DNA of 31,788 bases from a virus. The position numbers were made by a program, and so were the translations under genes. Each line of letters begins with the position of its first letter. Positions within the stretch are counted from its first letter, which is position 1. Of the stretch, positions 1-31,788 are shown piece after piece. The stretch lies in IMG/VR virus record IMGVR_UViG_3300020219_000049, positions 1 through 31,788 of that record. The stretch is one strand, 5' to 3'. The notes beneath the pieces were generated by a model that worked only from the letters and a program-made list of their open reading frames with translations, was not told where the DNA came from and made no database searches.

Positions 1-2
1 TC

Positions 3-113
3 AAGCAATGGGGCGAGTTCGACGAATACCAAAAGCGAGTTGGCAAGAAGGCCGCAGGCCGATTGCTGGACGGAGAAACACACGATGGATCGCCGATGTT
101 GTTTGCGTTTTGA
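3..113 (+). CDS. 3' end of phage Gp37/DUF5131-like protein (partial)
   Basis: This is the last 36 codons of a gene that enters from the left edge and stops with TGA at 111-113. The readable tail contains WGEFDEYQKRVGKKAAGRLL followed by DGETHDGSP, which matches the conserved C-terminus I know from the Gp37/DUF5131 family (typically a WGEF segment, then GKKxAGRLLDG and a short acidic tail). That family is found in phages and mobile elements, and its biochemical role is not firmly established. The N-terminal part with any metal-binding cysteines lies outside the window, so only the family is called. Confidence 0.75.
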   Translation, partial: KQWGEFDEYQKRVGKKAAGRLLDGETHDGSPMLFAF

Positions 114-161
114 ATAGACGAACCGTTTTGAGGCCGGATGTTTTTACAGCTTTAGGAGTCA

Positions 162-581
162 ATGATGTCGATGTCAATTACCGTAGACGATACAGAATAT
201 CGCATCCATGGGCTGATCGTCCATCAATTAAAGAATGCAAAAAATGCGGCTCAAATCGAGAGTGCGTTTGAATCTGCGGCAGGTCATGTCGCCAAGCAGC
301 ACCGCCATAAAATGTATAAACTGTTGGAGGCCGGCGAATTTTACTACAGGCCAGAAAACACTCACAACTGGAGGAGTTATCTCGTTGCGATGAGGATATC
401 TCAAATGCAAGTACGTGATCGGCTTGAAATCGAGTTGGCCAATCAGAAAGTTGAATACGAGAGGATTTACAAATTAGTCACGGATGGCAAATCACCGATG
501 TACGATCTCGACTTTGTTCGAGGCGTGATATGTGGATTAGAGATTTCGCTCGATATTGAAAGTGAGAATGTAAATGAGTAA
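162..581 (+). CDS. hypothetical protein, paralogous C-terminus shared with gene at 890
   Basis: A 139-residue protein of unknown function. An AGGAG site at 154-158 lies just before the tandem ATG codons at 162 and 165. The C-terminal half, from about residue 85, has the pattern EYERIYKLVTDGKSPMYDLD followed by RGVI and GLEIS. This half is shared with the gene at 890-1087, including a 45-nt stretch identical at the DNA level, so the two are recent paralogs or have undergone gene conversion. The end overlaps the next gene by 8 nt, which suggests translational coupling. No enzyme motif or membrane segment is visible. Confidence 0.75.
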   Translation: MMSMSITVDDTEYRIHGLIVHQLKNAKNAAQIESAFESAAGHVAKQHRHKMYKLLEAGEFYYRPENTHNWRSYLVAMRISQMQVRDRLEIELANQKVEYERIYKLVTDGKSPMYDLDFVRGVICGLEISLDIESENVNE

Positions 582-903
582 TGCGATTGACATCACTGGA
601 CTAGACAAGGCTGAAGTACTGGCTGCGCTGTTTAACGCAAGTGAACAGCAAGGGATGGGGCTTTTACAAATTGCCGGTGTACTGCCGATGACCGTCGAAG
701 ATGCTAAGGGTTGCATCGCTGATGGTGATCTCGACTGGGATTATTTGCATGGTCGAGTCATGAAGGTGGATTTGTCGGAAGACATTCTTCGGGTCGGACT
801 GTACGATCGCGACAACGGCCAAGGCGCAGCGGCAAAGGCACTGGAGCCACTGCTGCTGATTAGAGATAGTTGCGATAAGGAGAATGCAAATGGAACTACG
901 TGA
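574..903 (+). CDS. hypothetical phage protein with GRVMKVDLS and YDRDNG motifs
   Basis: A 109-residue protein starting at an ATG inside the end of the previous gene. The middle contains GRVMKVDLSEDILRVGLYDR and then DNGQGAAA. I associate this pattern with small phage-encoded proteins of unknown function; no catalytic residues can be assigned. Its position within a run of small overlapping genes suggests an early-expressed accessory role. The last 14 nt overlap the start of the next gene. Confidence 0.7.
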   Translation: MSNAIDITGLDKAEVLAALFNASEQQGMGLLQIAGVLPMTVEDAKGCIADGDLDWDYLHGRVMKVDLSEDILRVGLYDRDNGQGAAAKALEPLLLIRDSCDKENANGTT

Positions 904-1087
904 GCGGCTGGAAAAGCAATTAGCACAACAGAAGGATGAATACGAGAGGATTTACAAATTAGTCACGGATGGCAAATCACCTATGTTCCATCTAGACTTC
1001 GCAAGAGGCGTGATTCGTGGAATAGAGATTTCGCTTTTTCAAGAAGAGGTACACACAGTATTTGACAAGGAGGTGGTCAATGGTTGA
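890..1087 (+). CDS. short paralog of the gene at 162
   Basis: A 65-residue protein. I chose the ATG at 890 over the in-frame ATG at 884 because AAGGAG at 877-882 is 7 nt before 890 but only 1 nt before 884. It corresponds to the C-terminal half of the protein at 162-581, with the shared core YERIYKLVTDGKSPM, then RGVI and EISL. DNA at 937-981 is identical to 452-496. Charged, probably helical; function unknown. It overlaps the following membrane peptide gene by 8 nt. Confidence 0.7.
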   Translation: MELRERLEKQLAQQKDEYERIYKLVTDGKSPMFHLDFARGVIRGIEISLFQEEVHTVFDKEVVNG

Positions 1088-1190
1088 TATTTTTGCGGTC
1101 ATCGCGGTGGCTGTTGGATGCTTGCTGTTCGGGACGCTGTGCTGTTACCTCATTTGCGATCCTGATGATCAGGACGAAGAGGTGAAGTAA
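1080..1190 (+). CDS. 36-residue predicted single-span membrane peptide
   Basis: A small gene starting at ATG 1080, preceded by a strong AAGGAGG at 1067-1073, and ending with TAA at 1188-1190. The product begins MVDIFAVIAVAVGCLL and continues FGTLCCYLIC, giving one hydrophobic span at residues 4-26, followed by an acidic tail DPDDQDEEVK. It overlaps both neighbours (8 nt with the preceding gene, 1 nt with the next), which supports a real gene despite its size. Candidate roles are a small membrane modulator or a lysis or exclusion accessory; the sequence does not decide between them. Confidence 0.65.
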   Translation: MVDIFAVIAVAVGCLLFGTLCCYLICDPDDQDEEVK

Positions 1191-1426
1191 TGTTTGTATG
1201 CATTACTGTAAGTGATTTCGAAGATATTCAGAAAGCTGGCATGCGTGCTTACCCGATGTTTGGAACAACAAATTGGTGCGGGACAATTAATGGAATGCCT
1301 GCGATAACTCTATCATACTGGAGCGGTGCAACAGTCTGCTGGTTCGATGATGGAGTGTGGTACAAGTCCACGTCGTTCCGAAGCCTGCGAGCATTGCACG
1401 ATAGGCTTGGGGTTTTTTTCACATGA
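1190..1426 (+). CDS. hypothetical protein, 78 aa
   Basis: Starts at the ATG overlapping the previous stop (TAATG) and ends in a 4-nt overlap with the next gene. The product is aromatic-rich, with NWCGTINGMPAITLSYWSGA near the middle and WFDDGVWYKS after it, giving a small beta-rich look. I do not recognise the family. Tight coupling on both sides argues that it is translated. Confidence 0.6.
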   Translation: MFVCITVSDFEDIQKAGMRAYPMFGTTNWCGTINGMPAITLSYWSGATVCWFDDGVWYKSTSFRSLRALHDRLGVFFT

Positions 1427-1743
1427 AAGTAATTGAGGGAACTCTTGAGACGCTGGAAGAATATCTAATCCATTTAATCCAAGCAAAGCATCGCGGTAAA
1501 ACACTGCGTTCGTTTTTCTGCGACAAATGCGGCAAACAGGCCGCATACGAATTAGATGAAGCGCCAATGGTAATGTGTCCATGCGGAACACTGGCATGCT
1601 TAGGCAGACCAGAGTATCGGTGCTTACCTTGTGCATGCGGAATTCTTTTTGCGACAGACTATTGTGTTCGATTGCGTCTAGTGCGATGTCCATGTGGAGA
1701 AGTAAGGTGCATAAATGAGCGACCCAAAGCAGTTAATAAGTAA
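1423..1743 (+). CDS. zinc-ribbon-like hypothetical protein
   Basis: A 106-residue protein with at least four cysteine knuckles: CDKCG, CPCG, CLPCACG and a second CPCG, spread over about residues 33-97. This could bind two zinc ions. It starts with an ATG that overlaps the previous gene (ATGA) and overlaps the following gene by 29 nt. A nucleic-acid- or protein-binding role is plausible from the ribbons alone, but no partner can be inferred. Confidence 0.65.
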   Translation: MKVIEGTLETLEEYLIHLIQAKHRGKTLRSFFCDKCGKQAAYELDEAPMVMCPCGTLACLGRPEYRCLPCACGILFATDYCVRLRLVRCPCGEVRCINERPKAVNK

Positions 1744-1993
1744 CGCTATTCGCTGGATGGATAGCGTCAGTCCTGAGGAATTACCAAACGACAATGTGTT
1801 GATAATCAACGCACTTGCAAAACTGCAAAGCATACCAGATGCAAATACGCAGATGATGTTTTTCGAAATTGCACAGAGACTTATGCGGCGGAATGCAGAG
1901 CTTGCAAGTATTTATGCGGCATGGAAGGATACGACAGGGGAAGAGTTCAGGGAAGTGTTTCAAATGATGGACAAGGAAAGAATGAACAAATAA
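1715..1993 (+). CDS. hypothetical protein, helical, 92 aa
   Basis: Begins MSDPKQLISNAIRWMDSV. The composition is helical and charged, with the C-terminal segment GEEFREVFQMMDKERMNK. A GGAG within the preceding gene (1697-1700) and a 29-nt overlap suggest coupled translation. No conserved motif recognised. Confidence 0.6.
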   Translation: MSDPKQLISNAIRWMDSVSPEELPNDNVLIINALAKLQSIPDANTQMMFFEIAQRLMRRNAELASIYAAWKDTTGEEFREVFQMMDKERMNK

Positions 1994-2024
1994 CAACTTG
2001 GAGGATGATTGGAGTGAATAAGCC

Positions 2025-2333
2025 ATGACTTGGGTGAAAGCACCAGATTTTTTCTACGACATTGGATTTGCAGTTTTCGTAGTGGATCTCAGGAAGATTA
2101 TGATCGAAGGTTTGTGTGTTGACGAAGTGTTCAAGGATGATCCTGAATCAATTAAAGACAGGATGTCGATGCTTCTCAAGAAGTACTATCCGTCGCTTGT
2201 TGATTTTCAGATTATGCAAATTCAGTGGTTGGTAATAGAGCAAGTGTTTGCTGTTTTGGTTACACACCCATCGCTTCCGTCGAATTTGAATGGCCAGTGC
2301 CCGACGAAGATTCAAATGGGCGATGTGTACTAG
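2025..2333 (+). CDS. hypothetical protein, 102 aa
   Basis: Begins MTWVKAPDFFYDIGFAVFVV. GGAG at 2011-2014 lies 10 nt before the ATG. The N-terminus is hydrophobic and aromatic but interrupted by charged residues, so a membrane segment is uncertain. An overlapping frame (2225-2407) also stays open past this stop. That could reflect a frameshifted longer protein, but nothing in the sequence proves it. Function unknown. Confidence 0.5.
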   Translation: MTWVKAPDFFYDIGFAVFVVDLRKIMIEGLCVDEVFKDDPESIKDRMSMLLKKYYPSLVDFQIMQIQWLVIEQVFAVLVTHPSLPSNLNGQCPTKIQMGDVY

Positions 2334-2403
2334 ATACTGATTCTTATCCGCGTTCTGCGAACGCCATCAATACTTATAGCGTCAACTTAAGAAAGAATAG
2401 AAC

Positions 2404-2784
2404 ATGAGTGAACAGAGTACATTAGAACTCCCTGAAGTCGATCAATCTTCAAGCACCAATGGAAGTACCGCTAAGCGCAAGACTCTGAGTCTTGGAGATC
2501 GCCTAAGGGTTATCGATTATCTTCGAGGCTTAGTTGAGCCAATCGTCGCGGACTCGAACGTAGCAGCCGCCGCCATCGTAAGCGCTGCCGTCAAGTTTGA
2601 AATCAACTGGCCGCAACTGAAGTACATGATCGACGATGTGACATTGGAAGAATGGAAACTTGTAAGTAAGGTCCATATCAGATCGTCAGAGTCGCTTAGT
2701 CCGATTCAAGACGCAATCGATCGCATTGTGTCTCTGGAAAAGCGGGTAGACGAACTTGAGAGGGCAGTTGTCGTGGTGGGCTAG
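2404..2784 (+). CDS. hypothetical protein with C-terminal coiled coil
   Basis: A 126-residue protein. The N-terminal 30 residues are low-complexity (Ser, Thr, Gly, Asn). A predicted helical domain follows (LGDRLRVIDYLRGLVEPIVA), and the C-terminus DRIVSLEKRVDELERAVVVV is a heptad-type coiled coil, suggesting oligomerisation. The domain could be a small DNA-binding or replication accessory unit, but no HTH or catalytic motif is evident. It ends just before a promoter at 2787. Confidence 0.6.
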   Translation: MSEQSTLELPEVDQSSSTNGSTAKRKTLSLGDRLRVIDYLRGLVEPIVADSNVAAAAIVSAAVKFEINWPQLKYMIDDVTLEEWKLVSKVHIRSSESLSPIQDAIDRIVSLEKRVDELERAVVVVG

Positions 2785-2786
2785 AC

Positions 2787-2814
2787 TTGTCAGACAGAAT
2801 TTGTTTGGTATGAT
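2787..2814 (+). promoter_or_regulatory. sigma70-type promoter before the DUF1064 gene
   Basis: TTGTCA at 2787-2792, a 16-nt spacer, and TATGAT at 2809-2814. A start site near 2821 would leave a leader of only about 9 nt before the ATG at 2830, with no room for a Shine-Dalgarno sequence. The same TATGAT-close-to-ATG arrangement recurs at 28972. Confidence 0.6.
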
Positions 2815-2829
2815 GCTTGGGACCAGCTT

Positions 2830-3219
2830 ATGTTTAGCCTTAGTGATATCTGTCTTGGTTGTGGCCAACTGAGGACGGAATGCTCATGCAAAAGCAAGAA
2901 GTCGAAGCACAAAAATGTCCGAACTGAGTTGGATGGGATTACCTACGACAGTGCTAAAGAAGCTAATCGAGCAGCAGAGTTGAAGATCGTCGCACTTGCA
3001 AAGCAGATCGATGATTTGAGGACTCAAGTTCCATTCAAGTTGATTGTTAATGAACAGACGGTTTGCACTTACGTCGCTGATTTTGTTTACCTTGATCTGG
3101 TGACTGGCAATGTGGTTGTTGAGGACGTGAAGTCTGACCACACGAGGAAACTGCCAGTTTATCGGATCAAGAAGAAGCTCATGAAAGCGTGTCTTGGAAT
3201 AGAGATCGTGGAGGTCTAA
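2830..3219 (+). CDS. DUF1064-family phage nuclease with N-terminal zinc knuckle
   Basis: A 129-residue protein. The N-terminus has CLGCGQLRTECSC, a possible zinc knuckle. The body matches the DUF1064 pattern: an ELDGITYDSAKEANRAAELK block, an L-Q-V-PF-L strand, then YVADFVYLD and VVVEDVKSD, and a C-terminal KKKLMKACLGIEIVEV. The E at EA, D in ADF and E/K in EDVK resemble a PD-(D/E)xK nuclease core. The family is proposed to include phage Holliday-junction resolvase-like nucleases acting in DNA processing. The start follows a promoter at 2787; the stop abuts the next gene's GTG. Confidence 0.75.
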   Translation: MFSLSDICLGCGQLRTECSCKSKKSKHKNVRTELDGITYDSAKEANRAAELKIVALAKQIDDLRTQVPFKLIVNEQTVCTYVADFVYLDLVTGNVVVEDVKSDHTRKLPVYRIKKKLMKACLGIEIVEV

Positions 3220-3687
3220 GTGGTTATTGAAATTAAACGTGGTCCATGCTCAAGCTGCCCTTATCGTAAAGACGTTCCGAGTGGCGTGTGGGAGGCAGAA
3301 GAGTACGACAAGCTGTCTGCGTATGACGGCGACATCATGTACCAACCAGCACGGTGGTTCATGTGCCACAACCAGGACAACAGTCTGTGCCGAGGGTGGC
3401 TCGATTGCCACGGTGAAGAATTGTTGGGCGTCAGGCTTGCGCTCGCAAAGGGTGAGTTGGATATAGATGAATACAAGAAGGCCATGGCGGAAGATCCACT
3501 GGTTCCTGTATTTCAGAGTGGGGCTGCCGCTGCCAAGCACGGCAAGAAGAAAGTAAAGAAGCCGACTACCGAAGCGCAGAAGCAGGTTGCTAAAATCTTA
3601 GAGAATCGCAGAAAGAACGCAGCGATTCGGGCTAAGTTGAAGATCTTAGAGACTCGCAGAAAAGAACTGGAAGGGCGTACGACATGA
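3220..3687 (+). CDS. DUF6283-like cysteine-rich phage protein
   Basis: A 155-residue protein starting with GTG directly after the previous stop. The N-terminal 65 residues match the small phage family I know as DUF6283: CSSCPYRKDVPSGVWEAEEY, an aspartate-rich YDG, then FMCH and CRGWLDCHG, which together could coordinate zinc. The C-terminal 60 residues are Lys/Arg/Ala-rich and helical (KKKVKKPTTEAQKQVAK), suited to nucleic-acid binding or a coiled coil. Function is unknown. The last 4 nt overlap an ATG at 3684 in frame with the following gene. Confidence 0.7.
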   Translation: MVIEIKRGPCSSCPYRKDVPSGVWEAEEYDKLSAYDGDIMYQPARWFMCHNQDNSLCRGWLDCHGEELLGVRLALAKGELDIDEYKKAMAEDPLVPVFQSGAAAAKHGKKKVKKPTTEAQKQVAKILENRRKNAAIRAKLKILETRRKELEGRTT

Positions 3688-3718
3688 CCATCCACCCTGA
3701 AAGCCTTGACGATATTTC

Positions 3719-3745
3719 AGCAATCGAACGAATGAACACAGAGGG
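3719..3745 (+). repeat. isolated partial copy of the CRISPR repeat
   Basis: These 27 nt match the 3' three quarters of the 36-nt repeat of the 7572-8115 array with one mismatch (A at 3740 where the repeat has T). The match starts at AGCAATCGAACG and ends at GAGGG. A Shine-Dalgarno sequence and ATG follow after 13 nt, the same spacing as after the repeat of the module at 5162-5335. In both places the interval contains GGA and TGCAAT. No scaffold precedes this copy. Confidence 0.75.
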
Positions 3746-3758
3746 AGGAAATGCAATC

Positions 3759-4094
3759 ATGGGAATGAATTTATCTGTATATGTCGGGCCATATTTTATC
3801 ATTGCCAAGGAAAGTTGTTTTCGATGGATGGATTGGGAAAACGTATTGTGCGACGGGCGAGGTGAAGCTGGAGTTGACGAATCAGATTTGATACTAATTC
3901 CTAACCGGAAGCTGGATGGCGTCGAGCGACCAATGCACATCGACGGCGAGCAAGGCACGATCCAGATTAACCCAGCAATGATAGTTAAGGAGACAGCGGC
4001 ATTCGTTCGACTAGCCGATGAAGTCATCCGGCATTGCGACGACAGGCTCATTGAAATTAGGGAAGCGTGGGGCGTCGTTCCGTGTTGGTCTTAG
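3759..4094 (+). CDS. hypothetical phage protein (MNLSVYVGPY type)
   Basis: The product from ATG 3759 has 111 residues and begins MGMNLSVYVGPYFII, a pattern I associate with small phage proteins of unknown function. GGGAGGAA at 3743-3750 lies 8 nt before this ATG, which favours it. An alternative in-frame start at 3684 overlaps the previous stop (ATGA) and would add 25 residues encoded through the partial CRISPR repeat. Cysteines are present (SCFRW, CDGRG, HCDD) but no clear zinc site. The repeat-like leader at 3719-3745 makes its regulation interesting. Confidence 0.6.
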   Translation: MGMNLSVYVGPYFIIAKESCFRWMDWENVLCDGRGEAGVDESDLILIPNRKLDGVERPMHIDGEQGTIQINPAMIVKETAAFVRLADEVIRHCDDRLIEIREAWGVVPCWS

Positions 4095-4112
4095 ATTTTG
4101 AGAGGAAGAACC

Positions 4113-4319
4113 ATGAGCGAAAGCAAAGACACGACAAATGATTGTCAGTCGCGCGCGAGATCGCCCGACGAAATAGCATTGTCAATACAGGTTTTGAATC
4201 ATGAACTTGCACTCGGAAGTGCGATGCACGTTGTCGATATGCTTGTTGGCAATCCGTACTTCAAGGATCGTCGCGAAGAACTAATCAACACGATTGCTCA
4301 AGTGATTTCTCTTGCATAA
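4113..4319 (+). CDS. hypothetical protein, 68 aa
   Basis: ATG 4113 follows GAGAGGAAG at about 4100-4108, so I prefer it over a TTG at 4098 in the same frame. The product begins MSESKDTTNDCQSRARSPDE and is helical further on, with GSAMHVVDMLVGNPYF and an amphipathic C-terminus. It is the last gene of the small-gene run; a non-coding block follows. Function unknown. Confidence 0.55.
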   Translation: MSESKDTTNDCQSRARSPDEIALSIQVLNHELALGSAMHVVDMLVGNPYFKDRREELINTIAQVISLA

Positions 4320-4532
4320 AACCGTAAACAACGTAAACGGTTCTATTTCCTACTTCAACGAGACCCTAGTGGGCTACTCTCGGTAGGCTTTAATTCCCGG
4401 TCAAGCACCGGTATTTGGTTTCTAATGTTATACGCAAACAACTCTACGCCGTCAATCGCTTACGCTGTTTACGTTTTAATCAAACTGTTACTCACTATCG
4501 AATGTCAGGGAATAGGTAAAAAACGACCTTCG
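4320..4532 (+). other. non-coding block with dyads and GTAAAC/GTTTAC motifs
   Basis: No convincing gene. AACCGT (4320-4325) and ACGGTT (4337-4342) form a dyad that encloses two direct GTAAAC motifs (4324-4329, 4333-4338). AACGTAAAC at 4330-4338 is an exact inverted copy of GTTTACGTT at 4467-4475. Between them are a CCGGT/ACCGG hairpin near 4400-4415 and a weak stem-loop near 4372-4391. The block may terminate the upstream operon and carry regulator, replication or recombination sites. The sequence does not say which. Confidence 0.4.
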
Positions 4533-4562
4533 TTGACGTACTGGCCAGTGGCATGCTAAGAT
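4533..4562 (+). promoter_or_regulatory. sigma70-type promoter before the 4625 gene
   Basis: TTGACG at 4533-4538, an 18-nt spacer, and TAAGAT at 4557-4562 preceded by TGC (extended -10 type). It lies upstream of a tandem 15-bp repeat and the virion-type gene at 4625. Confidence 0.55.
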
Positions 4563-4580
4563 TTAAGGTGCAAAGTGGAC

Positions 4581-4610
4581 TGTAACCTAAATATCTGTAA
4601 CCTAAATATC
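4581..4610 (+). repeat. perfect tandem 15-bp direct repeat in a 5' leader
   Basis: TGTAACCTAAATATC occurs twice back to back (4581-4595 and 4596-4610), immediately before GGAG at 4612-4615. It lies in the transcribed leader if the promoter at 4533 is used. It could be a repressor or RNA-protein binding site, or simply a slippage duplication. Confidence 0.8.
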
Positions 4611-4624
4611 TGGAGTTGTTGAAC

Positions 4625-5140
4625 ATGGGAAATAGCGCCATCGGTGGAATCACAAGAAGTCGCCTTAAATCTGCCGTTACCAAAACTGGGGCGGATGATT
4701 TGGTAAACGCAATTCATTCCCGACTGATCTGCGAAGAGGTGACATTCGCGGAATCGGGTGTCGAAGGGGTTTACACCGGATCGGTTAGCGTTCCCGCACT
4801 CGCCACCATTATGGACATTATCGTAAACGGCGTCGTGCTTTGGGGGGCTGGGACTTCGGCAACCATGAAGGTTGGTGATGCGGCAGACGACGATGGCTAC
4901 TTTACCGCAGTGAACCTGAAGGCGACTGACTTGCTGGCTGCCGAGTCGATCAACTTCGCTTTTGCTGGTGGTAAGGCCGGTGCCTACATCGCCAACAGCC
5001 AAGTCTCTCCGCGTTATTCGGCAACTGCTCGGGTTATCAGCGGCGTCGTCACGACAGTTGGAACGACTTCAAGTGTAGGCCGAACTCGCATGACGGTTTA
5101 CTACAGCTTGCCTAAAGTCACTGCCGCCACGAAGGTTTAG
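4625..5140 (+). CDS. putative capsid decoration or minor virion protein
   Basis: A 171-residue protein. ATG 4625 has GGAG at 4612-4615 nine nt upstream; an in-frame TTG at 4616 is less likely. It is rich in Ala, Val, Thr and Gly. The central KVGDAADDDGYFTAVNLKAT and the C-terminal region ending GRTRMTVYYSLPKV have the beta-rich look of phage head-decoration or virion-surface proteins. I recognise that style but not a named family. It lies away from the main capsid genes, just upstream of a guide-RNA-like module and a second virion-type gene at 5562. Confidence 0.5.
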   Translation: MGNSAIGGITRSRLKSAVTKTGADDLVNAIHSRLICEEVTFAESGVEGVYTGSVSVPALATIMDIIVNGVVLWGAGTSATMKVGDAADDDGYFTAVNLKATDLLAAESINFAFAGGKAGAYIANSQVSPRYSATARVISGVVTTVGTTSSVGRTRMTVYYSLPKVTAATKV

Positions 5141-5161
5141 GAATTGGTTGGCAAGACGTTC

Positions 5162-5335
5162 TCCTAGACGTTTCGCAAGATACGTCGAGAGTTGGCCACC
5201 TCCAGGCCGACAGTGAGCATCTAGGTAACAATGAGAGTATCAAGGTGCTCGCAGAAGGCCGAAAACAGGCGGGGATAAACAGGGTAAATCCTGACGGCCC
5301 CCGCAGTGAACAATCGAACGAATGATCACTGAGGG
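5162..5335 (+). ncRNA. guide-RNA-like scaffold plus one CRISPR repeat (copy A)
   Basis: Nearly identical to 7423-7607 and 30177-30361 from TCCTAGACG onward. It ends in a full 36-nt repeat at 5300-5335 that carries two variants: A at 5310 and T at 5326. The first hairpin (CTAGACGT with ACGTCGAG) has one mismatched pair here. GCGGGG in the scaffold can pair with CCCCGC at the start of the repeat. DNA directly after the repeat (from 5336) would be the guide if this is transcribed as a single RNA. That DNA is the ribosome-binding site and start of the gene at 5349. No promoter specific to this copy is evident, so readthrough from 4533 is likely. Confidence 0.65.
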
Positions 5336-5348
5336 TGGAGGTGCAATA

Positions 5349-5558
5349 ATGATCGCAATTGAAAACCAAACGATGATTCCGGAGCCTGTGGTTGCGGATG
5401 ATTGGCTGACTCAGTGGTTCCTCGAAAGGGCAACCGATCGTCTTGCAGAGATGTCTTGTGATGCATTCACTGTCGGTTCTTGTTCGGATCACGAATTGTG
5501 CGTCACCGAATTTTGTGCTGTGTGCGCAGCCAAAGAGTTGAAGTTACTTAGGGAGTGA
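5349..5558 (+). CDS. hypothetical protein directly downstream of guide module A
   Basis: A 69-residue protein. GGAGGTG at 5337-5343 and ATG 5349 define the start; the 13-nt gap from the end of the CRISPR repeat equals that at the gene at 3759. The product begins MIAIENQTMIPEPVVADDWL and has a C-terminal cysteine cluster (SCDAF, SCSDHELC, FCAVCA) that could bind zinc. I recognise no family. If module A is transcribed through, this gene has a structured guide-RNA-like leader, so its expression may be coupled to the RNA. Confidence 0.55.
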   Translation: MIAIENQTMIPEPVVADDWLTQWFLERATDRLAEMSCDAFTVGSCSDHELCVTEFCAVCAAKELKLLRE

Positions 5559-5561
5559 TTC

Positions 5562-5972
5562 ATGGCAGTGCTGTCTGGAATAACCGCCGTCCGTCCAACG
5601 ACTTCAACCGGCGCACCTGAACGAGTTCAGTGGGGTGCGACGGTTACAGCAGGGCAACCCGTCTATAGGGCAGCAGACAGCAAGTGCTCGCCTGCCGACG
5701 CCGATCTCAGCTTGGCTGCATCAGAAGTAATTGGGATGGCGATGACGGGTGGTGCAAACCTCGACTATGGTTACATTCTCAAGACAGGGAACGTAATTCT
5801 TGTCGGGGCTGTGATGACGCCTGGAGTCGCCTACTACGTTGGCCCAACAGTTGGCACGATAGTTCCAGCAGGTGCCGACTTAACGACGGGCTGCAATGTG
5901 ACTCGGTTATTCACTTCGGTGTCTGCAACCGAAGCCAAGATGTCAATCGAGGCAACCGGAGCTGTTGTCTAG
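5562..5972 (+). CDS. putative small virion protein (DUF2190-like decoration protein)
   Basis: A 136-residue protein; GGGAG at 5551-5555 precedes ATG 5562. It contains VQWGATVTAGQPVYRAADSK, then an Ala-rich segment ending IGMAMTGGANLDYGYILKTG, then MTPGVAYYVGPTVGTIVPAG. This order (added modifier, then 'available state' glycine-rich strands) is typical of DUF2190-type capsid decoration proteins. It stops 9 nt before the promoter of the Cas12-like locus. Family confidence is moderate. Confidence 0.6.
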   Translation: MAVLSGITAVRPTTSTGAPERVQWGATVTAGQPVYRAADSKCSPADADLSLAASEVIGMAMTGGANLDYGYILKTGNVILVGAVMTPGVAYYVGPTVGTIVPAGADLTTGCNVTRLFTSVSATEAKMSIEATGAVV

Positions 5973-5980
5973 TTCGCGAC

Positions 5981-6008
5981 TTGACATACTCACTAAGAGT
6001 TGTAGAAT
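5981..6008 (+). promoter_or_regulatory. strong sigma70-type promoter of the Cas12-like locus
   Basis: Consensus TTGACA at 5981-5986, a 16-nt spacer, and TAGAAT at 6003-6008. A start near 6015 leads into a short RNA with a terminator at 6063-6099 and then the Cas12-like gene at 6113. This is among the best promoter matches in the window. Confidence 0.7.
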
Positions 6009-6014
6009 ACCAGC

Positions 6015-6099
6015 ACTGTGACGGCAGTATAAAAAACCAATCGCGGGCAACCGCGCTGTACTCCCTGCTCGTCACCGTCAATGATGAGCAGGGTTTTTT
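6015..6099 (+). ncRNA. short terminated RNA or attenuator leader upstream of the Cas12-like gene
   Basis: From the promoter at 5981 a transcript of about 85 nt would end at the terminator at 6063-6099. It contains a perfect CGCGG-GCAA-CCGCG hairpin at 6042-6055 with a GNRA-type loop. TGACGG at 6019-6024 can pair with CCGTCA at 6075-6080 inside the terminator loop, so alternative folds are possible. It could be an attenuator for the nuclease gene or a separate small RNA. A CACTG at 6014-6018 could pair with the repeat's CAGTG, but that is too short to prove a tracrRNA. Confidence 0.45.
6063..6099 (+). terminator. rho-independent terminator between promoter and Cas12-like gene
   Basis: Perfect 8-bp stem CCCTGCTC (6063-6070) with GAGCAGGG (6086-6093), a 15-nt loop and a run of six T (6094-6099). 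It stands between the promoter at 5981 and ATG 6113, so expression of the nuclease probably depends on readthrough. Confidence 0.75.
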
Positions 6100-6112
6100 C
6101 GTAGGCAAAACC

Positions 6113-7597
6113 ATGGCAATGCGCACTGTTTCGATTCCCATCGCTGAGTGCATTTCGAACACCAAAACCGAGCTTTACGCGGCATTGCAAAAATCACTTG
6201 ACGCCTCTCGCGTGGTCGCTAATATCGCTGCTACAGAATGCTTGCGGCAAGATAATTTGCAGATGGAAAAGTGCCCTAAAATCTACACTTACCCGGCGTG
6301 CAAAGGCTTATTCGAAGGTGTCTCATTTATGGTCTCTTCGGTTTGCCGCGCTGTGGAATCGGCGTATAAGAAAAAGCGGTGGAGAATGATCCGAGGCATG
6401 GAAGCAAGCCGTAGCTATCGGTCGCAGCCTTGGCCGATGCTCAATAATAAATCATGCTCTACATTCACAATCGATGATGAAGGAGAGTTTCTGACGTGTC
6501 GCATTAAGCTACTGGACGATTGGTTCGTAGTCCGGTTAGCCGGTGGAGTTAGCCATCGCGATCAAATTAAAGGCTTGCGAAGGGCGATTGCAAGTGATGG
6601 AGTCTGCGATTCTAAGTTGTGGATCGATCGAAAAAACAAGGCGATTATTGGCTTTTCTTGCGACGTAGCTGTTGCCGAGAACAAGCAGAAGCCTGATTGT
6701 GAAGTGCGGATATCTAGCGGAGTTGATTACCTACTTGGACTTACGCAAGATCGCGTTCAATCGCCATGGGTTGTCAACGCAGATGAGGTCATTTTATGGA
6801 AGGCTGAATCCACTAGGCGCAACCAACGCTATAGGCAGTCGCGAAAGCAAGGCGTCGATAGGCGACGACTCAAGGAAGAATCTAAAGCATTTGCGGATAA
6901 GATGGCAAGAAGGTTGGCGACAAAGATACACACATCGACCAGTCAAATTGTTGACAAGGCTATTAAGATTGGAGCGGCGAGAGTCAAGCTAGACTTAACA
7001 ATCAAAAGCTTCGCAACTGAATTTCCCTGGTATGATTTGGCTAACAAGATAAAATACAAATGCGAGTCTGCTGGAATCGAAGTCATTGACGCTACGCAAA
7101 CAGTCGCTCAACCGGACTGCGAAAAGCCGCATGTTTATTTTGCTTACGACTTGCATTCGCATCGGGTAAAAATAGGAAGAACTCAAGGCGGAAAAGATCG
7201 TCTAAAAGCATTCTGGACTATGCAGCCAGATTTGATTTTGCTTGCGGTTGACAATCGTGCGCAATCGAGGCTGGTTGCGATGGAAAAACACTATCACGCA
7301 TATTTCGACAATCATCGCGTGGTAAATCGAGACAAATCAGGTCGCGAGTTATTCGCGGCTGATCCTGTATTGCAATGGTTGCGAGCGGTTGGGTGGCTCG
7401 GAAATGCCGGGAACCTCTCGCAGATCATGCAAGTCCTAGACGTGTCGCAAGATACGTCTAGAGTTGGCCACCTCCAGGCCGACAGTGAGCATCTAGGTAA
7501 CAATGAGAGTATCAAGGTGCTCGCAGAAGGCCGAAAACAGGCGGGGATAAACAGGGTAAATCCTGACGGCCCCCGCAGTGAGCAATCGAACGAATGA
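6113..7597 (+). CDS. Cas12/TnpB-like RNA-guided protein with C-terminal T5orf172 (GIY-YIG) domain
   Basis: A 494-residue protein from ATG 6113; no clear Shine-Dalgarno. Residues 1-110 are helical and end in SYRSQPWP, like the N-terminal lobe of small Cas12/TnpB proteins. Residues 116-200 form a beta-rich wedge-like region. D205 in SGVDYLLGL sits where the RuvC-I Asp is expected. A basic bridge-helix-like segment follows (about 231-270), then STSQIVDKAIKIGAARVKLD, where D294 replaces the usual RuvC-II Glu. ESAGIEVIDATQTVAQ (318-333) matches the strand before a TnpB zinc ribbon. The ribbon and RuvC-III are absent. Instead residues 339-425 look like T5orf172: HVYFAYD, VKIGRT, DRLKAF, EKHYHAYF and SGRELFAA. 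The last 54 codons overlap the RNA scaffold, and the stop lies in the first repeat. The RuvC site is probably inactive, with GIY-YIG providing cutting or binding. The fold call is by eye. Confidence 0.7.
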   Translation: MAMRTVSIPIAECISNTKTELYAALQKSLDASRVVANIAATECLRQDNLQMEKCPKIYTYPACKGLFEGVSFMVSSVCRAVESAYKKKRWRMIRGMEASRSYRSQPWPMLNNKSCSTFTIDDEGEFLTCRIKLLDDWFVVRLAGGVSHRDQIKGLRRAIASDGVCDSKLWIDRKNKAIIGFSCDVAVAENKQKPDCEVRISSGVDYLLGLTQDRVQSPWVVNADEVILWKAESTRRNQRYRQSRKQGVDRRRLKEESKAFADKMARRLATKIHTSTSQIVDKAIKIGAARVKLDLTIKSFATEFPWYDLANKIKYKCESAGIEVIDATQTVAQPDCEKPHVYFAYDLHSHRVKIGRTQGGKDRLKAFWTMQPDLILLAVDNRAQSRLVAMEKHYHAYFDNHRVVNRDKSGRELFAADPVLQWLRAVGWLGNAGNLSQIMQVLDVSQDTSRVGHLQADSEHLGNNESIKVLAEGRKQAGINRVNPDGPRSEQSNE

Positions 7598-7607
7598 TCA
7601 CTGAGGG
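7423..7607 (+). ncRNA. guide-RNA scaffold plus first CRISPR repeat (copy B, array leader)
   Basis: Structured DNA overlapping the 3' end of the Cas12-like gene and running directly into the array. Hairpin 1 is CTAGACGT (7436-7443) with ACGTCTAG (7454-7461), 8 bp perfect. Hairpin 2 is TTGGCC (7464-7469) with GGCCGA (7477-7482). GCGGGG (7541-7546) pairs with CCCCGC (7571-7576) at the start of the repeat and encloses a CAGG/CCTG stem. CAGTGAGCA at 7483-7491 also occurs in the repeat. By analogy with omega RNA and tracrRNA-crRNA duplexes, this is probably the scaffold that the nuclease binds. Confidence 0.7.
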
Positions 7608-8115
7608 GCTAACGGAAAGCCGTTTTGTGTACAAGACTTGCTGACCCGCAGTGAGCAATCGAACGAATGAACACTGAGGGCTGCCAAACTTGTCCATTGG
7701 CCAATGTGACTACTGAACCCCGCAGTGAGCAATCGAACGAATGAACACTGAGGGGAGACCGTAGTTTAGCGACCGTCCCTCAGTGTTCATCCCGCAGTGA
7801 GCAATCGAACGAATGAACACTGAGGGGTGGTGCCAAATCTTTGGGGATGTGTTGTTGGGCGTCCCCGCAGTGAGCAATCGAACGAATGAACACTGAGGGA
7901 CCCAGGCTGCGTTTGTTTCGCGCGGCATGGATTTCCCCGCAGTGAGCAATCGAACGAATGAACACTGAGGGCGTAAGTTGCCAAAGCTTGTCCGATCTAA
8001 GCGTTGCACCCGCAGTGAGCAATCGAACGAATGAACACTGAGGGGAGCAGACCTGACACTTTCCTTTTACCCCCGCCTTCCCGCAGTGAGCAATCGAACG
8101 AATGAACACTGAGGG
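7572..8115 (+). CRISPR. CRISPR array, 8 repeats of 36 nt and 7 spacers
   Basis: Repeats start at 7572, 7645, 7719, 7791, 7864, 7936, 8009 and 8080, each 36 nt. Spacers are 37, 38, 36, 37, 36, 37 and 35 nt and differ from one another. All repeats are identical except the first, which has T instead of A at 7598. The ends CCCGCAGTG and CACTGAGGG form a 9-bp stem with one mismatch. The first repeat is continuous with scaffold B. Spacer 3 (7755-7790) ends in a 14-nt inverted copy of the repeat's 3' end. There is no cas1, cas2 or cas4 nearby. The array ends 25 nt before the gene at 8141. Confidence 0.95.
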
Positions 8116-8140
8116 AGGGTCTGACTCGTGAGGTGTGATT

Positions 8141-8389
8141 ATGGTTAGTAGGGATTTAGGGAACGGCTTTCGAGCGGTTCCGCAAAATGCAGTTACGCTC
8201 AACGGCATGCCGCTTTCGCAGCTTAATACGATACAAGAGCCTTACAGTGGGTATTGGCATCTGATCGCTCCGAACAACCGAGCGATAGACGACGAGGATG
8301 GGCGACCATACTTGTATTTAGACATTGAAGAAGCCAGTAAGGACGCGGAAAAGTTGGCTGCACAGGGAGATTATTCGACGTGCAGGTAG
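8141..8389 (+). CDS. hypothetical protein directly after the CRISPR array
   Basis: An 82-residue protein. ATG 8141 lies 7 nt after GTGAGG (8128-8133); an upstream GTG at 8135 in frame is less likely. It contains GYWHLIAPNNRAIDDEDGRP and a C-terminal helix EEASKDAEKLAAQGDYSTCR. I do not recognise the family. It is the first gene downstream of the array and may share its transcript, as at 3759 and 5349 where a repeat also precedes a small gene. Confidence 0.6.
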   Translation: MVSRDLGNGFRAVPQNAVTLNGMPLSQLNTIQEPYSGYWHLIAPNNRAIDDEDGRPYLYLDIEEASKDAEKLAAQGDYSTCR

Positions 8390-8404
8390 AGTCAGAGAAC
8401 GATG

Positions 8405-8962
8405 TTACGGGTCCAAATGATACTTAATAATCCGCAGAGATTCTTCGATAGTTGCCTGAATGGCGCGGCGACTGAAGCGAGTCTTGAACGCAGAGCCATG
8501 CCTCATGATAAAAGTATGGTTAGTTTGCTCGGTAGTCTTTTTGATGGATGATCCGCACTTGATGTAGAGAGTGGTAACCAGGACTTGGAAGTCCGTTAGT
8601 CCCGATCCGGTTATGAGAGACGTCTCACCATCTAGATCGCTGGCTACTGAGCGATAGTCGATTACCTCGGTGGTGGCTTCCGGCATTGGCGACAGCCGCT
8701 TAATGATCCTCGGAATCCGTCGACACTTGCATTTGACAAACGTGGTGAGCTCGCCAGCTTCGGGATCGTAACTTTCGATGTCACTAATGATCTCAACCAA
8801 GATCTCTGAGTAAATGTCCTCTCGATCAACTCCGTTTGGAATGTTGGATCTCCCTATCGTTGCGAGAATCCATGGGCGAATGGCTTGAAGTATCGGTGTG
8901 ATTGCTTCTCTGTCACCGTTTGTATATTGTCTGACAAGGGCAGTGACGGTATGCTTGTCCAT
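8405..8962 (-). CDS. RNA polymerase sigma-70-like factor (ECF type)
   Basis: Encodes 185 residues from the ATG at 8962 (a TTG at 8986 could extend it by 8). Residues about 35-90 match sigma region 2: VDREDIYSEILVEIISDIES, YDPEAGELTTFVKCKCRRIP. This resembles the D-L-x-Q-E-x-F pattern and the F-D-P-x-x-G-x-F-x-x-W block of ECF factors. The C-terminal part (SIKKTTEQTNHTFIMRHGSA) may be a divergent region 4 HTH. A phage sigma-like factor could redirect host polymerase to phage promoters, or it could be a recombinase-linked regulator. It is divergent from the recombinase at 9003, with a 40-nt gap. Confidence 0.65.
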   Translation of the reverse strand: MDKHTVTALVRQYTNGDREAITPILQAIRPWILATIGRSNIPNGVDREDIYSEILVEIISDIESYDPEAGELTTFVKCKCRRIPRIIKRLSPMPEATTEVIDYRSVASDLDGETSLITGSGLTDFQVLVTTLYIKCGSSIKKTTEQTNHTFIMRHGSAFKTRFSRRAIQATIEESLRIIKYHLDP

Positions 8963-9002
8963 AGGGCGTGATGCTAGTTGAATCAATTCGAGGGGCTTCT
9001 CA

Positions 9003-10481
9003 ATGGCTTGGTACGTTTACGTTAGGATGAGTCATCGATCTTCGGCGTATTCTGGAATCAGTGAGAATTCACAGATCCTGGCATGCATGGAGTACATTTC
9101 GTCCTGCAATGTAGGCGAGCAGATAGGCAAGCACAAGTTCCCAAATGATGTTCCTGATGGCGTCTTTGTTGATCGTGGCAAGAGTGGCTGGTCCAGGAGC
9201 ATTGATGCTCGTGGCGCTGGCGTCGAGCTACTGAGAGTTCTGAAGCCGGGTGATCATATTGTATTCTACAATGTCGAGCGAGCTTTCCGCCACACTATCA
9301 ACTGCTTAACTTGGGTTGGCCGATGGCTTGAACAAGGGATTACTCCTCACTTTGCTACTGAGAAGATTGACTTCAGCACCGCCGGGGGCCGGTTTGTTGG
9401 AAGCGTTATAGCAGCCGCAGCACAATACTACAGCGACTTGATAAGCGAGAGAACGAAGGAGGCGCTAGCGATCCGCCGCAGTCGCCTTGGGCTCACGGTT
9501 AAGACAAAGCTGGTGAAGAATGCACCAAGGATATGCAGCATAAAACAGCACGCGCCACCAGCATCGGAACGAGAACTCGATACTGATATTCCAAAGGCGC
9601 TCATTTACAATCGAGTCTCCCATCTCGATCAGAGCATAAGTGGATTGAGCATGGATGCACAGAGAGAAGAGAACCTTAAGCTTGCAAGCAGGATTGGAAT
9701 CCCAGATGCCGCCGTGTTTGAGGATGAATCGATCTCTGCATTCTCAAAGCCATTTTCTTCGCGGCCTGGAGCTATTCGATTACTCACTGACTTGAAGCGA
9801 GGCGATCACGTCATCATCTATCGCGTTGATCGAGCGTTCAGAAATATACGAGACGCTTGCCAGATCGAGAAGCAACTGAGGGATCTAGGAGTAACGCTGC
9901 ACATTACTCGTGAGGGCATAGACACAAGTAACGAATATGGCCGGATGTTCTTTCAGATCCTGTCCATGTTTGCTGAACTTGAGTCTTCCATGAAGTCCCA
10001 GCGGCAAAAGGAGAATGCCAAAGCTCGCCGACATCGAGGAGATTTTCTTGGTAATGTGCCACGGCATCTCAAGGTGATCGGCAGCGGAAGTAATCGGGTA
10101 GTTGTTCACGACTATGACGCAATCGTCGACTGCTTCACCGTTGCGCTGTTGATTGACGCAGGGTTCCCTATCGAACAAGCTGCAAGAATTCTTGATACTG
10201 ACAAAGCTCTGTCATCGAGCTATCTCCGTAAGGGCCGGTTCTATAGAAATAACATACGCCCAGCGATTGCAACACTTCCAAAGGCCGTCTGCCAAGTTCT
10301 GATGGAGAGGGCAATTTGTCAGATCAAGTATCCGAATGAACGGACGTGGCGGTTGAACAATGTGGAAAAGTACTCGTATCCGGTTCGCGATATAGAGGAT
10401 CGTTTAGCCGCAGCCGATATCTCGCCAGAGCTTCGAGACTTGTTACCCAGCCATCTTCAGTTTGCCATCGCTCAAGCTTAA
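9003..10481 (+). CDS. serine recombinase with two tandem catalytic domains
   Basis: A 492-residue protein. Domain 1 (about 1-160): YVYVRMS with Ser10 as nucleophile and Arg8, FVDRGKSGWSRS, the GDHIVFYNVERAFRH strand-helix (R93, R96), and LISERTKEA at the catalytic helix E. Domain 2 (about 198-345): ALIYNRVSHLDQSISGLS with Ser206 and Arg204, FEDESISAFSKPF, GDHVIIYRVDRAFRN, and FAELESSMKSQRQKEN. Residues 345-492 are a helical C-terminal region. Normal resolvases or integrases have one such domain. It could be a fused heterodimer that performs integration, inversion or excision. The 3' end overlaps an antisense HTH-like ORF. Confidence 0.85.
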   Translation: MAWYVYVRMSHRSSAYSGISENSQILACMEYISSCNVGEQIGKHKFPNDVPDGVFVDRGKSGWSRSIDARGAGVELLRVLKPGDHIVFYNVERAFRHTINCLTWVGRWLEQGITPHFATEKIDFSTAGGRFVGSVIAAAAQYYSDLISERTKEALAIRRSRLGLTVKTKLVKNAPRICSIKQHAPPASERELDTDIPKALIYNRVSHLDQSISGLSMDAQREENLKLASRIGIPDAAVFEDESISAFSKPFSSRPGAIRLLTDLKRGDHVIIYRVDRAFRNIRDACQIEKQLRDLGVTLHITREGIDTSNEYGRMFFQILSMFAELESSMKSQRQKENAKARRHRGDFLGNVPRHLKVIGSGSNRVVVHDYDAIVDCFTVALLIDAGFPIEQAARILDTDKALSSSYLRKGRFYRNNIRPAIATLPKAVCQVLMERAICQIKYPNERTWRLNNVEKYSYPVRDIEDRLAAADISPELRDLLPSHLQFAIAQA

Positions 10482-10587
10482 CGCGGTGGCCAAACCTGTT
10501 GCGTCTTCCAACGGTGCAAAGTCTTTGCACCCTCTTGTATTTCATGCCTAGGACTTCACCCAATCGAAGATTTCCATCTGCATCCAT
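10324..10587 (-). CDS. small HTH/excisionase-like protein, antisense overlap
   Basis: An 87-residue ORF from the ATG at 10587. The segment LRLGEVLGMKYKRVQRLCTV could be a helix-turn-helix. It is followed by NRFGHRVKLERWQTEDGWVT and SLEALARYRLRL, a pattern similar to short excisionase-like or DUF1580-type proteins (R-G-x-R-L-x-x...TS-EAL-RF). Residues after about 36 are encoded opposite the end of the recombinase gene. Either could be real; an RDF-like partner next to a serine recombinase would make sense. Composition in the antisense part is constrained by the other gene, so confidence is limited. Confidence 0.4.
   Translation of the reverse strand: MDADGNLRLGEVLGMKYKRVQRLCTVGRRNRFGHRVKLERWQTEDGWVTSLEALARYRLRLNDPLYREPDTSTFPHCSTATSVHSDT
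10513..10531. promoter_or_regulatory. 19-bp perfect palindrome near recombinase 3' end
   Basis: GGTGCAAAG and CTTTGCACC flank a single central T. The site lies 32 nt after the recombinase stop, inside the antisense HTH-like ORF. A dimeric regulator or recombinase site is possible; as RNA, the loop would be too tight for a normal terminator. Confidence 0.45.
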
Positions 10588-10764
10588 GTTGCTATTTTTC
10601 TACCCCATAAGTGGTATGACGCGACACGATGTCGTACCAGGCCCCCGAAAGAGTGGGTCACAGAGTACTCCGTGACGACACAGTGTCGCTGTGCCAAAAG
10701 TGTCCACATCGCCCAGTTTTGCTCCATCTTGTTCCAATTTACACCAGTTTCGGTAAGGAGGCAA
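10588..10764. other. non-coding region dense in GACAC/GTGTC dyads
   Basis: No convincing gene. It contains CGACA/TGTCG around 10622-10636, GTCAC/GTGAC at about 10659-10677, and GACAC/GTGTC and CACAG/CTGTG around 10676-10697. This cluster lies between the tandem recombinase and the head genes. It could hold a recombination site, an operator set, or a promoter region for the virion operon. The region ends at GGTAAGGAGG (10753-10760 area). Confidence 0.4.
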
Positions 10765-10881
10765 ATGCTCAGTGGAATAATAACCATAGAAGGTTGCACC
10801 CACCTCCAATGGCGATTTATTCCAAATGGCAAAAACTCTACAAAACATGATCGAAGAAGGGCAGGCGTCACAAGCGACTGA
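10765..10881 (+). CDS. possible short leader ORF overlapping the scaffold gene
   Basis: ATG 10765 has a near-perfect GGTAAGGAGG just upstream (10752-10760). The frame stays open for 38 codons, through the start of the scaffold gene (10826) in another frame. The product begins MLSGIITIEGCTHLQWRFIP. The scaffold ATG itself has no good Shine-Dalgarno, so this ORF may couple translation into it. It has no recognisable domain and may be non-functional. Confidence 0.3.
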   Translation: MLSGIITIEGCTHLQWRFIPNGKNSTKHDRRRAGVTSD

Positions 10882-11989
10882 TCCCGCATCGATACCGGCT
10901 GTACCGGCACCTGTCATACCAGTTGCAGAAGTCCCTGTTCCCGCCGCTATCCCAGAAGTAGCGGCAGTTCCAGCAGAACCGCTGGCAGTTGAGACAGAGA
11001 CATCCGAAGTCAAGCCTGCTGCCGATGAAGCGAAGGATGCAAAGTCCTGGCTTCGCGATTTTCTTGAGAAGCACAATAAGCACACCGAAGGAATTCCAGA
11101 TTCCGAGCTTGAGGCTTATGCAGCGCGTAAGCTCTTTGAAACACCAGCGCCAGTTGCTGCCGTCGTTCAACAGCCAGCATTTGTAAGCACTCAAGTCGCT
11201 CCGGTAGCCGAAGTGCAGACGCCATCGGACGATAAGAAGTCTCGCAAGGTTGCCAAGCTTCAGTACGATCAAGCGCTCGCTACGATGGTCAGCTTTGATG
11301 ACGATGGTAGGGCTGTACCGCGTCCTGAGTTTGGCGGTTCTGCCATTGAAGCAGCATCCAAAGTCAATCAGTACTCGGAAGCACGCCGTAAGCGCGTTGA
11401 AGATCTCGTTGACGATCCGATTGGTTTTCTCCAAGACGACATGCTTGATATTGTTCGCGAAGAAATGCGCGGGCTCATCGGCAAGGAGTTCGAAAACTTC
11501 AAGTCGTCTCAGCAGACAGAGTATCAACGATTTTCAGCCGAGCGAGCACAAGACGCAGAGAGATCTTCCGTTACGGAGCTACTCACTTTAAACAAATCAA
11601 AGCTCTATATCGTCGGAAAAGACGGGCAGCCAGCGCTGTCTCTCGATACCAATTTGCCCATTCTTTCACCGTATGGATCGGCAGTTGATGAAGAGCTGAA
11701 GGAACTTGAGCAGATCAATCCTAACGCGCAGCAGTCGTTACTGATTGCTAAGGCCATCAGGACTGTTGACAAGATTTTCTCGCAACCTGAGAAGCTGACG
11801 CCAGAAACAGTCGCTGCAAAGAAACAGGCTTTTCTTGAAAAAGATAAGCGCCATGTAGTTCCGGTTTCTCCGGACAGACCAGAGGCGAGCCTCGCTGACG
11901 CTCTAGCCAATCATGCGCCAATGACTCTCTCGGAGATGATCAAGCGCAACCCAAACCTAGTAGGAAATCCAGCCCTAGCCGAATTATAA
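10826..11989 (+). CDS. putative capsid scaffolding protein
   Basis: A 387-residue protein directly before the major capsid gene. Residues 20-75 are Ala/Pro/Val/Glu-rich low complexity. The middle holds charged helices (FLQDDMLDIVREEMRGLIGK, then FENFKSSQQTEYQRFSAERA) that suit a coiled-coil scaffold. The C-terminus is short and basic/hydrophobic (LSEMIKRNPNLVGNPALAEL). Scaffolding proteins commonly have this layout and position, and organise procapsid assembly before exit or cleavage. The call rests on composition and context rather than sequence identity. No Shine-Dalgarno is seen at ATG 10826. Confidence 0.6.
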   Translation: MAKTLQNMIEEGQASQATDPASIPAVPAPVIPVAEVPVPAAIPEVAAVPAEPLAVETETSEVKPAADEAKDAKSWLRDFLEKHNKHTEGIPDSELEAYAARKLFETPAPVAAVVQQPAFVSTQVAPVAEVQTPSDDKKSRKVAKLQYDQALATMVSFDDDGRAVPRPEFGGSAIEAASKVNQYSEARRKRVEDLVDDPIGFLQDDMLDIVREEMRGLIGKEFENFKSSQQTEYQRFSAERAQDAERSSVTELLTLNKSKLYIVGKDGQPALSLDTNLPILSPYGSAVDEELKELEQINPNAQQSLLIAKAIRTVDKIFSQPEKLTPETVAAKKQAFLEKDKRHVVPVSPDRPEASLADALANHAPMTLSEMIKRNPNLVGNPALAEL

Positions 11990-12017
11990 GTTAGGCTTAC
12001 CCAGGAGTTGACGTAGC

Positions 12018-13118
12018 ATGTCGATCGAATTCACAATCCAGGCCATTACGAACACGGTCCCAACGTACTTGAATCAGGCTATCGACCTGACGTTGAGGAA
12101 GCGTTTCGTACTTTCTTACCTCAAGAAAGCTGGTCGTATTCTGACCAACACGGCTGGTCCAAGCATTACTTGGAACGTCACGTACAAGCAGCCTGACGTA
12201 CGTAGTACGAACGGAAACCGAGCTAGCTTCTCCATGGCGAACACCAAGAAGCAATTGAGTCTTGGATTTGCTCAGTTGGAATCAACCAACGCGATCGACC
12301 GCAACACGTTGATGGTCAACAGCAGCCCTAGTCAGATCGTTAATCTTGCTGAAGAGATGACTCGCGAGTGCGTGGCTGCGATCACTGACACGATCAGCGA
12401 TCAGATTTACTACGACAACACTAATGATCCAGCTTCATTGGCTGGTTTCAAGACGTTGCTCAACGGCGATGCAGGAGCGGCAACCGATTTATGTGCCGTC
12501 CCAGCCGCTGGTTCAACCTACGGTGGTTTGAGCATGGTGCTCGGTGCGTTCGGTGGTAACTGGAGCGCTGAACTCCCGACCCCATTGTGCAGCAGTCTTA
12601 CCAATGACTGGCCAGAAGGTTCCGGATCTGCGCAGTACGATTTCATGGCCCCTAAGTTCTTTAACTACAACGGCGATTGGACTGGCGGTGGTGTGAACAA
12701 CTGGCGTTCAACTTGCGAAATGATCATGCGCCGCGCTGCGGTTTCGATCAACGCGTTGGGTGGTGAGGGAGCTGCACCGAGCATTCACCTTCTTCCAACC
12801 GGCATGTACACGACGTTCCAGGATTCGTGCCAGGACCGTGAGCGATTGCAACCGTCCGACTATGCGAAGAGCATGGGCTTCCCGGACATGATGACTTACG
12901 CTGGAGCGCTGTTGGCATACGATTACTCGTGTCCAGCCGCAACTGGCTATGCCTTCAACCCTGCCGAGATGGCGCTGTGTTCGATGGCCAAAGACTTGCT
13001 TTACACTGACGGTCCAACTTGGAGCATCGTTGAGCAAGCTTACCTGTTCTTGGTTGGATTCACTGGCAACATTCGATTCAATCCAAAATACATCGCTACT
13101 TACGGCGCATTCAGCTAA
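12018..13118 (+). CDS. major capsid protein
   Basis: A 366-residue protein with AGGAGTTG at 12002-12009 before ATG 12018. It begins MSIEFTIQAITNTVPTYLNQ and continues with a typical capsid N-arm then strand pattern (ITWNVTYKQPDV, FSMANTKKQLSLGFAQLEST). A domain with NLAEEMTRECVAAITDTISD resembles the HK97 spine helix. The C-terminus has LYTDGPTWSIVEQAYLFLVG, then FTGNIRFNPKYIATYGAF. The cysteines and aromatic loops are specific to this lineage. Position (after scaffold, before decoration protein) supports the call; fold assignment to HK97 is inference. Confidence 0.75.
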   Translation: MSIEFTIQAITNTVPTYLNQAIDLTLRKRFVLSYLKKAGRILTNTAGPSITWNVTYKQPDVRSTNGNRASFSMANTKKQLSLGFAQLESTNAIDRNTLMVNSSPSQIVNLAEEMTRECVAAITDTISDQIYYDNTNDPASLAGFKTLLNGDAGAATDLCAVPAAGSTYGGLSMVLGAFGGNWSAELPTPLCSSLTNDWPEGSGSAQYDFMAPKFFNYNGDWTGGGVNNWRSTCEMIMRRAAVSINALGGEGAAPSIHLLPTGMYTTFQDSCQDRERLQPSDYAKSMGFPDMMTYAGALLAYDYSCPAATGYAFNPAEMALCSMAKDLLYTDGPTWSIVEQAYLFLVGFTGNIRFNPKYIATYGAFS

Positions 13119-13179
13119 CCCTCACGGGATAGCGTTTGTTGGTTGACTTAAACGACACATTTTCCGGAGATATTCTGAT

Positions 13180-13677
13180 ATGACAATGCCAGCAGTTTCT
13201 AAGTATCAACTCGGTGAAAAGCCAGCTAGTGTTCCATCGTTAGAGCTTGGAACGCGAGCGTCTTTCGCTGATCTGAACTACTCGGCGTCTACGCTCACCA
13301 AGCCGACGTTGAGCGGTGGCATGATTGAAGCAGTTCTGGTAAAGCACCTCGGTGCTACGGCTCTTGTCCCTGGAACATGGGCCAAGTGGTCTGTTCCGTT
13401 TGCGTCGACATCAGCTTTGGCTGGCGCGTCAGATGCTCCCGCTGGTCTTGTTGATCCGTACTTGATCGCCAACGTAGCGCAGAACGAATTCTTCTGGTTG
13501 ATTATCAGTGGACCATCGAAGATTCTTAGCAGTGGCACCTTGGCTGCAAATGCCGTTGTCATTTCCCAAGCTGCTGGTCAAGCCGCTGCGGGTACTGAGG
13601 ACGTGCATTATGGTCGGATGATGGAATCGGCGACTTCAGGACTGACCAAGCGAATTTACGTTACCTGCCGAAAATAA
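13180..13677 (+). CDS. putative capsid decoration/head-stabilising protein
   Basis: A 165-residue, Ala/Ser/Val-rich, low-charge protein directly after the capsid gene; CCGGAG at 13164-13169 lies upstream of ATG 13180. It has GGMIEAVLVKHLGATALVPG, FWLIISGPSKILSSGTLAAN and a C-terminal VHYGRMMESATSGLTKRIYV, giving a beta-rich impression. In many phages this slot holds a head-decoration protein. No named family is recognised. Confidence 0.55.
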   Translation: MTMPAVSKYQLGEKPASVPSLELGTRASFADLNYSASTLTKPTLSGGMIEAVLVKHLGATALVPGTWAKWSVPFASTSALAGASDAPAGLVDPYLIANVAQNEFFWLIISGPSKILSSGTLAANAVVISQAAGQAAAGTEDVHYGRMMESATSGLTKRIYVTCRK

Positions 13678-13717
13678 CATTTTTACCGGCGATTGCTGGT
13701 ACTGATTGGAGAATACC

Positions 13718-13903
13718 TTGGATCACAAGTTACCACCATTTGGATCACCGAAGATTCCTGACCGATGCGTGGCGGATTCCGCCATGTCGACGGTGAAGAT
13801 GAACGTCATTAGTTCGCAGAAGGCCGAGATGAATCCAAAGGCAATGCGAGAAATCCCTAAGTCATCGGACTTCTCGGCAACCCATCCTGTAAAGCCTGCA
13901 TAG
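13718..13903 (+). CDS. small hypothetical protein, TTG start
   Basis: TTG 13718 has GGAG at 13708-13711, six nt upstream. The frame encodes 61 residues (LDHKLPPFGSPKIPDRCVAD and on, ending SSDFSATHPVKPA) and stops before a strong terminator. An ORF on the opposite strand (13723-13914) reads as partly hydrophobic and cannot be excluded. I prefer the + strand because spacing and orientation match the operon. Function unknown. Confidence 0.45.
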   Translation: MDHKLPPFGSPKIPDRCVADSAMSTVKMNVISSQKAEMNPKAMREIPKSSDFSATHPVKPA

Positions 13904-13945
13904 GTCATCGGCATTCGGCATGGCGGGTGCGCTCAAGTCGAATTG

Positions 13946-13981
13946 GGTGGGCAATACCTTAGTGTTGCCCACCTTTTTTTT
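13946..13981 (+). terminator. strong rho-independent terminator after the capsid cluster
   Basis: Perfect 9-bp stem GGTGGGCAA (13946-13954) and TTGCCCACC (13965-13973) with a 10-nt loop, then eight T (13974-13981). It separates scaffold-capsid-decoration genes from the next block starting at 14006, and would let capsid genes be expressed at a different level. Confidence 0.9.
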
Positions 13982-14005
13982 GGTTAATTCAGAACGGAAC
14001 ATTTC

Positions 14006-14332
14006 ATGGCTGTGAAAAAAGATGCAATCAATTGTACGACAACCGGCCAGAGTGTTGACTGGTTCTTGTTAGGGATGGGTGACCACTATCTGTATTTCAA
14101 GTGGTCTGGTTCTCCGGGTGCAGCTAGCCCAAAGGTTCGCAAGCCTGGGACTACAACATGGTTTCCCATTGAGAATGCCAGTAGTGGTGTTGCGTACTCA
14201 GCTACAGCAAACAGAGCGATTGTTATTCCTGGAGGTCAAGAGGTAAGCGTTGATCTCGTTACTGCAACATCCAATCTTGAGATGACTTTCAGTAGAGCGG
14301 GCATTTACAGACAAGTCTTGGATGGAAAATGA
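14006..14332 (+). CDS. hypothetical small beta-rich protein
   Basis: A 108-residue protein between the terminator and the terminase block. It starts MAVKKDAINCTTTGQSVDWF and contains YLYFKWSGSPGAASPKVRKP, IVIPGGQEVSVDLV and a C-terminal SRAGIYRQVLDGK, a small beta-sandwich-like pattern. Its end overlaps the next start (ATGA). It may be a minor virion component; no family recognised. Confidence 0.55.
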   Translation: MAVKKDAINCTTTGQSVDWFLLGMGDHYLYFKWSGSPGAASPKVRKPGTTTWFPIENASSGVAYSATANRAIVIPGGQEVSVDLVTATSNLEMTFSRAGIYRQVLDGK

Positions 14333-15009
14333 TCGATCTGGCGGACTATAAACGCTGCTTGGGGTGCATTACGGTACTTGCTATCGATGAATTGAGAGAC
14401 GGAAGATGCCCCCTGTGTCATGGTAAATGGTTAGATAATCGGGAGTCTATATTGGCAAAGGCAGACGAAAGAGCACTCTCAAAAGCTGCACGAGAAATCC
14501 TGCTTGGCGTATCTCAGGCCGGGAGGGGAGAGCCTCAGTCTCCAGAGTTCATCTCAGCCGCCATGGCTAAGCTCGGTGGCGTCCATCAGTTTGCAGGTAT
14601 GGTTGTCGACGACTACCACAGATCGCGAGGGTGCTCACCAGACGGTCAGCCTCTTCAGGGTGTAAAGACTTCTCCACAGATGTCGTTCAAGATCGCAGAG
14701 CTGCTCGCTCGCATCATGCTTAAAAATGATGAACGAGAATCATTGGAGGTAGGGTCTCTGAGTGACAAGGATTTGGTTGATACACTACGCGCTTTGATAA
14801 CAGATCTCGTCCAGAACGATCCAGCCTATCGAGAGCTGATCGTCATGGAGTGTTTGCGGATTCAGCCAGATCTTATTCACAAGGCAATGAACGCTGCGGG
14901 AACACCAGTCGTTGATGGAACTACGGCACCTGTTGAGAAGCCAAATCCGATCGAATTGAGTGAAGCTGGATTGGATGAGATCGACGCGGGCGAGGACGAC
15001 GATGATTAA
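14329..15009 (+). CDS. putative small terminase subunit or terminase-associated protein
   Basis: A 226-residue protein just upstream of and overlapping the large terminase gene. The N-terminus has CLGC (about 10-13) and CPLC (about 27-30), a likely zinc-binding pair. The middle is helical (ALSKAAREILLGVSQAG, MSFKIAELLARIMLKNDERE), and the C-terminus is acidic (EIDAGEDDDD). Position suggests a small-terminase-like or packaging accessory role, but I see no definite terminase HTH. Confidence 0.5.
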   Translation: MIDLADYKRCLGCITVLAIDELRDGRCPLCHGKWLDNRESILAKADERALSKAAREILLGVSQAGRGEPQSPEFISAAMAKLGGVHQFAGMVVDDYHRSRGCSPDGQPLQGVKTSPQMSFKIAELLARIMLKNDERESLEVGSLSDKDLVDTLRALITDLVQNDPAYRELIVMECLRIQPDLIHKAMNAAGTPVVDGTTAPVEKPNPIELSEAGLDEIDAGEDDDD

Positions 15010-16735
15010 AATCAATGTTCGCAAACCAACAGCTTCTGAAGGCCGAGCGATCATTGAGTACGCTAGCCGTCAGAATATGTCCGTGTCTCTCTTTCGGCCA
15101 CAAGTGCATCAAGATCCGTTCTTTCTGAATTGGGCACGACAGAGGGTTTTGCGTGGCGGTACTCGCGCTGGTAAAAGCCTATGCGCAGGTGAGGCGTTCG
15201 CAGCAAAAGCAATGGACATTGATATAACCCTTGAAGACGGGACGGTAGTTCCTGGTCGCCAGCCGTGGCAGAAGGGGCGATGCTTGATTATGTGGGTCAT
15301 TGGATACGACTCGCGTCACATCGGAGAAACGATTTACCGAATCCTTTTCAAGAACGATATGTTCAAGATTATCAAGGACGAAGTTACTGGTCGGTATCGA
15401 ACGTATCGGGATTGGGTGCCTGAAGACAAGGCACGCGAGGGCGAGAATCGGCCAGCAGCGCCATTGATTCCAAAGCGATACATCAAGCCAGGATCGTGGG
15501 ATTGGGAGAACAAAAAGAACAACGAGTTCAAGCGCGTAACGATCATTGATCCGGTTACAAAGAAGGAACTCGCACACATCTACGCGTACAGTTCAAAGGC
15601 AGATGCAAAGGCTGGCGATCCGGTCGACATGATCTGGATTGATGAGCACATTGATAACGCAAAGCACTACGCAGAGTGGAGATCCAGGCTTGCAGATAAA
15701 CGAGGCGATTTGATCTGGTCAAGCTGGCCATCGACTCAGAATGATGCGCTCATGAAACTCTCCAGGGAGGCAGCCAAGGAAGCCAGTAAGGCTAAGCCTC
15801 TTGTAAGAGAGATCGTCATAGCGGCGAGTGCAAACAAGGCTCTTTCTGACGAGGCTCGGCAAGAAGCGTACGACATGATCACGAGCGAGGAAGAACGGCG
15901 CTCTAGAGATCGCGGTGAGTACGTTACCGATCTTCTCAGGATGTATCCCTTGTTCGATCAGTTCATTCACCAAGCGGTTCAAGAGGGTGATCCGGACGAA
16001 GTCAGCAAGATCTTGAGGCAGCGCAACGGTGTGCCTCCTGCGGACTGGACTATTGAACTGGTTCTAGATCCAGGTAGCGCACATCCAGGTATTCTATTCG
16101 GAGCGATTCCACCTTCTTACATAACGGGACCAGGAAGGGCGTTTGTGGTTTACGATGAGTTGTCACCAGAAAGACACGATGCAACGCAGCTCGCCGAGAA
16201 GCTGGTTAAGAAACTTGGAGGACGAAAGCCCCATAGGTTTATAATCGACTGGAATGCTGGTCGGCAAAAATCGATGGGCCACGAGATTACAGTTGAGCAG
16301 AACTACCTAAAGGCGTTCAAGGCGGCGCACGTTAAGCTCGATGGTAGCGATCTGATATTCACTAAAGGCTCGAACAATGTTGGCGGTAGAATTGGTGTTG
16401 TCCAGGAGTGGACGCATCTTGATCCCGAGAGAGGGCTACCAACACTGAGGATTGTTCGTGAGAAATGCCCTATGCTATGCCAGCAGTTGTTCGATTACAA
16501 AAAGGCGTGCTCTCAGAAGGACGTGATTGAAGAGCGCCCGGCAGATGGCCAGCAGATTGACTTGGCGGTTGCATTGGAATACTGGGCAGCTAGTTCGCCA
16601 GCGTATGTTGTGCCGAAGTTCAATAGGCTTAATAATGATCCGAGTGGCGGATGGTTGTGGTTCCAGGAAACTGTACTGAAGAAACAGAAGTCAACCAAGC
16701 GAGAGAGCATCCAGCTTGGACCTCAGTACAACTAA
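15002..16735 (+). CDS. terminase large subunit
   Basis: A 577-residue protein from ATG 15002, overlapping the previous stop. Walker A is GGTRAGKS at residues 52-59. Walker B is DMIWIDEHID at about residues 209-218, followed by a coupling segment with ADKRGDLIWSSWPS. The C-terminal half shows RNase H-like nuclease strands: ELVLDPGSAHPGILFGAI and later HRFIIDWNAGRQ, whose aspartates likely bind metal. It packages DNA into procapsids and cuts concatemers, together with the portal at 17139. An upstream in-frame extension to 14960 is open but has no ATG of merit. Confidence 0.85.
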   Translation: MIKINVRKPTASEGRAIIEYASRQNMSVSLFRPQVHQDPFFLNWARQRVLRGGTRAGKSLCAGEAFAAKAMDIDITLEDGTVVPGRQPWQKGRCLIMWVIGYDSRHIGETIYRILFKNDMFKIIKDEVTGRYRTYRDWVPEDKAREGENRPAAPLIPKRYIKPGSWDWENKKNNEFKRVTIIDPVTKKELAHIYAYSSKADAKAGDPVDMIWIDEHIDNAKHYAEWRSRLADKRGDLIWSSWPSTQNDALMKLSREAAKEASKAKPLVREIVIAASANKALSDEARQEAYDMITSEEERRSRDRGEYVTDLLRMYPLFDQFIHQAVQEGDPDEVSKILRQRNGVPPADWTIELVLDPGSAHPGILFGAIPPSYITGPGRAFVVYDELSPERHDATQLAEKLVKKLGGRKPHRFIIDWNAGRQKSMGHEITVEQNYLKAFKAAHVKLDGSDLIFTKGSNNVGGRIGVVQEWTHLDPERGLPTLRIVREKCPMLCQQLFDYKKACSQKDVIEERPADGQQIDLAVALEYWAASSPAYVVPKFNRLNNDPSGGWLWFQETVLKKQKSTKRESIQLGPQYN

Positions 16736-16755
16736 TTTAGTGGAGGAATTTAGTC

Positions 16756-17133
16756 GTGAGTAAGCAGAAAATTACGGTTGGTGAAGATGAGCCTCAGTTC
16801 CTTGGTGACGTCGGGATTGGCGAAACAGTGTGGTGGTTCCATCGCGGAAACTTGCACTCAGATCCAGTACCTGCAATAGTCCTGAAAAACTGGGGAGCTG
16901 GCCAGTTGAGCCTCATGGTCTTTCAGGGGTCGTCCCCGTTCAGGCATGGCGAGACGATTTACCACAAGACGCACCCGATGATCGCAAATGTGAGCGGTAG
17001 GGTTAGCGAAGTGGCAGCCGGAGCGGGCTGTTGGGATTTTCGGGATGACGAGCAGCGGCTTAAGTGGGGCCATCTGCTTGAGCCCAAGCAAGAGCAGATC
17101 AAGAAGCGATCTCCTGAGAAAGCATCTGTCTAA
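16756..17133 (+). CDS. hypothetical protein between terminase and portal
   Basis: A 125-residue protein starting with GTG; GGAGG at 16742-16746 lies upstream. It contains GDVGIGETVWWFHRGNLHSD and then a second strand pattern with QLSLMVFQGSSPFRHGETIY, an SH3-like beta look. The C-terminus is basic (KQEQIKKRSPEKASV). Its place in the packaging cluster suggests a head-related role; unproven. Confidence 0.55.
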   Translation: MSKQKITVGEDEPQFLGDVGIGETVWWFHRGNLHSDPVPAIVLKNWGAGQLSLMVFQGSSPFRHGETIYHKTHPMIANVSGRVSEVAAGAGCWDFRDDEQRLKWGHLLEPKQEQIKKRSPEKASV

Positions 17134-17138
17134 ACCCC

Positions 17139-19313
17139 ATGCAAACTGCACTTCAACAAGACAAAGAGAGCCAGTTCAAGAACGATCCGCGTTTCGTAAT
17201 GCGCGACGTTGTTGAAGGGTGGAGAAAACGCATAGGCGCTTCGTTGTCAAACAAGGACCGTTCTGGGTTCATGACGACGGCGAAGATGTGCGAAGGTTTC
17301 TTCTCTGGCTCTATGGGTTTGATGTGGAGTGACTCATTCCGAAACGACTTTCTTGGTGGCATGCCGTGCCCTAAGTTCAAGATCACGATAGCTAAAGCAT
17401 TTGAGCTTGTAGCCATCATGGGTCCGTCTGTTGTGTGGGATGCTGGTGGTCGTGTCATTAAGACTCGCAAGCGAAGAACTGTTCCTCGATCGATGTTTGG
17501 GGAGGACGAGGATCAGCAAGCTGAACAAAGATATCAGCTCCATGTTGCGAATATGAAACGCAACATGGAAGAAGAGAATTTCACTTGCGGTCTGCTTGAG
17601 GACTATCTGAACTACGGGCCAACTGAGCAACCAAGTGGTTTGCTAAGCGAGGCCAACAAGGCGATCACCGAGGCGATTGTCAAGGGCCGTGGCTGCATCA
17701 TGGTTGAGCCATACACGTTTCCAGGTTCGGATAGAAGGCTGACGCGGGGAGAATTCTTTAGCGTTGATGATCTGTTCCTTGATCCTGATTGCAGACGCGC
17801 TGACTTGCACGACTGTACGTGGATGGCGCGAAGGCACATGACTCCATACTGGGAACTGGAGCGCATGTTCGATCTGAAAAAGGATTCAATGAAGTTCAAA
17901 GCCACAAACGAATCGACGGATTCGATGGCGGTGAATCGATCTGGATCTAGTGGCCAGAATCAGAGTCGCGGAGAAATTAGAGAGTCGAATGATTTGGTAG
18001 AGTGGTACGAAATCTTCAGCAAGCAGGGCGTTGGTACTCGCGGATTGCAAAGCCGAGAGAATCTTGATGGCGTGTTTCAGGAACTCATTGGCGACTACGC
18101 ATACCTGTGTGTTGCCAAGGGCGTTGATCACTTCCTGAACCTTCCTCCAGAAAAGTTCGAAAAGAAGCCCGACGTGGCGAAAGAGGCGTTGGCATGGCCT
18201 GTTCCGTACCACAAGGATGCACGTTGGCCAATAGCGTTCCTGGACTTCCACGAGCGCCCGAACTCGCCTTGGCCGTTGGCTCCTATGGCAATGGGTCTTG
18301 GGGAGCTAATCTTCCTAAACGTCATTGTTTCGTGTCTGTGCGAACGCGTGTACGAATCCAGCCGAACGATTGGGTTGGCGGCAAAGAGTCTTGGCGCAGA
18401 CGTTATCGATAGACTTAAGAATGTCGACTTCAGTGGGTGGCATGAAGTTCCTCAAGAAGTTGTTTCTCAGGTTGACAACCTTATCAAGTACGTCCAAACT
18501 CCCGCTGTGAATGGCGACATCTTTCACATGATCGAAATGGTTAGTGCTATGTTCGATAAGCGAACTGGACTAACTGACTTGGTCTATGGTCTTAACCCTG
18601 GCGGGAAGGTGTCTCGATCTGCTGCGGATATCAACATCAAGCATGAAGCTGTTTCGGTGCGCCCGGATTGGATGTCTCGCTGTGCTGAGAATTGGCTGAC
18701 TGAGATAGCCAACTTGGATCGGATTGCTGCCATCTGGTCGGTGAGCGGCGGTGACATCGTCGGTCTTCTCGGCGAAGAGCAAGCGGCAATATGGGATCAG
18801 TTGATTGTTGGTGGAGATTGGGAAGCGTTGATTCGTCAGTATCGCTCGACGATCGAAGCTAACTCCATTAAGAAGCCGAACAAGTATCGCGACAACGCCA
18901 ATATACAAATGGTCATTGGTTACCTGTTGCCAATCTACAAACAGTACTGGGAGCAAACAGGCGATGCTGGCCCACTCAATCGGTTCCTTGGTCAGATGGC
19001 GGGTGCCATGGAGCAAGATCCAGAAGATTGGGAATTGCCAAACGTCCCGCCTCCTCAGCCGCCACCTCCAGATCCAGCACAGGAAGAGCAGAAGCAGTTG
19101 CAGATGGAGGCTATGCAGGAGGGAGTTAAAGGTAAGAAGCTAAGGAACGCAAAGCTTGAGGGAGAAGTCGGCGGGCCGATGGAAATGCCTCAAGATCCTC
19201 AAGGAATCGATCCGCAGTATCCAAAGGAGCCAGAAGCTCCAGTGTCCCAGGATGTGAGTCCCCAGGACATGCAAAGTATTATTCAACAAATGGCAGCGAC
19301 AGGAACATTTTGA
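17139..19313 (+). CDS. portal protein
   Basis: A 724-residue protein after the terminase, close in size to P22-type portals (about 725). It has a long helical, mixed-charge body. A core segment NSPWPLAPMAMGLGELIFLN is followed by the helix VSCLCERVYESSRTIGLAAK. DKRTGLTDLVYGLNPGGKVS and SRSAADINIKHEAVS match the portal stem/wing region pattern where Arg-Ser-Ala recur. The C-terminal 100 residues are Pro/Gln-rich (PPPQPPPPDPAQEEQKQ) and coiled. It forms the DNA entry ring at one capsid vertex. No good Shine-Dalgarno; it starts 6 nt after the previous stop. Confidence 0.8.
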   Translation: MQTALQQDKESQFKNDPRFVMRDVVEGWRKRIGASLSNKDRSGFMTTAKMCEGFFSGSMGLMWSDSFRNDFLGGMPCPKFKITIAKAFELVAIMGPSVVWDAGGRVIKTRKRRTVPRSMFGEDEDQQAEQRYQLHVANMKRNMEEENFTCGLLEDYLNYGPTEQPSGLLSEANKAITEAIVKGRGCIMVEPYTFPGSDRRLTRGEFFSVDDLFLDPDCRRADLHDCTWMARRHMTPYWELERMFDLKKDSMKFKATNESTDSMAVNRSGSSGQNQSRGEIRESNDLVEWYEIFSKQGVGTRGLQSRENLDGVFQELIGDYAYLCVAKGVDHFLNLPPEKFEKKPDVAKEALAWPVPYHKDARWPIAFLDFHERPNSPWPLAPMAMGLGELIFLNVIVSCLCERVYESSRTIGLAAKSLGADVIDRLKNVDFSGWHEVPQEVVSQVDNLIKYVQTPAVNGDIFHMIEMVSAMFDKRTGLTDLVYGLNPGGKVSRSAADINIKHEAVSVRPDWMSRCAENWLTEIANLDRIAAIWSVSGGDIVGLLGEEQAAIWDQLIVGGDWEALIRQYRSTIEANSIKKPNKYRDNANIQMVIGYLLPIYKQYWEQTGDAGPLNRFLGQMAGAMEQDPEDWELPNVPPPQPPPPDPAQEEQKQLQMEAMQEGVKGKKLRNAKLEGEVGGPMEMPQDPQGIDPQYPKEPEAPVSQDVSPQDMQSIIQQMAATGTF

Positions 19314-19855
19314 TGCTCGAAGAAATAGTTAAGTGTCGTATCAAGATTAACGGCAAGCTCTACATCATGACCGTTGATTCGAAAGGTAGAGAAACTTACG
19401 ACCCGCCACTTCCGCAATCGATCATCGAACGCGGAGAGCGGAACATGCAAGACATTCGCAAAGGCAAGATCGCAAAGCTGCGTACTGATGCGACGTTCAT
19501 GGCTGGGCGCGGTTCGCTGCGAGATCAGTTCAAAGGCGACGAAGCTTGGCTGCGAAGGTACGCAAAGGAATACAAGAAGCGTACGGGTAGATCTATGCCA
19601 GAGAACGCTGCGTGGATTGGTCAGTTGGCCGATGATCCGTTTGATCCAAGAGCACTCGTTGAGAGCGCGGCAGATCAGAAGAAGCTTATTCAACGACGGG
19701 CGGACAAGGTCAATCGTGAGAATGATGCCCCCCCGATTCGCCTTGCCGAAGACCTAGTTGTTGGTGAGATGGAGCGATACCGCGCCGAGGGTGACACGTC
19801 TCCTGCCGACGAATTGCGGCACATGGTTATCGAGAGACACGGACAAAAGGTTTAA
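19313..19855 (+). CDS. hypothetical protein after portal, 180 aa
   Basis: ATG 19313 overlaps the portal stop (TGATG). The product is highly charged and helical: TFMAGRGSLRDQFKGDEAWL, RRYAKEYKKRTGRSM and IQRRADKVNRENDAPP. The composition suggests an RNA/DNA-binding or capsid-interior protein. No family is recognised. Strong coupling with the portal argues for a virion-morphogenesis role. Confidence 0.55.
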   Translation: MLEEIVKCRIKINGKLYIMTVDSKGRETYDPPLPQSIIERGERNMQDIRKGKIAKLRTDATFMAGRGSLRDQFKGDEAWLRRYAKEYKKRTGRSMPENAAWIGQLADDPFDPRALVESAADQKKLIQRRADKVNRENDAPPIRLAEDLVVGEMERYRAEGDTSPADELRHMVIERHGQKV

Positions 19856-19859
19856 CTCA

Positions 19860-21005
19860 ATGACGAACCCGAGATCAACAACGGTCACATTTGACCAGCC
19901 GATTGTAACGCTATCTGACTTGATCGTTAAGATTGGCGCTCGCAACGGCATGGGCGATGGCGACACTCGCATGCAGCGAATGGTTACGGGTTCTATCCGC
20001 GATGCCCTACGTGACTTTCCAGGCAAGAGCGCTTGGAGATATTACGATCGCACCTTTAACTTCGATACGTCTGCACAGGTTTCTCTTCAGGTAACTTACG
20101 TTGACTCGACACGAACGGCGACTGTGACGTCGGGCGTTATGCCAACTGATATGGCCCTTGGTGAAGTGCTCATGAAAGGAAAGATCACAGCGGTTGAATC
20201 CGTTAGTGGTTCGACGTTTGTATTGAGAGATTACGTTGGGTCTAACGTGACGGGAACTGCACTTTGGTTTCGATCGGCATACACGCTACCAAAAATCGCG
20301 ACGATGCGAAGAGTGATTCGCGACATGAATCGCCAGGAACTTGGAGCACTTCAGAACGAGGTTGTTGCAAAGTGGATGCTTGCTTACAACTCACCTGGAA
20401 CACCAGTCGGCTACACGCTTCGAGCCGATTCGACAATTGGCGCTAACGATATTGTCCTCTGCCCTCCGCCCTCCACCGGAGAGAGATATGTCGTTAGCGC
20501 CGTTCTTGCACCCAAGTACCCATCCGTCGCCCAGGCTTTCGGCGATGCATCGGGTACTTCAGGAACCGCTACATTTACCGCACCACAGGCAAAGCCAAAC
20601 TGGGTTGGTGCGGTAGTGCGAGCGTCTCCAAGCTCGTCACAGAAGACTGAGGATCTTACCTATGGTGAGTTCGAGTGGCAGTCGATTATTAAGTCTGTGA
20701 GTTCTACGACGGTAACTTTGTATGACAACCTTCCGTCTTCATTTACCGCCGAAACTGTTTTAGTCTCATCGCCGATAGATATCTCGCTCACCCCCGGAAT
20801 CCAGACGTACTTCGAATCGATGTGTCACGAGTACTACTGCCGCAACCACAAGCACGACGGGTTAGCTGATGCGATCGCAGTATCGAACAAGCTCTTCATG
20901 GATGCGAGAGCCGCTGACTCGATGATCGATAAGTCAACTCCGCTTTGGTTTGGTGCTAGCTGGCCTTGGGTGATCACAGACCTTCGATATGGCAGGCTTA
21001 CATAG
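19860..21005 (+). CDS. putative head-tail adaptor or connector protein
   Basis: A 381-residue protein; I chose ATG 19860 because the frame upstream to 19758 is the antisense-like overlap of the previous gene. N-terminal ARNGMGDGDTRMQRMVTGSI, then RDALRDFPGKSAWRYYDRTF resembles the helical start of head-tail adaptor proteins. The rest is beta-rich with Thr/Ser/Val. A conserved C-terminal helix has FESMCHEYYCRNHKHDG and ADAIAVSNKLFMDARAADSM. Position between portal and tail tube supports the adaptor role. Confidence 0.55.
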   Translation: MTNPRSTTVTFDQPIVTLSDLIVKIGARNGMGDGDTRMQRMVTGSIRDALRDFPGKSAWRYYDRTFNFDTSAQVSLQVTYVDSTRTATVTSGVMPTDMALGEVLMKGKITAVESVSGSTFVLRDYVGSNVTGTALWFRSAYTLPKIATMRRVIRDMNRQELGALQNEVVAKWMLAYNSPGTPVGYTLRADSTIGANDIVLCPPPSTGERYVVSAVLAPKYPSVAQAFGDASGTSGTATFTAPQAKPNWVGAVVRASPSSSQKTEDLTYGEFEWQSIIKSVSSTTVTLYDNLPSSFTAETVLVSSPIDISLTPGIQTYFESMCHEYYCRNHKHDGLADAIAVSNKLFMDARAADSMIDKSTPLWFGASWPWVITDLRYGRLT

Positions 21006-21442
21006 TGAGTGAAGTTGATCACAAAGACGTTGCCGAAAAGATTATTGAAGCTCTCCAGTTGATGGACTTGAGAGGCTATAAGACCACGGACATAAAGCTT
21101 AAGGACTGGCCGCTTAATACCAAGCCTTCATTTGGTTTGATTGTGTCTCCACTACGAGAGATAGACGGCGATTCGTCGAACAGAACAAATGATGTAGGGT
21201 ATCCAGTTCAGTTGACTAGGGTTCTTGGTAGCATTGATCCTAGTGGTGGGTTCGATCAGAGAGACAATTGGCGGCGCGATGTCTACAAGCGATTCAACCG
21301 AGTGCGACTCGGATTGGACCAAGAGTTGATGACGAGAGCCGACTTCGATCAGATAGAAATTTCAGATGCGTGGAAGAACTGGAACTTAGACGCCAGCGTT
21401 GTGGTTGTCACGACATGGATAAGAATAGCAATCGGTCCTTGA
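21005..21442 (+). CDS. putative tail terminator or minor head-tail protein
   Basis: A 145-residue protein with GTG 21005 overlapping the previous stop by 1 nt. Helix EVDHKDVAEKIIEALQLM, then strands around KPSFGLIVSPLREIDGDS, RDVYKRFNRVRLGLDQ and DASVVVVTTWIRIAIGP. Alternating helix and strand with a final hydrophobic strand is like tail-completion proteins, and it directly precedes the tail tube gene. No exact family seen. Confidence 0.45.
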   Translation: MSEVDHKDVAEKIIEALQLMDLRGYKTTDIKLKDWPLNTKPSFGLIVSPLREIDGDSSNRTNDVGYPVQLTRVLGSIDPSGGFDQRDNWRRDVYKRFNRVRLGLDQELMTRADFDQIEISDAWKNWNLDASVVVVTTWIRIAIGP

Positions 21443-21452
21443 GGATAAAAAT

Positions 21453-22400
21453 ATGACGAACACATGCGCCGCAATGGGATTCGCCTCCAAACTGCTCATG
21501 CAGGGAGGAGCCGGGCCAAGAGTTTTTGATGCGAGCAGTGAAGCCTACTCATTTTTGGCTGAAACACTCAGCGCCGATCGCACCACCCAGGGTCGGCGGC
21601 GATTAACGGGTTCTCTTGAGATGTACGACGAAGCATTCCGAGAGCACTCGTATCTCCCAGGCGGCGCGATCGTTCTTCAGTGCAGCCCGAAGGATCTTGA
21701 TAATCTACTGCCGAGGATTCTCGGTGCAGCTCCATCGGGAACAGTGTTCTCCCCTGGCCAGAGCTTTGGTGGTGGGACTGGCGAGTTTGACATTCTGATC
21801 GATCGAGAGAATGGAGTGTTTCGGTACACGGATTGTGTGGTTGCCAAGGTTACATTGCGAAGTGCCACGGAAGAAGGAAACGAAGGGCAGAACGAAGAGT
21901 TGGTTGAGTTGATACTTTACGTGTTCTGTAAGTCTGAGACTTACGCAACCGCATGGCCGGCAACACCACCGACGCTGACATTGGGTGGCGCTTATGCACC
22001 GTACGCGCACTGGGAAGGTGCTCTTACGACTAACTCTAACAACACATCGTACTCAGAATTTGACCTGAATATCGACAACATGATGAGGCCGATATTTAAC
22101 AACTCTAAGACTCCTCAATGCTTCCGTCCAATGGGTCGGATGGTCACTCTGAATACCAACAATCCATTCACTACCACTACGCTGGCCGACGCGCAGGCTA
22201 TGATAGCATCCGGAATCGCTGGAACGCTGACATTTACCAATGGCACACTATCCACCTTGATTAACTTTGCCAAGTTGCGAAACAACTACAAGTCGCCAAA
22301 CGTCAAAGGCCGAGGAGAAACAAGGCTTCCATTCAGAATGATCGCAGCGGCTAGCTCGATCGCACCGTCAATCAAGTTCACGAATGACTCAACCGTATAG
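21453..22400 (+). CDS. putative tail tube protein
   Basis: A 315-residue protein; AGGATAAAA at 21442-21450 precedes ATG 21453. It contains RTTQGRRRLTGSLEMYDEAF followed by GGAIVLQCSPKDLDNLLPRI and LGAAPSGTVFSPGQSFGGGT. Then a beta-rich middle and FDLNIDNMMRPIFNNSKTPQ near the C-terminal domain. This order (RL-GS, L-PRILG, N-x-x-F-DL) is typical of long-tailed phage tube proteins. It supports siphovirus-like morphology and gives the window its clearest tail gene. Confidence 0.65.
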   Translation: MTNTCAAMGFASKLLMQGGAGPRVFDASSEAYSFLAETLSADRTTQGRRRLTGSLEMYDEAFREHSYLPGGAIVLQCSPKDLDNLLPRILGAAPSGTVFSPGQSFGGGTGEFDILIDRENGVFRYTDCVVAKVTLRSATEEGNEGQNEELVELILYVFCKSETYATAWPATPPTLTLGGAYAPYAHWEGALTTNSNNTSYSEFDLNIDNMMRPIFNNSKTPQCFRPMGRMVTLNTNNPFTTTTLADAQAMIASGIAGTLTFTNGTLSTLINFAKLRNNYKSPNVKGRGETRLPFRMIAAASSIAPSIKFTNDSTV

Positions 22401-22417
22401 TCACCTTCAGAAACCCA

Positions 22418-23407
22418 ATGTTACCAGATCAAAAGAGTACCAGACGGCAAGAGCTTGAGCAGCAGGCAATCGAAACCCAGAACGCCCTGAGGTTCCAAGC
22501 TCTTACCGGCATCAATACCCAAGACGCGACAATGAGCGACAACGATGTCAAGCTCTTGGGTGCGGTTACGCAGGTAGCATTCGGGAGTTTTGGTGTCCAG
22601 GGTGAAGCCGAGGCTAAGGCAATACCAGACGCGCCGACGAGCGATATCAGCGAACCATTCGCCATCACTGGCATTGCTTCGAGCGATATCAGCGAACCAT
22701 TCGCCATCACTGGCATTGATTCGTTAGGCTTTGAGGGCGAAAACGACGTGTCATACGAGGACTTAAGCATTGCGTCCTCCGCTCCACAGATCACTGACAG
22801 GTACACTCCTGAATACGACGCAATACAAGCCGCCAACGTCGACTCTTATGTGATGGAGAATGGTGTATTCGGGGTACCAAGCGCTGCCGAGTCTTTAACC
22901 GGGCTACAGCCAGGGTTAGAGCAGTTGTCTGGTAATGAACACCATGACGCTCCAGAGGCTCCATCTGAAAGGATTCTCCCCGGTAATGTTGATGTCAATG
23001 CAGATGCAGGTGGAAAGAACGAAAGGATTCCCCCAGGTAATGTTGACGGCAATGCAAGTGGAAAGAAAGAATCACACCCACACGAAGGCGATAACTCGGG
23101 AGCGCAGCGCAAGCAAGATCGGCTCGAAGGTCTTCAGCGATTAGAGGAGATTAAGCAACAACACCTAAGACAAGCTCAGTTCCATCAGTCTGGATATAGC
23201 GGTGGGCAAGGAGCATTCAATCAGAATAGGCAGGCTCAGGGTGTTGGCGGTGGCGCAGAACCGCAAGCGACGGATCAGTTCTCGTCAGCAACTGAGGCGT
23301 TTGCCAGTGAAGTTCAGTCGACTTTACAGAAGTCAGCAGAGATCCTCCAGCGCCATGCGAAAGAAATAAATATGATACACCAAATACTTTTGGAAGCTGG
23401 TACTTAA
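22418..23407 (+). CDS. low-complexity tail-region protein with internal repeats
   Basis: A 329-residue protein directly after the tail-tube gene. It contains two copies of SDISEPFAITGI from the 42-bp tandem repeat, and a second pair of motifs ERILPGNVDVN and ERIPPGNVDGN. The middle is rich in Gly, Gln, Asn and Ala, and the C-terminus is a coiled coil (EVQSTLQKSAEILQRHAKEI). The slot often holds tail assembly chaperones or a tape-measure-related gene, but the protein is too short and too repetitive to call either. Confidence 0.5.
   Translation: MLPDQKSTRRQELEQQAIETQNALRFQALTGINTQDATMSDNDVKLLGAVTQVAFGSFGVQGEAEAKAIPDAPTSDISEPFAITGIASSDISEPFAITGIDSLGFEGENDVSYEDLSIASSAPQITDRYTPEYDAIQAANVDSYVMENGVFGVPSAAESLTGLQPGLEQLSGNEHHDAPEAPSERILPGNVDVNADAGGKNERIPPGNVDGNASGKKESHPHEGDNSGAQRKQDRLEGLQRLEEIKQQHLRQAQFHQSGYSGGQGAFNQNRQAQGVGGGAEPQATDQFSSATEAFASEVQSTLQKSAEILQRHAKEINMIHQILLEAGT
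22641..22724 (+). repeat. 42-bp tandem duplication in the tail-region gene
   Basis: Two adjacent 42-bp units (22641-22682 and 22683-22724) differ at two positions. They are in frame and duplicate 14 residues, so the change is tolerated in the protein and looks recent. Confidence 0.9.
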
Positions 23408-24127
23408 GTGTATATTAAATACGGAAGCTTCTCATTGCTAGGTTATGAAGCCAGCCTGTCTGTTAGGGTTGAAGCAGTTCGATCATCGCTTGGTTTTAAC
23501 AAGACACGAATGGTTCGATTTGACATCGATGGTGAGTTGGTGAATACCGATCAGTATGCGGTGACAACGCGACTTGCTGCTATACAGTCGGCGTTCAACA
23601 TCGACTACCAAGACATTGGCCTGTACCATGACAACAACAGTCCAACGGTGCATGTGCTCGCCAATGGAGGAGATAACCTAACAGGCAATAAGGTTCTCTA
23701 TGCAGAGTACCCGCAAACAAAGGATGGAGAGTATGTAACTGGTCGCAAGTTTAAGATTGGAATCGGTGCGGAAATTTACGCATCTGAGACGAACATACTT
23801 GAGTACAAGGATACCATCACCTACAAAGGGAATGGTGGTCCTGTATGGAAATGGATAGACAACCCTTGGTGGGGATACTACCCGGTCATGGTAGCTCCGA
23901 GATCGTTGCAGACAATAACCCACGAGGGGTACGTGGTCGGAATGCTGGGATACGAACTTCCTCCGACTCCGTTCTTTTCTCCTCCATTTGAAGACAACGT
24001 AAAACGAGTGGTTCAATTCATTGGTCCAGATAGATACCCGCGAGCAAATATCGGCTACAGAACCCATTGGTTGTATACATACACACTGTACAATTTCGAT
24101 GACTTTATCAGGCCAACGCACCTTTAG
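23408..24127 (+). CDS. hypothetical tail-region protein, 239 aa
   Basis: Starts with GTG 23408 directly after the preceding stop. It has a beta-rich N-terminus (SFSLLGYEASLSVRVEAVRS), a central block MVRFDIDGELVNTDQYAVTT, and aromatic residues in a Pro-rich C-terminus (YELPPTPFFSPPFED, YRTHWLYTYTLYNFDDF). The look is of a virion structural or tail-tip component. No conserved family recognised. Confidence 0.55.
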   Translation: MYIKYGSFSLLGYEASLSVRVEAVRSSLGFNKTRMVRFDIDGELVNTDQYAVTTRLAAIQSAFNIDYQDIGLYHDNNSPTVHVLANGGDNLTGNKVLYAEYPQTKDGEYVTGRKFKIGIGAEIYASETNILEYKDTITYKGNGGPVWKWIDNPWWGYYPVMVAPRSLQTITHEGYVVGMLGYELPPTPFFSPPFEDNVKRVVQFIGPDRYPRANIGYRTHWLYTYTLYNFDDFIRPTHL

Positions 24128-24136
24128 GCTAAGTTC

Positions 24137-24715
24137 ATGCCAGCCACACAAACATCACCAAGCTTAGTCGGCAATGTAAGCAAGGTCTTAAAGAGATCAG
24201 AGAAGATTTGGCTCCCGGTTTGGCAAGATCGGAACGCGTTTGCGATCATGAATTCGGCAAAACAATTGCCGGTTAAGCCATACTACGAATCGTTCAGTGT
24301 GACAGTTTACGACATTGAGATTTTCATACCTAACGGTCTTTCTGATGGTGATCTTTATCGGCAGGCTGACTCGCTGAACTCAGGCACATGGAGGGGAGTG
24401 TGGCCACGGTACGCAGCTTGGATAAGTGAGATCATCTGTCGTGGAATAAAGACATTCGGCTCTGGCCCTGGCGAAGAAGTGAACTACATCATTCGCTGCA
24501 TCAAGAGACCTGACGGCTGGAGGTTTCAGCATCCAGATGTTGGCTACGTTTATTTCAATGGGTCGCAGTACAAATCGTTCAGTGATGAGCAGGGCAGGGT
24601 TCCAATAGGCAAGCTTAATGGATCTGGCGGAATGCATGGAATGGCCTCTAATATGCTTATCAATCTCTCTGATGTAAAAACAGAAGTGGACATTGCATCC
24701 GAGATAGGATACTGA
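24137..24715 (+). CDS. hypothetical tail-region protein, 192 aa
   Basis: ATG 24137 starts 9 nt after the previous stop. The protein contains VYDIEIFIPNGLSDGDLYRQ, ADSLNSGTWRGVWPRYAAWI and a glycine-rich loop GKLNGSGGMHGMASNMLINL. It is beta-rich with several Trp and Tyr residues. It is likely part of the tail/adsorption gene set by context, but I do not recognise a domain. Confidence 0.5.
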   Translation: MPATQTSPSLVGNVSKVLKRSEKIWLPVWQDRNAFAIMNSAKQLPVKPYYESFSVTVYDIEIFIPNGLSDGDLYRQADSLNSGTWRGVWPRYAAWISEIICRGIKTFGSGPGEEVNYIIRCIKRPDGWRFQHPDVGYVYFNGSQYKSFSDEQGRVPIGKLNGSGGMHGMASNMLINLSDVKTEVDIASEIGY

Positions 24716-24716
24716 T

Positions 24717-25103
24717 GTGAGCATGGACAACCTTCAGATCCTCAATGGCTTCCGAGAGAACCCTCTTCGCGACGATACTCCATATCAGATTTTTACTCCC
24801 GTCCCATATCCGCGCAGACACTGGATTGGCTATCTGTTCGAGTCGTACAATGGAGTTGTCACGGGTATGTGGGTGGTTCCAACTCTCCCGTTAGACGGAA
24901 ATCTACCACCGTATTCAAGAGTGTACGTTTACAACATCTACAAATGGAACTTTGGCCTGATTGGTGCAACCATTCGCGTAGAGGAAGATCGAGTAAACAA
25001 CAGATGGATTGCACTTCAGCAAGAGTACACTTGCCCAACATCTTCTTCATACGTTGTTACGCCGCCACCTGTGAGCAGCGGGCTTGAGGATGGGGTTGCC
25101 TAA
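24717..25103 (+). CDS. hypothetical tail-region protein, 128 aa
   Basis: GTG 24717 starts 1 nt after the previous stop. It contains YPRRHWIGYLFESYNGVVTG, VYVYNIYKWNFGLIGATIRV and a C-terminal Pro/Ser-rich tail (VVTPPPVSSGLEDGVA). Beta-rich and aromatic; likely a virion or fibre component by position. No family recognised. It ends in an overlap with the poly-Ser gene start. Confidence 0.5.
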   Translation: MSMDNLQILNGFRENPLRDDTPYQIFTPVPYPRRHWIGYLFESYNGVVTGMWVVPTLPLDGNLPPYSRVYVYNIYKWNFGLIGATIRVEEDRVNNRWIALQQEYTCPTSSSYVVTPPPVSSGLEDGVA

Positions 25104-25603
25104 TGTCTCTTCCAGCGATCATTGAATGTTGTTGTGGAAGCTCCAGTTCCTCCAGTTCATTAAGTTCATCATCTTCCAGTAGTAGCAGTTCAAGTCCGTC
25201 GTCGTCAAGCTCGTCCTCATCGTCAAGTCCATCGTCCAGTAGCAGTTCGTCAAGCTCGTCCTCATCGTCAAGTCCATCGTCCAGTAGCAGTTCCTCAAGT
25301 CCGTCTTCAAGTTCATCTAGCAGCAGCAGTAGCGATTCAAGCAGCAGCAGCGATTCATCTTCAAGTTCAGATTCATCTAGTTCCAGTAGCAGCTCCAGCT
25401 CCAGTAGTTCAGCAAATCCATGCGGTGCAGACACTTGCGAATGGATTTGGCTAGAGGGAAGTAGTGAATGGATTGAAGAAACTTTCAACTGCGATACGGT
25501 AAACGCGTTACTAGGAGGCGGGTGCTTCTGTACAGAACCTCCCACTACGCCAGGAGATTACGACGGAGAAAGAAGACTCAATGGAGTATGTCATCCACTA
25601 TGA
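25103..25603 (+). CDS. poly-serine low-complexity protein
   Basis: A 166-residue protein. Residues 1-11 (MSLPAIIECCC) precede a roughly 95-residue stretch of Ser with occasional Pro, Asp and Leu. A C-terminal domain with four spaced Cys follows (CGADTCEW..., CDTVNALLGGGCFC). The coding DNA contains a 45-bp period repeat around 25206-25295 that varies in codon choice. The Ser tract may be a flexible linker or spacer in a tail fibre, or a glycosylation substrate; two glycosyltransferases lie downstream (26061, 27040). Serine-rich phage proteins are known but this one is not assignable. Confidence 0.65.
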   Translation: MSLPAIIECCCGSSSSSSSLSSSSSSSSSSSPSSSSSSSSSSPSSSSSSSSSSSSSSPSSSSSSSSPSSSSSSSSSSDSSSSSDSSSSSDSSSSSSSSSSSSSANPCGADTCEWIWLEGSSEWIEETFNCDTVNALLGGGCFCTEPPTTPGDYDGERRLNGVCHPL

Positions 25604-26085
25604 AATGCCCACATGCTCAACACGGAATTTGCCAAATAGCCACTCGCTTAGCTAACAGGCCAGTACCGTTAGATTTGAAAGCTTGTTCTGCGTGTGCTAA
25701 TGACTTAGTTCCAATGTCAGTAAATAGAGTTACTGCCGCTATAGCTGCTCACAGTCAAAGAAAATCAGGAATACCCGTAGACCCAGATCTTAGGCAGATG
25801 GCTCTGGGGATCTACCATCTGGCCGGATGGATGATCGAAAGAAAGATCCGCAAGTGGCTTAAGTTCTTACGCATTGACGCGCCTCAAGGATGTGGCTGTG
25901 ACGCTTGGATCGCCAAGATGAATGCATGGGGTGTGGATGGATCTCTTGAAAATCTTGACGAGATCGCCGGGGCCTTGTACGTCAACCTTCAAACGACATA
26001 CTTGTATGCCATAGCGTTTTCAGGTATCACTAAGCCGATAATCAGGGGGGCGATTAGAAAATGGCTACTGAACGCGCGTTCGTAA
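25600..26085 (+). CDS. hypothetical Cys-containing protein, 161 aa
   Basis: ATG 25600 overlaps the previous stop (ATGA). An alternative in-frame ATG lies at 25588. The N-terminus MKCPHAQHGICQIATRLANR has CPHxxxxxC, with CSACAN further on; these could form a zinc-binding site. The C-terminal half has GIYHLAGWMIERKIRKWLKF and CGCDAWIAKMNAWG. Function unknown. It overlaps the next gene by 25 nt, consistent with coupled expression. Confidence 0.55.
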   Translation: MKCPHAQHGICQIATRLANRPVPLDLKACSACANDLVPMSVNRVTAAIAAHSQRKSGIPVDPDLRQMALGIYHLAGWMIERKIRKWLKFLRIDAPQGCGCDAWIAKMNAWGVDGSLENLDEIAGALYVNLQTTYLYAIAFSGITKPIIRGAIRKWLLNARS

Positions 26086-27059
26086 TTTCGCTTGGATTTA
26101 GAGAAGATCGAATCAAGGCATTCCGAGAAGCTACAAAAGACTTAACGTCCATCCCGAAGATCGAGGTATGGCAAGCAGTCCACGGTGATACATGCAAGCC
26201 GCCAGATAATTGGCTCTCAGGGGCCGGTTCTTGGGGGTGTTTCAAGTCTCATTTAGGGGTTATCGAATACTGCCTTAACAACAATGTGGCGTCGTGCTTG
26301 ATCTTTGAAGACGATGCAAAGTTCCGCCCCAACTTCGATGAGTCGTTTGGTAAATTCTTTGGTGCGTTGCCGGACAATTGGCAGCAAGCTTATCTCGGCG
26401 GTGAATTGCAGCACCATCACACGCACCAATCCATCAAGATCAACGAAGATGTTTACCGTCCTTACAACGTGAATCGAACTCACGGGTATATGCTCAGCAG
26501 GAATGGCATGTTGCCCGTGTACCAGTGGATATCTAACCTTCCGTTTGCCCCAAGGGAGCACGTCGATCACCATCTTGGGCGGTGGCATGAGGACATGAGG
26601 AACAAGGTCTATGCTCCACCGCGCTGGCTCATAGGTCAGATGGGAGATTCGTCCAATGTTTCCGGTAGAAATGATCCGGTAAATTTCTTCACCGATCCAG
26701 TTGACACCGCCATATCGCACTGGCTATACGACACCCCTGTTTGCGTTCTTTATCGAGGCAGTCGTGATCTACTCAAGAAGTCGCGGTATTACTTGCACGC
26801 TGGAAATTCGATCGATGTTGACGGGTACGACACTGGCCTAAGTCTTGCAGTGAAGCTCCGAGAGCCGGTGCCAGAGATCGACAAGTGGTACGGCTGGATA
26901 AGGGGTGAGGTTGTTCGTTCAAACTCAAATGCAATCCCGTGTCTTTATCATCCTCGCATCACAGAGGCAATGCTTGAAGGATGTGGATTCTCCTATACGG
27001 TATTGAATGCCAACACGCTTGAAGACGTTAAGGAGTTTCATGCAAAAACCACTGAGTAA
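26061..27059 (+). CDS. GT25-family glycosyltransferase (LPS-type)
   Basis: A 332-residue protein. It starts MATERAFVISLGFREDRIKA, matching GT25 N-terminal strands (V-I-S-L, R-x-R). It then has WGCFKSHLGVIEYCLNNN and ASCLIFEDDAKFRPNF, the EDD metal- and sugar-nucleotide-binding region. Downstream motifs WQQAYLGGE and GYMLSRNGM match later parts of the family. GT25 enzymes transfer galactose or related sugars in lipooligosaccharide or protein glycosylation. In a phage tail region it may modify the host surface or glycosylate virion proteins such as the poly-Ser protein. Confidence 0.8.
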   Translation: MATERAFVISLGFREDRIKAFREATKDLTSIPKIEVWQAVHGDTCKPPDNWLSGAGSWGCFKSHLGVIEYCLNNNVASCLIFEDDAKFRPNFDESFGKFFGALPDNWQQAYLGGELQHHHTHQSIKINEDVYRPYNVNRTHGYMLSRNGMLPVYQWISNLPFAPREHVDHHLGRWHEDMRNKVYAPPRWLIGQMGDSSNVSGRNDPVNFFTDPVDTAISHWLYDTPVCVLYRGSRDLLKKSRYYLHAGNSIDVDGYDTGLSLAVKLREPVPEIDKWYGWIRGEVVRSNSNAIPCLYHPRITEAMLEGCGFSYTVLNANTLEDVKEFHAKTTE

Positions 27060-28389
27060 TACTCCACACGTTGTCTACCACGTTGCTGCGATGGGTAATT
27101 GGAAGGGAGTGGTTAGCGAGCAGATGTTGATGCTGCGGACGAGCGGCCTCGGCACCGCACTAACAGCGATTAACGACGCTGTGAATGTGACGTACGTTGG
27201 CGATCCAAACGGGATGGAGTTCCTGCGACAAGAGGCTGCTAGGCAGGACATCGCGATCCGAATTGTTCGGCATGATCCAAACGTATCGCATTATGAAACA
27301 TTCGCGATGCTGGAGATCGAACGACTTGCTAAGGAAGAAAACACTGCAAGGCATATCCTATATTTCCACACCAAGGGCGTCAGCGTTCCACACTGCCAGG
27401 ACAGGGTTGCTTGGCGTCGTGTTATGGGGCGGTATGTAATCGAGATGTGGCGTGACAATGTTCTAATTCTCAACCATGGCCAGTACGATGCGGTTGGCTG
27501 GAACTGGTGGCCGAGAGGCAATAATCACTTCTCTGGTACGTTCTGGATCGCTACTGCGGACTGGATTCGCAAGCTCCAGGACTATGTTCAGTTCCATCAT
27601 TCACACGGACTTGTAAGGTATTCCTGCGAACTGTGGATCGGCTCGCAAGTCAATCCTCGATGCCGAGCTTACTCGCGAGGTGTGACCGACCATACAACAT
27701 GGGAAGGAGGATACAACTTTACACCGCACTTGCCTGCACCTAAGAACGGCATTACGTGGATGACAGCGGCAAGCTACGAATACGCCAAAGAGTTCGGCAA
27801 TGTTGTTAGTTCGTCTGTGCGGCTTGGTCGCAATCACAAGATGGTTACTCGCCTTATCGACTCATCGATTAAACGCTGGAGCCAACGCACGACGAAGCAC
27901 GAGTTAATGCTGTCGATGTTGGATGAAGTCAAAACCAAGCGAGCGTTTTGGCTTGACGGCGACTGCGAGTTCTTATGCCAACTCGATCCTGAAGATTTGT
28001 ATGACCCAAAGAAACCTCTTTCGTGCGTCCAGCATTTGGGTTATAGCTCGCCATTCGAAGCATATGGATTTCTCGATGATTTAAGGGCATTAGTACCGGC
28101 AGACGCCACAGGCTATTGGCAGGCTTGTTTGTGGGGCGGCGAGGTCGAAGCTATGAGAGAAGCGATAACGCGTTGCCAGCAGATCATGTCTAGTGTCGGC
28201 GGTCATGCCCAGGACGAACACGCGCTGAATGTTGACATTCAAAACCACCGCGATCTGTACCACACTCTACCTTGCCGGTATGCGGCTCCATATACGTTCG
28301 CGAGTATGCCGCAGTACGAAGGCAGCTACAATTCACGCGCTGGCGGATCGCCAAGAATCATGCACTTTAACACAGAAATATCGCGATGA
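27040..28389 (+). CDS. two-domain GT-A glycosyltransferase
   Basis: A 449-residue protein. ATG 27040 has AGGAG at 27031-27035, and the gene overlaps the GT25 stop by 20 nt. N-terminal part: PHVVYHVAAMGNWKGVVSEQ and YFHTKGVSVPHC, with a long aromatic domain around WWPRGNNHFSGTFWIATADW. The C-terminal part holds the nucleotide-sugar site RAFWLDGDCEF (DGD, a DxD-type motif) and later GSPRIMHFN. The second half resembles GT6- or GT8-type domains, which make alpha-linked sugars. The exact linkage and acceptor are unknown. It appears to act with the GT25 enzyme and the following methyltransferase. Confidence 0.7.
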   Translation: MQKPLSNTPHVVYHVAAMGNWKGVVSEQMLMLRTSGLGTALTAINDAVNVTYVGDPNGMEFLRQEAARQDIAIRIVRHDPNVSHYETFAMLEIERLAKEENTARHILYFHTKGVSVPHCQDRVAWRRVMGRYVIEMWRDNVLILNHGQYDAVGWNWWPRGNNHFSGTFWIATADWIRKLQDYVQFHHSHGLVRYSCELWIGSQVNPRCRAYSRGVTDHTTWEGGYNFTPHLPAPKNGITWMTAASYEYAKEFGNVVSSSVRLGRNHKMVTRLIDSSIKRWSQRTTKHELMLSMLDEVKTKRAFWLDGDCEFLCQLDPEDLYDPKKPLSCVQHLGYSSPFEAYGFLDDLRALVPADATGYWQACLWGGEVEAMREAITRCQQIMSSVGGHAQDEHALNVDIQNHRDLYHTLPCRYAAPYTFASMPQYEGSYNSRAGGSPRIMHFNTEISR

Positions 28390-28916
28390 ACCATTTAGGC
28401 AATTTGACTGACAAACACACAGTACATTCGTACATCCCGTTCTATCAAGGGCTTCTCTACCCGTTCAAAAACAAGCCATGCACGCTGGTCGAGATTGGAA
28501 TGTATTTCGGCGGCTCACTTTTGATTTGGATGGACTTGCTTCACAAGGGTACGATCTATGGAGTCGATACCGAAGACATCGTTGAGCCACGCGTAATCGA
28601 CAAGCTGGACGCTGACCGCGTTCGTCTAATGTTTGGAAACGGATATTCAAGCGAGATTATAGACTCATTGCCAGAACTGGATTTTGCTATCGACGATGGG
28701 CCGCATACGCTATTTTCGCAGATCGCGTTTCTGCGAACGTACCTTCCAAAGCTAAAGGATGGTGGAATAGCAATTGTCGAAGACATTCAGGACACCCAGT
28801 TCATACCGATTCTGACTGCCGAAATCCCCCCTGGCTATCGAGTAGACGTGATGGACTTTCGCTACATCAAGGGTCGCTACGACGATGTTTTGCTAGTCGT
28901 GACTCGCGAAGATTAA
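28386..28916 (+). CDS. SAM-dependent methyltransferase (CmcI/class I-like)
   Basis: A 176-residue protein overlapping the glycosyltransferase stop (ATGA). Motif I is LVEIGMYFGGSLLIW, acidic loop GTIYGVDTED, motif III-like DFAIDDGPHTLFSQ, and post-motif GGIAIVEDIQD. The whole layout (about 175 residues, with DGPH) resembles small CmcI-type or Methyltransferase_24 proteins that modify sugars or small molecules. Together with the two glycosyltransferases it suggests a glycan decoration module. Confidence 0.75.
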   Translation: MNHLGNLTDKHTVHSYIPFYQGLLYPFKNKPCTLVEIGMYFGGSLLIWMDLLHKGTIYGVDTEDIVEPRVIDKLDADRVRLMFGNGYSSEIIDSLPELDFAIDDGPHTLFSQIAFLRTYLPKLKDGGIAIVEDIQDTQFIPILTAEIPPGYRVDVMDFRYIKGRYDDVLLVVTRED

Positions 28917-28947
28917 ACGCTTAGTTTCTTCAACTAGATGCGTAGGG

Positions 28948-28977
28948 TTGTGTTTGTCTGACGGTAGGTGGTATGAT
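28948..28977 (+). promoter_or_regulatory. promoter giving a near-leaderless transcript
   Basis: TTGTGT at 28948-28953, an 18-nt spacer, and TATGAT at 28972-28977. The predicted start falls at about 28984, next to ATG 28985. The upstream ATG at 28973 lies inside the -10 element, so 28985 is the likely translation start. Confidence 0.55.
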
Positions 28978-28984
28978 TGCGAGT

Positions 28985-29206
28985 ATGGCTACAAAAAACA
29001 AAACACCAAAGGTGTCGGTTCCTGAGATCTCAGACCGCGTAACCTTCCGACTTCTCGATCTGCGCGAACCGCTGGAGTCCATGCTCGCTACAACTGGCGA
29101 GAGTGTGACAGAGTATTTCCGTCGCATTCTCAGTCAAGATCTTGGTGTATCAAACGTCGAATCTAAGCCAGGATGGAAGCTCGGAGTCCGAAGAAAAGCC
29201 GACTGA
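28985..29206 (+). CDS. small protein with possible ribbon-helix-helix fold
   Basis: A 73-residue basic protein starting at ATG 28985 (a longer frame begins at 28973). SDRVTFRLLDLREPLESMLA and TTGESVTEYFRRIL read as strand-helix-helix, like small ribbon-helix-helix regulators; a C-terminal basic tail (KPGWKLGVRRKAD) follows. A DNA-binding regulator or antitoxin-like protein is possible. It has no toxin-like partner and no known match. Likely leaderless mRNA (see promoter at 28948). Confidence 0.5.
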   Translation: MATKNKTPKVSVPEISDRVTFRLLDLREPLESMLATTGESVTEYFRRILSQDLGVSNVESKPGWKLGVRRKAD

Positions 29207-29244
29207 ATCAATTGCGGCAACGAAGGGCGAAGAGACAACGATAA

Positions 29245-29272
29245 TTGACATAGACGCGAATGGACGTTAAAT
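29245..29272 (+). promoter_or_regulatory. promoter before the exported protein gene
   Basis: TTGACA at 29245-29250, a 16-nt spacer, and TTAAAT at 29267-29272, upstream of AAGGA and ATG 29312. Confidence 0.5.
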
Positions 29273-29311
29273 TGTTGTGGAATGATCTACACACCACAAA
29301 AAGGAACTAAC

Positions 29312-30178
29312 ATGCGTCAATTTCTCTCGATGCTTATTTTGGGACTTCTGGCCGGAAGTTCGCACGGTCAGCTTTTATCGCGGATGTTTGGATCTCCAAA
29401 GTATTCATCGAACTGCCCCGGTGGAGTTTGTCCAACCTCGAACAACTGGTCAAACAACGACGGATTGTCTCGGCGCGATCACCTGGAGCACGTTCACGGA
29501 ACAAGCACAAGTGGTATGACCGAATCGCAGGTCAGAGCTGAGCAAAACCGCTATCACAATAAGTATGGTGCTGGTCATCCAGTGCAGCAGCCGGCACAGT
29601 ACGCGGCGGTTCAATCGGCTCCTCGGCCATACATCCAGAATGCACAACAGCCTGTGGCATCTGGTGGCTCTGGTGGCTCCAGTGGCAATCTAGCGGTCGG
29701 GATGGTTTATCGCGGCGAAATTGTGGCGTCGATTGGAAGCCCGATAGTCGAATCTATGCAGTCCGATTCAAATCTGATGGCTGGTCCAATCCGCGAAAGA
29801 ATCGGCAGCAATCGACAATTCCGTAAGGTGCTCTTGGAAGCAGCCAGCAAAGCGGTATCCGATGGCACGCTGTCAGAGGCACGGTACAACGCACTTCGGT
29901 TGCAGAGTCTTAGTCCTCGCAAGCTAGAGGAAATCAAATCGCAGGTCGGCTCATTCGCGGCCGAGGAAGGTGTGCTGAGTTCTGCGGTCGGCATCGATTG
30001 GAGCAAGATCGACTGGGAAAAGTTGATGACCTTCATCGTCAAGTGGCTGCCTGTGATTATCAATCTGTTCGGCAATTCCGATCAGGTCGGCATGATGGCT
30101 CCGTCACCAATGCCACTGGTTCAGACTCGCGAATTTTATCAGACTCGCGAATTCTACACGGGTTTAATTGCCATTTGA
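29312..30178 (+). CDS. exported protein with signal peptide, Gly/Ser linker and hydrophobic C-terminus
   Basis: A 288-residue protein. ATG 29312 follows AAGGA at 29301-29305. The N-terminus MRQFLSMLILGLLAGSSHGQ is a Sec-type signal peptide. Residues 27-70 have CPGGVCPTSNN and RRDHLEHVHGTST; a GSGGSSGN linker near 120 follows. The C-terminal part includes LMTFIVKWLPVIINLFGN, one hydrophobic segment, and ends with a repeated QTREFY. The stop codon at 30176-30178 overlaps the first bases of guide module C. A surface, lysis or adsorption role is possible; no family recognised. Confidence 0.6.
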   Translation: MRQFLSMLILGLLAGSSHGQLLSRMFGSPKYSSNCPGGVCPTSNNWSNNDGLSRRDHLEHVHGTSTSGMTESQVRAEQNRYHNKYGAGHPVQQPAQYAAVQSAPRPYIQNAQQPVASGGSGGSSGNLAVGMVYRGEIVASIGSPIVESMQSDSNLMAGPIRERIGSNRQFRKVLLEAASKAVSDGTLSEARYNALRLQSLSPRKLEEIKSQVGSFAAEEGVLSSAVGIDWSKIDWEKLMTFIVKWLPVIINLFGNSDQVGMMAPSPMPLVQTREFYQTREFYTGLIAI

Positions 30179-30361
30179 TCATGCAAGTCCTAGACGTGTC
30201 GCAAGATACGTCTAGAGTTGGCCACCTCCAGGCCGACAGCGAGCATCTAGGTAACAATGAGAGTATCAAGGTGCTCGCAGAAGGCCGAAAACAGGCGGGG
30301 ATAAATAGGGTAAATCCTGACGGCCCCCGCAGTGAGCAATCGAACGAATGAACACTGAGGG
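30177..30361 (+). ncRNA. guide-RNA-like scaffold plus one CRISPR repeat (copy C)
   Basis: Same sequence as copy B (7423-7607) from GATCATGCAAG onward except for a few changes; the full repeat is 30326-30361 with the array-type A at base 27. The 8-bp first hairpin and the GCGGGG/CCCCGC pairing are kept. The candidate guide starts at 30362 (ACCACCGG...). The region to 30483 then holds a CTGGAG/CTCCAG hairpin (30414-30435), a short GAAG/CTTC stem and a T run near 30452, possibly an RNA 3' end, and AAGGAG before the next ATG. It stands between two exported-protein genes. Confidence 0.65.
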
Positions 30362-30483
30362 ACCACCGGAAAAGAGAAGGCCAAACTTGGAAGCTATAAG
30401 GTTTTACTGAAAATCTGGAGAAAAAAGCAACTCCAGAAGGGCTTCCCCGGTGACTTTTAATCGTAGTAATAAAAGGAGTATAT

Positions 30484-31272
30484 ATGCGTTTTCTCGCTGC
30501 GTGGCTTTTGTTGTGCGTGAGCTGCTTTGGACAAATCAAAATTTCCGAGCAGAAAACGCAGTCGTGGGTGGGCTTCGATGAGCCGGTTGTCGTCAACGGA
30601 ATCGTGCAAAGCGGGCCGAAGTCTAAGCCAGTGCTAGCCGGTACACGTTCGATAATCGTAGTCGACTACACAGGCTACGAATTCATCACGATGTATGCGG
30701 AAAAGATCCCAAGCCTCGAACGCGTAAACATCGAGCAGGCAGAAGGCGGCTACTGGTTCCCAAGCACCATTGTAAATGGAAAGTATCGAGTACTTGCCAT
30801 CGCGACAGCAACCGCAAAGGCACCTTCAATTGAATCGCTGGTTGTCGATGTCGGTGGTGTGCCAGATCCACCGAAGCCGGAGCCGATACCAGTTCCAGAT
30901 CCGCCAAAGCCTGACGTTGCAATTCGGAATGAATACGGTGTCGGATTAGCGGCATACAACGCAGCAGGCGATGCGACAACGGCGATCAAATATGCTGCAA
31001 TCTATGAGGCTTCTGGTAATTTCTTGTTCGGTATGCCATCGCTGAAATTCATCGTGTCGGACAATGCCAATGACTCGAAAGATCCAAACAAAAGCGTGTT
31101 AGCTTGGATGGACCAAGAGCAAAAAAAGATACCATCGACTGCAAAATGGGATGAATGGAAAATCGTTATGCGGACTGCGTTTCTGGAGTCTCAAAGAAAT
31201 AGACAGTTCACACGCGGCGATTGGTATTCAGCGTTCAATGAAGTCAAAGATGCATTAAGGGCGGTGAAGTAA
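30484..31272 (+). CDS. exported protein with signal peptide and proline-rich linker
   Basis: A 262-residue protein. ATG 30484 has AAAGGAG at 30472-30478 upstream. It begins MRFLAAWLLLCVSCFGQIKI, a Sec-type signal. Residues to about 125 form a beta-rich domain. A linker DPPKPEPIPVPDPPKP follows, then a helical C-terminal domain (ATTAIKYAAIYEASGNFLFG, and on to NEVKDALRAVK). The N-terminal half has a distant look of host-secreted Ig-like domains. It overlaps the protease gene by 1 nt, so it may be exported or acting on the cell envelope with it. Confidence 0.6.
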   Translation: MRFLAAWLLLCVSCFGQIKISEQKTQSWVGFDEPVVVNGIVQSGPKSKPVLAGTRSIIVVDYTGYEFITMYAEKIPSLERVNIEQAEGGYWFPSTIVNGKYRVLAIATATAKAPSIESLVVDVGGVPDPPKPEPIPVPDPPKPDVAIRNEYGVGLAAYNAAGDATTAIKYAAIYEASGNFLFGMPSLKFIVSDNANDSKDPNKSVLAWMDQEQKKIPSTAKWDEWKIVMRTAFLESQRNRQFTRGDWYSAFNEVKDALRAVK

Positions 31273-31788
31273 TGGATCGAATAAGTAAAGAACTACCTAC
31301 GTATAACATGGGTTATGCGATCGAAGAAGAGAATCGACCGCTCCTCGAAGAACAGGGTATCGATCCGCAATTCTTGCTCTCGCGAGCTGCCGAAAACTTT
31401 CCACAATTTAACGTGCAGAACAACCCTCGCGAAATCATTCCACAGATAAACCAAGAACAGCAAGGAAGTTGCCAAGGGCATTCACTGATGCGAATGTTCA
31501 TCATTTGCTACTACCTTATGACTGGTCGGATACTGTCGTTTAGTCGCGCGGCTGCATACTACTTGAGCCAACGAAAAGACGGCATCAAAGGTGATCGCGG
31601 ATCGACGCTATCGGGTGGCCAGTGGGTCGCGACTCAGCACGGCCTATGCCTCGAATCGGAATGGAAGTATCCTTCTGAATACGATCCAAGAGAACCAAAT
31701 CCGAAGCCAAATTACAGTTTTAAATTGGTGTCAGCGAAGCCGACGAATGATCCTCGACTGATCCGCGAAGCTCTCGATATGGGCTTGC
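31272..31788 (+). CDS. papain-like (C1-type) cysteine protease, 5' part
   Basis: The gene starts at ATG 31272 (TAATG overlap) and runs off the window. Residues to about 55 are N-terminal. QEQQGSCQGHSLMRMF contains the catalytic Gln and Cys (Q...GSC pattern of papain). A helix with SFSRAAAYYLSQR follows, then DRGSTLSGGQWVATQHGLCL and SEWKYPSEYDP, similar to the G-G-x-x-x-x-A...Y-P part of C1 proteases. The expected catalytic His and Asn would lie past the window. Possible roles are virion protein maturation or lysis. Confidence 0.7.
   Translation, partial: MDRISKELPTYNMGYAIEEENRPLLEEQGIDPQFLLSRAAENFPQFNVQNNPREIIPQINQEQQGSCQGHSLMRMFIICYYLMTGRILSFSRAAAYYLSQRKDGIKGDRGSTLSGGQWVATQHGLCLESEWKYPSEYDPREPNPKPNYSFKLVSAKPTNDPRLIREALDMGL

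Follow-up and report, generated by a model that had tools for sequence, protein, structure and literature searches.

An isolated piece of a phage's own CRISPR repeat within a phage open reading frame

INTRODUCTION

Why should a phage carry, away from its CRISPR array, a single incomplete piece of the repeat from which that array is built? This question is raised by fragment E (Table 1), a site known from a single contig, IMGVR_UViG_3300020219_000049 (31,788 bases, IMG/VR), the whole of which was analyzed here and is called the window. The fragment could be what is left of a CRISPR unit, a trace of how the repeat came into being, a target or a regulatory leader, an RNA anti-CRISPR, or ordinary gene sequence of common descent with the repeat. 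Here, we compare the fragment with the CRISPR locus of the phage and weigh these readings against each other.

RESULTS

The window contains a phage CRISPR locus in which scaffold-plus-repeat units occur three times in near-identical form (5162-5335, 7434-7607, and 30188-30361). Those of modules A and C lie outside the array and resemble natural single-guide RNAs whose guides are fixed; neither the window nor its relatives yielded a target for the module guides. The array repeats span 7572-8115, and each repeat has an 18-nt loop between two arms of 9 nt (CCCGCAGTG-AGCAATCGAACGAATGAA-CACTGAGGG), with a predicted fold of -13.6 kcal/mol. The effector, a Cas12-like protein, is encoded in a reading frame that crosses the scaffold of module B and reaches into the first repeat. 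This protein matched the models of Cas12f (2.9e-15) and Cas12u3 (3.1e-14), and its C terminus gave a weak match to T5orf172 (GIY-YIG-like) of 0.0015, just below the curated cutoff. When the effector was aligned to a solved Cas12f-like chain, the RuvC-II Glu was unmatched. The gene products searched included neither cas1 nor cas2. Spacer 3 (7755-7790) contains the reverse complement of the 3′ end of the repeat; its other strand, ATGAACACTGAGGGACGGTC, is identical at 19 of 20 positions to the terminal repeat of the array plus trailer (8102-8121), and from this similarity the spacer looks as if it was taken from a related array.

Table 1. Coordinates of fragment E and of the features with which it was compared
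Feature	Position in window	Strand	Remarks
TTTC immediately 5′ of E, Cas12-type target motif layout	3715..3718	+	Noticed after the fact
Isolated partial repeat (fragment E)	3719..3745	+	Repeat loop AGCAATCGAACGAATGAA, 18 nt, exact, plus 3′ stem arm CACAGAGGG with one change
Stretch common to E and the leader downstream of module A (AGGAAATGCAATC-ATG versus TGGAGGTGCAATA-ATG)	3746..3761	+	Has GGAGG
136-aa ORF with E in frame (...DDISAIERMNTEGGNAIMGMNLSVYVGPYF...)	3684..4094	+	ORF list, codon score; no significant relative
11-nt reverse complement of the E core (CATTCGTTCGA), same ORF	4000..4010	+	Predicted mRNA pairing
Module A	5162..5351	+	Scaffold plus repeat (5162-5335) plus 13 nt plus ATG; comparison locus
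Cas12f/TnpB-like protein, C-terminal T5orf172 domain	6113..7597	+	Profile matches
Module B	7423..8115	+	Scaffold, then CRISPR array; 8 repeats, spacers of 35-38 nt
Module C	30188..30361	+	Scaffold plus repeat

Fragment E (AGCAATCGAACGAATGAACACAGAGGG) is identical to the array repeat at 26 of its 27 positions, just as a preliminary description of the locus had stated. The first 21 nt match perfectly, the sole mismatch is a T-to-A change at 3740, and the 5 nt that follow all match again. A match of this type is expected by chance about 3e-10 times per window, and the best other plus-strand site, found by scanning the whole window with the module and array repeats excluded, reached 16/27. Fragment E is a genuine, non-random piece of the repeat. 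Homology begins exactly at the boundary between the 5′ arm and the loop; the 5′ arm itself is missing (2 of 9 letters match), and the fragment covers 27 of the 36 nt (75%), so that it is not a complete palindromic 36-nt repeat. Since only the loop and the 3′ arm are present, fragment E is unable to form the repeat hairpin. Indeed, its predicted fold was no better than that of shuffled sequences.

The preliminary description had also noted that no scaffold adjoins the region 3719-3761, and this was borne out by two approaches. A search with nhmmer --max detected no scaffold upstream of fragment E, the significant hits being modules A, B, and C only, and 56 of 200 random sites did as well as or better than the fragment in an anchored extension into the scaffold. 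Neither a scaffold nor a second repeat adjoins the fragment, as would mark an array or guide RNA module of this phage. A colinear 9-nt match, CTCGCAGAA at 3652-3660, was considered as a sign of a decayed scaffold upstream of E and was rejected, with about 30% of shuffles reaching the local scores. Moreover, this 9-mer is part of a coding stretch that is duplicated (KILE[NT]RRK), and nhmmer found nothing there.

The similarity between fragment E and module A runs beyond the repeat up to an ATG. In both, a gap of 13 nt with a GGA-type ribosome-binding site and TGCAAT leads from the end of the repeat to the start codon, which is ATG 3759 behind fragment E and ATG 5349 behind module A, whose repeat ends at 5335; this arrangement was described correctly before. 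The 16 nt before each ATG, a comparison window that takes in the final 3 nt of the repeat, are identical at 12 of 16 positions, the top value among 595 gene-leader pairs. The two also share the peptide M-x-T-E-G-G-x-A-I-M. Homology of the two genes was rejected, the alignment being limited to these ten residues, as was an origin of module A by insertion into another copy of the E site, the left flanks being non-homologous. Fragment E is closer to the array consensus than to module A, and because two changes in the module A repeat are absent from E, the fragment was not copied recently from module A. The most economical inference from these sequences is a common ancestral stretch, composed of the 3′ part of the repeat, the 13 nt, and the ATG, which would lie behind both E and module A, whichever the direction of copying.

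ATG 3759 is also an in-frame methionine of the ORF at 3684-4094, whose start overlaps the stop of the preceding DUF6283 gene (ATGA). The reading frame through E is TCA GCA ATC GAA CGA ATG AAC ACA GAG GGA GGA AAT GCA ATC ATG, in which the ten E-derived codons from the first GCA to the second GGA give AIERMNTEGG. The codon-usage score of 3687-3758 was 0.208, a value reached or exceeded by 28% of the real gene windows of this phage but by only 1.7% of stop-free wrong-frame windows, in a test that spans just 24 codons; the ten repeat-derived codons alone are non-discriminating, with 14% of wrong-frame windows scoring as high. Because the codon usage of 3687-3758 is gene-like and the fragment is in frame, E is probably translated rather than a leader, and ATG 3759 is probably an internal methionine. 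On the same two counts, the earlier placement of E upstream of another phage gene is doubtful: the ATG is there, in frame within a longer ORF. The Shine-Dalgarno sequence before 3759 appears to be no worse than that before 3684. The GGAGG of the E region may support internal starts at 3759 as well, and a start at 3759, with 3719-3758 as leader, is possible.

The plus strand from 3000 to 4532 showed no promoter-like (sigma-70-like) site. In the mRNA, the 11-nt reverse complement within the same ORF is predicted to pair with the core of the fragment, and thus of the repeat, with a probability mostly above 0.95; an 11-nt partner within 374 nt was found for 12 of 2,392 sampled 27-mers (0.5%). Single-sequence structure predictions gave no usable model (pLDDT 34.5 and 38.7).

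Relatives were sought with ORF 3684, the DUF6283 protein, and the Cas12-like protein in IMG/VR, GTDB genomes, phages, and plasmids, and DNA patterns were run against IMG/VR and genomes. Protein searches of IMG/VR, phages, and plasmids gave no significant relative of the ORF at 3684-4094. The only other repeat-bearing contig in these searches was IMGVR_UViG_3300020201_000285, which is about 99% identical outside the array and covers window positions 7507-30461 and, thus, not fragment E. A second near-identical, shorter contig covers 15295-24633, again not E; a terminase search gave both contigs.

The arrays of the two approximately 99% identical phages differ (window 7608-8079 versus L010 101-427), spacers having been lost or exchanged. 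About 100 nt past the module C repeat, the relative switches to unrelated genes (window 30462-31788; L009 6636-7043), which marks a mosaic breakpoint. A segment of about 175 nt with terminal inverted repeats is present at 4308-4487; in the relative (L011 741-920), it is found at the site equivalent to 8394, 100% identical and inverted, and the window is empty at 8394. Judged by its sequence, this segment is a mobile miniature element. It also contains a weak, sub-threshold similarity to RAGATH-18. Furthermore, a 167-nt duplication (82% identical) connects 384-550 and 869-1035, which are parts of two small genes.

DISCUSSION

We consider the chances slightly better than even that fragment E is an inert, translated stretch that shares its descent with the repeat and with the leader of module A. 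One stretch of common descent would then be found in three places, namely the 5′ end of this phage gene, the CRISPR repeat of the phage, and the leader that follows module A, and the similarity of the three would have arisen by copying within this phage lineage. Fragment E would at present be ordinary gene sequence, read as AIERMNTEGG, and, being without scaffold, 5′ arm, hairpin, and partner repeat, would have no present role in CRISPR. From the sequence features described above, inert and translated is the most likely state of the fragment. On the other side stand the small size of the codon-usage test, the Shine-Dalgarno sequence before 3759, and the spacing of GGA, TGCAAT, and ATG, which was kept in both E and module A and could mean a conserved leader. 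If E is inert, it is a sign that letters of the repeat and starts of genes were exchanged in this phage.

The copying could also have involved a guide RNA. A TnpB/Cas12-type guide RNA, consisting of scaffold and guide, might once have held the sequence of this gene as its guide or flank, and the guide, having become constant, might later have given the repeat its loop and 3′ arm. The homology that begins precisely at the boundary of 5′ arm and loop would fit such an origin, and so would the perfect match of 21 nt, about one guide length, the similarity to module A that extends beyond the repeat to the ATG, and the coding-like sequence of E as part of this gene. Moreover, the fragment is preceded by TTTC, so that the layout of a Cas12 target, a T-rich 5′ motif followed by a guide-length match, is found at E (TTTC plus 21 perfectly matching nucleotides); however, this was spotted post hoc, and TTTV is found at 1.04% of the plus-strand positions. 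The agreement at 5 of 5 nt after the mismatch is not expected of a 20-nt guide, the left flank of module A is non-homologous to that of E, and no ancestor or relative was found in the searches made. On balance, we regard an origin through a guide RNA as rather unlikely. The more specific proposal, in which a TnpB-like guide against this gene was the ancestor of the loop and 3′ arm and 3715-3745 was the original target near the resulting array, is very unlikely. E may itself have been the source of the repeat, as one option of the preliminary description had it. Were the repeat derived from this gene, or from a guide that targeted it, the locus would preserve rare evidence of how a TnpB-type guide RNA gives rise to a CRISPR repeat. 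A CRISPR unit may instead have left its remnant here, a repeat with or without scaffold having recombined into the 5′ region of the gene and having lost all but 27-43 nt. Arrays and modules do recombine in this lineage, as illustrated by the different arrays of the window and its near-identical relative, and E fits the array consensus better than it fits module A; but a trace of the scaffold and the 5′ arm (2/9) are both absent, and the upstream stretch is coding-like and not scaffold-like, which makes such a remnant unlikely. In the form given in the preliminary description, that of a remnant of an old module, the idea found no support for a whole module, with no scaffold homology, an extension matched at 56 of 200 random sites, and 2 of 9 letters in the 5′ arm.

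Two further readings give fragment E a present function. A repeat-containing RNA might direct the Cas12-like protein, probably without RuvC cleavage, to E and thereby repress the gene. The TTTC followed by a perfect 21-nt match would suit such a self-target, and since the RuvC-II Glu is missing from the Cas12f alignment, binding without cutting is plausible for this protein. The repeat is not known to serve as a guide, and the matching letters belong to it rather than to a spacer. Also, the letters of the repeat are normally held by the protein as a handle or hairpin, the repeat has a strong fold, and E is matched by no spacer or module guide; guide A as a guide aimed at E was rejected, all guides and spacers being more than 4 mismatches away from E. 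Self-targeting is, thus, highly improbable. To the other functional reading, in which a leader at E controls translation via the repeat RNA or the Cas12-like protein, we give hardly any credence. The spacing of ribosome-binding site and ATG resembles that of module A, spacer 3 has the reverse complement of the repeat end, and an 11-nt reverse complement with predicted pairing lies at 4000-4010, but the codon usage is coding-like throughout E, the hairpin is absent, and E and the repeat RNA are of the same sense. Because of this sense and the lack of a stem, the RNA of E would not serve the repeat as an antisense target and would not offer a hairpin for protein binding, and the earlier suggestion of a site recognized by repeat RNA or the Cas12-like complex is for the same reasons unsupported at the RNA level. 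As DNA, the site might be recognized, since it follows TTTC and matches perfectly over 21 nt.

A repeat-like sequence that stands alone in a phage genome calls to mind RNA anti-CRISPRs, that is, solitary repeat units directed against a host CRISPR system. The viral solitary repeat units counted in PMC10651486 are intergenic, often lie behind a promoter, and mimic the repeat of the host, and RacrIF1 depends on its stem (PMC10651486). Fragment E is like them in being a single repeat-like sequence in a phage genome away from an array. It is unlike them in that it is partial, stemless, located in an ORF, and similar to the phage's own repeat. SRUFinder, whose search is restricted to intergenic sites, defines a full match by a repeat coverage of at least 90% (PMC10651486), whereas E covers 75%. 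The fragment lies inside the ORF at 3684-4094 with coding-like codon usage and not between genes, a leader reading being possible, and its folding z score is +0.35 versus -3.90 for the repeat, so that it has no hairpin; a promoter-like site is also lacking. Moreover, the pattern is absent from the genome_contigs collection (84,980 species). We therefore consider a role as RNA anti-CRISPR extremely improbable. If fragment E is inert, it cautions against taking isolated repeat matches within ORFs for RNA anti-CRISPRs.

Virus-borne CRISPR mini-arrays and single repeat units (reviewed in PMC11656645) share with this locus that pieces of CRISPR systems are present in a virus, possibly for use in conflicts between viruses; the virus-borne mini-arrays described there, however, use the repeat of the host (PMC11656645), and E is without a spacer partner. 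TldR proteins, the nuclease-dead TnpB repressors of prophages (PMC13418256), are likewise phage TnpB-like proteins with a guide RNA and an inactivated nuclease domain. In contrast to TldR (PMC13418256), the protein of this phage is accompanied by a CRISPR array and a T5orf172 domain, and E itself is no guide RNA. Type V-F and V-U3 systems (Cas12f and Cas12u3) differ in that the RuvC-II Glu of the window effector is unaligned, its C-terminal part is a T5orf172 match, and E lies outside the array; they are similar in that the effector matches both of their models.

What the first reader, a model, noticed from the sequence alone, without database searches (positions are those of the whole stretch)
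6113..8115. Phage CRISPR locus built on a Cas12/TnpB-like protein whose RuvC-III is replaced by a GIY-YIG-type domain
Seen: an ORF with TnpB/Cas12-type features (D205 at the RuvC-I position, the bridge-helix-like basic segment, the GI-x-V-...TQTVAQ strand), followed not by zinc ribbon and RuvC-III but by a T5orf172 pattern (VKIGRT, R363, E391). An array of eight 36-nt repeats sits directly downstream. Known: T5orf172 belongs to the GIY-YIG superfamily; type V effectors normally cut with RuvC. Inference: the RuvC site is inactive (Asp at the Glu position, no RuvC-III) and the GIY-YIG-type domain supplies DNA cleavage or binding, a combination I do not recall as described.
Basis: partly seen in the sequence, partly recalled or inferred. 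Interest (0 to 1): 0.96.

Follow-up and report, generated by a model that had tools for sequence, protein, structure and literature searches.

The report
Phage Cas12f-like protein with swapped nuclease
A phage carries a miniature CRISPR system whose effector has lost all its usual RuvC cutting residues and has, in place of the last part of RuvC, a different nuclease domain (T5orf172, GIY-YIG type), which would make it an RNA-guided DNA cutter of a kind not described in the papers I could search.

Summary
ORF 6113-7597 (494 aa) is a Cas12f1/TnpB relative over residues 3-336 (PADLOC Cas12f E=4e-15; AsCas12f structures are the top Foldseek hits, E=4.5e-17). Against AsCas12f1, D225 falls on Ser201, E324 on a deletion, and the zinc ribbon plus RuvC-III (D401) is missing: PF07282 matches only its first 23 of 60 positions. 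The next domain, residues 341-424, is T5orf172 (above Pfam's cut-off), with the GIY-YIG residues Y342, G355, R363 and E391 kept. The ORF runs into a strongly structured 139-nt scaffold and eight 36-nt repeats. Two further scaffold-plus-repeat units lie at 5162-5335 and 30177-30361. A sister phage, 99.9% identical over 14.7 kb, has a partly different spacer set, so the array changes quickly. No Cas1 was found. No other fusion of this kind turned up. Best reading: a type V-F-like, phage-borne CRISPR effector whose dead RuvC core does the targeting and whose T5orf172 domain cuts. Anatomy is well supported; cleavage, targets and guide processing are inferred. It is a singleton from one metagenomic contig.

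The parts
6113..7597 (+). effector ORF, 494 aa (P0002); ATG 6113, stop inside first CRISPR repeat
6113..7120 (+). Cas12f1/TnpB-like core, residues 1-336 (WED/REC/RuvC-I, bridge helix, RuvC-II)
   Evidence: PADLOC Cas12f E=4.1e-15 over residues 3-336; TnpB NF040570 E=3.4e-12; six-frame search of the window with PDLC01699 E=2.2e-16 at 6116-7120; Foldseek AsCas12f E=4.5e-17
6713..6715 (+). Ser201 codon at the position of the RuvC-I catalytic Asp (AsCas12f1 D225)
   Evidence: profile HMM of 21 Cas12f-like relatives and MAFFT --add
6974..7000 (+). RuvC-II strand (residues 288-296, AARVKL-DLT) with the catalytic Glu (AsCas12f1 E324) deleted
7028..7096 (+). truncated Cas12f1-like target-nucleic-acid-binding (TNB) domain: only positions 1-23 of 60 match; zinc ribbon and RuvC-III absent
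7133..7387 (+). T5orf172 (GIY-YIG superfamily) domain in the place of zinc ribbon + RuvC-III
   Evidence: PF10544 21.2 bits over the 20-bit cut-off, profile positions 3-96 of 101, E=9.6e-6; isolated domain 21.8 bits
7199..7201 (+). codon of R363, predicted GIY-YIG catalytic Arg
7283..7285 (+). codon of E391, predicted GIY-YIG metal-binding Glu
   Evidence: equivalent Glu needed in Odn (PMC8263062)
7433..7571 (+). structured scaffold (tracrRNA/omegaRNA-like), overlaps the 3' end of the ORF
   Evidence: fold z=-8.0 for 7423-7644, z=-6.7 for 7430-7579
7572..8115 (+). CRISPR array, eight 36-nt palindromic repeats, seven spacers of 35-38 nt
   Evidence: repeat fold z=-5.0
5162..5335 (+). solitary scaffold+repeat unit, directly upstream of the Shine-Dalgarno and ATG (5340) of a small ORF
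30177..30361 (+). solitary scaffold+repeat unit in a non-coding stretch, followed by a hairpin; also in the sister phage

Best explanation
A compact, phage-borne type V CRISPR effector derived from a Cas12f1-like protein. The Cas12f core binds a scaffold (tracrRNA-like) plus crRNA and forms an R-loop at DNA matching the spacer, but its RuvC site is dead. The C-terminal T5orf172 (GIY-YIG) domain, held where RuvC-III and the zinc ribbon used to be, nicks or cuts the bound DNA. The palindromic repeat supplies its own anti-repeat: the 5' half of the first repeat, joined to the scaffold, pairs with the 3' half, so scaffold+repeat+spacer is a natural single guide, and the same RNA could act in trans for downstream crRNAs. 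The phage probably uses it against competing mobile elements. Shown: domain architecture, loss of RuvC residues, retention of GIY-YIG residues, a sequence predicted to be a strongly structured RNA, array, fast spacer turnover. Inferred: RNA binding, R-loop, cleavage, guide processing, targets.
For: Cas12f similarity over residues 3-336 and AsCas12f as top structural hit. D225->S201, E324 deleted, D401 region absent. T5orf172 above cut-off directly after the truncation, with Y342, G355, R363, E391 kept. T5orf172 of phage ICP1 Odn is a proven nuclease that depends on the equivalent Glu, fused to a borrowed targeting domain (PMC8263062). Scaffold between gene and array as in AsCas12f1 and SpCas12f1 loci (PMC8548392), with z about -7 to -8. 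Sister phage 99.9% identical over 14.7 kb keeps S2, S3, S7 but has other spacers at S1 and S4-S6. Seven of ten nearest viral relatives tested also carry CRISPR-like arrays beside the gene.
Against: Singleton: no other Cas12f-T5orf172 fusion found. The sister contig begins inside the scaffold, so the fusion is seen in one contig only. The T5orf172 half has no confident model and Foldseek on it is not significant, though I-TevI is in the list at E about 2. No protospacer found, so targets and PAM are unknown. No Cas1.
Confidence: 0.55

Rival explanations
1. RNA-guided binder without cleavage: the dead Cas12f core blocks transcription or replication as Cas12m or TldR do, and T5orf172 only adds DNA binding.
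For: All three RuvC acids are lost, as in other inactivated type V effectors that silence targets (PMC12669027). One solitary unit sits in a gene's 5' region, reminiscent of regulatory guides such as phage-encoded TldR (PMC13418256).
Against: A pure binder would not need a nuclease domain with its Y, G, R and E residues kept. No guide matches a promoter in the window.
Confidence: 0.22
2. RNA-guided homing system: the solitary scaffold+repeat units are mobile guides whose 3' flank is the guide; the effector cuts phages lacking the unit at that flank and recombination copies the unit in, as GIY-YIG homing endonucleases and TnpB do.
For: Three near-identical units with sharp ends; T5orf172 is common in putative phage homing endonucleases (PMC10448857); no TnpA in the contig.
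Against: An array with turning-over spacers is not expected of homing. The 3' flank of the 30-kb unit folds into a hairpin. No empty site was seen.
Confidence: 0.13
3. The T5orf172 domain processes the guide transcript (pre-crRNA or the effector mRNA) rather than target DNA.
For: In TnpB the protein processes its own mRNA into guide RNA (PMC10278001, listed); with RuvC dead another site could be needed.
Against: The T5orf172 protein with tested activity is a DNA endonuclease.
Confidence: 0.05
4. Artefact or pseudogene: chimeric assembly, or a decaying effector that captured a homing endonuclease fragment.
For: Single contig; RuvC residues lost; sister contig does not cover the gene.
Against: Uninterrupted 494-codon frame, junction at a domain boundary, GIY-YIG residues intact, array still changing.
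Confidence: 0.05

Closest known systems
Cas12f1 (type V-F), e.g. AsCas12f1
   Same: N-terminal 336 residues align; scaffold between gene and array; compact effector; repeat-spacer array; the nearest phage relatives L018-L028 are of this kind
   Different: all three RuvC acids lost, zinc ribbon and RuvC-III replaced by T5orf172; about 20% identity only
TnpB with omegaRNA/reRNA
   Same: guide scaffold overlaps the 3' end of the gene; extra solitary scaffold copies like gene-less elements
   Different: has a true repeat-spacer array; no TnpA; scores better with Cas12f profiles than with TnpB profiles
Inactivated type V effectors (Cas12m, Cas12c) and TldR
   Same: RuvC catalytic residues lost; several are mobile-element or phage borne
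   Different: those carry no second nuclease domain as far as I know; here T5orf172 is fused
Odn (ICP1 Gp88), T5orf172 nuclease with borrowed RepA_N targeting domain
   Same: modular phage nuclease: T5orf172 plus a targeting domain
   Different: Odn targets through a protein-DNA contact; here targeting would be by guide RNA
TIGR-Tas
   Same: phage-borne guide array with modular nuclease domains (PMC12045711, listed)
   Different: different guide-binding protein and array type

Membership tests
Type V-F CRISPR (Cas12f1) | effector homologous to Cas12f over WED/REC/RuvC-I/II | tested here: met
Type V-F CRISPR (Cas12f1) | intact tripartite RuvC (AsCas12f1 D225, E324, D401) and zinc ribbon | tested here: not met
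   S201, deletion, domain absent:
Type V-F CRISPR (Cas12f1) | tracrRNA-like RNA between effector gene and array | tested here: met
   predicted strongly structured scaffold 7433-7571; expression not tested; anti-repeat role inferred from the repeat's palindrome
Type V-F CRISPR (Cas12f1) | CRISPR array with changing spacers | tested here: met
Type V-F CRISPR (Cas12f1) | RNA-guided binding or cleavage of DNA | not testable with these tools
   needs biochemistry
T5orf172 / GIY-YIG | Pfam PF10544 match above curated cut-off | tested here: met
   21.2 bits, cut-off 20, six-frame search of the window; isolated domain 21.8; full protein 19.4, just below
T5orf172 / GIY-YIG | GIY-YIG residues Y, G, R, E | tested here: met
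   Y342, G355, R363, E391 shared with the phage VSt472 endonuclease
T5orf172 / GIY-YIG | GIY-YIG fold | tested here: inconclusive
   predicted strand-strand-helix-strand-helix order fits, but pLDDT about 50 and no significant Foldseek hit
TnpB (IS200/IS605) | RuvC-active nuclease within a transposon with TnpA or element ends | tested here: not met
   RuvC residues lost; no Y1_Tnp in the contig
Autonomous CRISPR adaptation | Cas1 in the locus | tested here: not met
   (31.8-kb contig, may be incomplete)

The most novel reading that the evidence does not exclude
The first class 2 CRISPR effector in which the RuvC site is dead and a GIY-YIG-superfamily nuclease does the RNA-guided DNA cutting: a natural nuclease swap on a Cas12 chassis.
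Probability: 0.5. Interest if true: 0.95.

Novelty: new variant of a known kind. Interest (0 to 1): 0.86.

Why it matters
One paper states that class 2 effectors all share a RuvC-like nuclease domain (PMC8548392, abstract), and the 2025 CRISPR classification, whose main text does not mention GIY-YIG, describes RuvC-inactivated type V effectors as binders or transposon recruits (PMC12669027). A Cas12 chassis that lost RuvC and gained another nuclease would show that the cutting module is exchangeable in nature. It would also join two phage weapons, CRISPR and T5orf172 nucleases, that replace each other in ICP1. GIY-YIG cutting would differ from RuvC (possibly nicking, possibly no collateral single-strand cutting), which is directly testable with one small protein and one RNA.

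Tried and rejected
Hidden RuvC-III elsewhere in the contig: PF07282 gives only the truncated match. Relatives of the fusion: none by P0002 in viral or genome contigs, phages or plasmids; profile-guided scans gave only Cas12f-like proteins with the zinc-ribbon/RuvC-III region in place; a scan of 299 genomes of one phylum gave nothing at E<=1e-5, but missed even the known Cas12f of its centre genome at that threshold, so it is uninformative. T5orf172 relatives by a two-sequence alignment: none confirmed. Related phages by major head protein or integrase: only the sister contig. Spacer targets: none within the window or the held parts of the sister contig, in phages or plasmids, or (S1 only) in viral contigs. 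Anti-repeat elsewhere in the scaffold: duplex energy only weakly better than shuffles (4 and 7 of 200 as good). Rfam: nothing credible. Isolated T5orf172 model: low confidence.

Full report
Observation. The window is a virus record of 31,788 bases with a major head protein, portal protein and large serine recombinase, so a phage, probably temperate (inference from the recombinase). ORF 6113-7597 encodes 494 aa; its stop codon lies inside the first of eight 36-nt repeats at 7572-8115, with 35-38 nt spacers. A 32-nt core of the repeat occurs ten times in the window with up to 3 mismatches, against none expected in shuffles.

N-terminal part. Residues 3-336 match PADLOC Cas12f (E=4.1e-15) and residues 37-336 match Cas12u3 (4e-14); NCBIfam guided_TnpB gives 3.4e-12 over 67-326 and PHROG 506 transposase 7.8e-10 over 19-327. 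The best PDB sequences by phmmer are Cas12f chains, mostly AsCas12f (E about 1e-5). An AlphaFold model built with 21 relatives has pLDDT of roughly 70-90 over most of the core, and its top Foldseek hits are AsCas12f-sgRNA-DNA complexes (best E=4.5e-17). Global TM-scores are modest (0.36-0.45 for the best hits), as expected with a low-confidence second half.

RuvC is dead. A profile HMM of 21 Cas12f-like relatives aligns to residues 56-325 (E=1e-17 as a single-sequence comparison). L030 encodes a 422-aa protein whose RuvC motifs fall at D225, E324 and D401. D225 is the residue mutated to make dead AsCas12f1 (PMC8548392), and the L030 protein contains the printed stretch of the AsCas12f1 chain 7wju. 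In alignments to it, D225 falls on S201, E324 on a deletion (VKL-DLT against IQMEDLT), and D401 has no real counterpart. PF07282, the domain that continues into the zinc ribbon and RuvC-III, matches only its positions 1-23 of 60, ending at 7096. The near-gapless alignment instead places D205 four residues after that position, just before the next strand (DSSP strands 193-201 and 206-212). The alignment given to AlphaFold held a similar register, so the model is not independent proof of it.

T5orf172. Thirty-six bases after that truncation begins the T5orf172 match 7133-7387 (positions 3-96 of 101; 21.2 bits against a cut-off of 20). In the full-length protein it scores 19.4 bits, just under the cut-off; the isolated domain scores 21.8, with MUG113 as second match. 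Aligned with the C-terminus of the Salmonella phage VSt472 endonuclease, the shared positions include VYF (Y342), KIG (G355), R363 and E391. Predicted secondary structure of this half follows the order strand-strand-helix-strand-helix in both models, but confidence is low (mean pLDDT 51.8) and Foldseek on it has no significant hit; two I-TevI catalytic-domain entries and the UPF0213 protein BH0048 appear at E 2.2-2.7.

RNA. The ORF's last 55 codons overlap a scaffold whose predicted fold is far more stable than shuffles (z=-8.0 for 7423-7644; z=-6.7 for 7430-7579). The repeat alone folds into a hairpin (z=-5.0). In characterised Cas12f1 loci a long tracrRNA is encoded between gene and array (PMC8548392), the same place. 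I infer that the 5' half of the first repeat, attached to the scaffold, is the anti-repeat. Two more scaffold+repeat units occur, at 5162-5335 and 30177-30361. The first ends directly before a ribosome-binding site and ATG, the second before a hairpin.

Array activity. One sister contig, IMGVR_UViG_3300020201_000285 (23,399 bases), is 99.88% identical over window 8394-23115 and 99.26% over 23833-30461. Its array keeps S2, S3 and S7, has another first spacer, and has one new spacer in place of S4-S6. Spacers thus change much faster than the rest of the genome. How is open: no Cas1 is present; host adaptation proteins or recombination are possible. The contig begins inside the scaffold, so it does not show the effector.

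Relatives. Scans with profiles of Cas12f gave 11 viral and 10 genomic loci. All keep the zinc-ribbon/RuvC-III region, nearly all with the catalytic Asp. Of the ten viral loci tested for repeats, seven show CRISPR-like arrays near the gene. None has T5orf172. So the nearest relatives are phage and Firmicutes Cas12f systems, at about 20% identity, and the fusion is so far unique in what I could search.

Function. Three reasons favour cleavage by T5orf172: RuvC residues are lost while GIY-YIG residues stay; the domain sits where the RuvC-III part was; and in ICP1 a T5orf172 protein (Odn) cuts DNA in vitro in a manner that needs the corresponding Glu, with targeting by a borrowed DNA-binding domain (PMC8263062). 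T5orf172 genes are also common putative homing endonucleases in those phages (PMC10448857). A binder without cleavage, as for Cas12m (PMC12669027), is the main rival. RNA-guided homing of the solitary units is a further one. Targets are unknown: no spacer matched anything searched. Spacer S3 ends in the reverse complement of the repeat's 3' part, so its source may have been another repeat unit (inference).

Literature. In 5.39 million open papers none holds both T5orf172 and Cas12, and one holds GIY-YIG, TnpB and RuvC, in an unrelated sense. Most subscription papers and preprints were not searched, so this is not proof of novelty.

Verdict. Anatomy confirmed: a RuvC-dead Cas12f-like effector with a T5orf172 domain in the RuvC-III position, probability about 0.9. 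RNA-guided cutting by T5orf172, probability about 0.55.

Noticed in passing
window 3719-3746: A solitary 3' part of the CRISPR repeat (27 of 28 bases) lies inside ORF 3684-4094, just before a Shine-Dalgarno and in-frame ATG. The ORF starting at 5322, at the end of the solitary unit, begins MITEGGGAIM, much like MNTEGGNAIM here; unexplained link between repeat and gene starts.
   Followed up: partly
window 4308-4487 (minus) and L011 741-920: A 180-bp element, 100% identical in the two places, with hairpins; the sister phage has it near window position 8394 where the window has an uninterrupted site. Looks like a gene-less mobile element (fold z=-2.9).
   Followed up: partly
window 5981-6008 and 6063-6099: A near-consensus sigma-70 promoter (11 of 12) followed by a terminator-like hairpin shortly before the effector ATG; possible attenuation, though the number of such sites equals chance.
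   Followed up: no
window 7755-7790 (spacer S3): The spacer ends in the reverse complement of the repeat's 3' part (20 bases, one mismatch to the last repeat plus flank); it may come from another repeat unit.
   Followed up: partly
window 7681-7718 (S2) and 30362-30401: Spacer S2 and the 3' flank of the 30-kb solitary unit share the 10-mer GCCAAACTTG; S4 and S6 hold similar stretches. Meaning unclear, could be chance.
   Followed up: no
L020 and L032, Cas12f-like ORFs: Two relatives may also be RuvC-impaired: L020 has KNYN where others have ADYN at RuvC-III, and L032 has GINFG where others have GIDLG at RuvC-I.
   Followed up: no
window 9003-10481: 492-aa serine recombinase with two resolvase-type stretches matched, next to the CRISPR locus.
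   Followed up: no
window 8405-8986 (minus): 193-aa ORF with a weak sigma-70 region 2 match, just downstream of the array.
   Followed up: no

What the first reader, a model, noticed from the sequence alone, without database searches (positions are those of the whole stretch)
7423..7607. Scaffold overlaps the 3' coding end of the nuclease gene, as in TnpB/omegaRNA, and copies differ only at synonymous sites
Seen: the last 54 codons (from about 7433) and the stop of the Cas12-like ORF lie in the scaffold and first repeat. In the ORF frame, copy A differs from B at three sites (V, S and E codons) and C differs from B at two sites (S and N codons). All five are third-position synonymous changes. 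Copies A and C show no start codon for this frame. Known: omega RNA derives from the 3' end of tnpB. Inference: the modules were copied from nuclease-gene ends, and the system may be an intermediate between TnpB elements and CRISPR effectors. Five changes is a small sample.
Basis: partly seen in the sequence, partly recalled or inferred. Interest (0 to 1): 0.82.

Follow-up and report, generated by a model that had tools for sequence, protein, structure and literature searches.

The report
Phage Cas12f-like protein with GIY-YIG domain
A bacterial virus carries a small CRISPR-type protein whose usual DNA-cutting centre is lost and replaced by a different type of DNA-cutting domain (GIY-YIG), and the end of its gene doubles as the structured part of its guide RNA, which also occurs as two stand-alone copies elsewhere in the virus.

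Summary
A 172-nt scaffold plus 36-nt repeat covers the last 54 codons and stop of ORF 6113-7597, and it recurs at 5162-5335 (A) and 30177-30361 (C). All five in-frame differences are third-position synonymous (P about 0.001 for random change). One detail is wrong: copy C has an in-frame ATG (30181). The module folds far better than shuffles (z -8.0).

The TnpB-to-CRISPR 'intermediate' reading is not supported. The protein is a Cas12f-family effector (padloc Cas12f 4e-15; best folds AsCas12f and dCas12f). Its RuvC is dead: RuvC-I Asp became Ser201, the RuvC-II Glu is missing, and RuvC-III/TNB is absent. In their place sits a T5orf172-type GIY-YIG domain with conserved Tyr342, KIGRT, Arg363 and Glu391. 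The module leads into a CRISPR array (8 repeats, 7 spacers) whose spacers differ in a near-identical sister phage.

Most likely this is an RNA-guided phage effector in which GIY-YIG replaced RuvC. Cutting, guide biogenesis and targets are inferred. A neighbouring sigma-like gene leaves a dCas12f-sigma transcription role open. No homologous fusion was found in the collections searched, and no held open-access paper contains GIY-YIG, Cas12f and TnpB together.

The parts
6113..7597 (+). ORF, 494 aa: Cas12f-like core (1-326), GIY-YIG domain (341-424), module-encoded tail (441-494)
   Evidence: padloc Cas12f 4.1e-15 over 3-336; T5orf172 over 341-424; Foldseek AsCas12f 3e-17, dCas12f 3.6e-16
6713..6715 (+). 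Ser201 at the position of the catalytic RuvC-I Asp
   Evidence: two independent alignments put S201 on the Asp of GIDLG/GVDLG; RuvC-II Glu is a gap and RuvC-III is missing in the same alignments
7133..7384 (+). T5orf172/MUG113 GIY-YIG nuclease domain replacing RuvC-III/TNB; Tyr342, KIGRT 353-357, Arg363, Glu391
   Evidence: fragment scores 21.5 bits, above Pfam's gathering score of 20, E 3.5e-4; local alignment to a Chitinophaga T5orf172 protein beats all of 2000 shuffles
7433..7597 (+). last 54 codons and stop of the ORF, lying inside the RNA module
   Evidence: no known homologue; pLDDT under 50
7423..7607 (+). module B: four-hairpin scaffold (to 7571) plus first repeat (7572-7607)
   Evidence: fold -97 kcal/mol with the first spacer, z -8.0; hairpins
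7572..8115 (+). CRISPR array: 8 repeats of 36 nt, 7 spacers of 35-38 nt
   Evidence: spacer turnover against the sister phage L005
5162..5335 (+). solo module A (scaffold + one repeat), directly upstream of the SD and ATG of ORF 5349-5558
30177..30361 (+). solo module C (scaffold + one repeat); holds an in-frame ATG at 30181; identical in sister phage L004
7755..7790 (+). spacer 3; its last 14 nt are antisense to the repeat's 3' end
   Evidence: chance about 2e-5
8405..8986 (-). sigma-70/ECF-like gene close to the array; possible partner, link not shown
   Evidence: Pfam Sigma70_r2 1.2e-4, just under its cut-off; NCBIfam sigma factors; no similarity to a dCas12f-linked sigma
5981..6093 (+). 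promoter-like TTGACA-16-TAGAAT and a 12-bp terminator hairpin just before the ORF: possible attenuated leader

Best explanation
This is a phage-encoded, derived type V-F-like CRISPR effector locus. SHOWN: the Cas12f core is kept, its RuvC centre is lost, and a GIY-YIG nuclease domain sits where RuvC-III/TNB should be. A highly structured RNA module overlaps the last 54 codons and runs into the first repeat of an array whose spacers turn over between sister phages, and two solo copies of the module exist. INFERRED: the transcript running from the nuclease gene's 3' end gives the scaffold plus guides (scaffold-repeat-spacer, a natural single guide, with the array supplying more). The Cas12f core uses them to form an R-loop, and the GIY-YIG domain cuts or nicks the target in place of RuvC, probably DNA of competing phages or mobile elements. 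The solo modules are extra guide-RNA genes, or collapsed copies of the scaffold-array unit copied from nuclease-gene ends. The tail is translated, and selection on it limits the module to synonymous change.
For: Cas12f profiles and fold; GIY-YIG domain with its motif residues kept; RuvC-I Asp to Ser, RuvC-II Glu missing, RuvC-III absent; RNA fold z -8.0; array with spacers differing in a near-identical phage; third-position pattern P 0.001. Truncated RuvC-dead Cas12f relatives in Bacteroidota carry scaffold copies directly after the effector gene, 2-4 of them in several loci, a precedent for multicopy single-guide modules. Precedents for nuclease swaps exist in class 1 (HNH or PD-(D/E)xK fusions, PMC12669027).
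Against: No transcript or protein data. The GIY-YIG domain was modelled only at low confidence (pLDDT 52). No spacer matched phage or plasmid records. The scaffold has no 6-nt or longer anti-repeat, so how spacers 2-7 use it is unclear. No homologous fusion was found, so the architecture rests on one gene.
Confidence: 0.5

Rival explanations
1. RNA-guided transcription control: the RuvC-dead Cas12f core works as in dCas12f-sigmaE systems, recruiting the neighbouring sigma-like protein or blocking RNA polymerase at guide-matched sites. The GIY-YIG domain is a binding or accessory part.
For: Several of the nearest relatives recovered are truncated RuvC-dead Cas12f; in L014 a sigma-factor gene lies directly upstream, and copies of the guide scaffold follow the effector gene. 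PDB dCas12f 9n9c is among the best folds. A sigma-70-like gene lies 0.3 kb after the array.
Against: The sigma gene is on the opposite strand, not in an operon with the effector, and shows no similarity to the L014 sigma beyond shuffles. The GIY-YIG motif is intact. The tree does not place the protein inside the dCas12f clade (long branch).
Confidence: 0.2
2. One reading: an intermediate between TnpB/omegaRNA elements and CRISPR effectors.
For: Scaffold overlaps the 3' end of the ORF; solo copies resemble solo omegaRNAs; differences synonymous.
Against: Cas12f-type protein with a degenerate RuvC and a swapped nuclease domain, real CRISPR array, no TnpA and no transposon ends seen. These are derived traits.
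Confidence: 0.1
3. The overlap is incidental: the scaffold is only RNA, the ORF reads into it because no stop intervenes, and the tail has no protein role. Solo modules A and C are arrays collapsed to one repeat or cis-acting 5' leaders, since repeats abut the start signals of genes.
For: Tail has no homologue, is predicted unfolded and has a first-percentile codon score for this phage's genes. Repeat ends abut start signals at 5335, 8115 and, for a partial repeat, 3745.
Against: Five of five differences synonymous (P 0.001); a stop-free frame occurs in only 6.6% of shuffles.
Confidence: 0.25

Closest known systems
Cas12f / CRISPR type V-F (AsCas12f1, PDB 7wju, 8j12)
   Same: size class, fold of residues 1-326, CRISPR array just downstream, structured RNA between gene and array
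   Different: RuvC triad lost, TNB/RuvC-III replaced by GIY-YIG, scaffold overlaps the coding end, solo scaffold copies, no classical anti-repeat
dCas12f-sigmaE RNA-guided transcription (PDB 9n9c/9n9m; Bacteroidota loci L014-L019; function recalled from memory)
   Same: RuvC dead and truncated at the same point; several scaffold copies near the effector gene
   Different: GIY-YIG domain added; CRISPR array rather than a few scaffold-guide units; sigma-like gene not operonic and not recognisably similar
TnpB / omegaRNA (IS200/IS605, IS607)
   Same: guide scaffold overlaps the 3' end of the ORF; solo RNA copies
   Different: no transposon ends or TnpA, CRISPR array instead of flank-derived guide in copy B, RuvC inactive
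Phage Cas9 variant II-C2 with inactivated RuvC (PMC12669027)
   Same: phage-borne class 2 effector with dead RuvC and another nuclease domain left
   Different: Cas9 with its original HNH, not a Cas12f with an acquired GIY-YIG
T5orf172/MUG113 GIY-YIG nucleases
   Same: domain and catalytic motif
   Different: fused to an RNA-guided module, not to a DNA-binding domain

Membership tests
Cas12f / type V-F | Cas12f-like fold and sequence | tested here: met
   padloc 4.1e-15; Foldseek 3e-17 to AsCas12f
Cas12f / type V-F | intact RuvC triad | tested here: not met
   D to S201, E missing, RuvC-III absent
Cas12f / type V-F | adjacent CRISPR array | tested here: met
   8 repeats, 7 spacers at 7572-8115
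Cas12f / type V-F | tracrRNA with anti-repeat | tested here: not met
   no 6-nt complementary stretch in the scaffold, cofold adds no pairs; the only anti-repeat (14 nt) is inside spacer 3
Cas12f / type V-F | guide-directed cleavage by an asymmetric dimer | not testable with these tools
   needs biochemistry
TnpB / omegaRNA | guide scaffold overlaps 3' end of ORF | tested here: met
   module B
TnpB / omegaRNA | transposon ends or TnpA transposase | tested here: not met
   no TnpA in the families searched; the serine recombinase 9003-10481 matches CcrB/XisF types
TnpB / omegaRNA | guide taken from the element's flank | tested here: inconclusive
   B has an array; A and C are followed by unique flank but no empty site was available
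dCas12f-sigmaE systems | RuvC dead, truncated before RuvC-III | tested here: met
dCas12f-sigmaE systems | linked cognate sigmaE gene | tested here: inconclusive
   sigma-70-like gene nearby but opposite strand and not similar
T5orf172 GIY-YIG domain | profile match over the curated cut-off and conserved motif | tested here: met
   21.5 bits against a cut-off of 20 for the domain fragment (19.4 for the whole protein); Y342, KIGRT, R363, E391
T5orf172 GIY-YIG domain | confident three-dimensional fold | tested here: inconclusive
   single-sequence model pLDDT 52

The most novel reading that the evidence does not exclude
An RNA-guided GIY-YIG nuclease: a Cas12f whose RuvC died and was functionally replaced by a homing-type nuclease domain. 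Its solo scaffold-repeat modules act as natural single-guide genes that could direct cutting of module-less alleles in co-infecting phages, i.e. RNA-guided homing.
Probability: 0.3. Interest if true: 0.9.

Novelty: new variant of a known kind. Interest (0 to 1): 0.74.

Why it matters
RuvC inactivation has happened many times in type V systems, and the 2025 classification describes the outcomes as binding-only silencing or transposition (PMC12669027); its section on class 2 systems names no case where another nuclease fold took over cutting in Cas12, and the word GIY-YIG is absent from its main text. If real, this would show that the Cas12f guide-RNA core is a portable targeting platform, give a compact (about 440 aa) effector with a different cleavage chemistry, and link CRISPR effectors with phage homing-type nucleases. 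The gene-end/scaffold overlap plus solo copies also offers a natural case to test how guide modules are copied.

Tried and rejected
Close relatives of the effector: none in viral contigs, phages, plasmids or GTDB species genomes, nor with the fusion-signature DNA patterns. To steer the pattern searches I used alignments whose first row is a real window segment and whose other rows are invented variants; confirmation was against the real row only, and these alignments are no evidence in themselves. Bacteroidota genomes gave only one truncated dCas12f. Rfam: no family over its threshold. The spacers found no targets: the window array was searched in phages and plasmids, the sister array in phages only. 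Self-targeting of spacers in the window: no more than background. Tree: the window protein is a very long branch, placement unresolved. A link to the sigma factor could not be supported by similarity.

Full report
WHAT IS THERE. The window is an IMG/VR virus record of 31,788 bases. ORF 6113-7597 (494 aa) ends inside a structured module. Its last 54 codons start at 7433 and its stop (7595-7597) lies in the first CRISPR repeat (7572-7607). The same scaffold plus one repeat recurs at 5162-5335 (A) and 30177-30361 (C). Differences in the ORF frame are 7444, 7459 and 7582 (A against B) and 7486 and 7552 (C against B). All are third-position and synonymous; 7598 also varies, after the stop. Under random change P = 0.0011 for all five being synonymous. 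Only 6.6% of dinucleotide shuffles of the tail are stop-free, and its codon-usage score is reached by 6.5% of those. The tail score is low for this phage's genes, at about the first percentile. Copy A has none.

RNA. Module B with its first spacer folds at -97 kcal/mol, z -8.0 against dinucleotide shuffles. It makes four separate hairpins followed by the repeat's own hairpin. There is no anti-repeat of 6 nt or more in the scaffold and cofolding adds no pairs, so a classical tracrRNA-crRNA duplex is not apparent. The two changes in C keep pairs; two of three in A break the 5' hairpin. RNA constraint alone therefore does not explain the synonymous pattern. Donor nuclease-gene alleles or gene conversion with a translated copy do so better. 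This is inference from five sites.

PROTEIN. Residues 3-336 match Cas12f (4e-15) and Cas12u3 (4e-14) in PADLOC and guided TnpB in NCBIfam (3e-12). An AlphaFold2 model of the core (pLDDT about 65-87 over most of residues 1-330) finds AsCas12f (3e-17) and the nuclease-dead dCas12f 9n9c (3.6e-16) in the PDB. Two alignments place Ser201 on the catalytic RuvC-I Asp and a gap on the RuvC-II Glu, and RuvC-III/TNB is absent. Residues 341-424 are instead a T5orf172/MUG113 GIY-YIG domain. The fragment passes Pfam's cut-off (21.5 against 20 bits, E 3.5e-4). Tyr342, KIGRT, Arg363, Glu391 and a Glu412-containing C-terminal motif are kept, as in a Chitinophaga T5orf172 protein (local alignment above all 2000 shuffles; sequence). 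The domain's own model is poor (pLDDT 52), though the order of strands and helices fits. The tail has no match in any library tried and is predicted unfolded.

RELATIVES. A pattern search confirmed by tblastn found Cas12f-like proteins. The ten Bacteroidota ones stop directly after the YKAExAGI motif and have lost the RuvC-I Asp. In L014 a sigma-factor gene lies directly upstream. Scaffold copies follow the effector stop in several of these loci. From memory these are the dCas12f-sigmaE RNA-guided transcription systems; no open paper on them was held, but the PDB entries 9n9c and 9n9m exist. The window protein lacks RuvC-III from the same point but adds GIY-YIG. It sits on a very long branch outside both groups, so kinship within Cas12f is unresolved. 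No fusion homologue was found.

SISTER PHAGE. IMGVR_UViG_3300020201_000285 is 99% identical where compared. It shares module C exactly and begins inside module B. Its array has six repeats; spacers 1 and 4 are unlike those of the window while 2, 3 and the last are shared. The array is therefore changing. No cas1/cas2 was recognised in the parts examined, so acquisition in trans or recombination between repeats is inferred. The nuclease gene itself is not on that contig.

HOW IT LIKELY WORKS. Best reading (0.5): an RNA-guided phage effector in which GIY-YIG has replaced RuvC. The scaffold is made from the 3' end of the gene's own transcript and from solo copies, with guides from the array. The main rivals are a dCas12f-like transcription role with the nearby sigma-like gene (0.2; that gene shows no similarity to the L014 sigma), an incidental coding overlap with solo modules as collapsed arrays or leaders (0.25), and the TnpB-CRISPR intermediate (0.1). 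These are not all mutually exclusive.

LITERATURE. No paper held contains GIY-YIG, Cas12f and TnpB together. The 2025 CRISPR classification does not mention GIY-YIG in its main text and, in its class 2 section, gives inactivated Cas12s as silencing or transposition systems. In phages a GIY-YIG nuclease (Odn) and a CRISPR system are known to occupy the same locus alternately in ICP1 (PMC11656645), an interesting parallel. Subscription journals and most preprints are not covered, so novelty is provisional.

Noticed in passing
window 3719-3745: Inside ORF 3684-4094 there is a 26/27 match to the 3' part of the CRISPR repeat (29/30 against the last repeat with its flank, E 1e-8). Its end abuts an SD-like GGGAGG, as repeat ends do before ORFs 5349 and 8135/8141.
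   Followed up: partly
window 4308-4487; L005 741-920: A 180-bp element with inverted ends is 100% identical but at a different place in the sister phage; the window has the empty site at 8395. It looks like a mobile MITE-like element; a sub-threshold RAGATH-18 match (22.5 bits, E 0.72) lies in it.
   Followed up: partly
window 5981-6093: Strong promoter-like site followed by a 12-bp terminator hairpin right before the effector ATG: possible attenuator or small RNA.
   Followed up: no
window 7755-7790: Spacer 3, shared with the sister phage, ends in 14 nt antisense to the repeat. It may derive from a repeat-flank junction of another array, i.e. array-against-array targeting, or act as an anti-repeat.
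   Followed up: partly
window 30462-31272; L004 6636-7043: About 100 bp downstream of module C the two sister phages abruptly become unrelated and carry different genes.
   Followed up: no
window 9003-10481: Serine recombinase with two resolvase-domain stretches, CcrB/XisF-like.
   Followed up: no
window 25103-25603: ORF with long serine runs that differ by one residue in length between sister phages.
   Followed up: no

What the first reader, a model, noticed from the sequence alone, without database searches (positions are those of the whole stretch)
7541..7576. Scaffold and repeat base-pair to form an sgRNA-like fold
Seen in copy B: GCGGGG (7541-7546) is complementary to CCCCGC (7571-7576), which spans the start of the repeat, with an inner CAGG/CCTG stem. 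Two other hairpins are perfect or nearly so. The repeat ends themselves also pair (CCCGCAGTG with CACTGAGGG, one mismatch), giving competing folds. For repeats 2-8 the same GCGGG could act in trans as an anti-repeat.
Basis: partly seen in the sequence, partly recalled or inferred. Interest (0 to 1): 0.7.

Follow-up and report, generated by a model that had tools for sequence, protein, structure and literature searches.

The report
Phage CRISPR guide RNA, swapped-nuclease Cas12
A phage carries a small CRISPR-like system whose guide RNA folds like that of the miniature enzyme Cas12f, but whose protein appears to have lost the usual cutting domain and gained a different one (GIY-YIG); a second, distantly related phage has the same RNA fold and the same protein design.

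Summary
GCGGGG (7541-7546) and CCCCGC (7571-7576) are complementary, with CAGG/CCTG inside, exactly as stated. Alone this is close to chance level, but a second phage locus found here (L162; protein 42% identical) folds independently into the same module: UCGGGG/CCUCGA around CUCC/GGAG. Together with a third stem (GCCG/CGGC; L162 GCGG/CCGC) all 14 pairs are kept, five by changes on both sides; shuffles never reach this (0/1000 each).
The RNA matches published Cas12f guide-RNA anatomy.
The effector (6113-7597) is a Cas12f/TnpB relative whose RuvC site is gone (Asp to Ser, Glu deleted, C-terminal part missing) and replaced by a T5orf172/GIY-YIG-like domain. The array differs between two 99.7%-identical phage genomes. 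No spacer target was found, there is no experimental evidence, and the GIY-YIG assignment rests on just-below-cut-off profile matches in both homologs. I know of no described GIY-YIG Cas12; the papers I could search hold none.

The parts
6113..7597 (+). Effector gene (494 codons as an open frame; domains end near 7432, the frame then stays open through the scaffold into repeat 1)
   Evidence: PADLOC Cas12f E 4e-15 and Cas12u3 E 4e-14 over residues 3-336; with homolog L162 as a profile, Cas12f structures E 9e-13 over profile positions 65-339
7094..7411 (+). T5orf172/MUG113 (GIY-YIG-like) domain in place of the zinc ribbon and RuvC-III
   Evidence: Pfam T5orf172 E 0.0015 (19.4 bits, cut-off 20) and MUG113 E 0.04; L162 MUG113 E 3e-4 (21.7 bits, cut-off 22.3); 51% identical to L162, Y342, KIGRT 353-357, R363, E391 kept
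7436..7461 (+). Guide RNA 5' hairpin with GCAA loop (GNRA; L162 has GGAA)
7466..7480 (+). Stem-3-like hairpin GGCC-ACCTCCA-GGCC; loop CCTC (7471-7474) is anti-repeat 1
   Evidence: 15 nt invariant in L162; loop pairs with repeat end GAGG 7603-7606; L137 and L136 have CCUGCG/CGCAGG and GUUGUGUC/GACACAAC
7485..7524 (+). Stem-4-like long hairpin
   Evidence: minimum-energy fold; a stem-loop at the same place in L162
7530..7570 (+). S1 helix GCCG 7530-7533 / CGGC 7567-7570, pseudoknotted with anti-repeat 2
   Evidence: L162 GCGG/CCGC, one double change
7541..7576 (+). The finding: anti-repeat 2 GCGGGG with CCCCGC at the repeat start, inner hairpin CAGG/CCTG 7552-7565
7572..8115 (+). CRISPR-like array: eight 36-nt repeats (7572, 7645, 7719, 7791, 7864, 7936, 8009, 8080), seven spacers of 35-38 nt
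5162..5335 (+). Unit A: scaffold plus one repeat, no array, 3' of the gene ending at 5140
   Evidence: 98% identical to unit B
30177..30361 (+). Unit C: scaffold plus one repeat, beginning at the stop codon of the gene ending at 30178
   Evidence: 97% identical to unit B

Best explanation
The stretch is the 3' end of a tracrRNA-like guide scaffold joined to the first CRISPR repeat. Shown by sequence and comparison: the scaffold has a 5' hairpin, a GGCC hairpin whose loop pairs with the 3' end of the repeat (anti-repeat 1), a long stem, and a 3' anti-repeat (the finding) that pairs with the 5' end of the repeat; this order is that of the Cas12f guide RNA. Inferred: for spacer 1 the RNA acts in cis as a natural single guide; for the other spacers the same scaffold pairs in trans with crRNAs. 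The effector next to it is a Cas12f/TnpB-type protein that can no longer cut with RuvC. I infer that it binds this RNA, finds DNA matching the spacers, and cuts or nicks it with the attached GIY-YIG domain, as a weapon of the phage against competing phages or other elements. Units A and C look like further copies of the scaffold-plus-repeat placed in the 3' ends of other phage transcripts.
For: RNA: same fold found independently in window and L162, 14/14 pairs with five double changes, 0/1000 shuffles, slid controls fail. Anti-repeat 1 also present in canonical Cas12f-like loci L137 and L136 with different letters. Published Cas12f sgRNA: the stem-3 loop forms AR:R1 and the tracrRNA 3' end forms AR:R2 (PMC8053092). 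Protein. Layout effector-scaffold-array repeated in L162, whose effector frame ends inside the scaffold, as tnpB overlaps its omega-RNA (PMC10097598). The array changes: two phage genomes 99.7% identical over 22 kb differ in spacer 1 and in the middle of the array.
Against: Only one distant homolog, so covariation rests on one independent comparison. No target for any spacer. GIY-YIG profile matches lie just below the curated cut-offs and both structure models are of low confidence. No cas1/cas2 among 30 window genes scanned. No transcript or activity data.
Confidence: 0.72

Rival explanations
1. The effector is an RNA-guided binder, not a DNA cutter: like Cas12m, TldR or naturally dead Cas12f it blocks transcription, and the GIY-YIG-like domain is inactive or trims the guide RNA.
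For: RuvC is dead in both homologs (Asp to Ser, Glu deleted, RuvC-III absent). Dead-RuvC type V effectors that only bind DNA are known (PMC10442227, PMC11013384, listed).
Against: Y342, KIGRT, R363 and E391 of the added domain are kept at 51% identity between the two homologs, as expected of a domain still in use; a pure binder would not need it.
Confidence: 0.27
2. The repeat-end self-hairpin is the working fold (crRNA processing), and the GCGGGG/CCCCGC match is a by-product.
For: CCCGCAGTG/CACTGAGGG pairs 8 of 9 in the window.
Against: In L162 the self-hairpin shrinks to about 4 pairs while the anti-repeat keeps 6 of 6; the minimum-energy folds of scaffold plus repeat favour the anti-repeat in both.
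Confidence: 0.1
3. A TnpB-like homing element: each scaffold-repeat unit is an omega-RNA that guides cutting of the empty site, and the array is a by-product of unit duplication.
For: The effector frame overlaps the scaffold; units A and C sit alone behind other genes.
Against: Arrays of 8 and 15 repeats with unrelated 35-38-nt spacers in two phages, and spacers that differ between near-identical genomes; guides next to A and C match nothing else in the genome.
Confidence: 0.12
4. A decayed, non-functional remnant.
For: No targets found; RuvC is dead.
Against: The protein is an intact frame and is kept at 42% identity with L162; RNA pairs are kept by double changes; the array changes between strains.
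Confidence: 0.06

Closest known systems
Type V-F CRISPR-Cas12f (Un1Cas12f1, AsCas12f1; Cas12u3/V-U3 models)
   Same: Effector homologous over residues 3-336; guide RNA with a loop anti-repeat for the repeat 3' end and a 3' anti-repeat for the repeat 5' end; 36-nt repeats behind the effector gene; the repeat resembles that of the Cas12u3 locus L137
   Different: RuvC site lost and the zinc ribbon/RuvC-III part replaced by a GIY-YIG-like domain; carried by a phage; scaffold-repeat units also stand alone at two other sites
TnpB and its omega-RNA
   Same: Ancestral fold of the effector; [quoted passage not shown] scaffold and guide on one RNA (unit B, spacer 1)
   Different: Has a multi-spacer array and a dead RuvC; no tnpA or transposon ends were seen
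Cas12m (V-M), TldR, naturally dead Cas12f
   Same: Type V or TnpB-like effector with inactivated RuvC
   Different: Those carry no GIY-YIG domain (from memory)
I-TevI-type homing endonucleases and the engineered TevCas9 (from memory)
   Same: GIY-YIG nuclease tethered to a DNA-targeting module
   Different: Here the targeting module would be a natural Cas12f-like RNP

Membership tests
Type V-F (Cas12f) CRISPR | Effector homologous to Cas12f | tested here: met
   PADLOC Cas12f 4e-15; profile against Cas12f structures 9e-13
Type V-F (Cas12f) CRISPR | RuvC D/E/D catalytic triad | tested here: not met
   Asp to Ser in RuvC-I, Glu deleted in RuvC-II, RuvC-III absent
Type V-F (Cas12f) CRISPR | C-terminal zinc-ribbon (TNB) domain | tested here: not met
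   Only the first 22 positions of the TNB model match; then the GIY-YIG-like domain
Type V-F (Cas12f) CRISPR | tracrRNA with two anti-repeats pairing with the repeat | tested here: met
   compared with PMC8053092
Type V-F (Cas12f) CRISPR | RNA-guided DNA binding or cleavage | not testable with these tools
   needs biochemistry
CRISPR array | Near-identical repeats with unique, changing spacers | tested here: met
   Eight 36-nt repeats; spacers differ between strains
CRISPR array | Spacers match foreign DNA | tested here: inconclusive
   No match in phage or plasmid collections; spacer 3 searched in IMG/VR found only the sibling
GIY-YIG (T5orf172/MUG113) | Profile match above the curated cut-off | tested here: inconclusive
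   19.4 bits against 20 and, in L162, 21.7 against 22.3; Foldseek top hits UvrC GIY-YIG but E 0.13 on a weak model
TIGR-Tas | Nop-type Tas protein and short paired spacers | tested here: not met
   Effector is Cas12f/TnpB-like; spacers are 35-38 nt

The most novel reading that the evidence does not exclude
A phage lineage of type V CRISPR effectors in which the RuvC nuclease has been replaced by a GIY-YIG nuclease, giving a natural RNA-guided GIY-YIG enzyme with Cas12f-type guide RNAs and a changing array.
Probability: 0.55. Interest if true: 0.88.

Novelty: new variant of a known kind. Interest (0 to 1): 0.78.

Why it matters
Cas9 and Cas12 effectors are taken to cut with RuvC (and HNH) domains. 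A natural swap to GIY-YIG would show that the RNA-guided targeting part of Cas12f can carry another nuclease, would be a compact (about 440 aa) template for engineered nucleases, and would add a phage weapon with its own guide RNAs. The guide RNA adds comparative support for the double anti-repeat plan of Cas12f RNAs.

Tried and rejected
No Rfam family matches. Protein-pattern scans of IMG/VR with the whole effector and with its C-terminal half missed the homolog or returned plain TnpBs; a degenerate DNA pattern joining the TNB motif YKxExxG to the KIGxT motif found L162, while the other 22 stretches it returned were not TnpB/Cas12 fusions (off-frame or unrelated proteins). Terminase and portal searches found only near-identical sibling contigs and no named phage. 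My genome contigs pattern (15 nt) was too short and gave chance hits. 392 Planctomycetota genomes gave no homolog to the single sequence or to the two-sequence profile, with no positive control in the set. AlphaFold with shallow alignments failed (pLDDT 47 and 50), so the structure search is only suggestive. The protein tree joins window and L162 (100/100) but does not place them among Cas12f and TnpB. TIGR-Tas was considered and rejected on spacer length and protein. A weak L162-array match to a Microbacterium phage (E 0.09) spans spacer and repeat and is taken as chance.

Full report
1. The observation. The window is a whole IMG/VR virus record with tail tube, portal, capsid and recombinase genes. 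The minimum-energy fold of 7423-7607 contains exactly this helix. The whole RNA folds far better than shuffles (z -6.2), but the six-base match alone would be near chance.

2. The homolog that decides it. Simple protein scans found no relative. A DNA pattern for 'TnpB/Cas12f motif YKxExxG, then 72-102 nt, then KIGxT' found one true relative in IMG/VR, L162, a 15.8-kb phage contig. Its protein is 42% identical over the whole length. Its gene is followed by a scaffold and an array of 15 repeats of two types, CTCGAAGCATTTGGTCGAATTGACTGAGACTGAGGC (six near the scaffold) and CTCGAAGTGTCTGGTCGAATCGATTGATGCTGAGGG (nine beyond).

3. Test of the pairing. With MAFFT's columns untouched, the anti-repeat keeps 6/6 pairs in L162 (one G-C to U-A, one G-C to G-U) and a second helix S1 (7530-7533/7567-7570) keeps 4/4 with one double change; sliding the partner by 1-3 columns drops pairing to 40-58%. 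The energy fold of L162, made on its own, has the same topology: UCGGGG, 4 nt, CUCC, 6-nt loop, GGAG, 4 nt, CCUCGA. The inner stem adds three double changes. A three-helix descriptor fits 14/14 in both, never in 1000 shuffles of either. S1 and the anti-repeat interlock as a pseudoknot. Limits: one independent comparison, and the descriptor was written after seeing both. The whole L162 RNA does not fold better than its shuffles (z -0.7), so the support is topological and covariational, not energetic, there.

4. What the RNA is. In the solved Cas12f guide RNA the loop of stem 3 pairs with the repeat (AR:R1), stem 4 follows, and the tracrRNA 3' end forms AR:R2 (PMC8053092). Here GGCC-ACCUCCA-GGCC (7466-7480) has a loop CCUC complementary to the repeat end GAGG (7603-7606), a long stem follows (7485-7524), and the finding is AR:R2. 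The loop-to-repeat-end match is also found just behind canonical Cas12f-like genes with other letters: L137 CCUGCG/CGCAGG, L136 GUUGUGUC/GACACAAC. L137's repeat resembles the window repeat (z 3.8). In window unit B the GGCC half-sites can also pair with 7529-7532, so several folds compete.

5. The protein. Residues 3-336 match Cas12f/Cas12u3 (L162; Cas12f structures E 9e-13 with the two-sequence profile). The RuvC-I Asp is Ser, the RuvC-II Glu falls in a gap, and RuvC-III with the zinc ribbon is gone in both homologs. In their place stands a domain matching T5orf172/MUG113 (GIY-YIG clan) just under the cut-offs, 51% identical between homologs with Y342, KIGRT, R363, E391 kept. The predicted strand-helix order fits GIY-YIG, but model confidence is low.

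6. The array. G001 (99.7% identical over 22 kb) shares spacers 2, 3 and 7 but has another spacer 1 and one other spacer in place of 4-6. This argues for a changing array with change at the scaffold end; the two repeat types in L162, one of them confined to the scaffold end, point the same way. No cas1/cas2 was seen in 30 window genes scanned. No targets were found.

7. Verdict. The anti-repeat is very likely real (about 0.85). A Cas12f-like guide RNA for the neighbouring effector is likely (about 0.8). Cutting by the GIY-YIG domain is inferred (about 0.55). By sequence it belongs with the Cas12f/TnpB group but fails two defining features of V-F (RuvC triad, zinc ribbon), so it is a new variant, not a plain member. 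The open-licence papers searched hold no GIY-YIG Cas12 or TnpB; papers outside that library were not seen.

Noticed in passing
3719-3745: A 27-nt piece 93% identical to the CRISPR repeat lies at the start of the frame 3684-4094, just before AGGGAGGAAATGCAATCATG; unit A's repeat is likewise followed by GGAGGTGCAATAATG. It may be a relic of a former unit, or the repeat end may serve as or hide a ribosome site.
   Followed up: partly
7755-7790: Spacer 3 holds, inverted, the last 14 nt of the repeat plus 22 nt of other sequence, as if taken from another array or unit; it would match a repeat-spacer junction of a relative.
   Followed up: partly
L162 revcomp 2706-2743 and 2913-2950: Two spacers that differ by one base (CGCACACCTGCG.. 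and CGCACGCCTGCG..), and two repeat types in one array.
   Followed up: no
8405-8986 (-): Small protein with weak sigma-70 region 2 and HTH_16 matches beside the array; not seen next to the L162 locus.
   Followed up: no
4308-4487: A 180-bp stretch that in sibling G001 sits inverted between window positions 8394 and 8395, not far from the serine recombinase gene; a small mobile or invertible segment.
   Followed up: no
30362-30455: Behind unit C, where a spacer would be, a long hairpin (CACCGG..CCGGTG) instead of a simple guide.
   Followed up: partly
384-550 and 869-1035: 167-nt direct repeat (82%) within the left-end genes.
   Followed up: no
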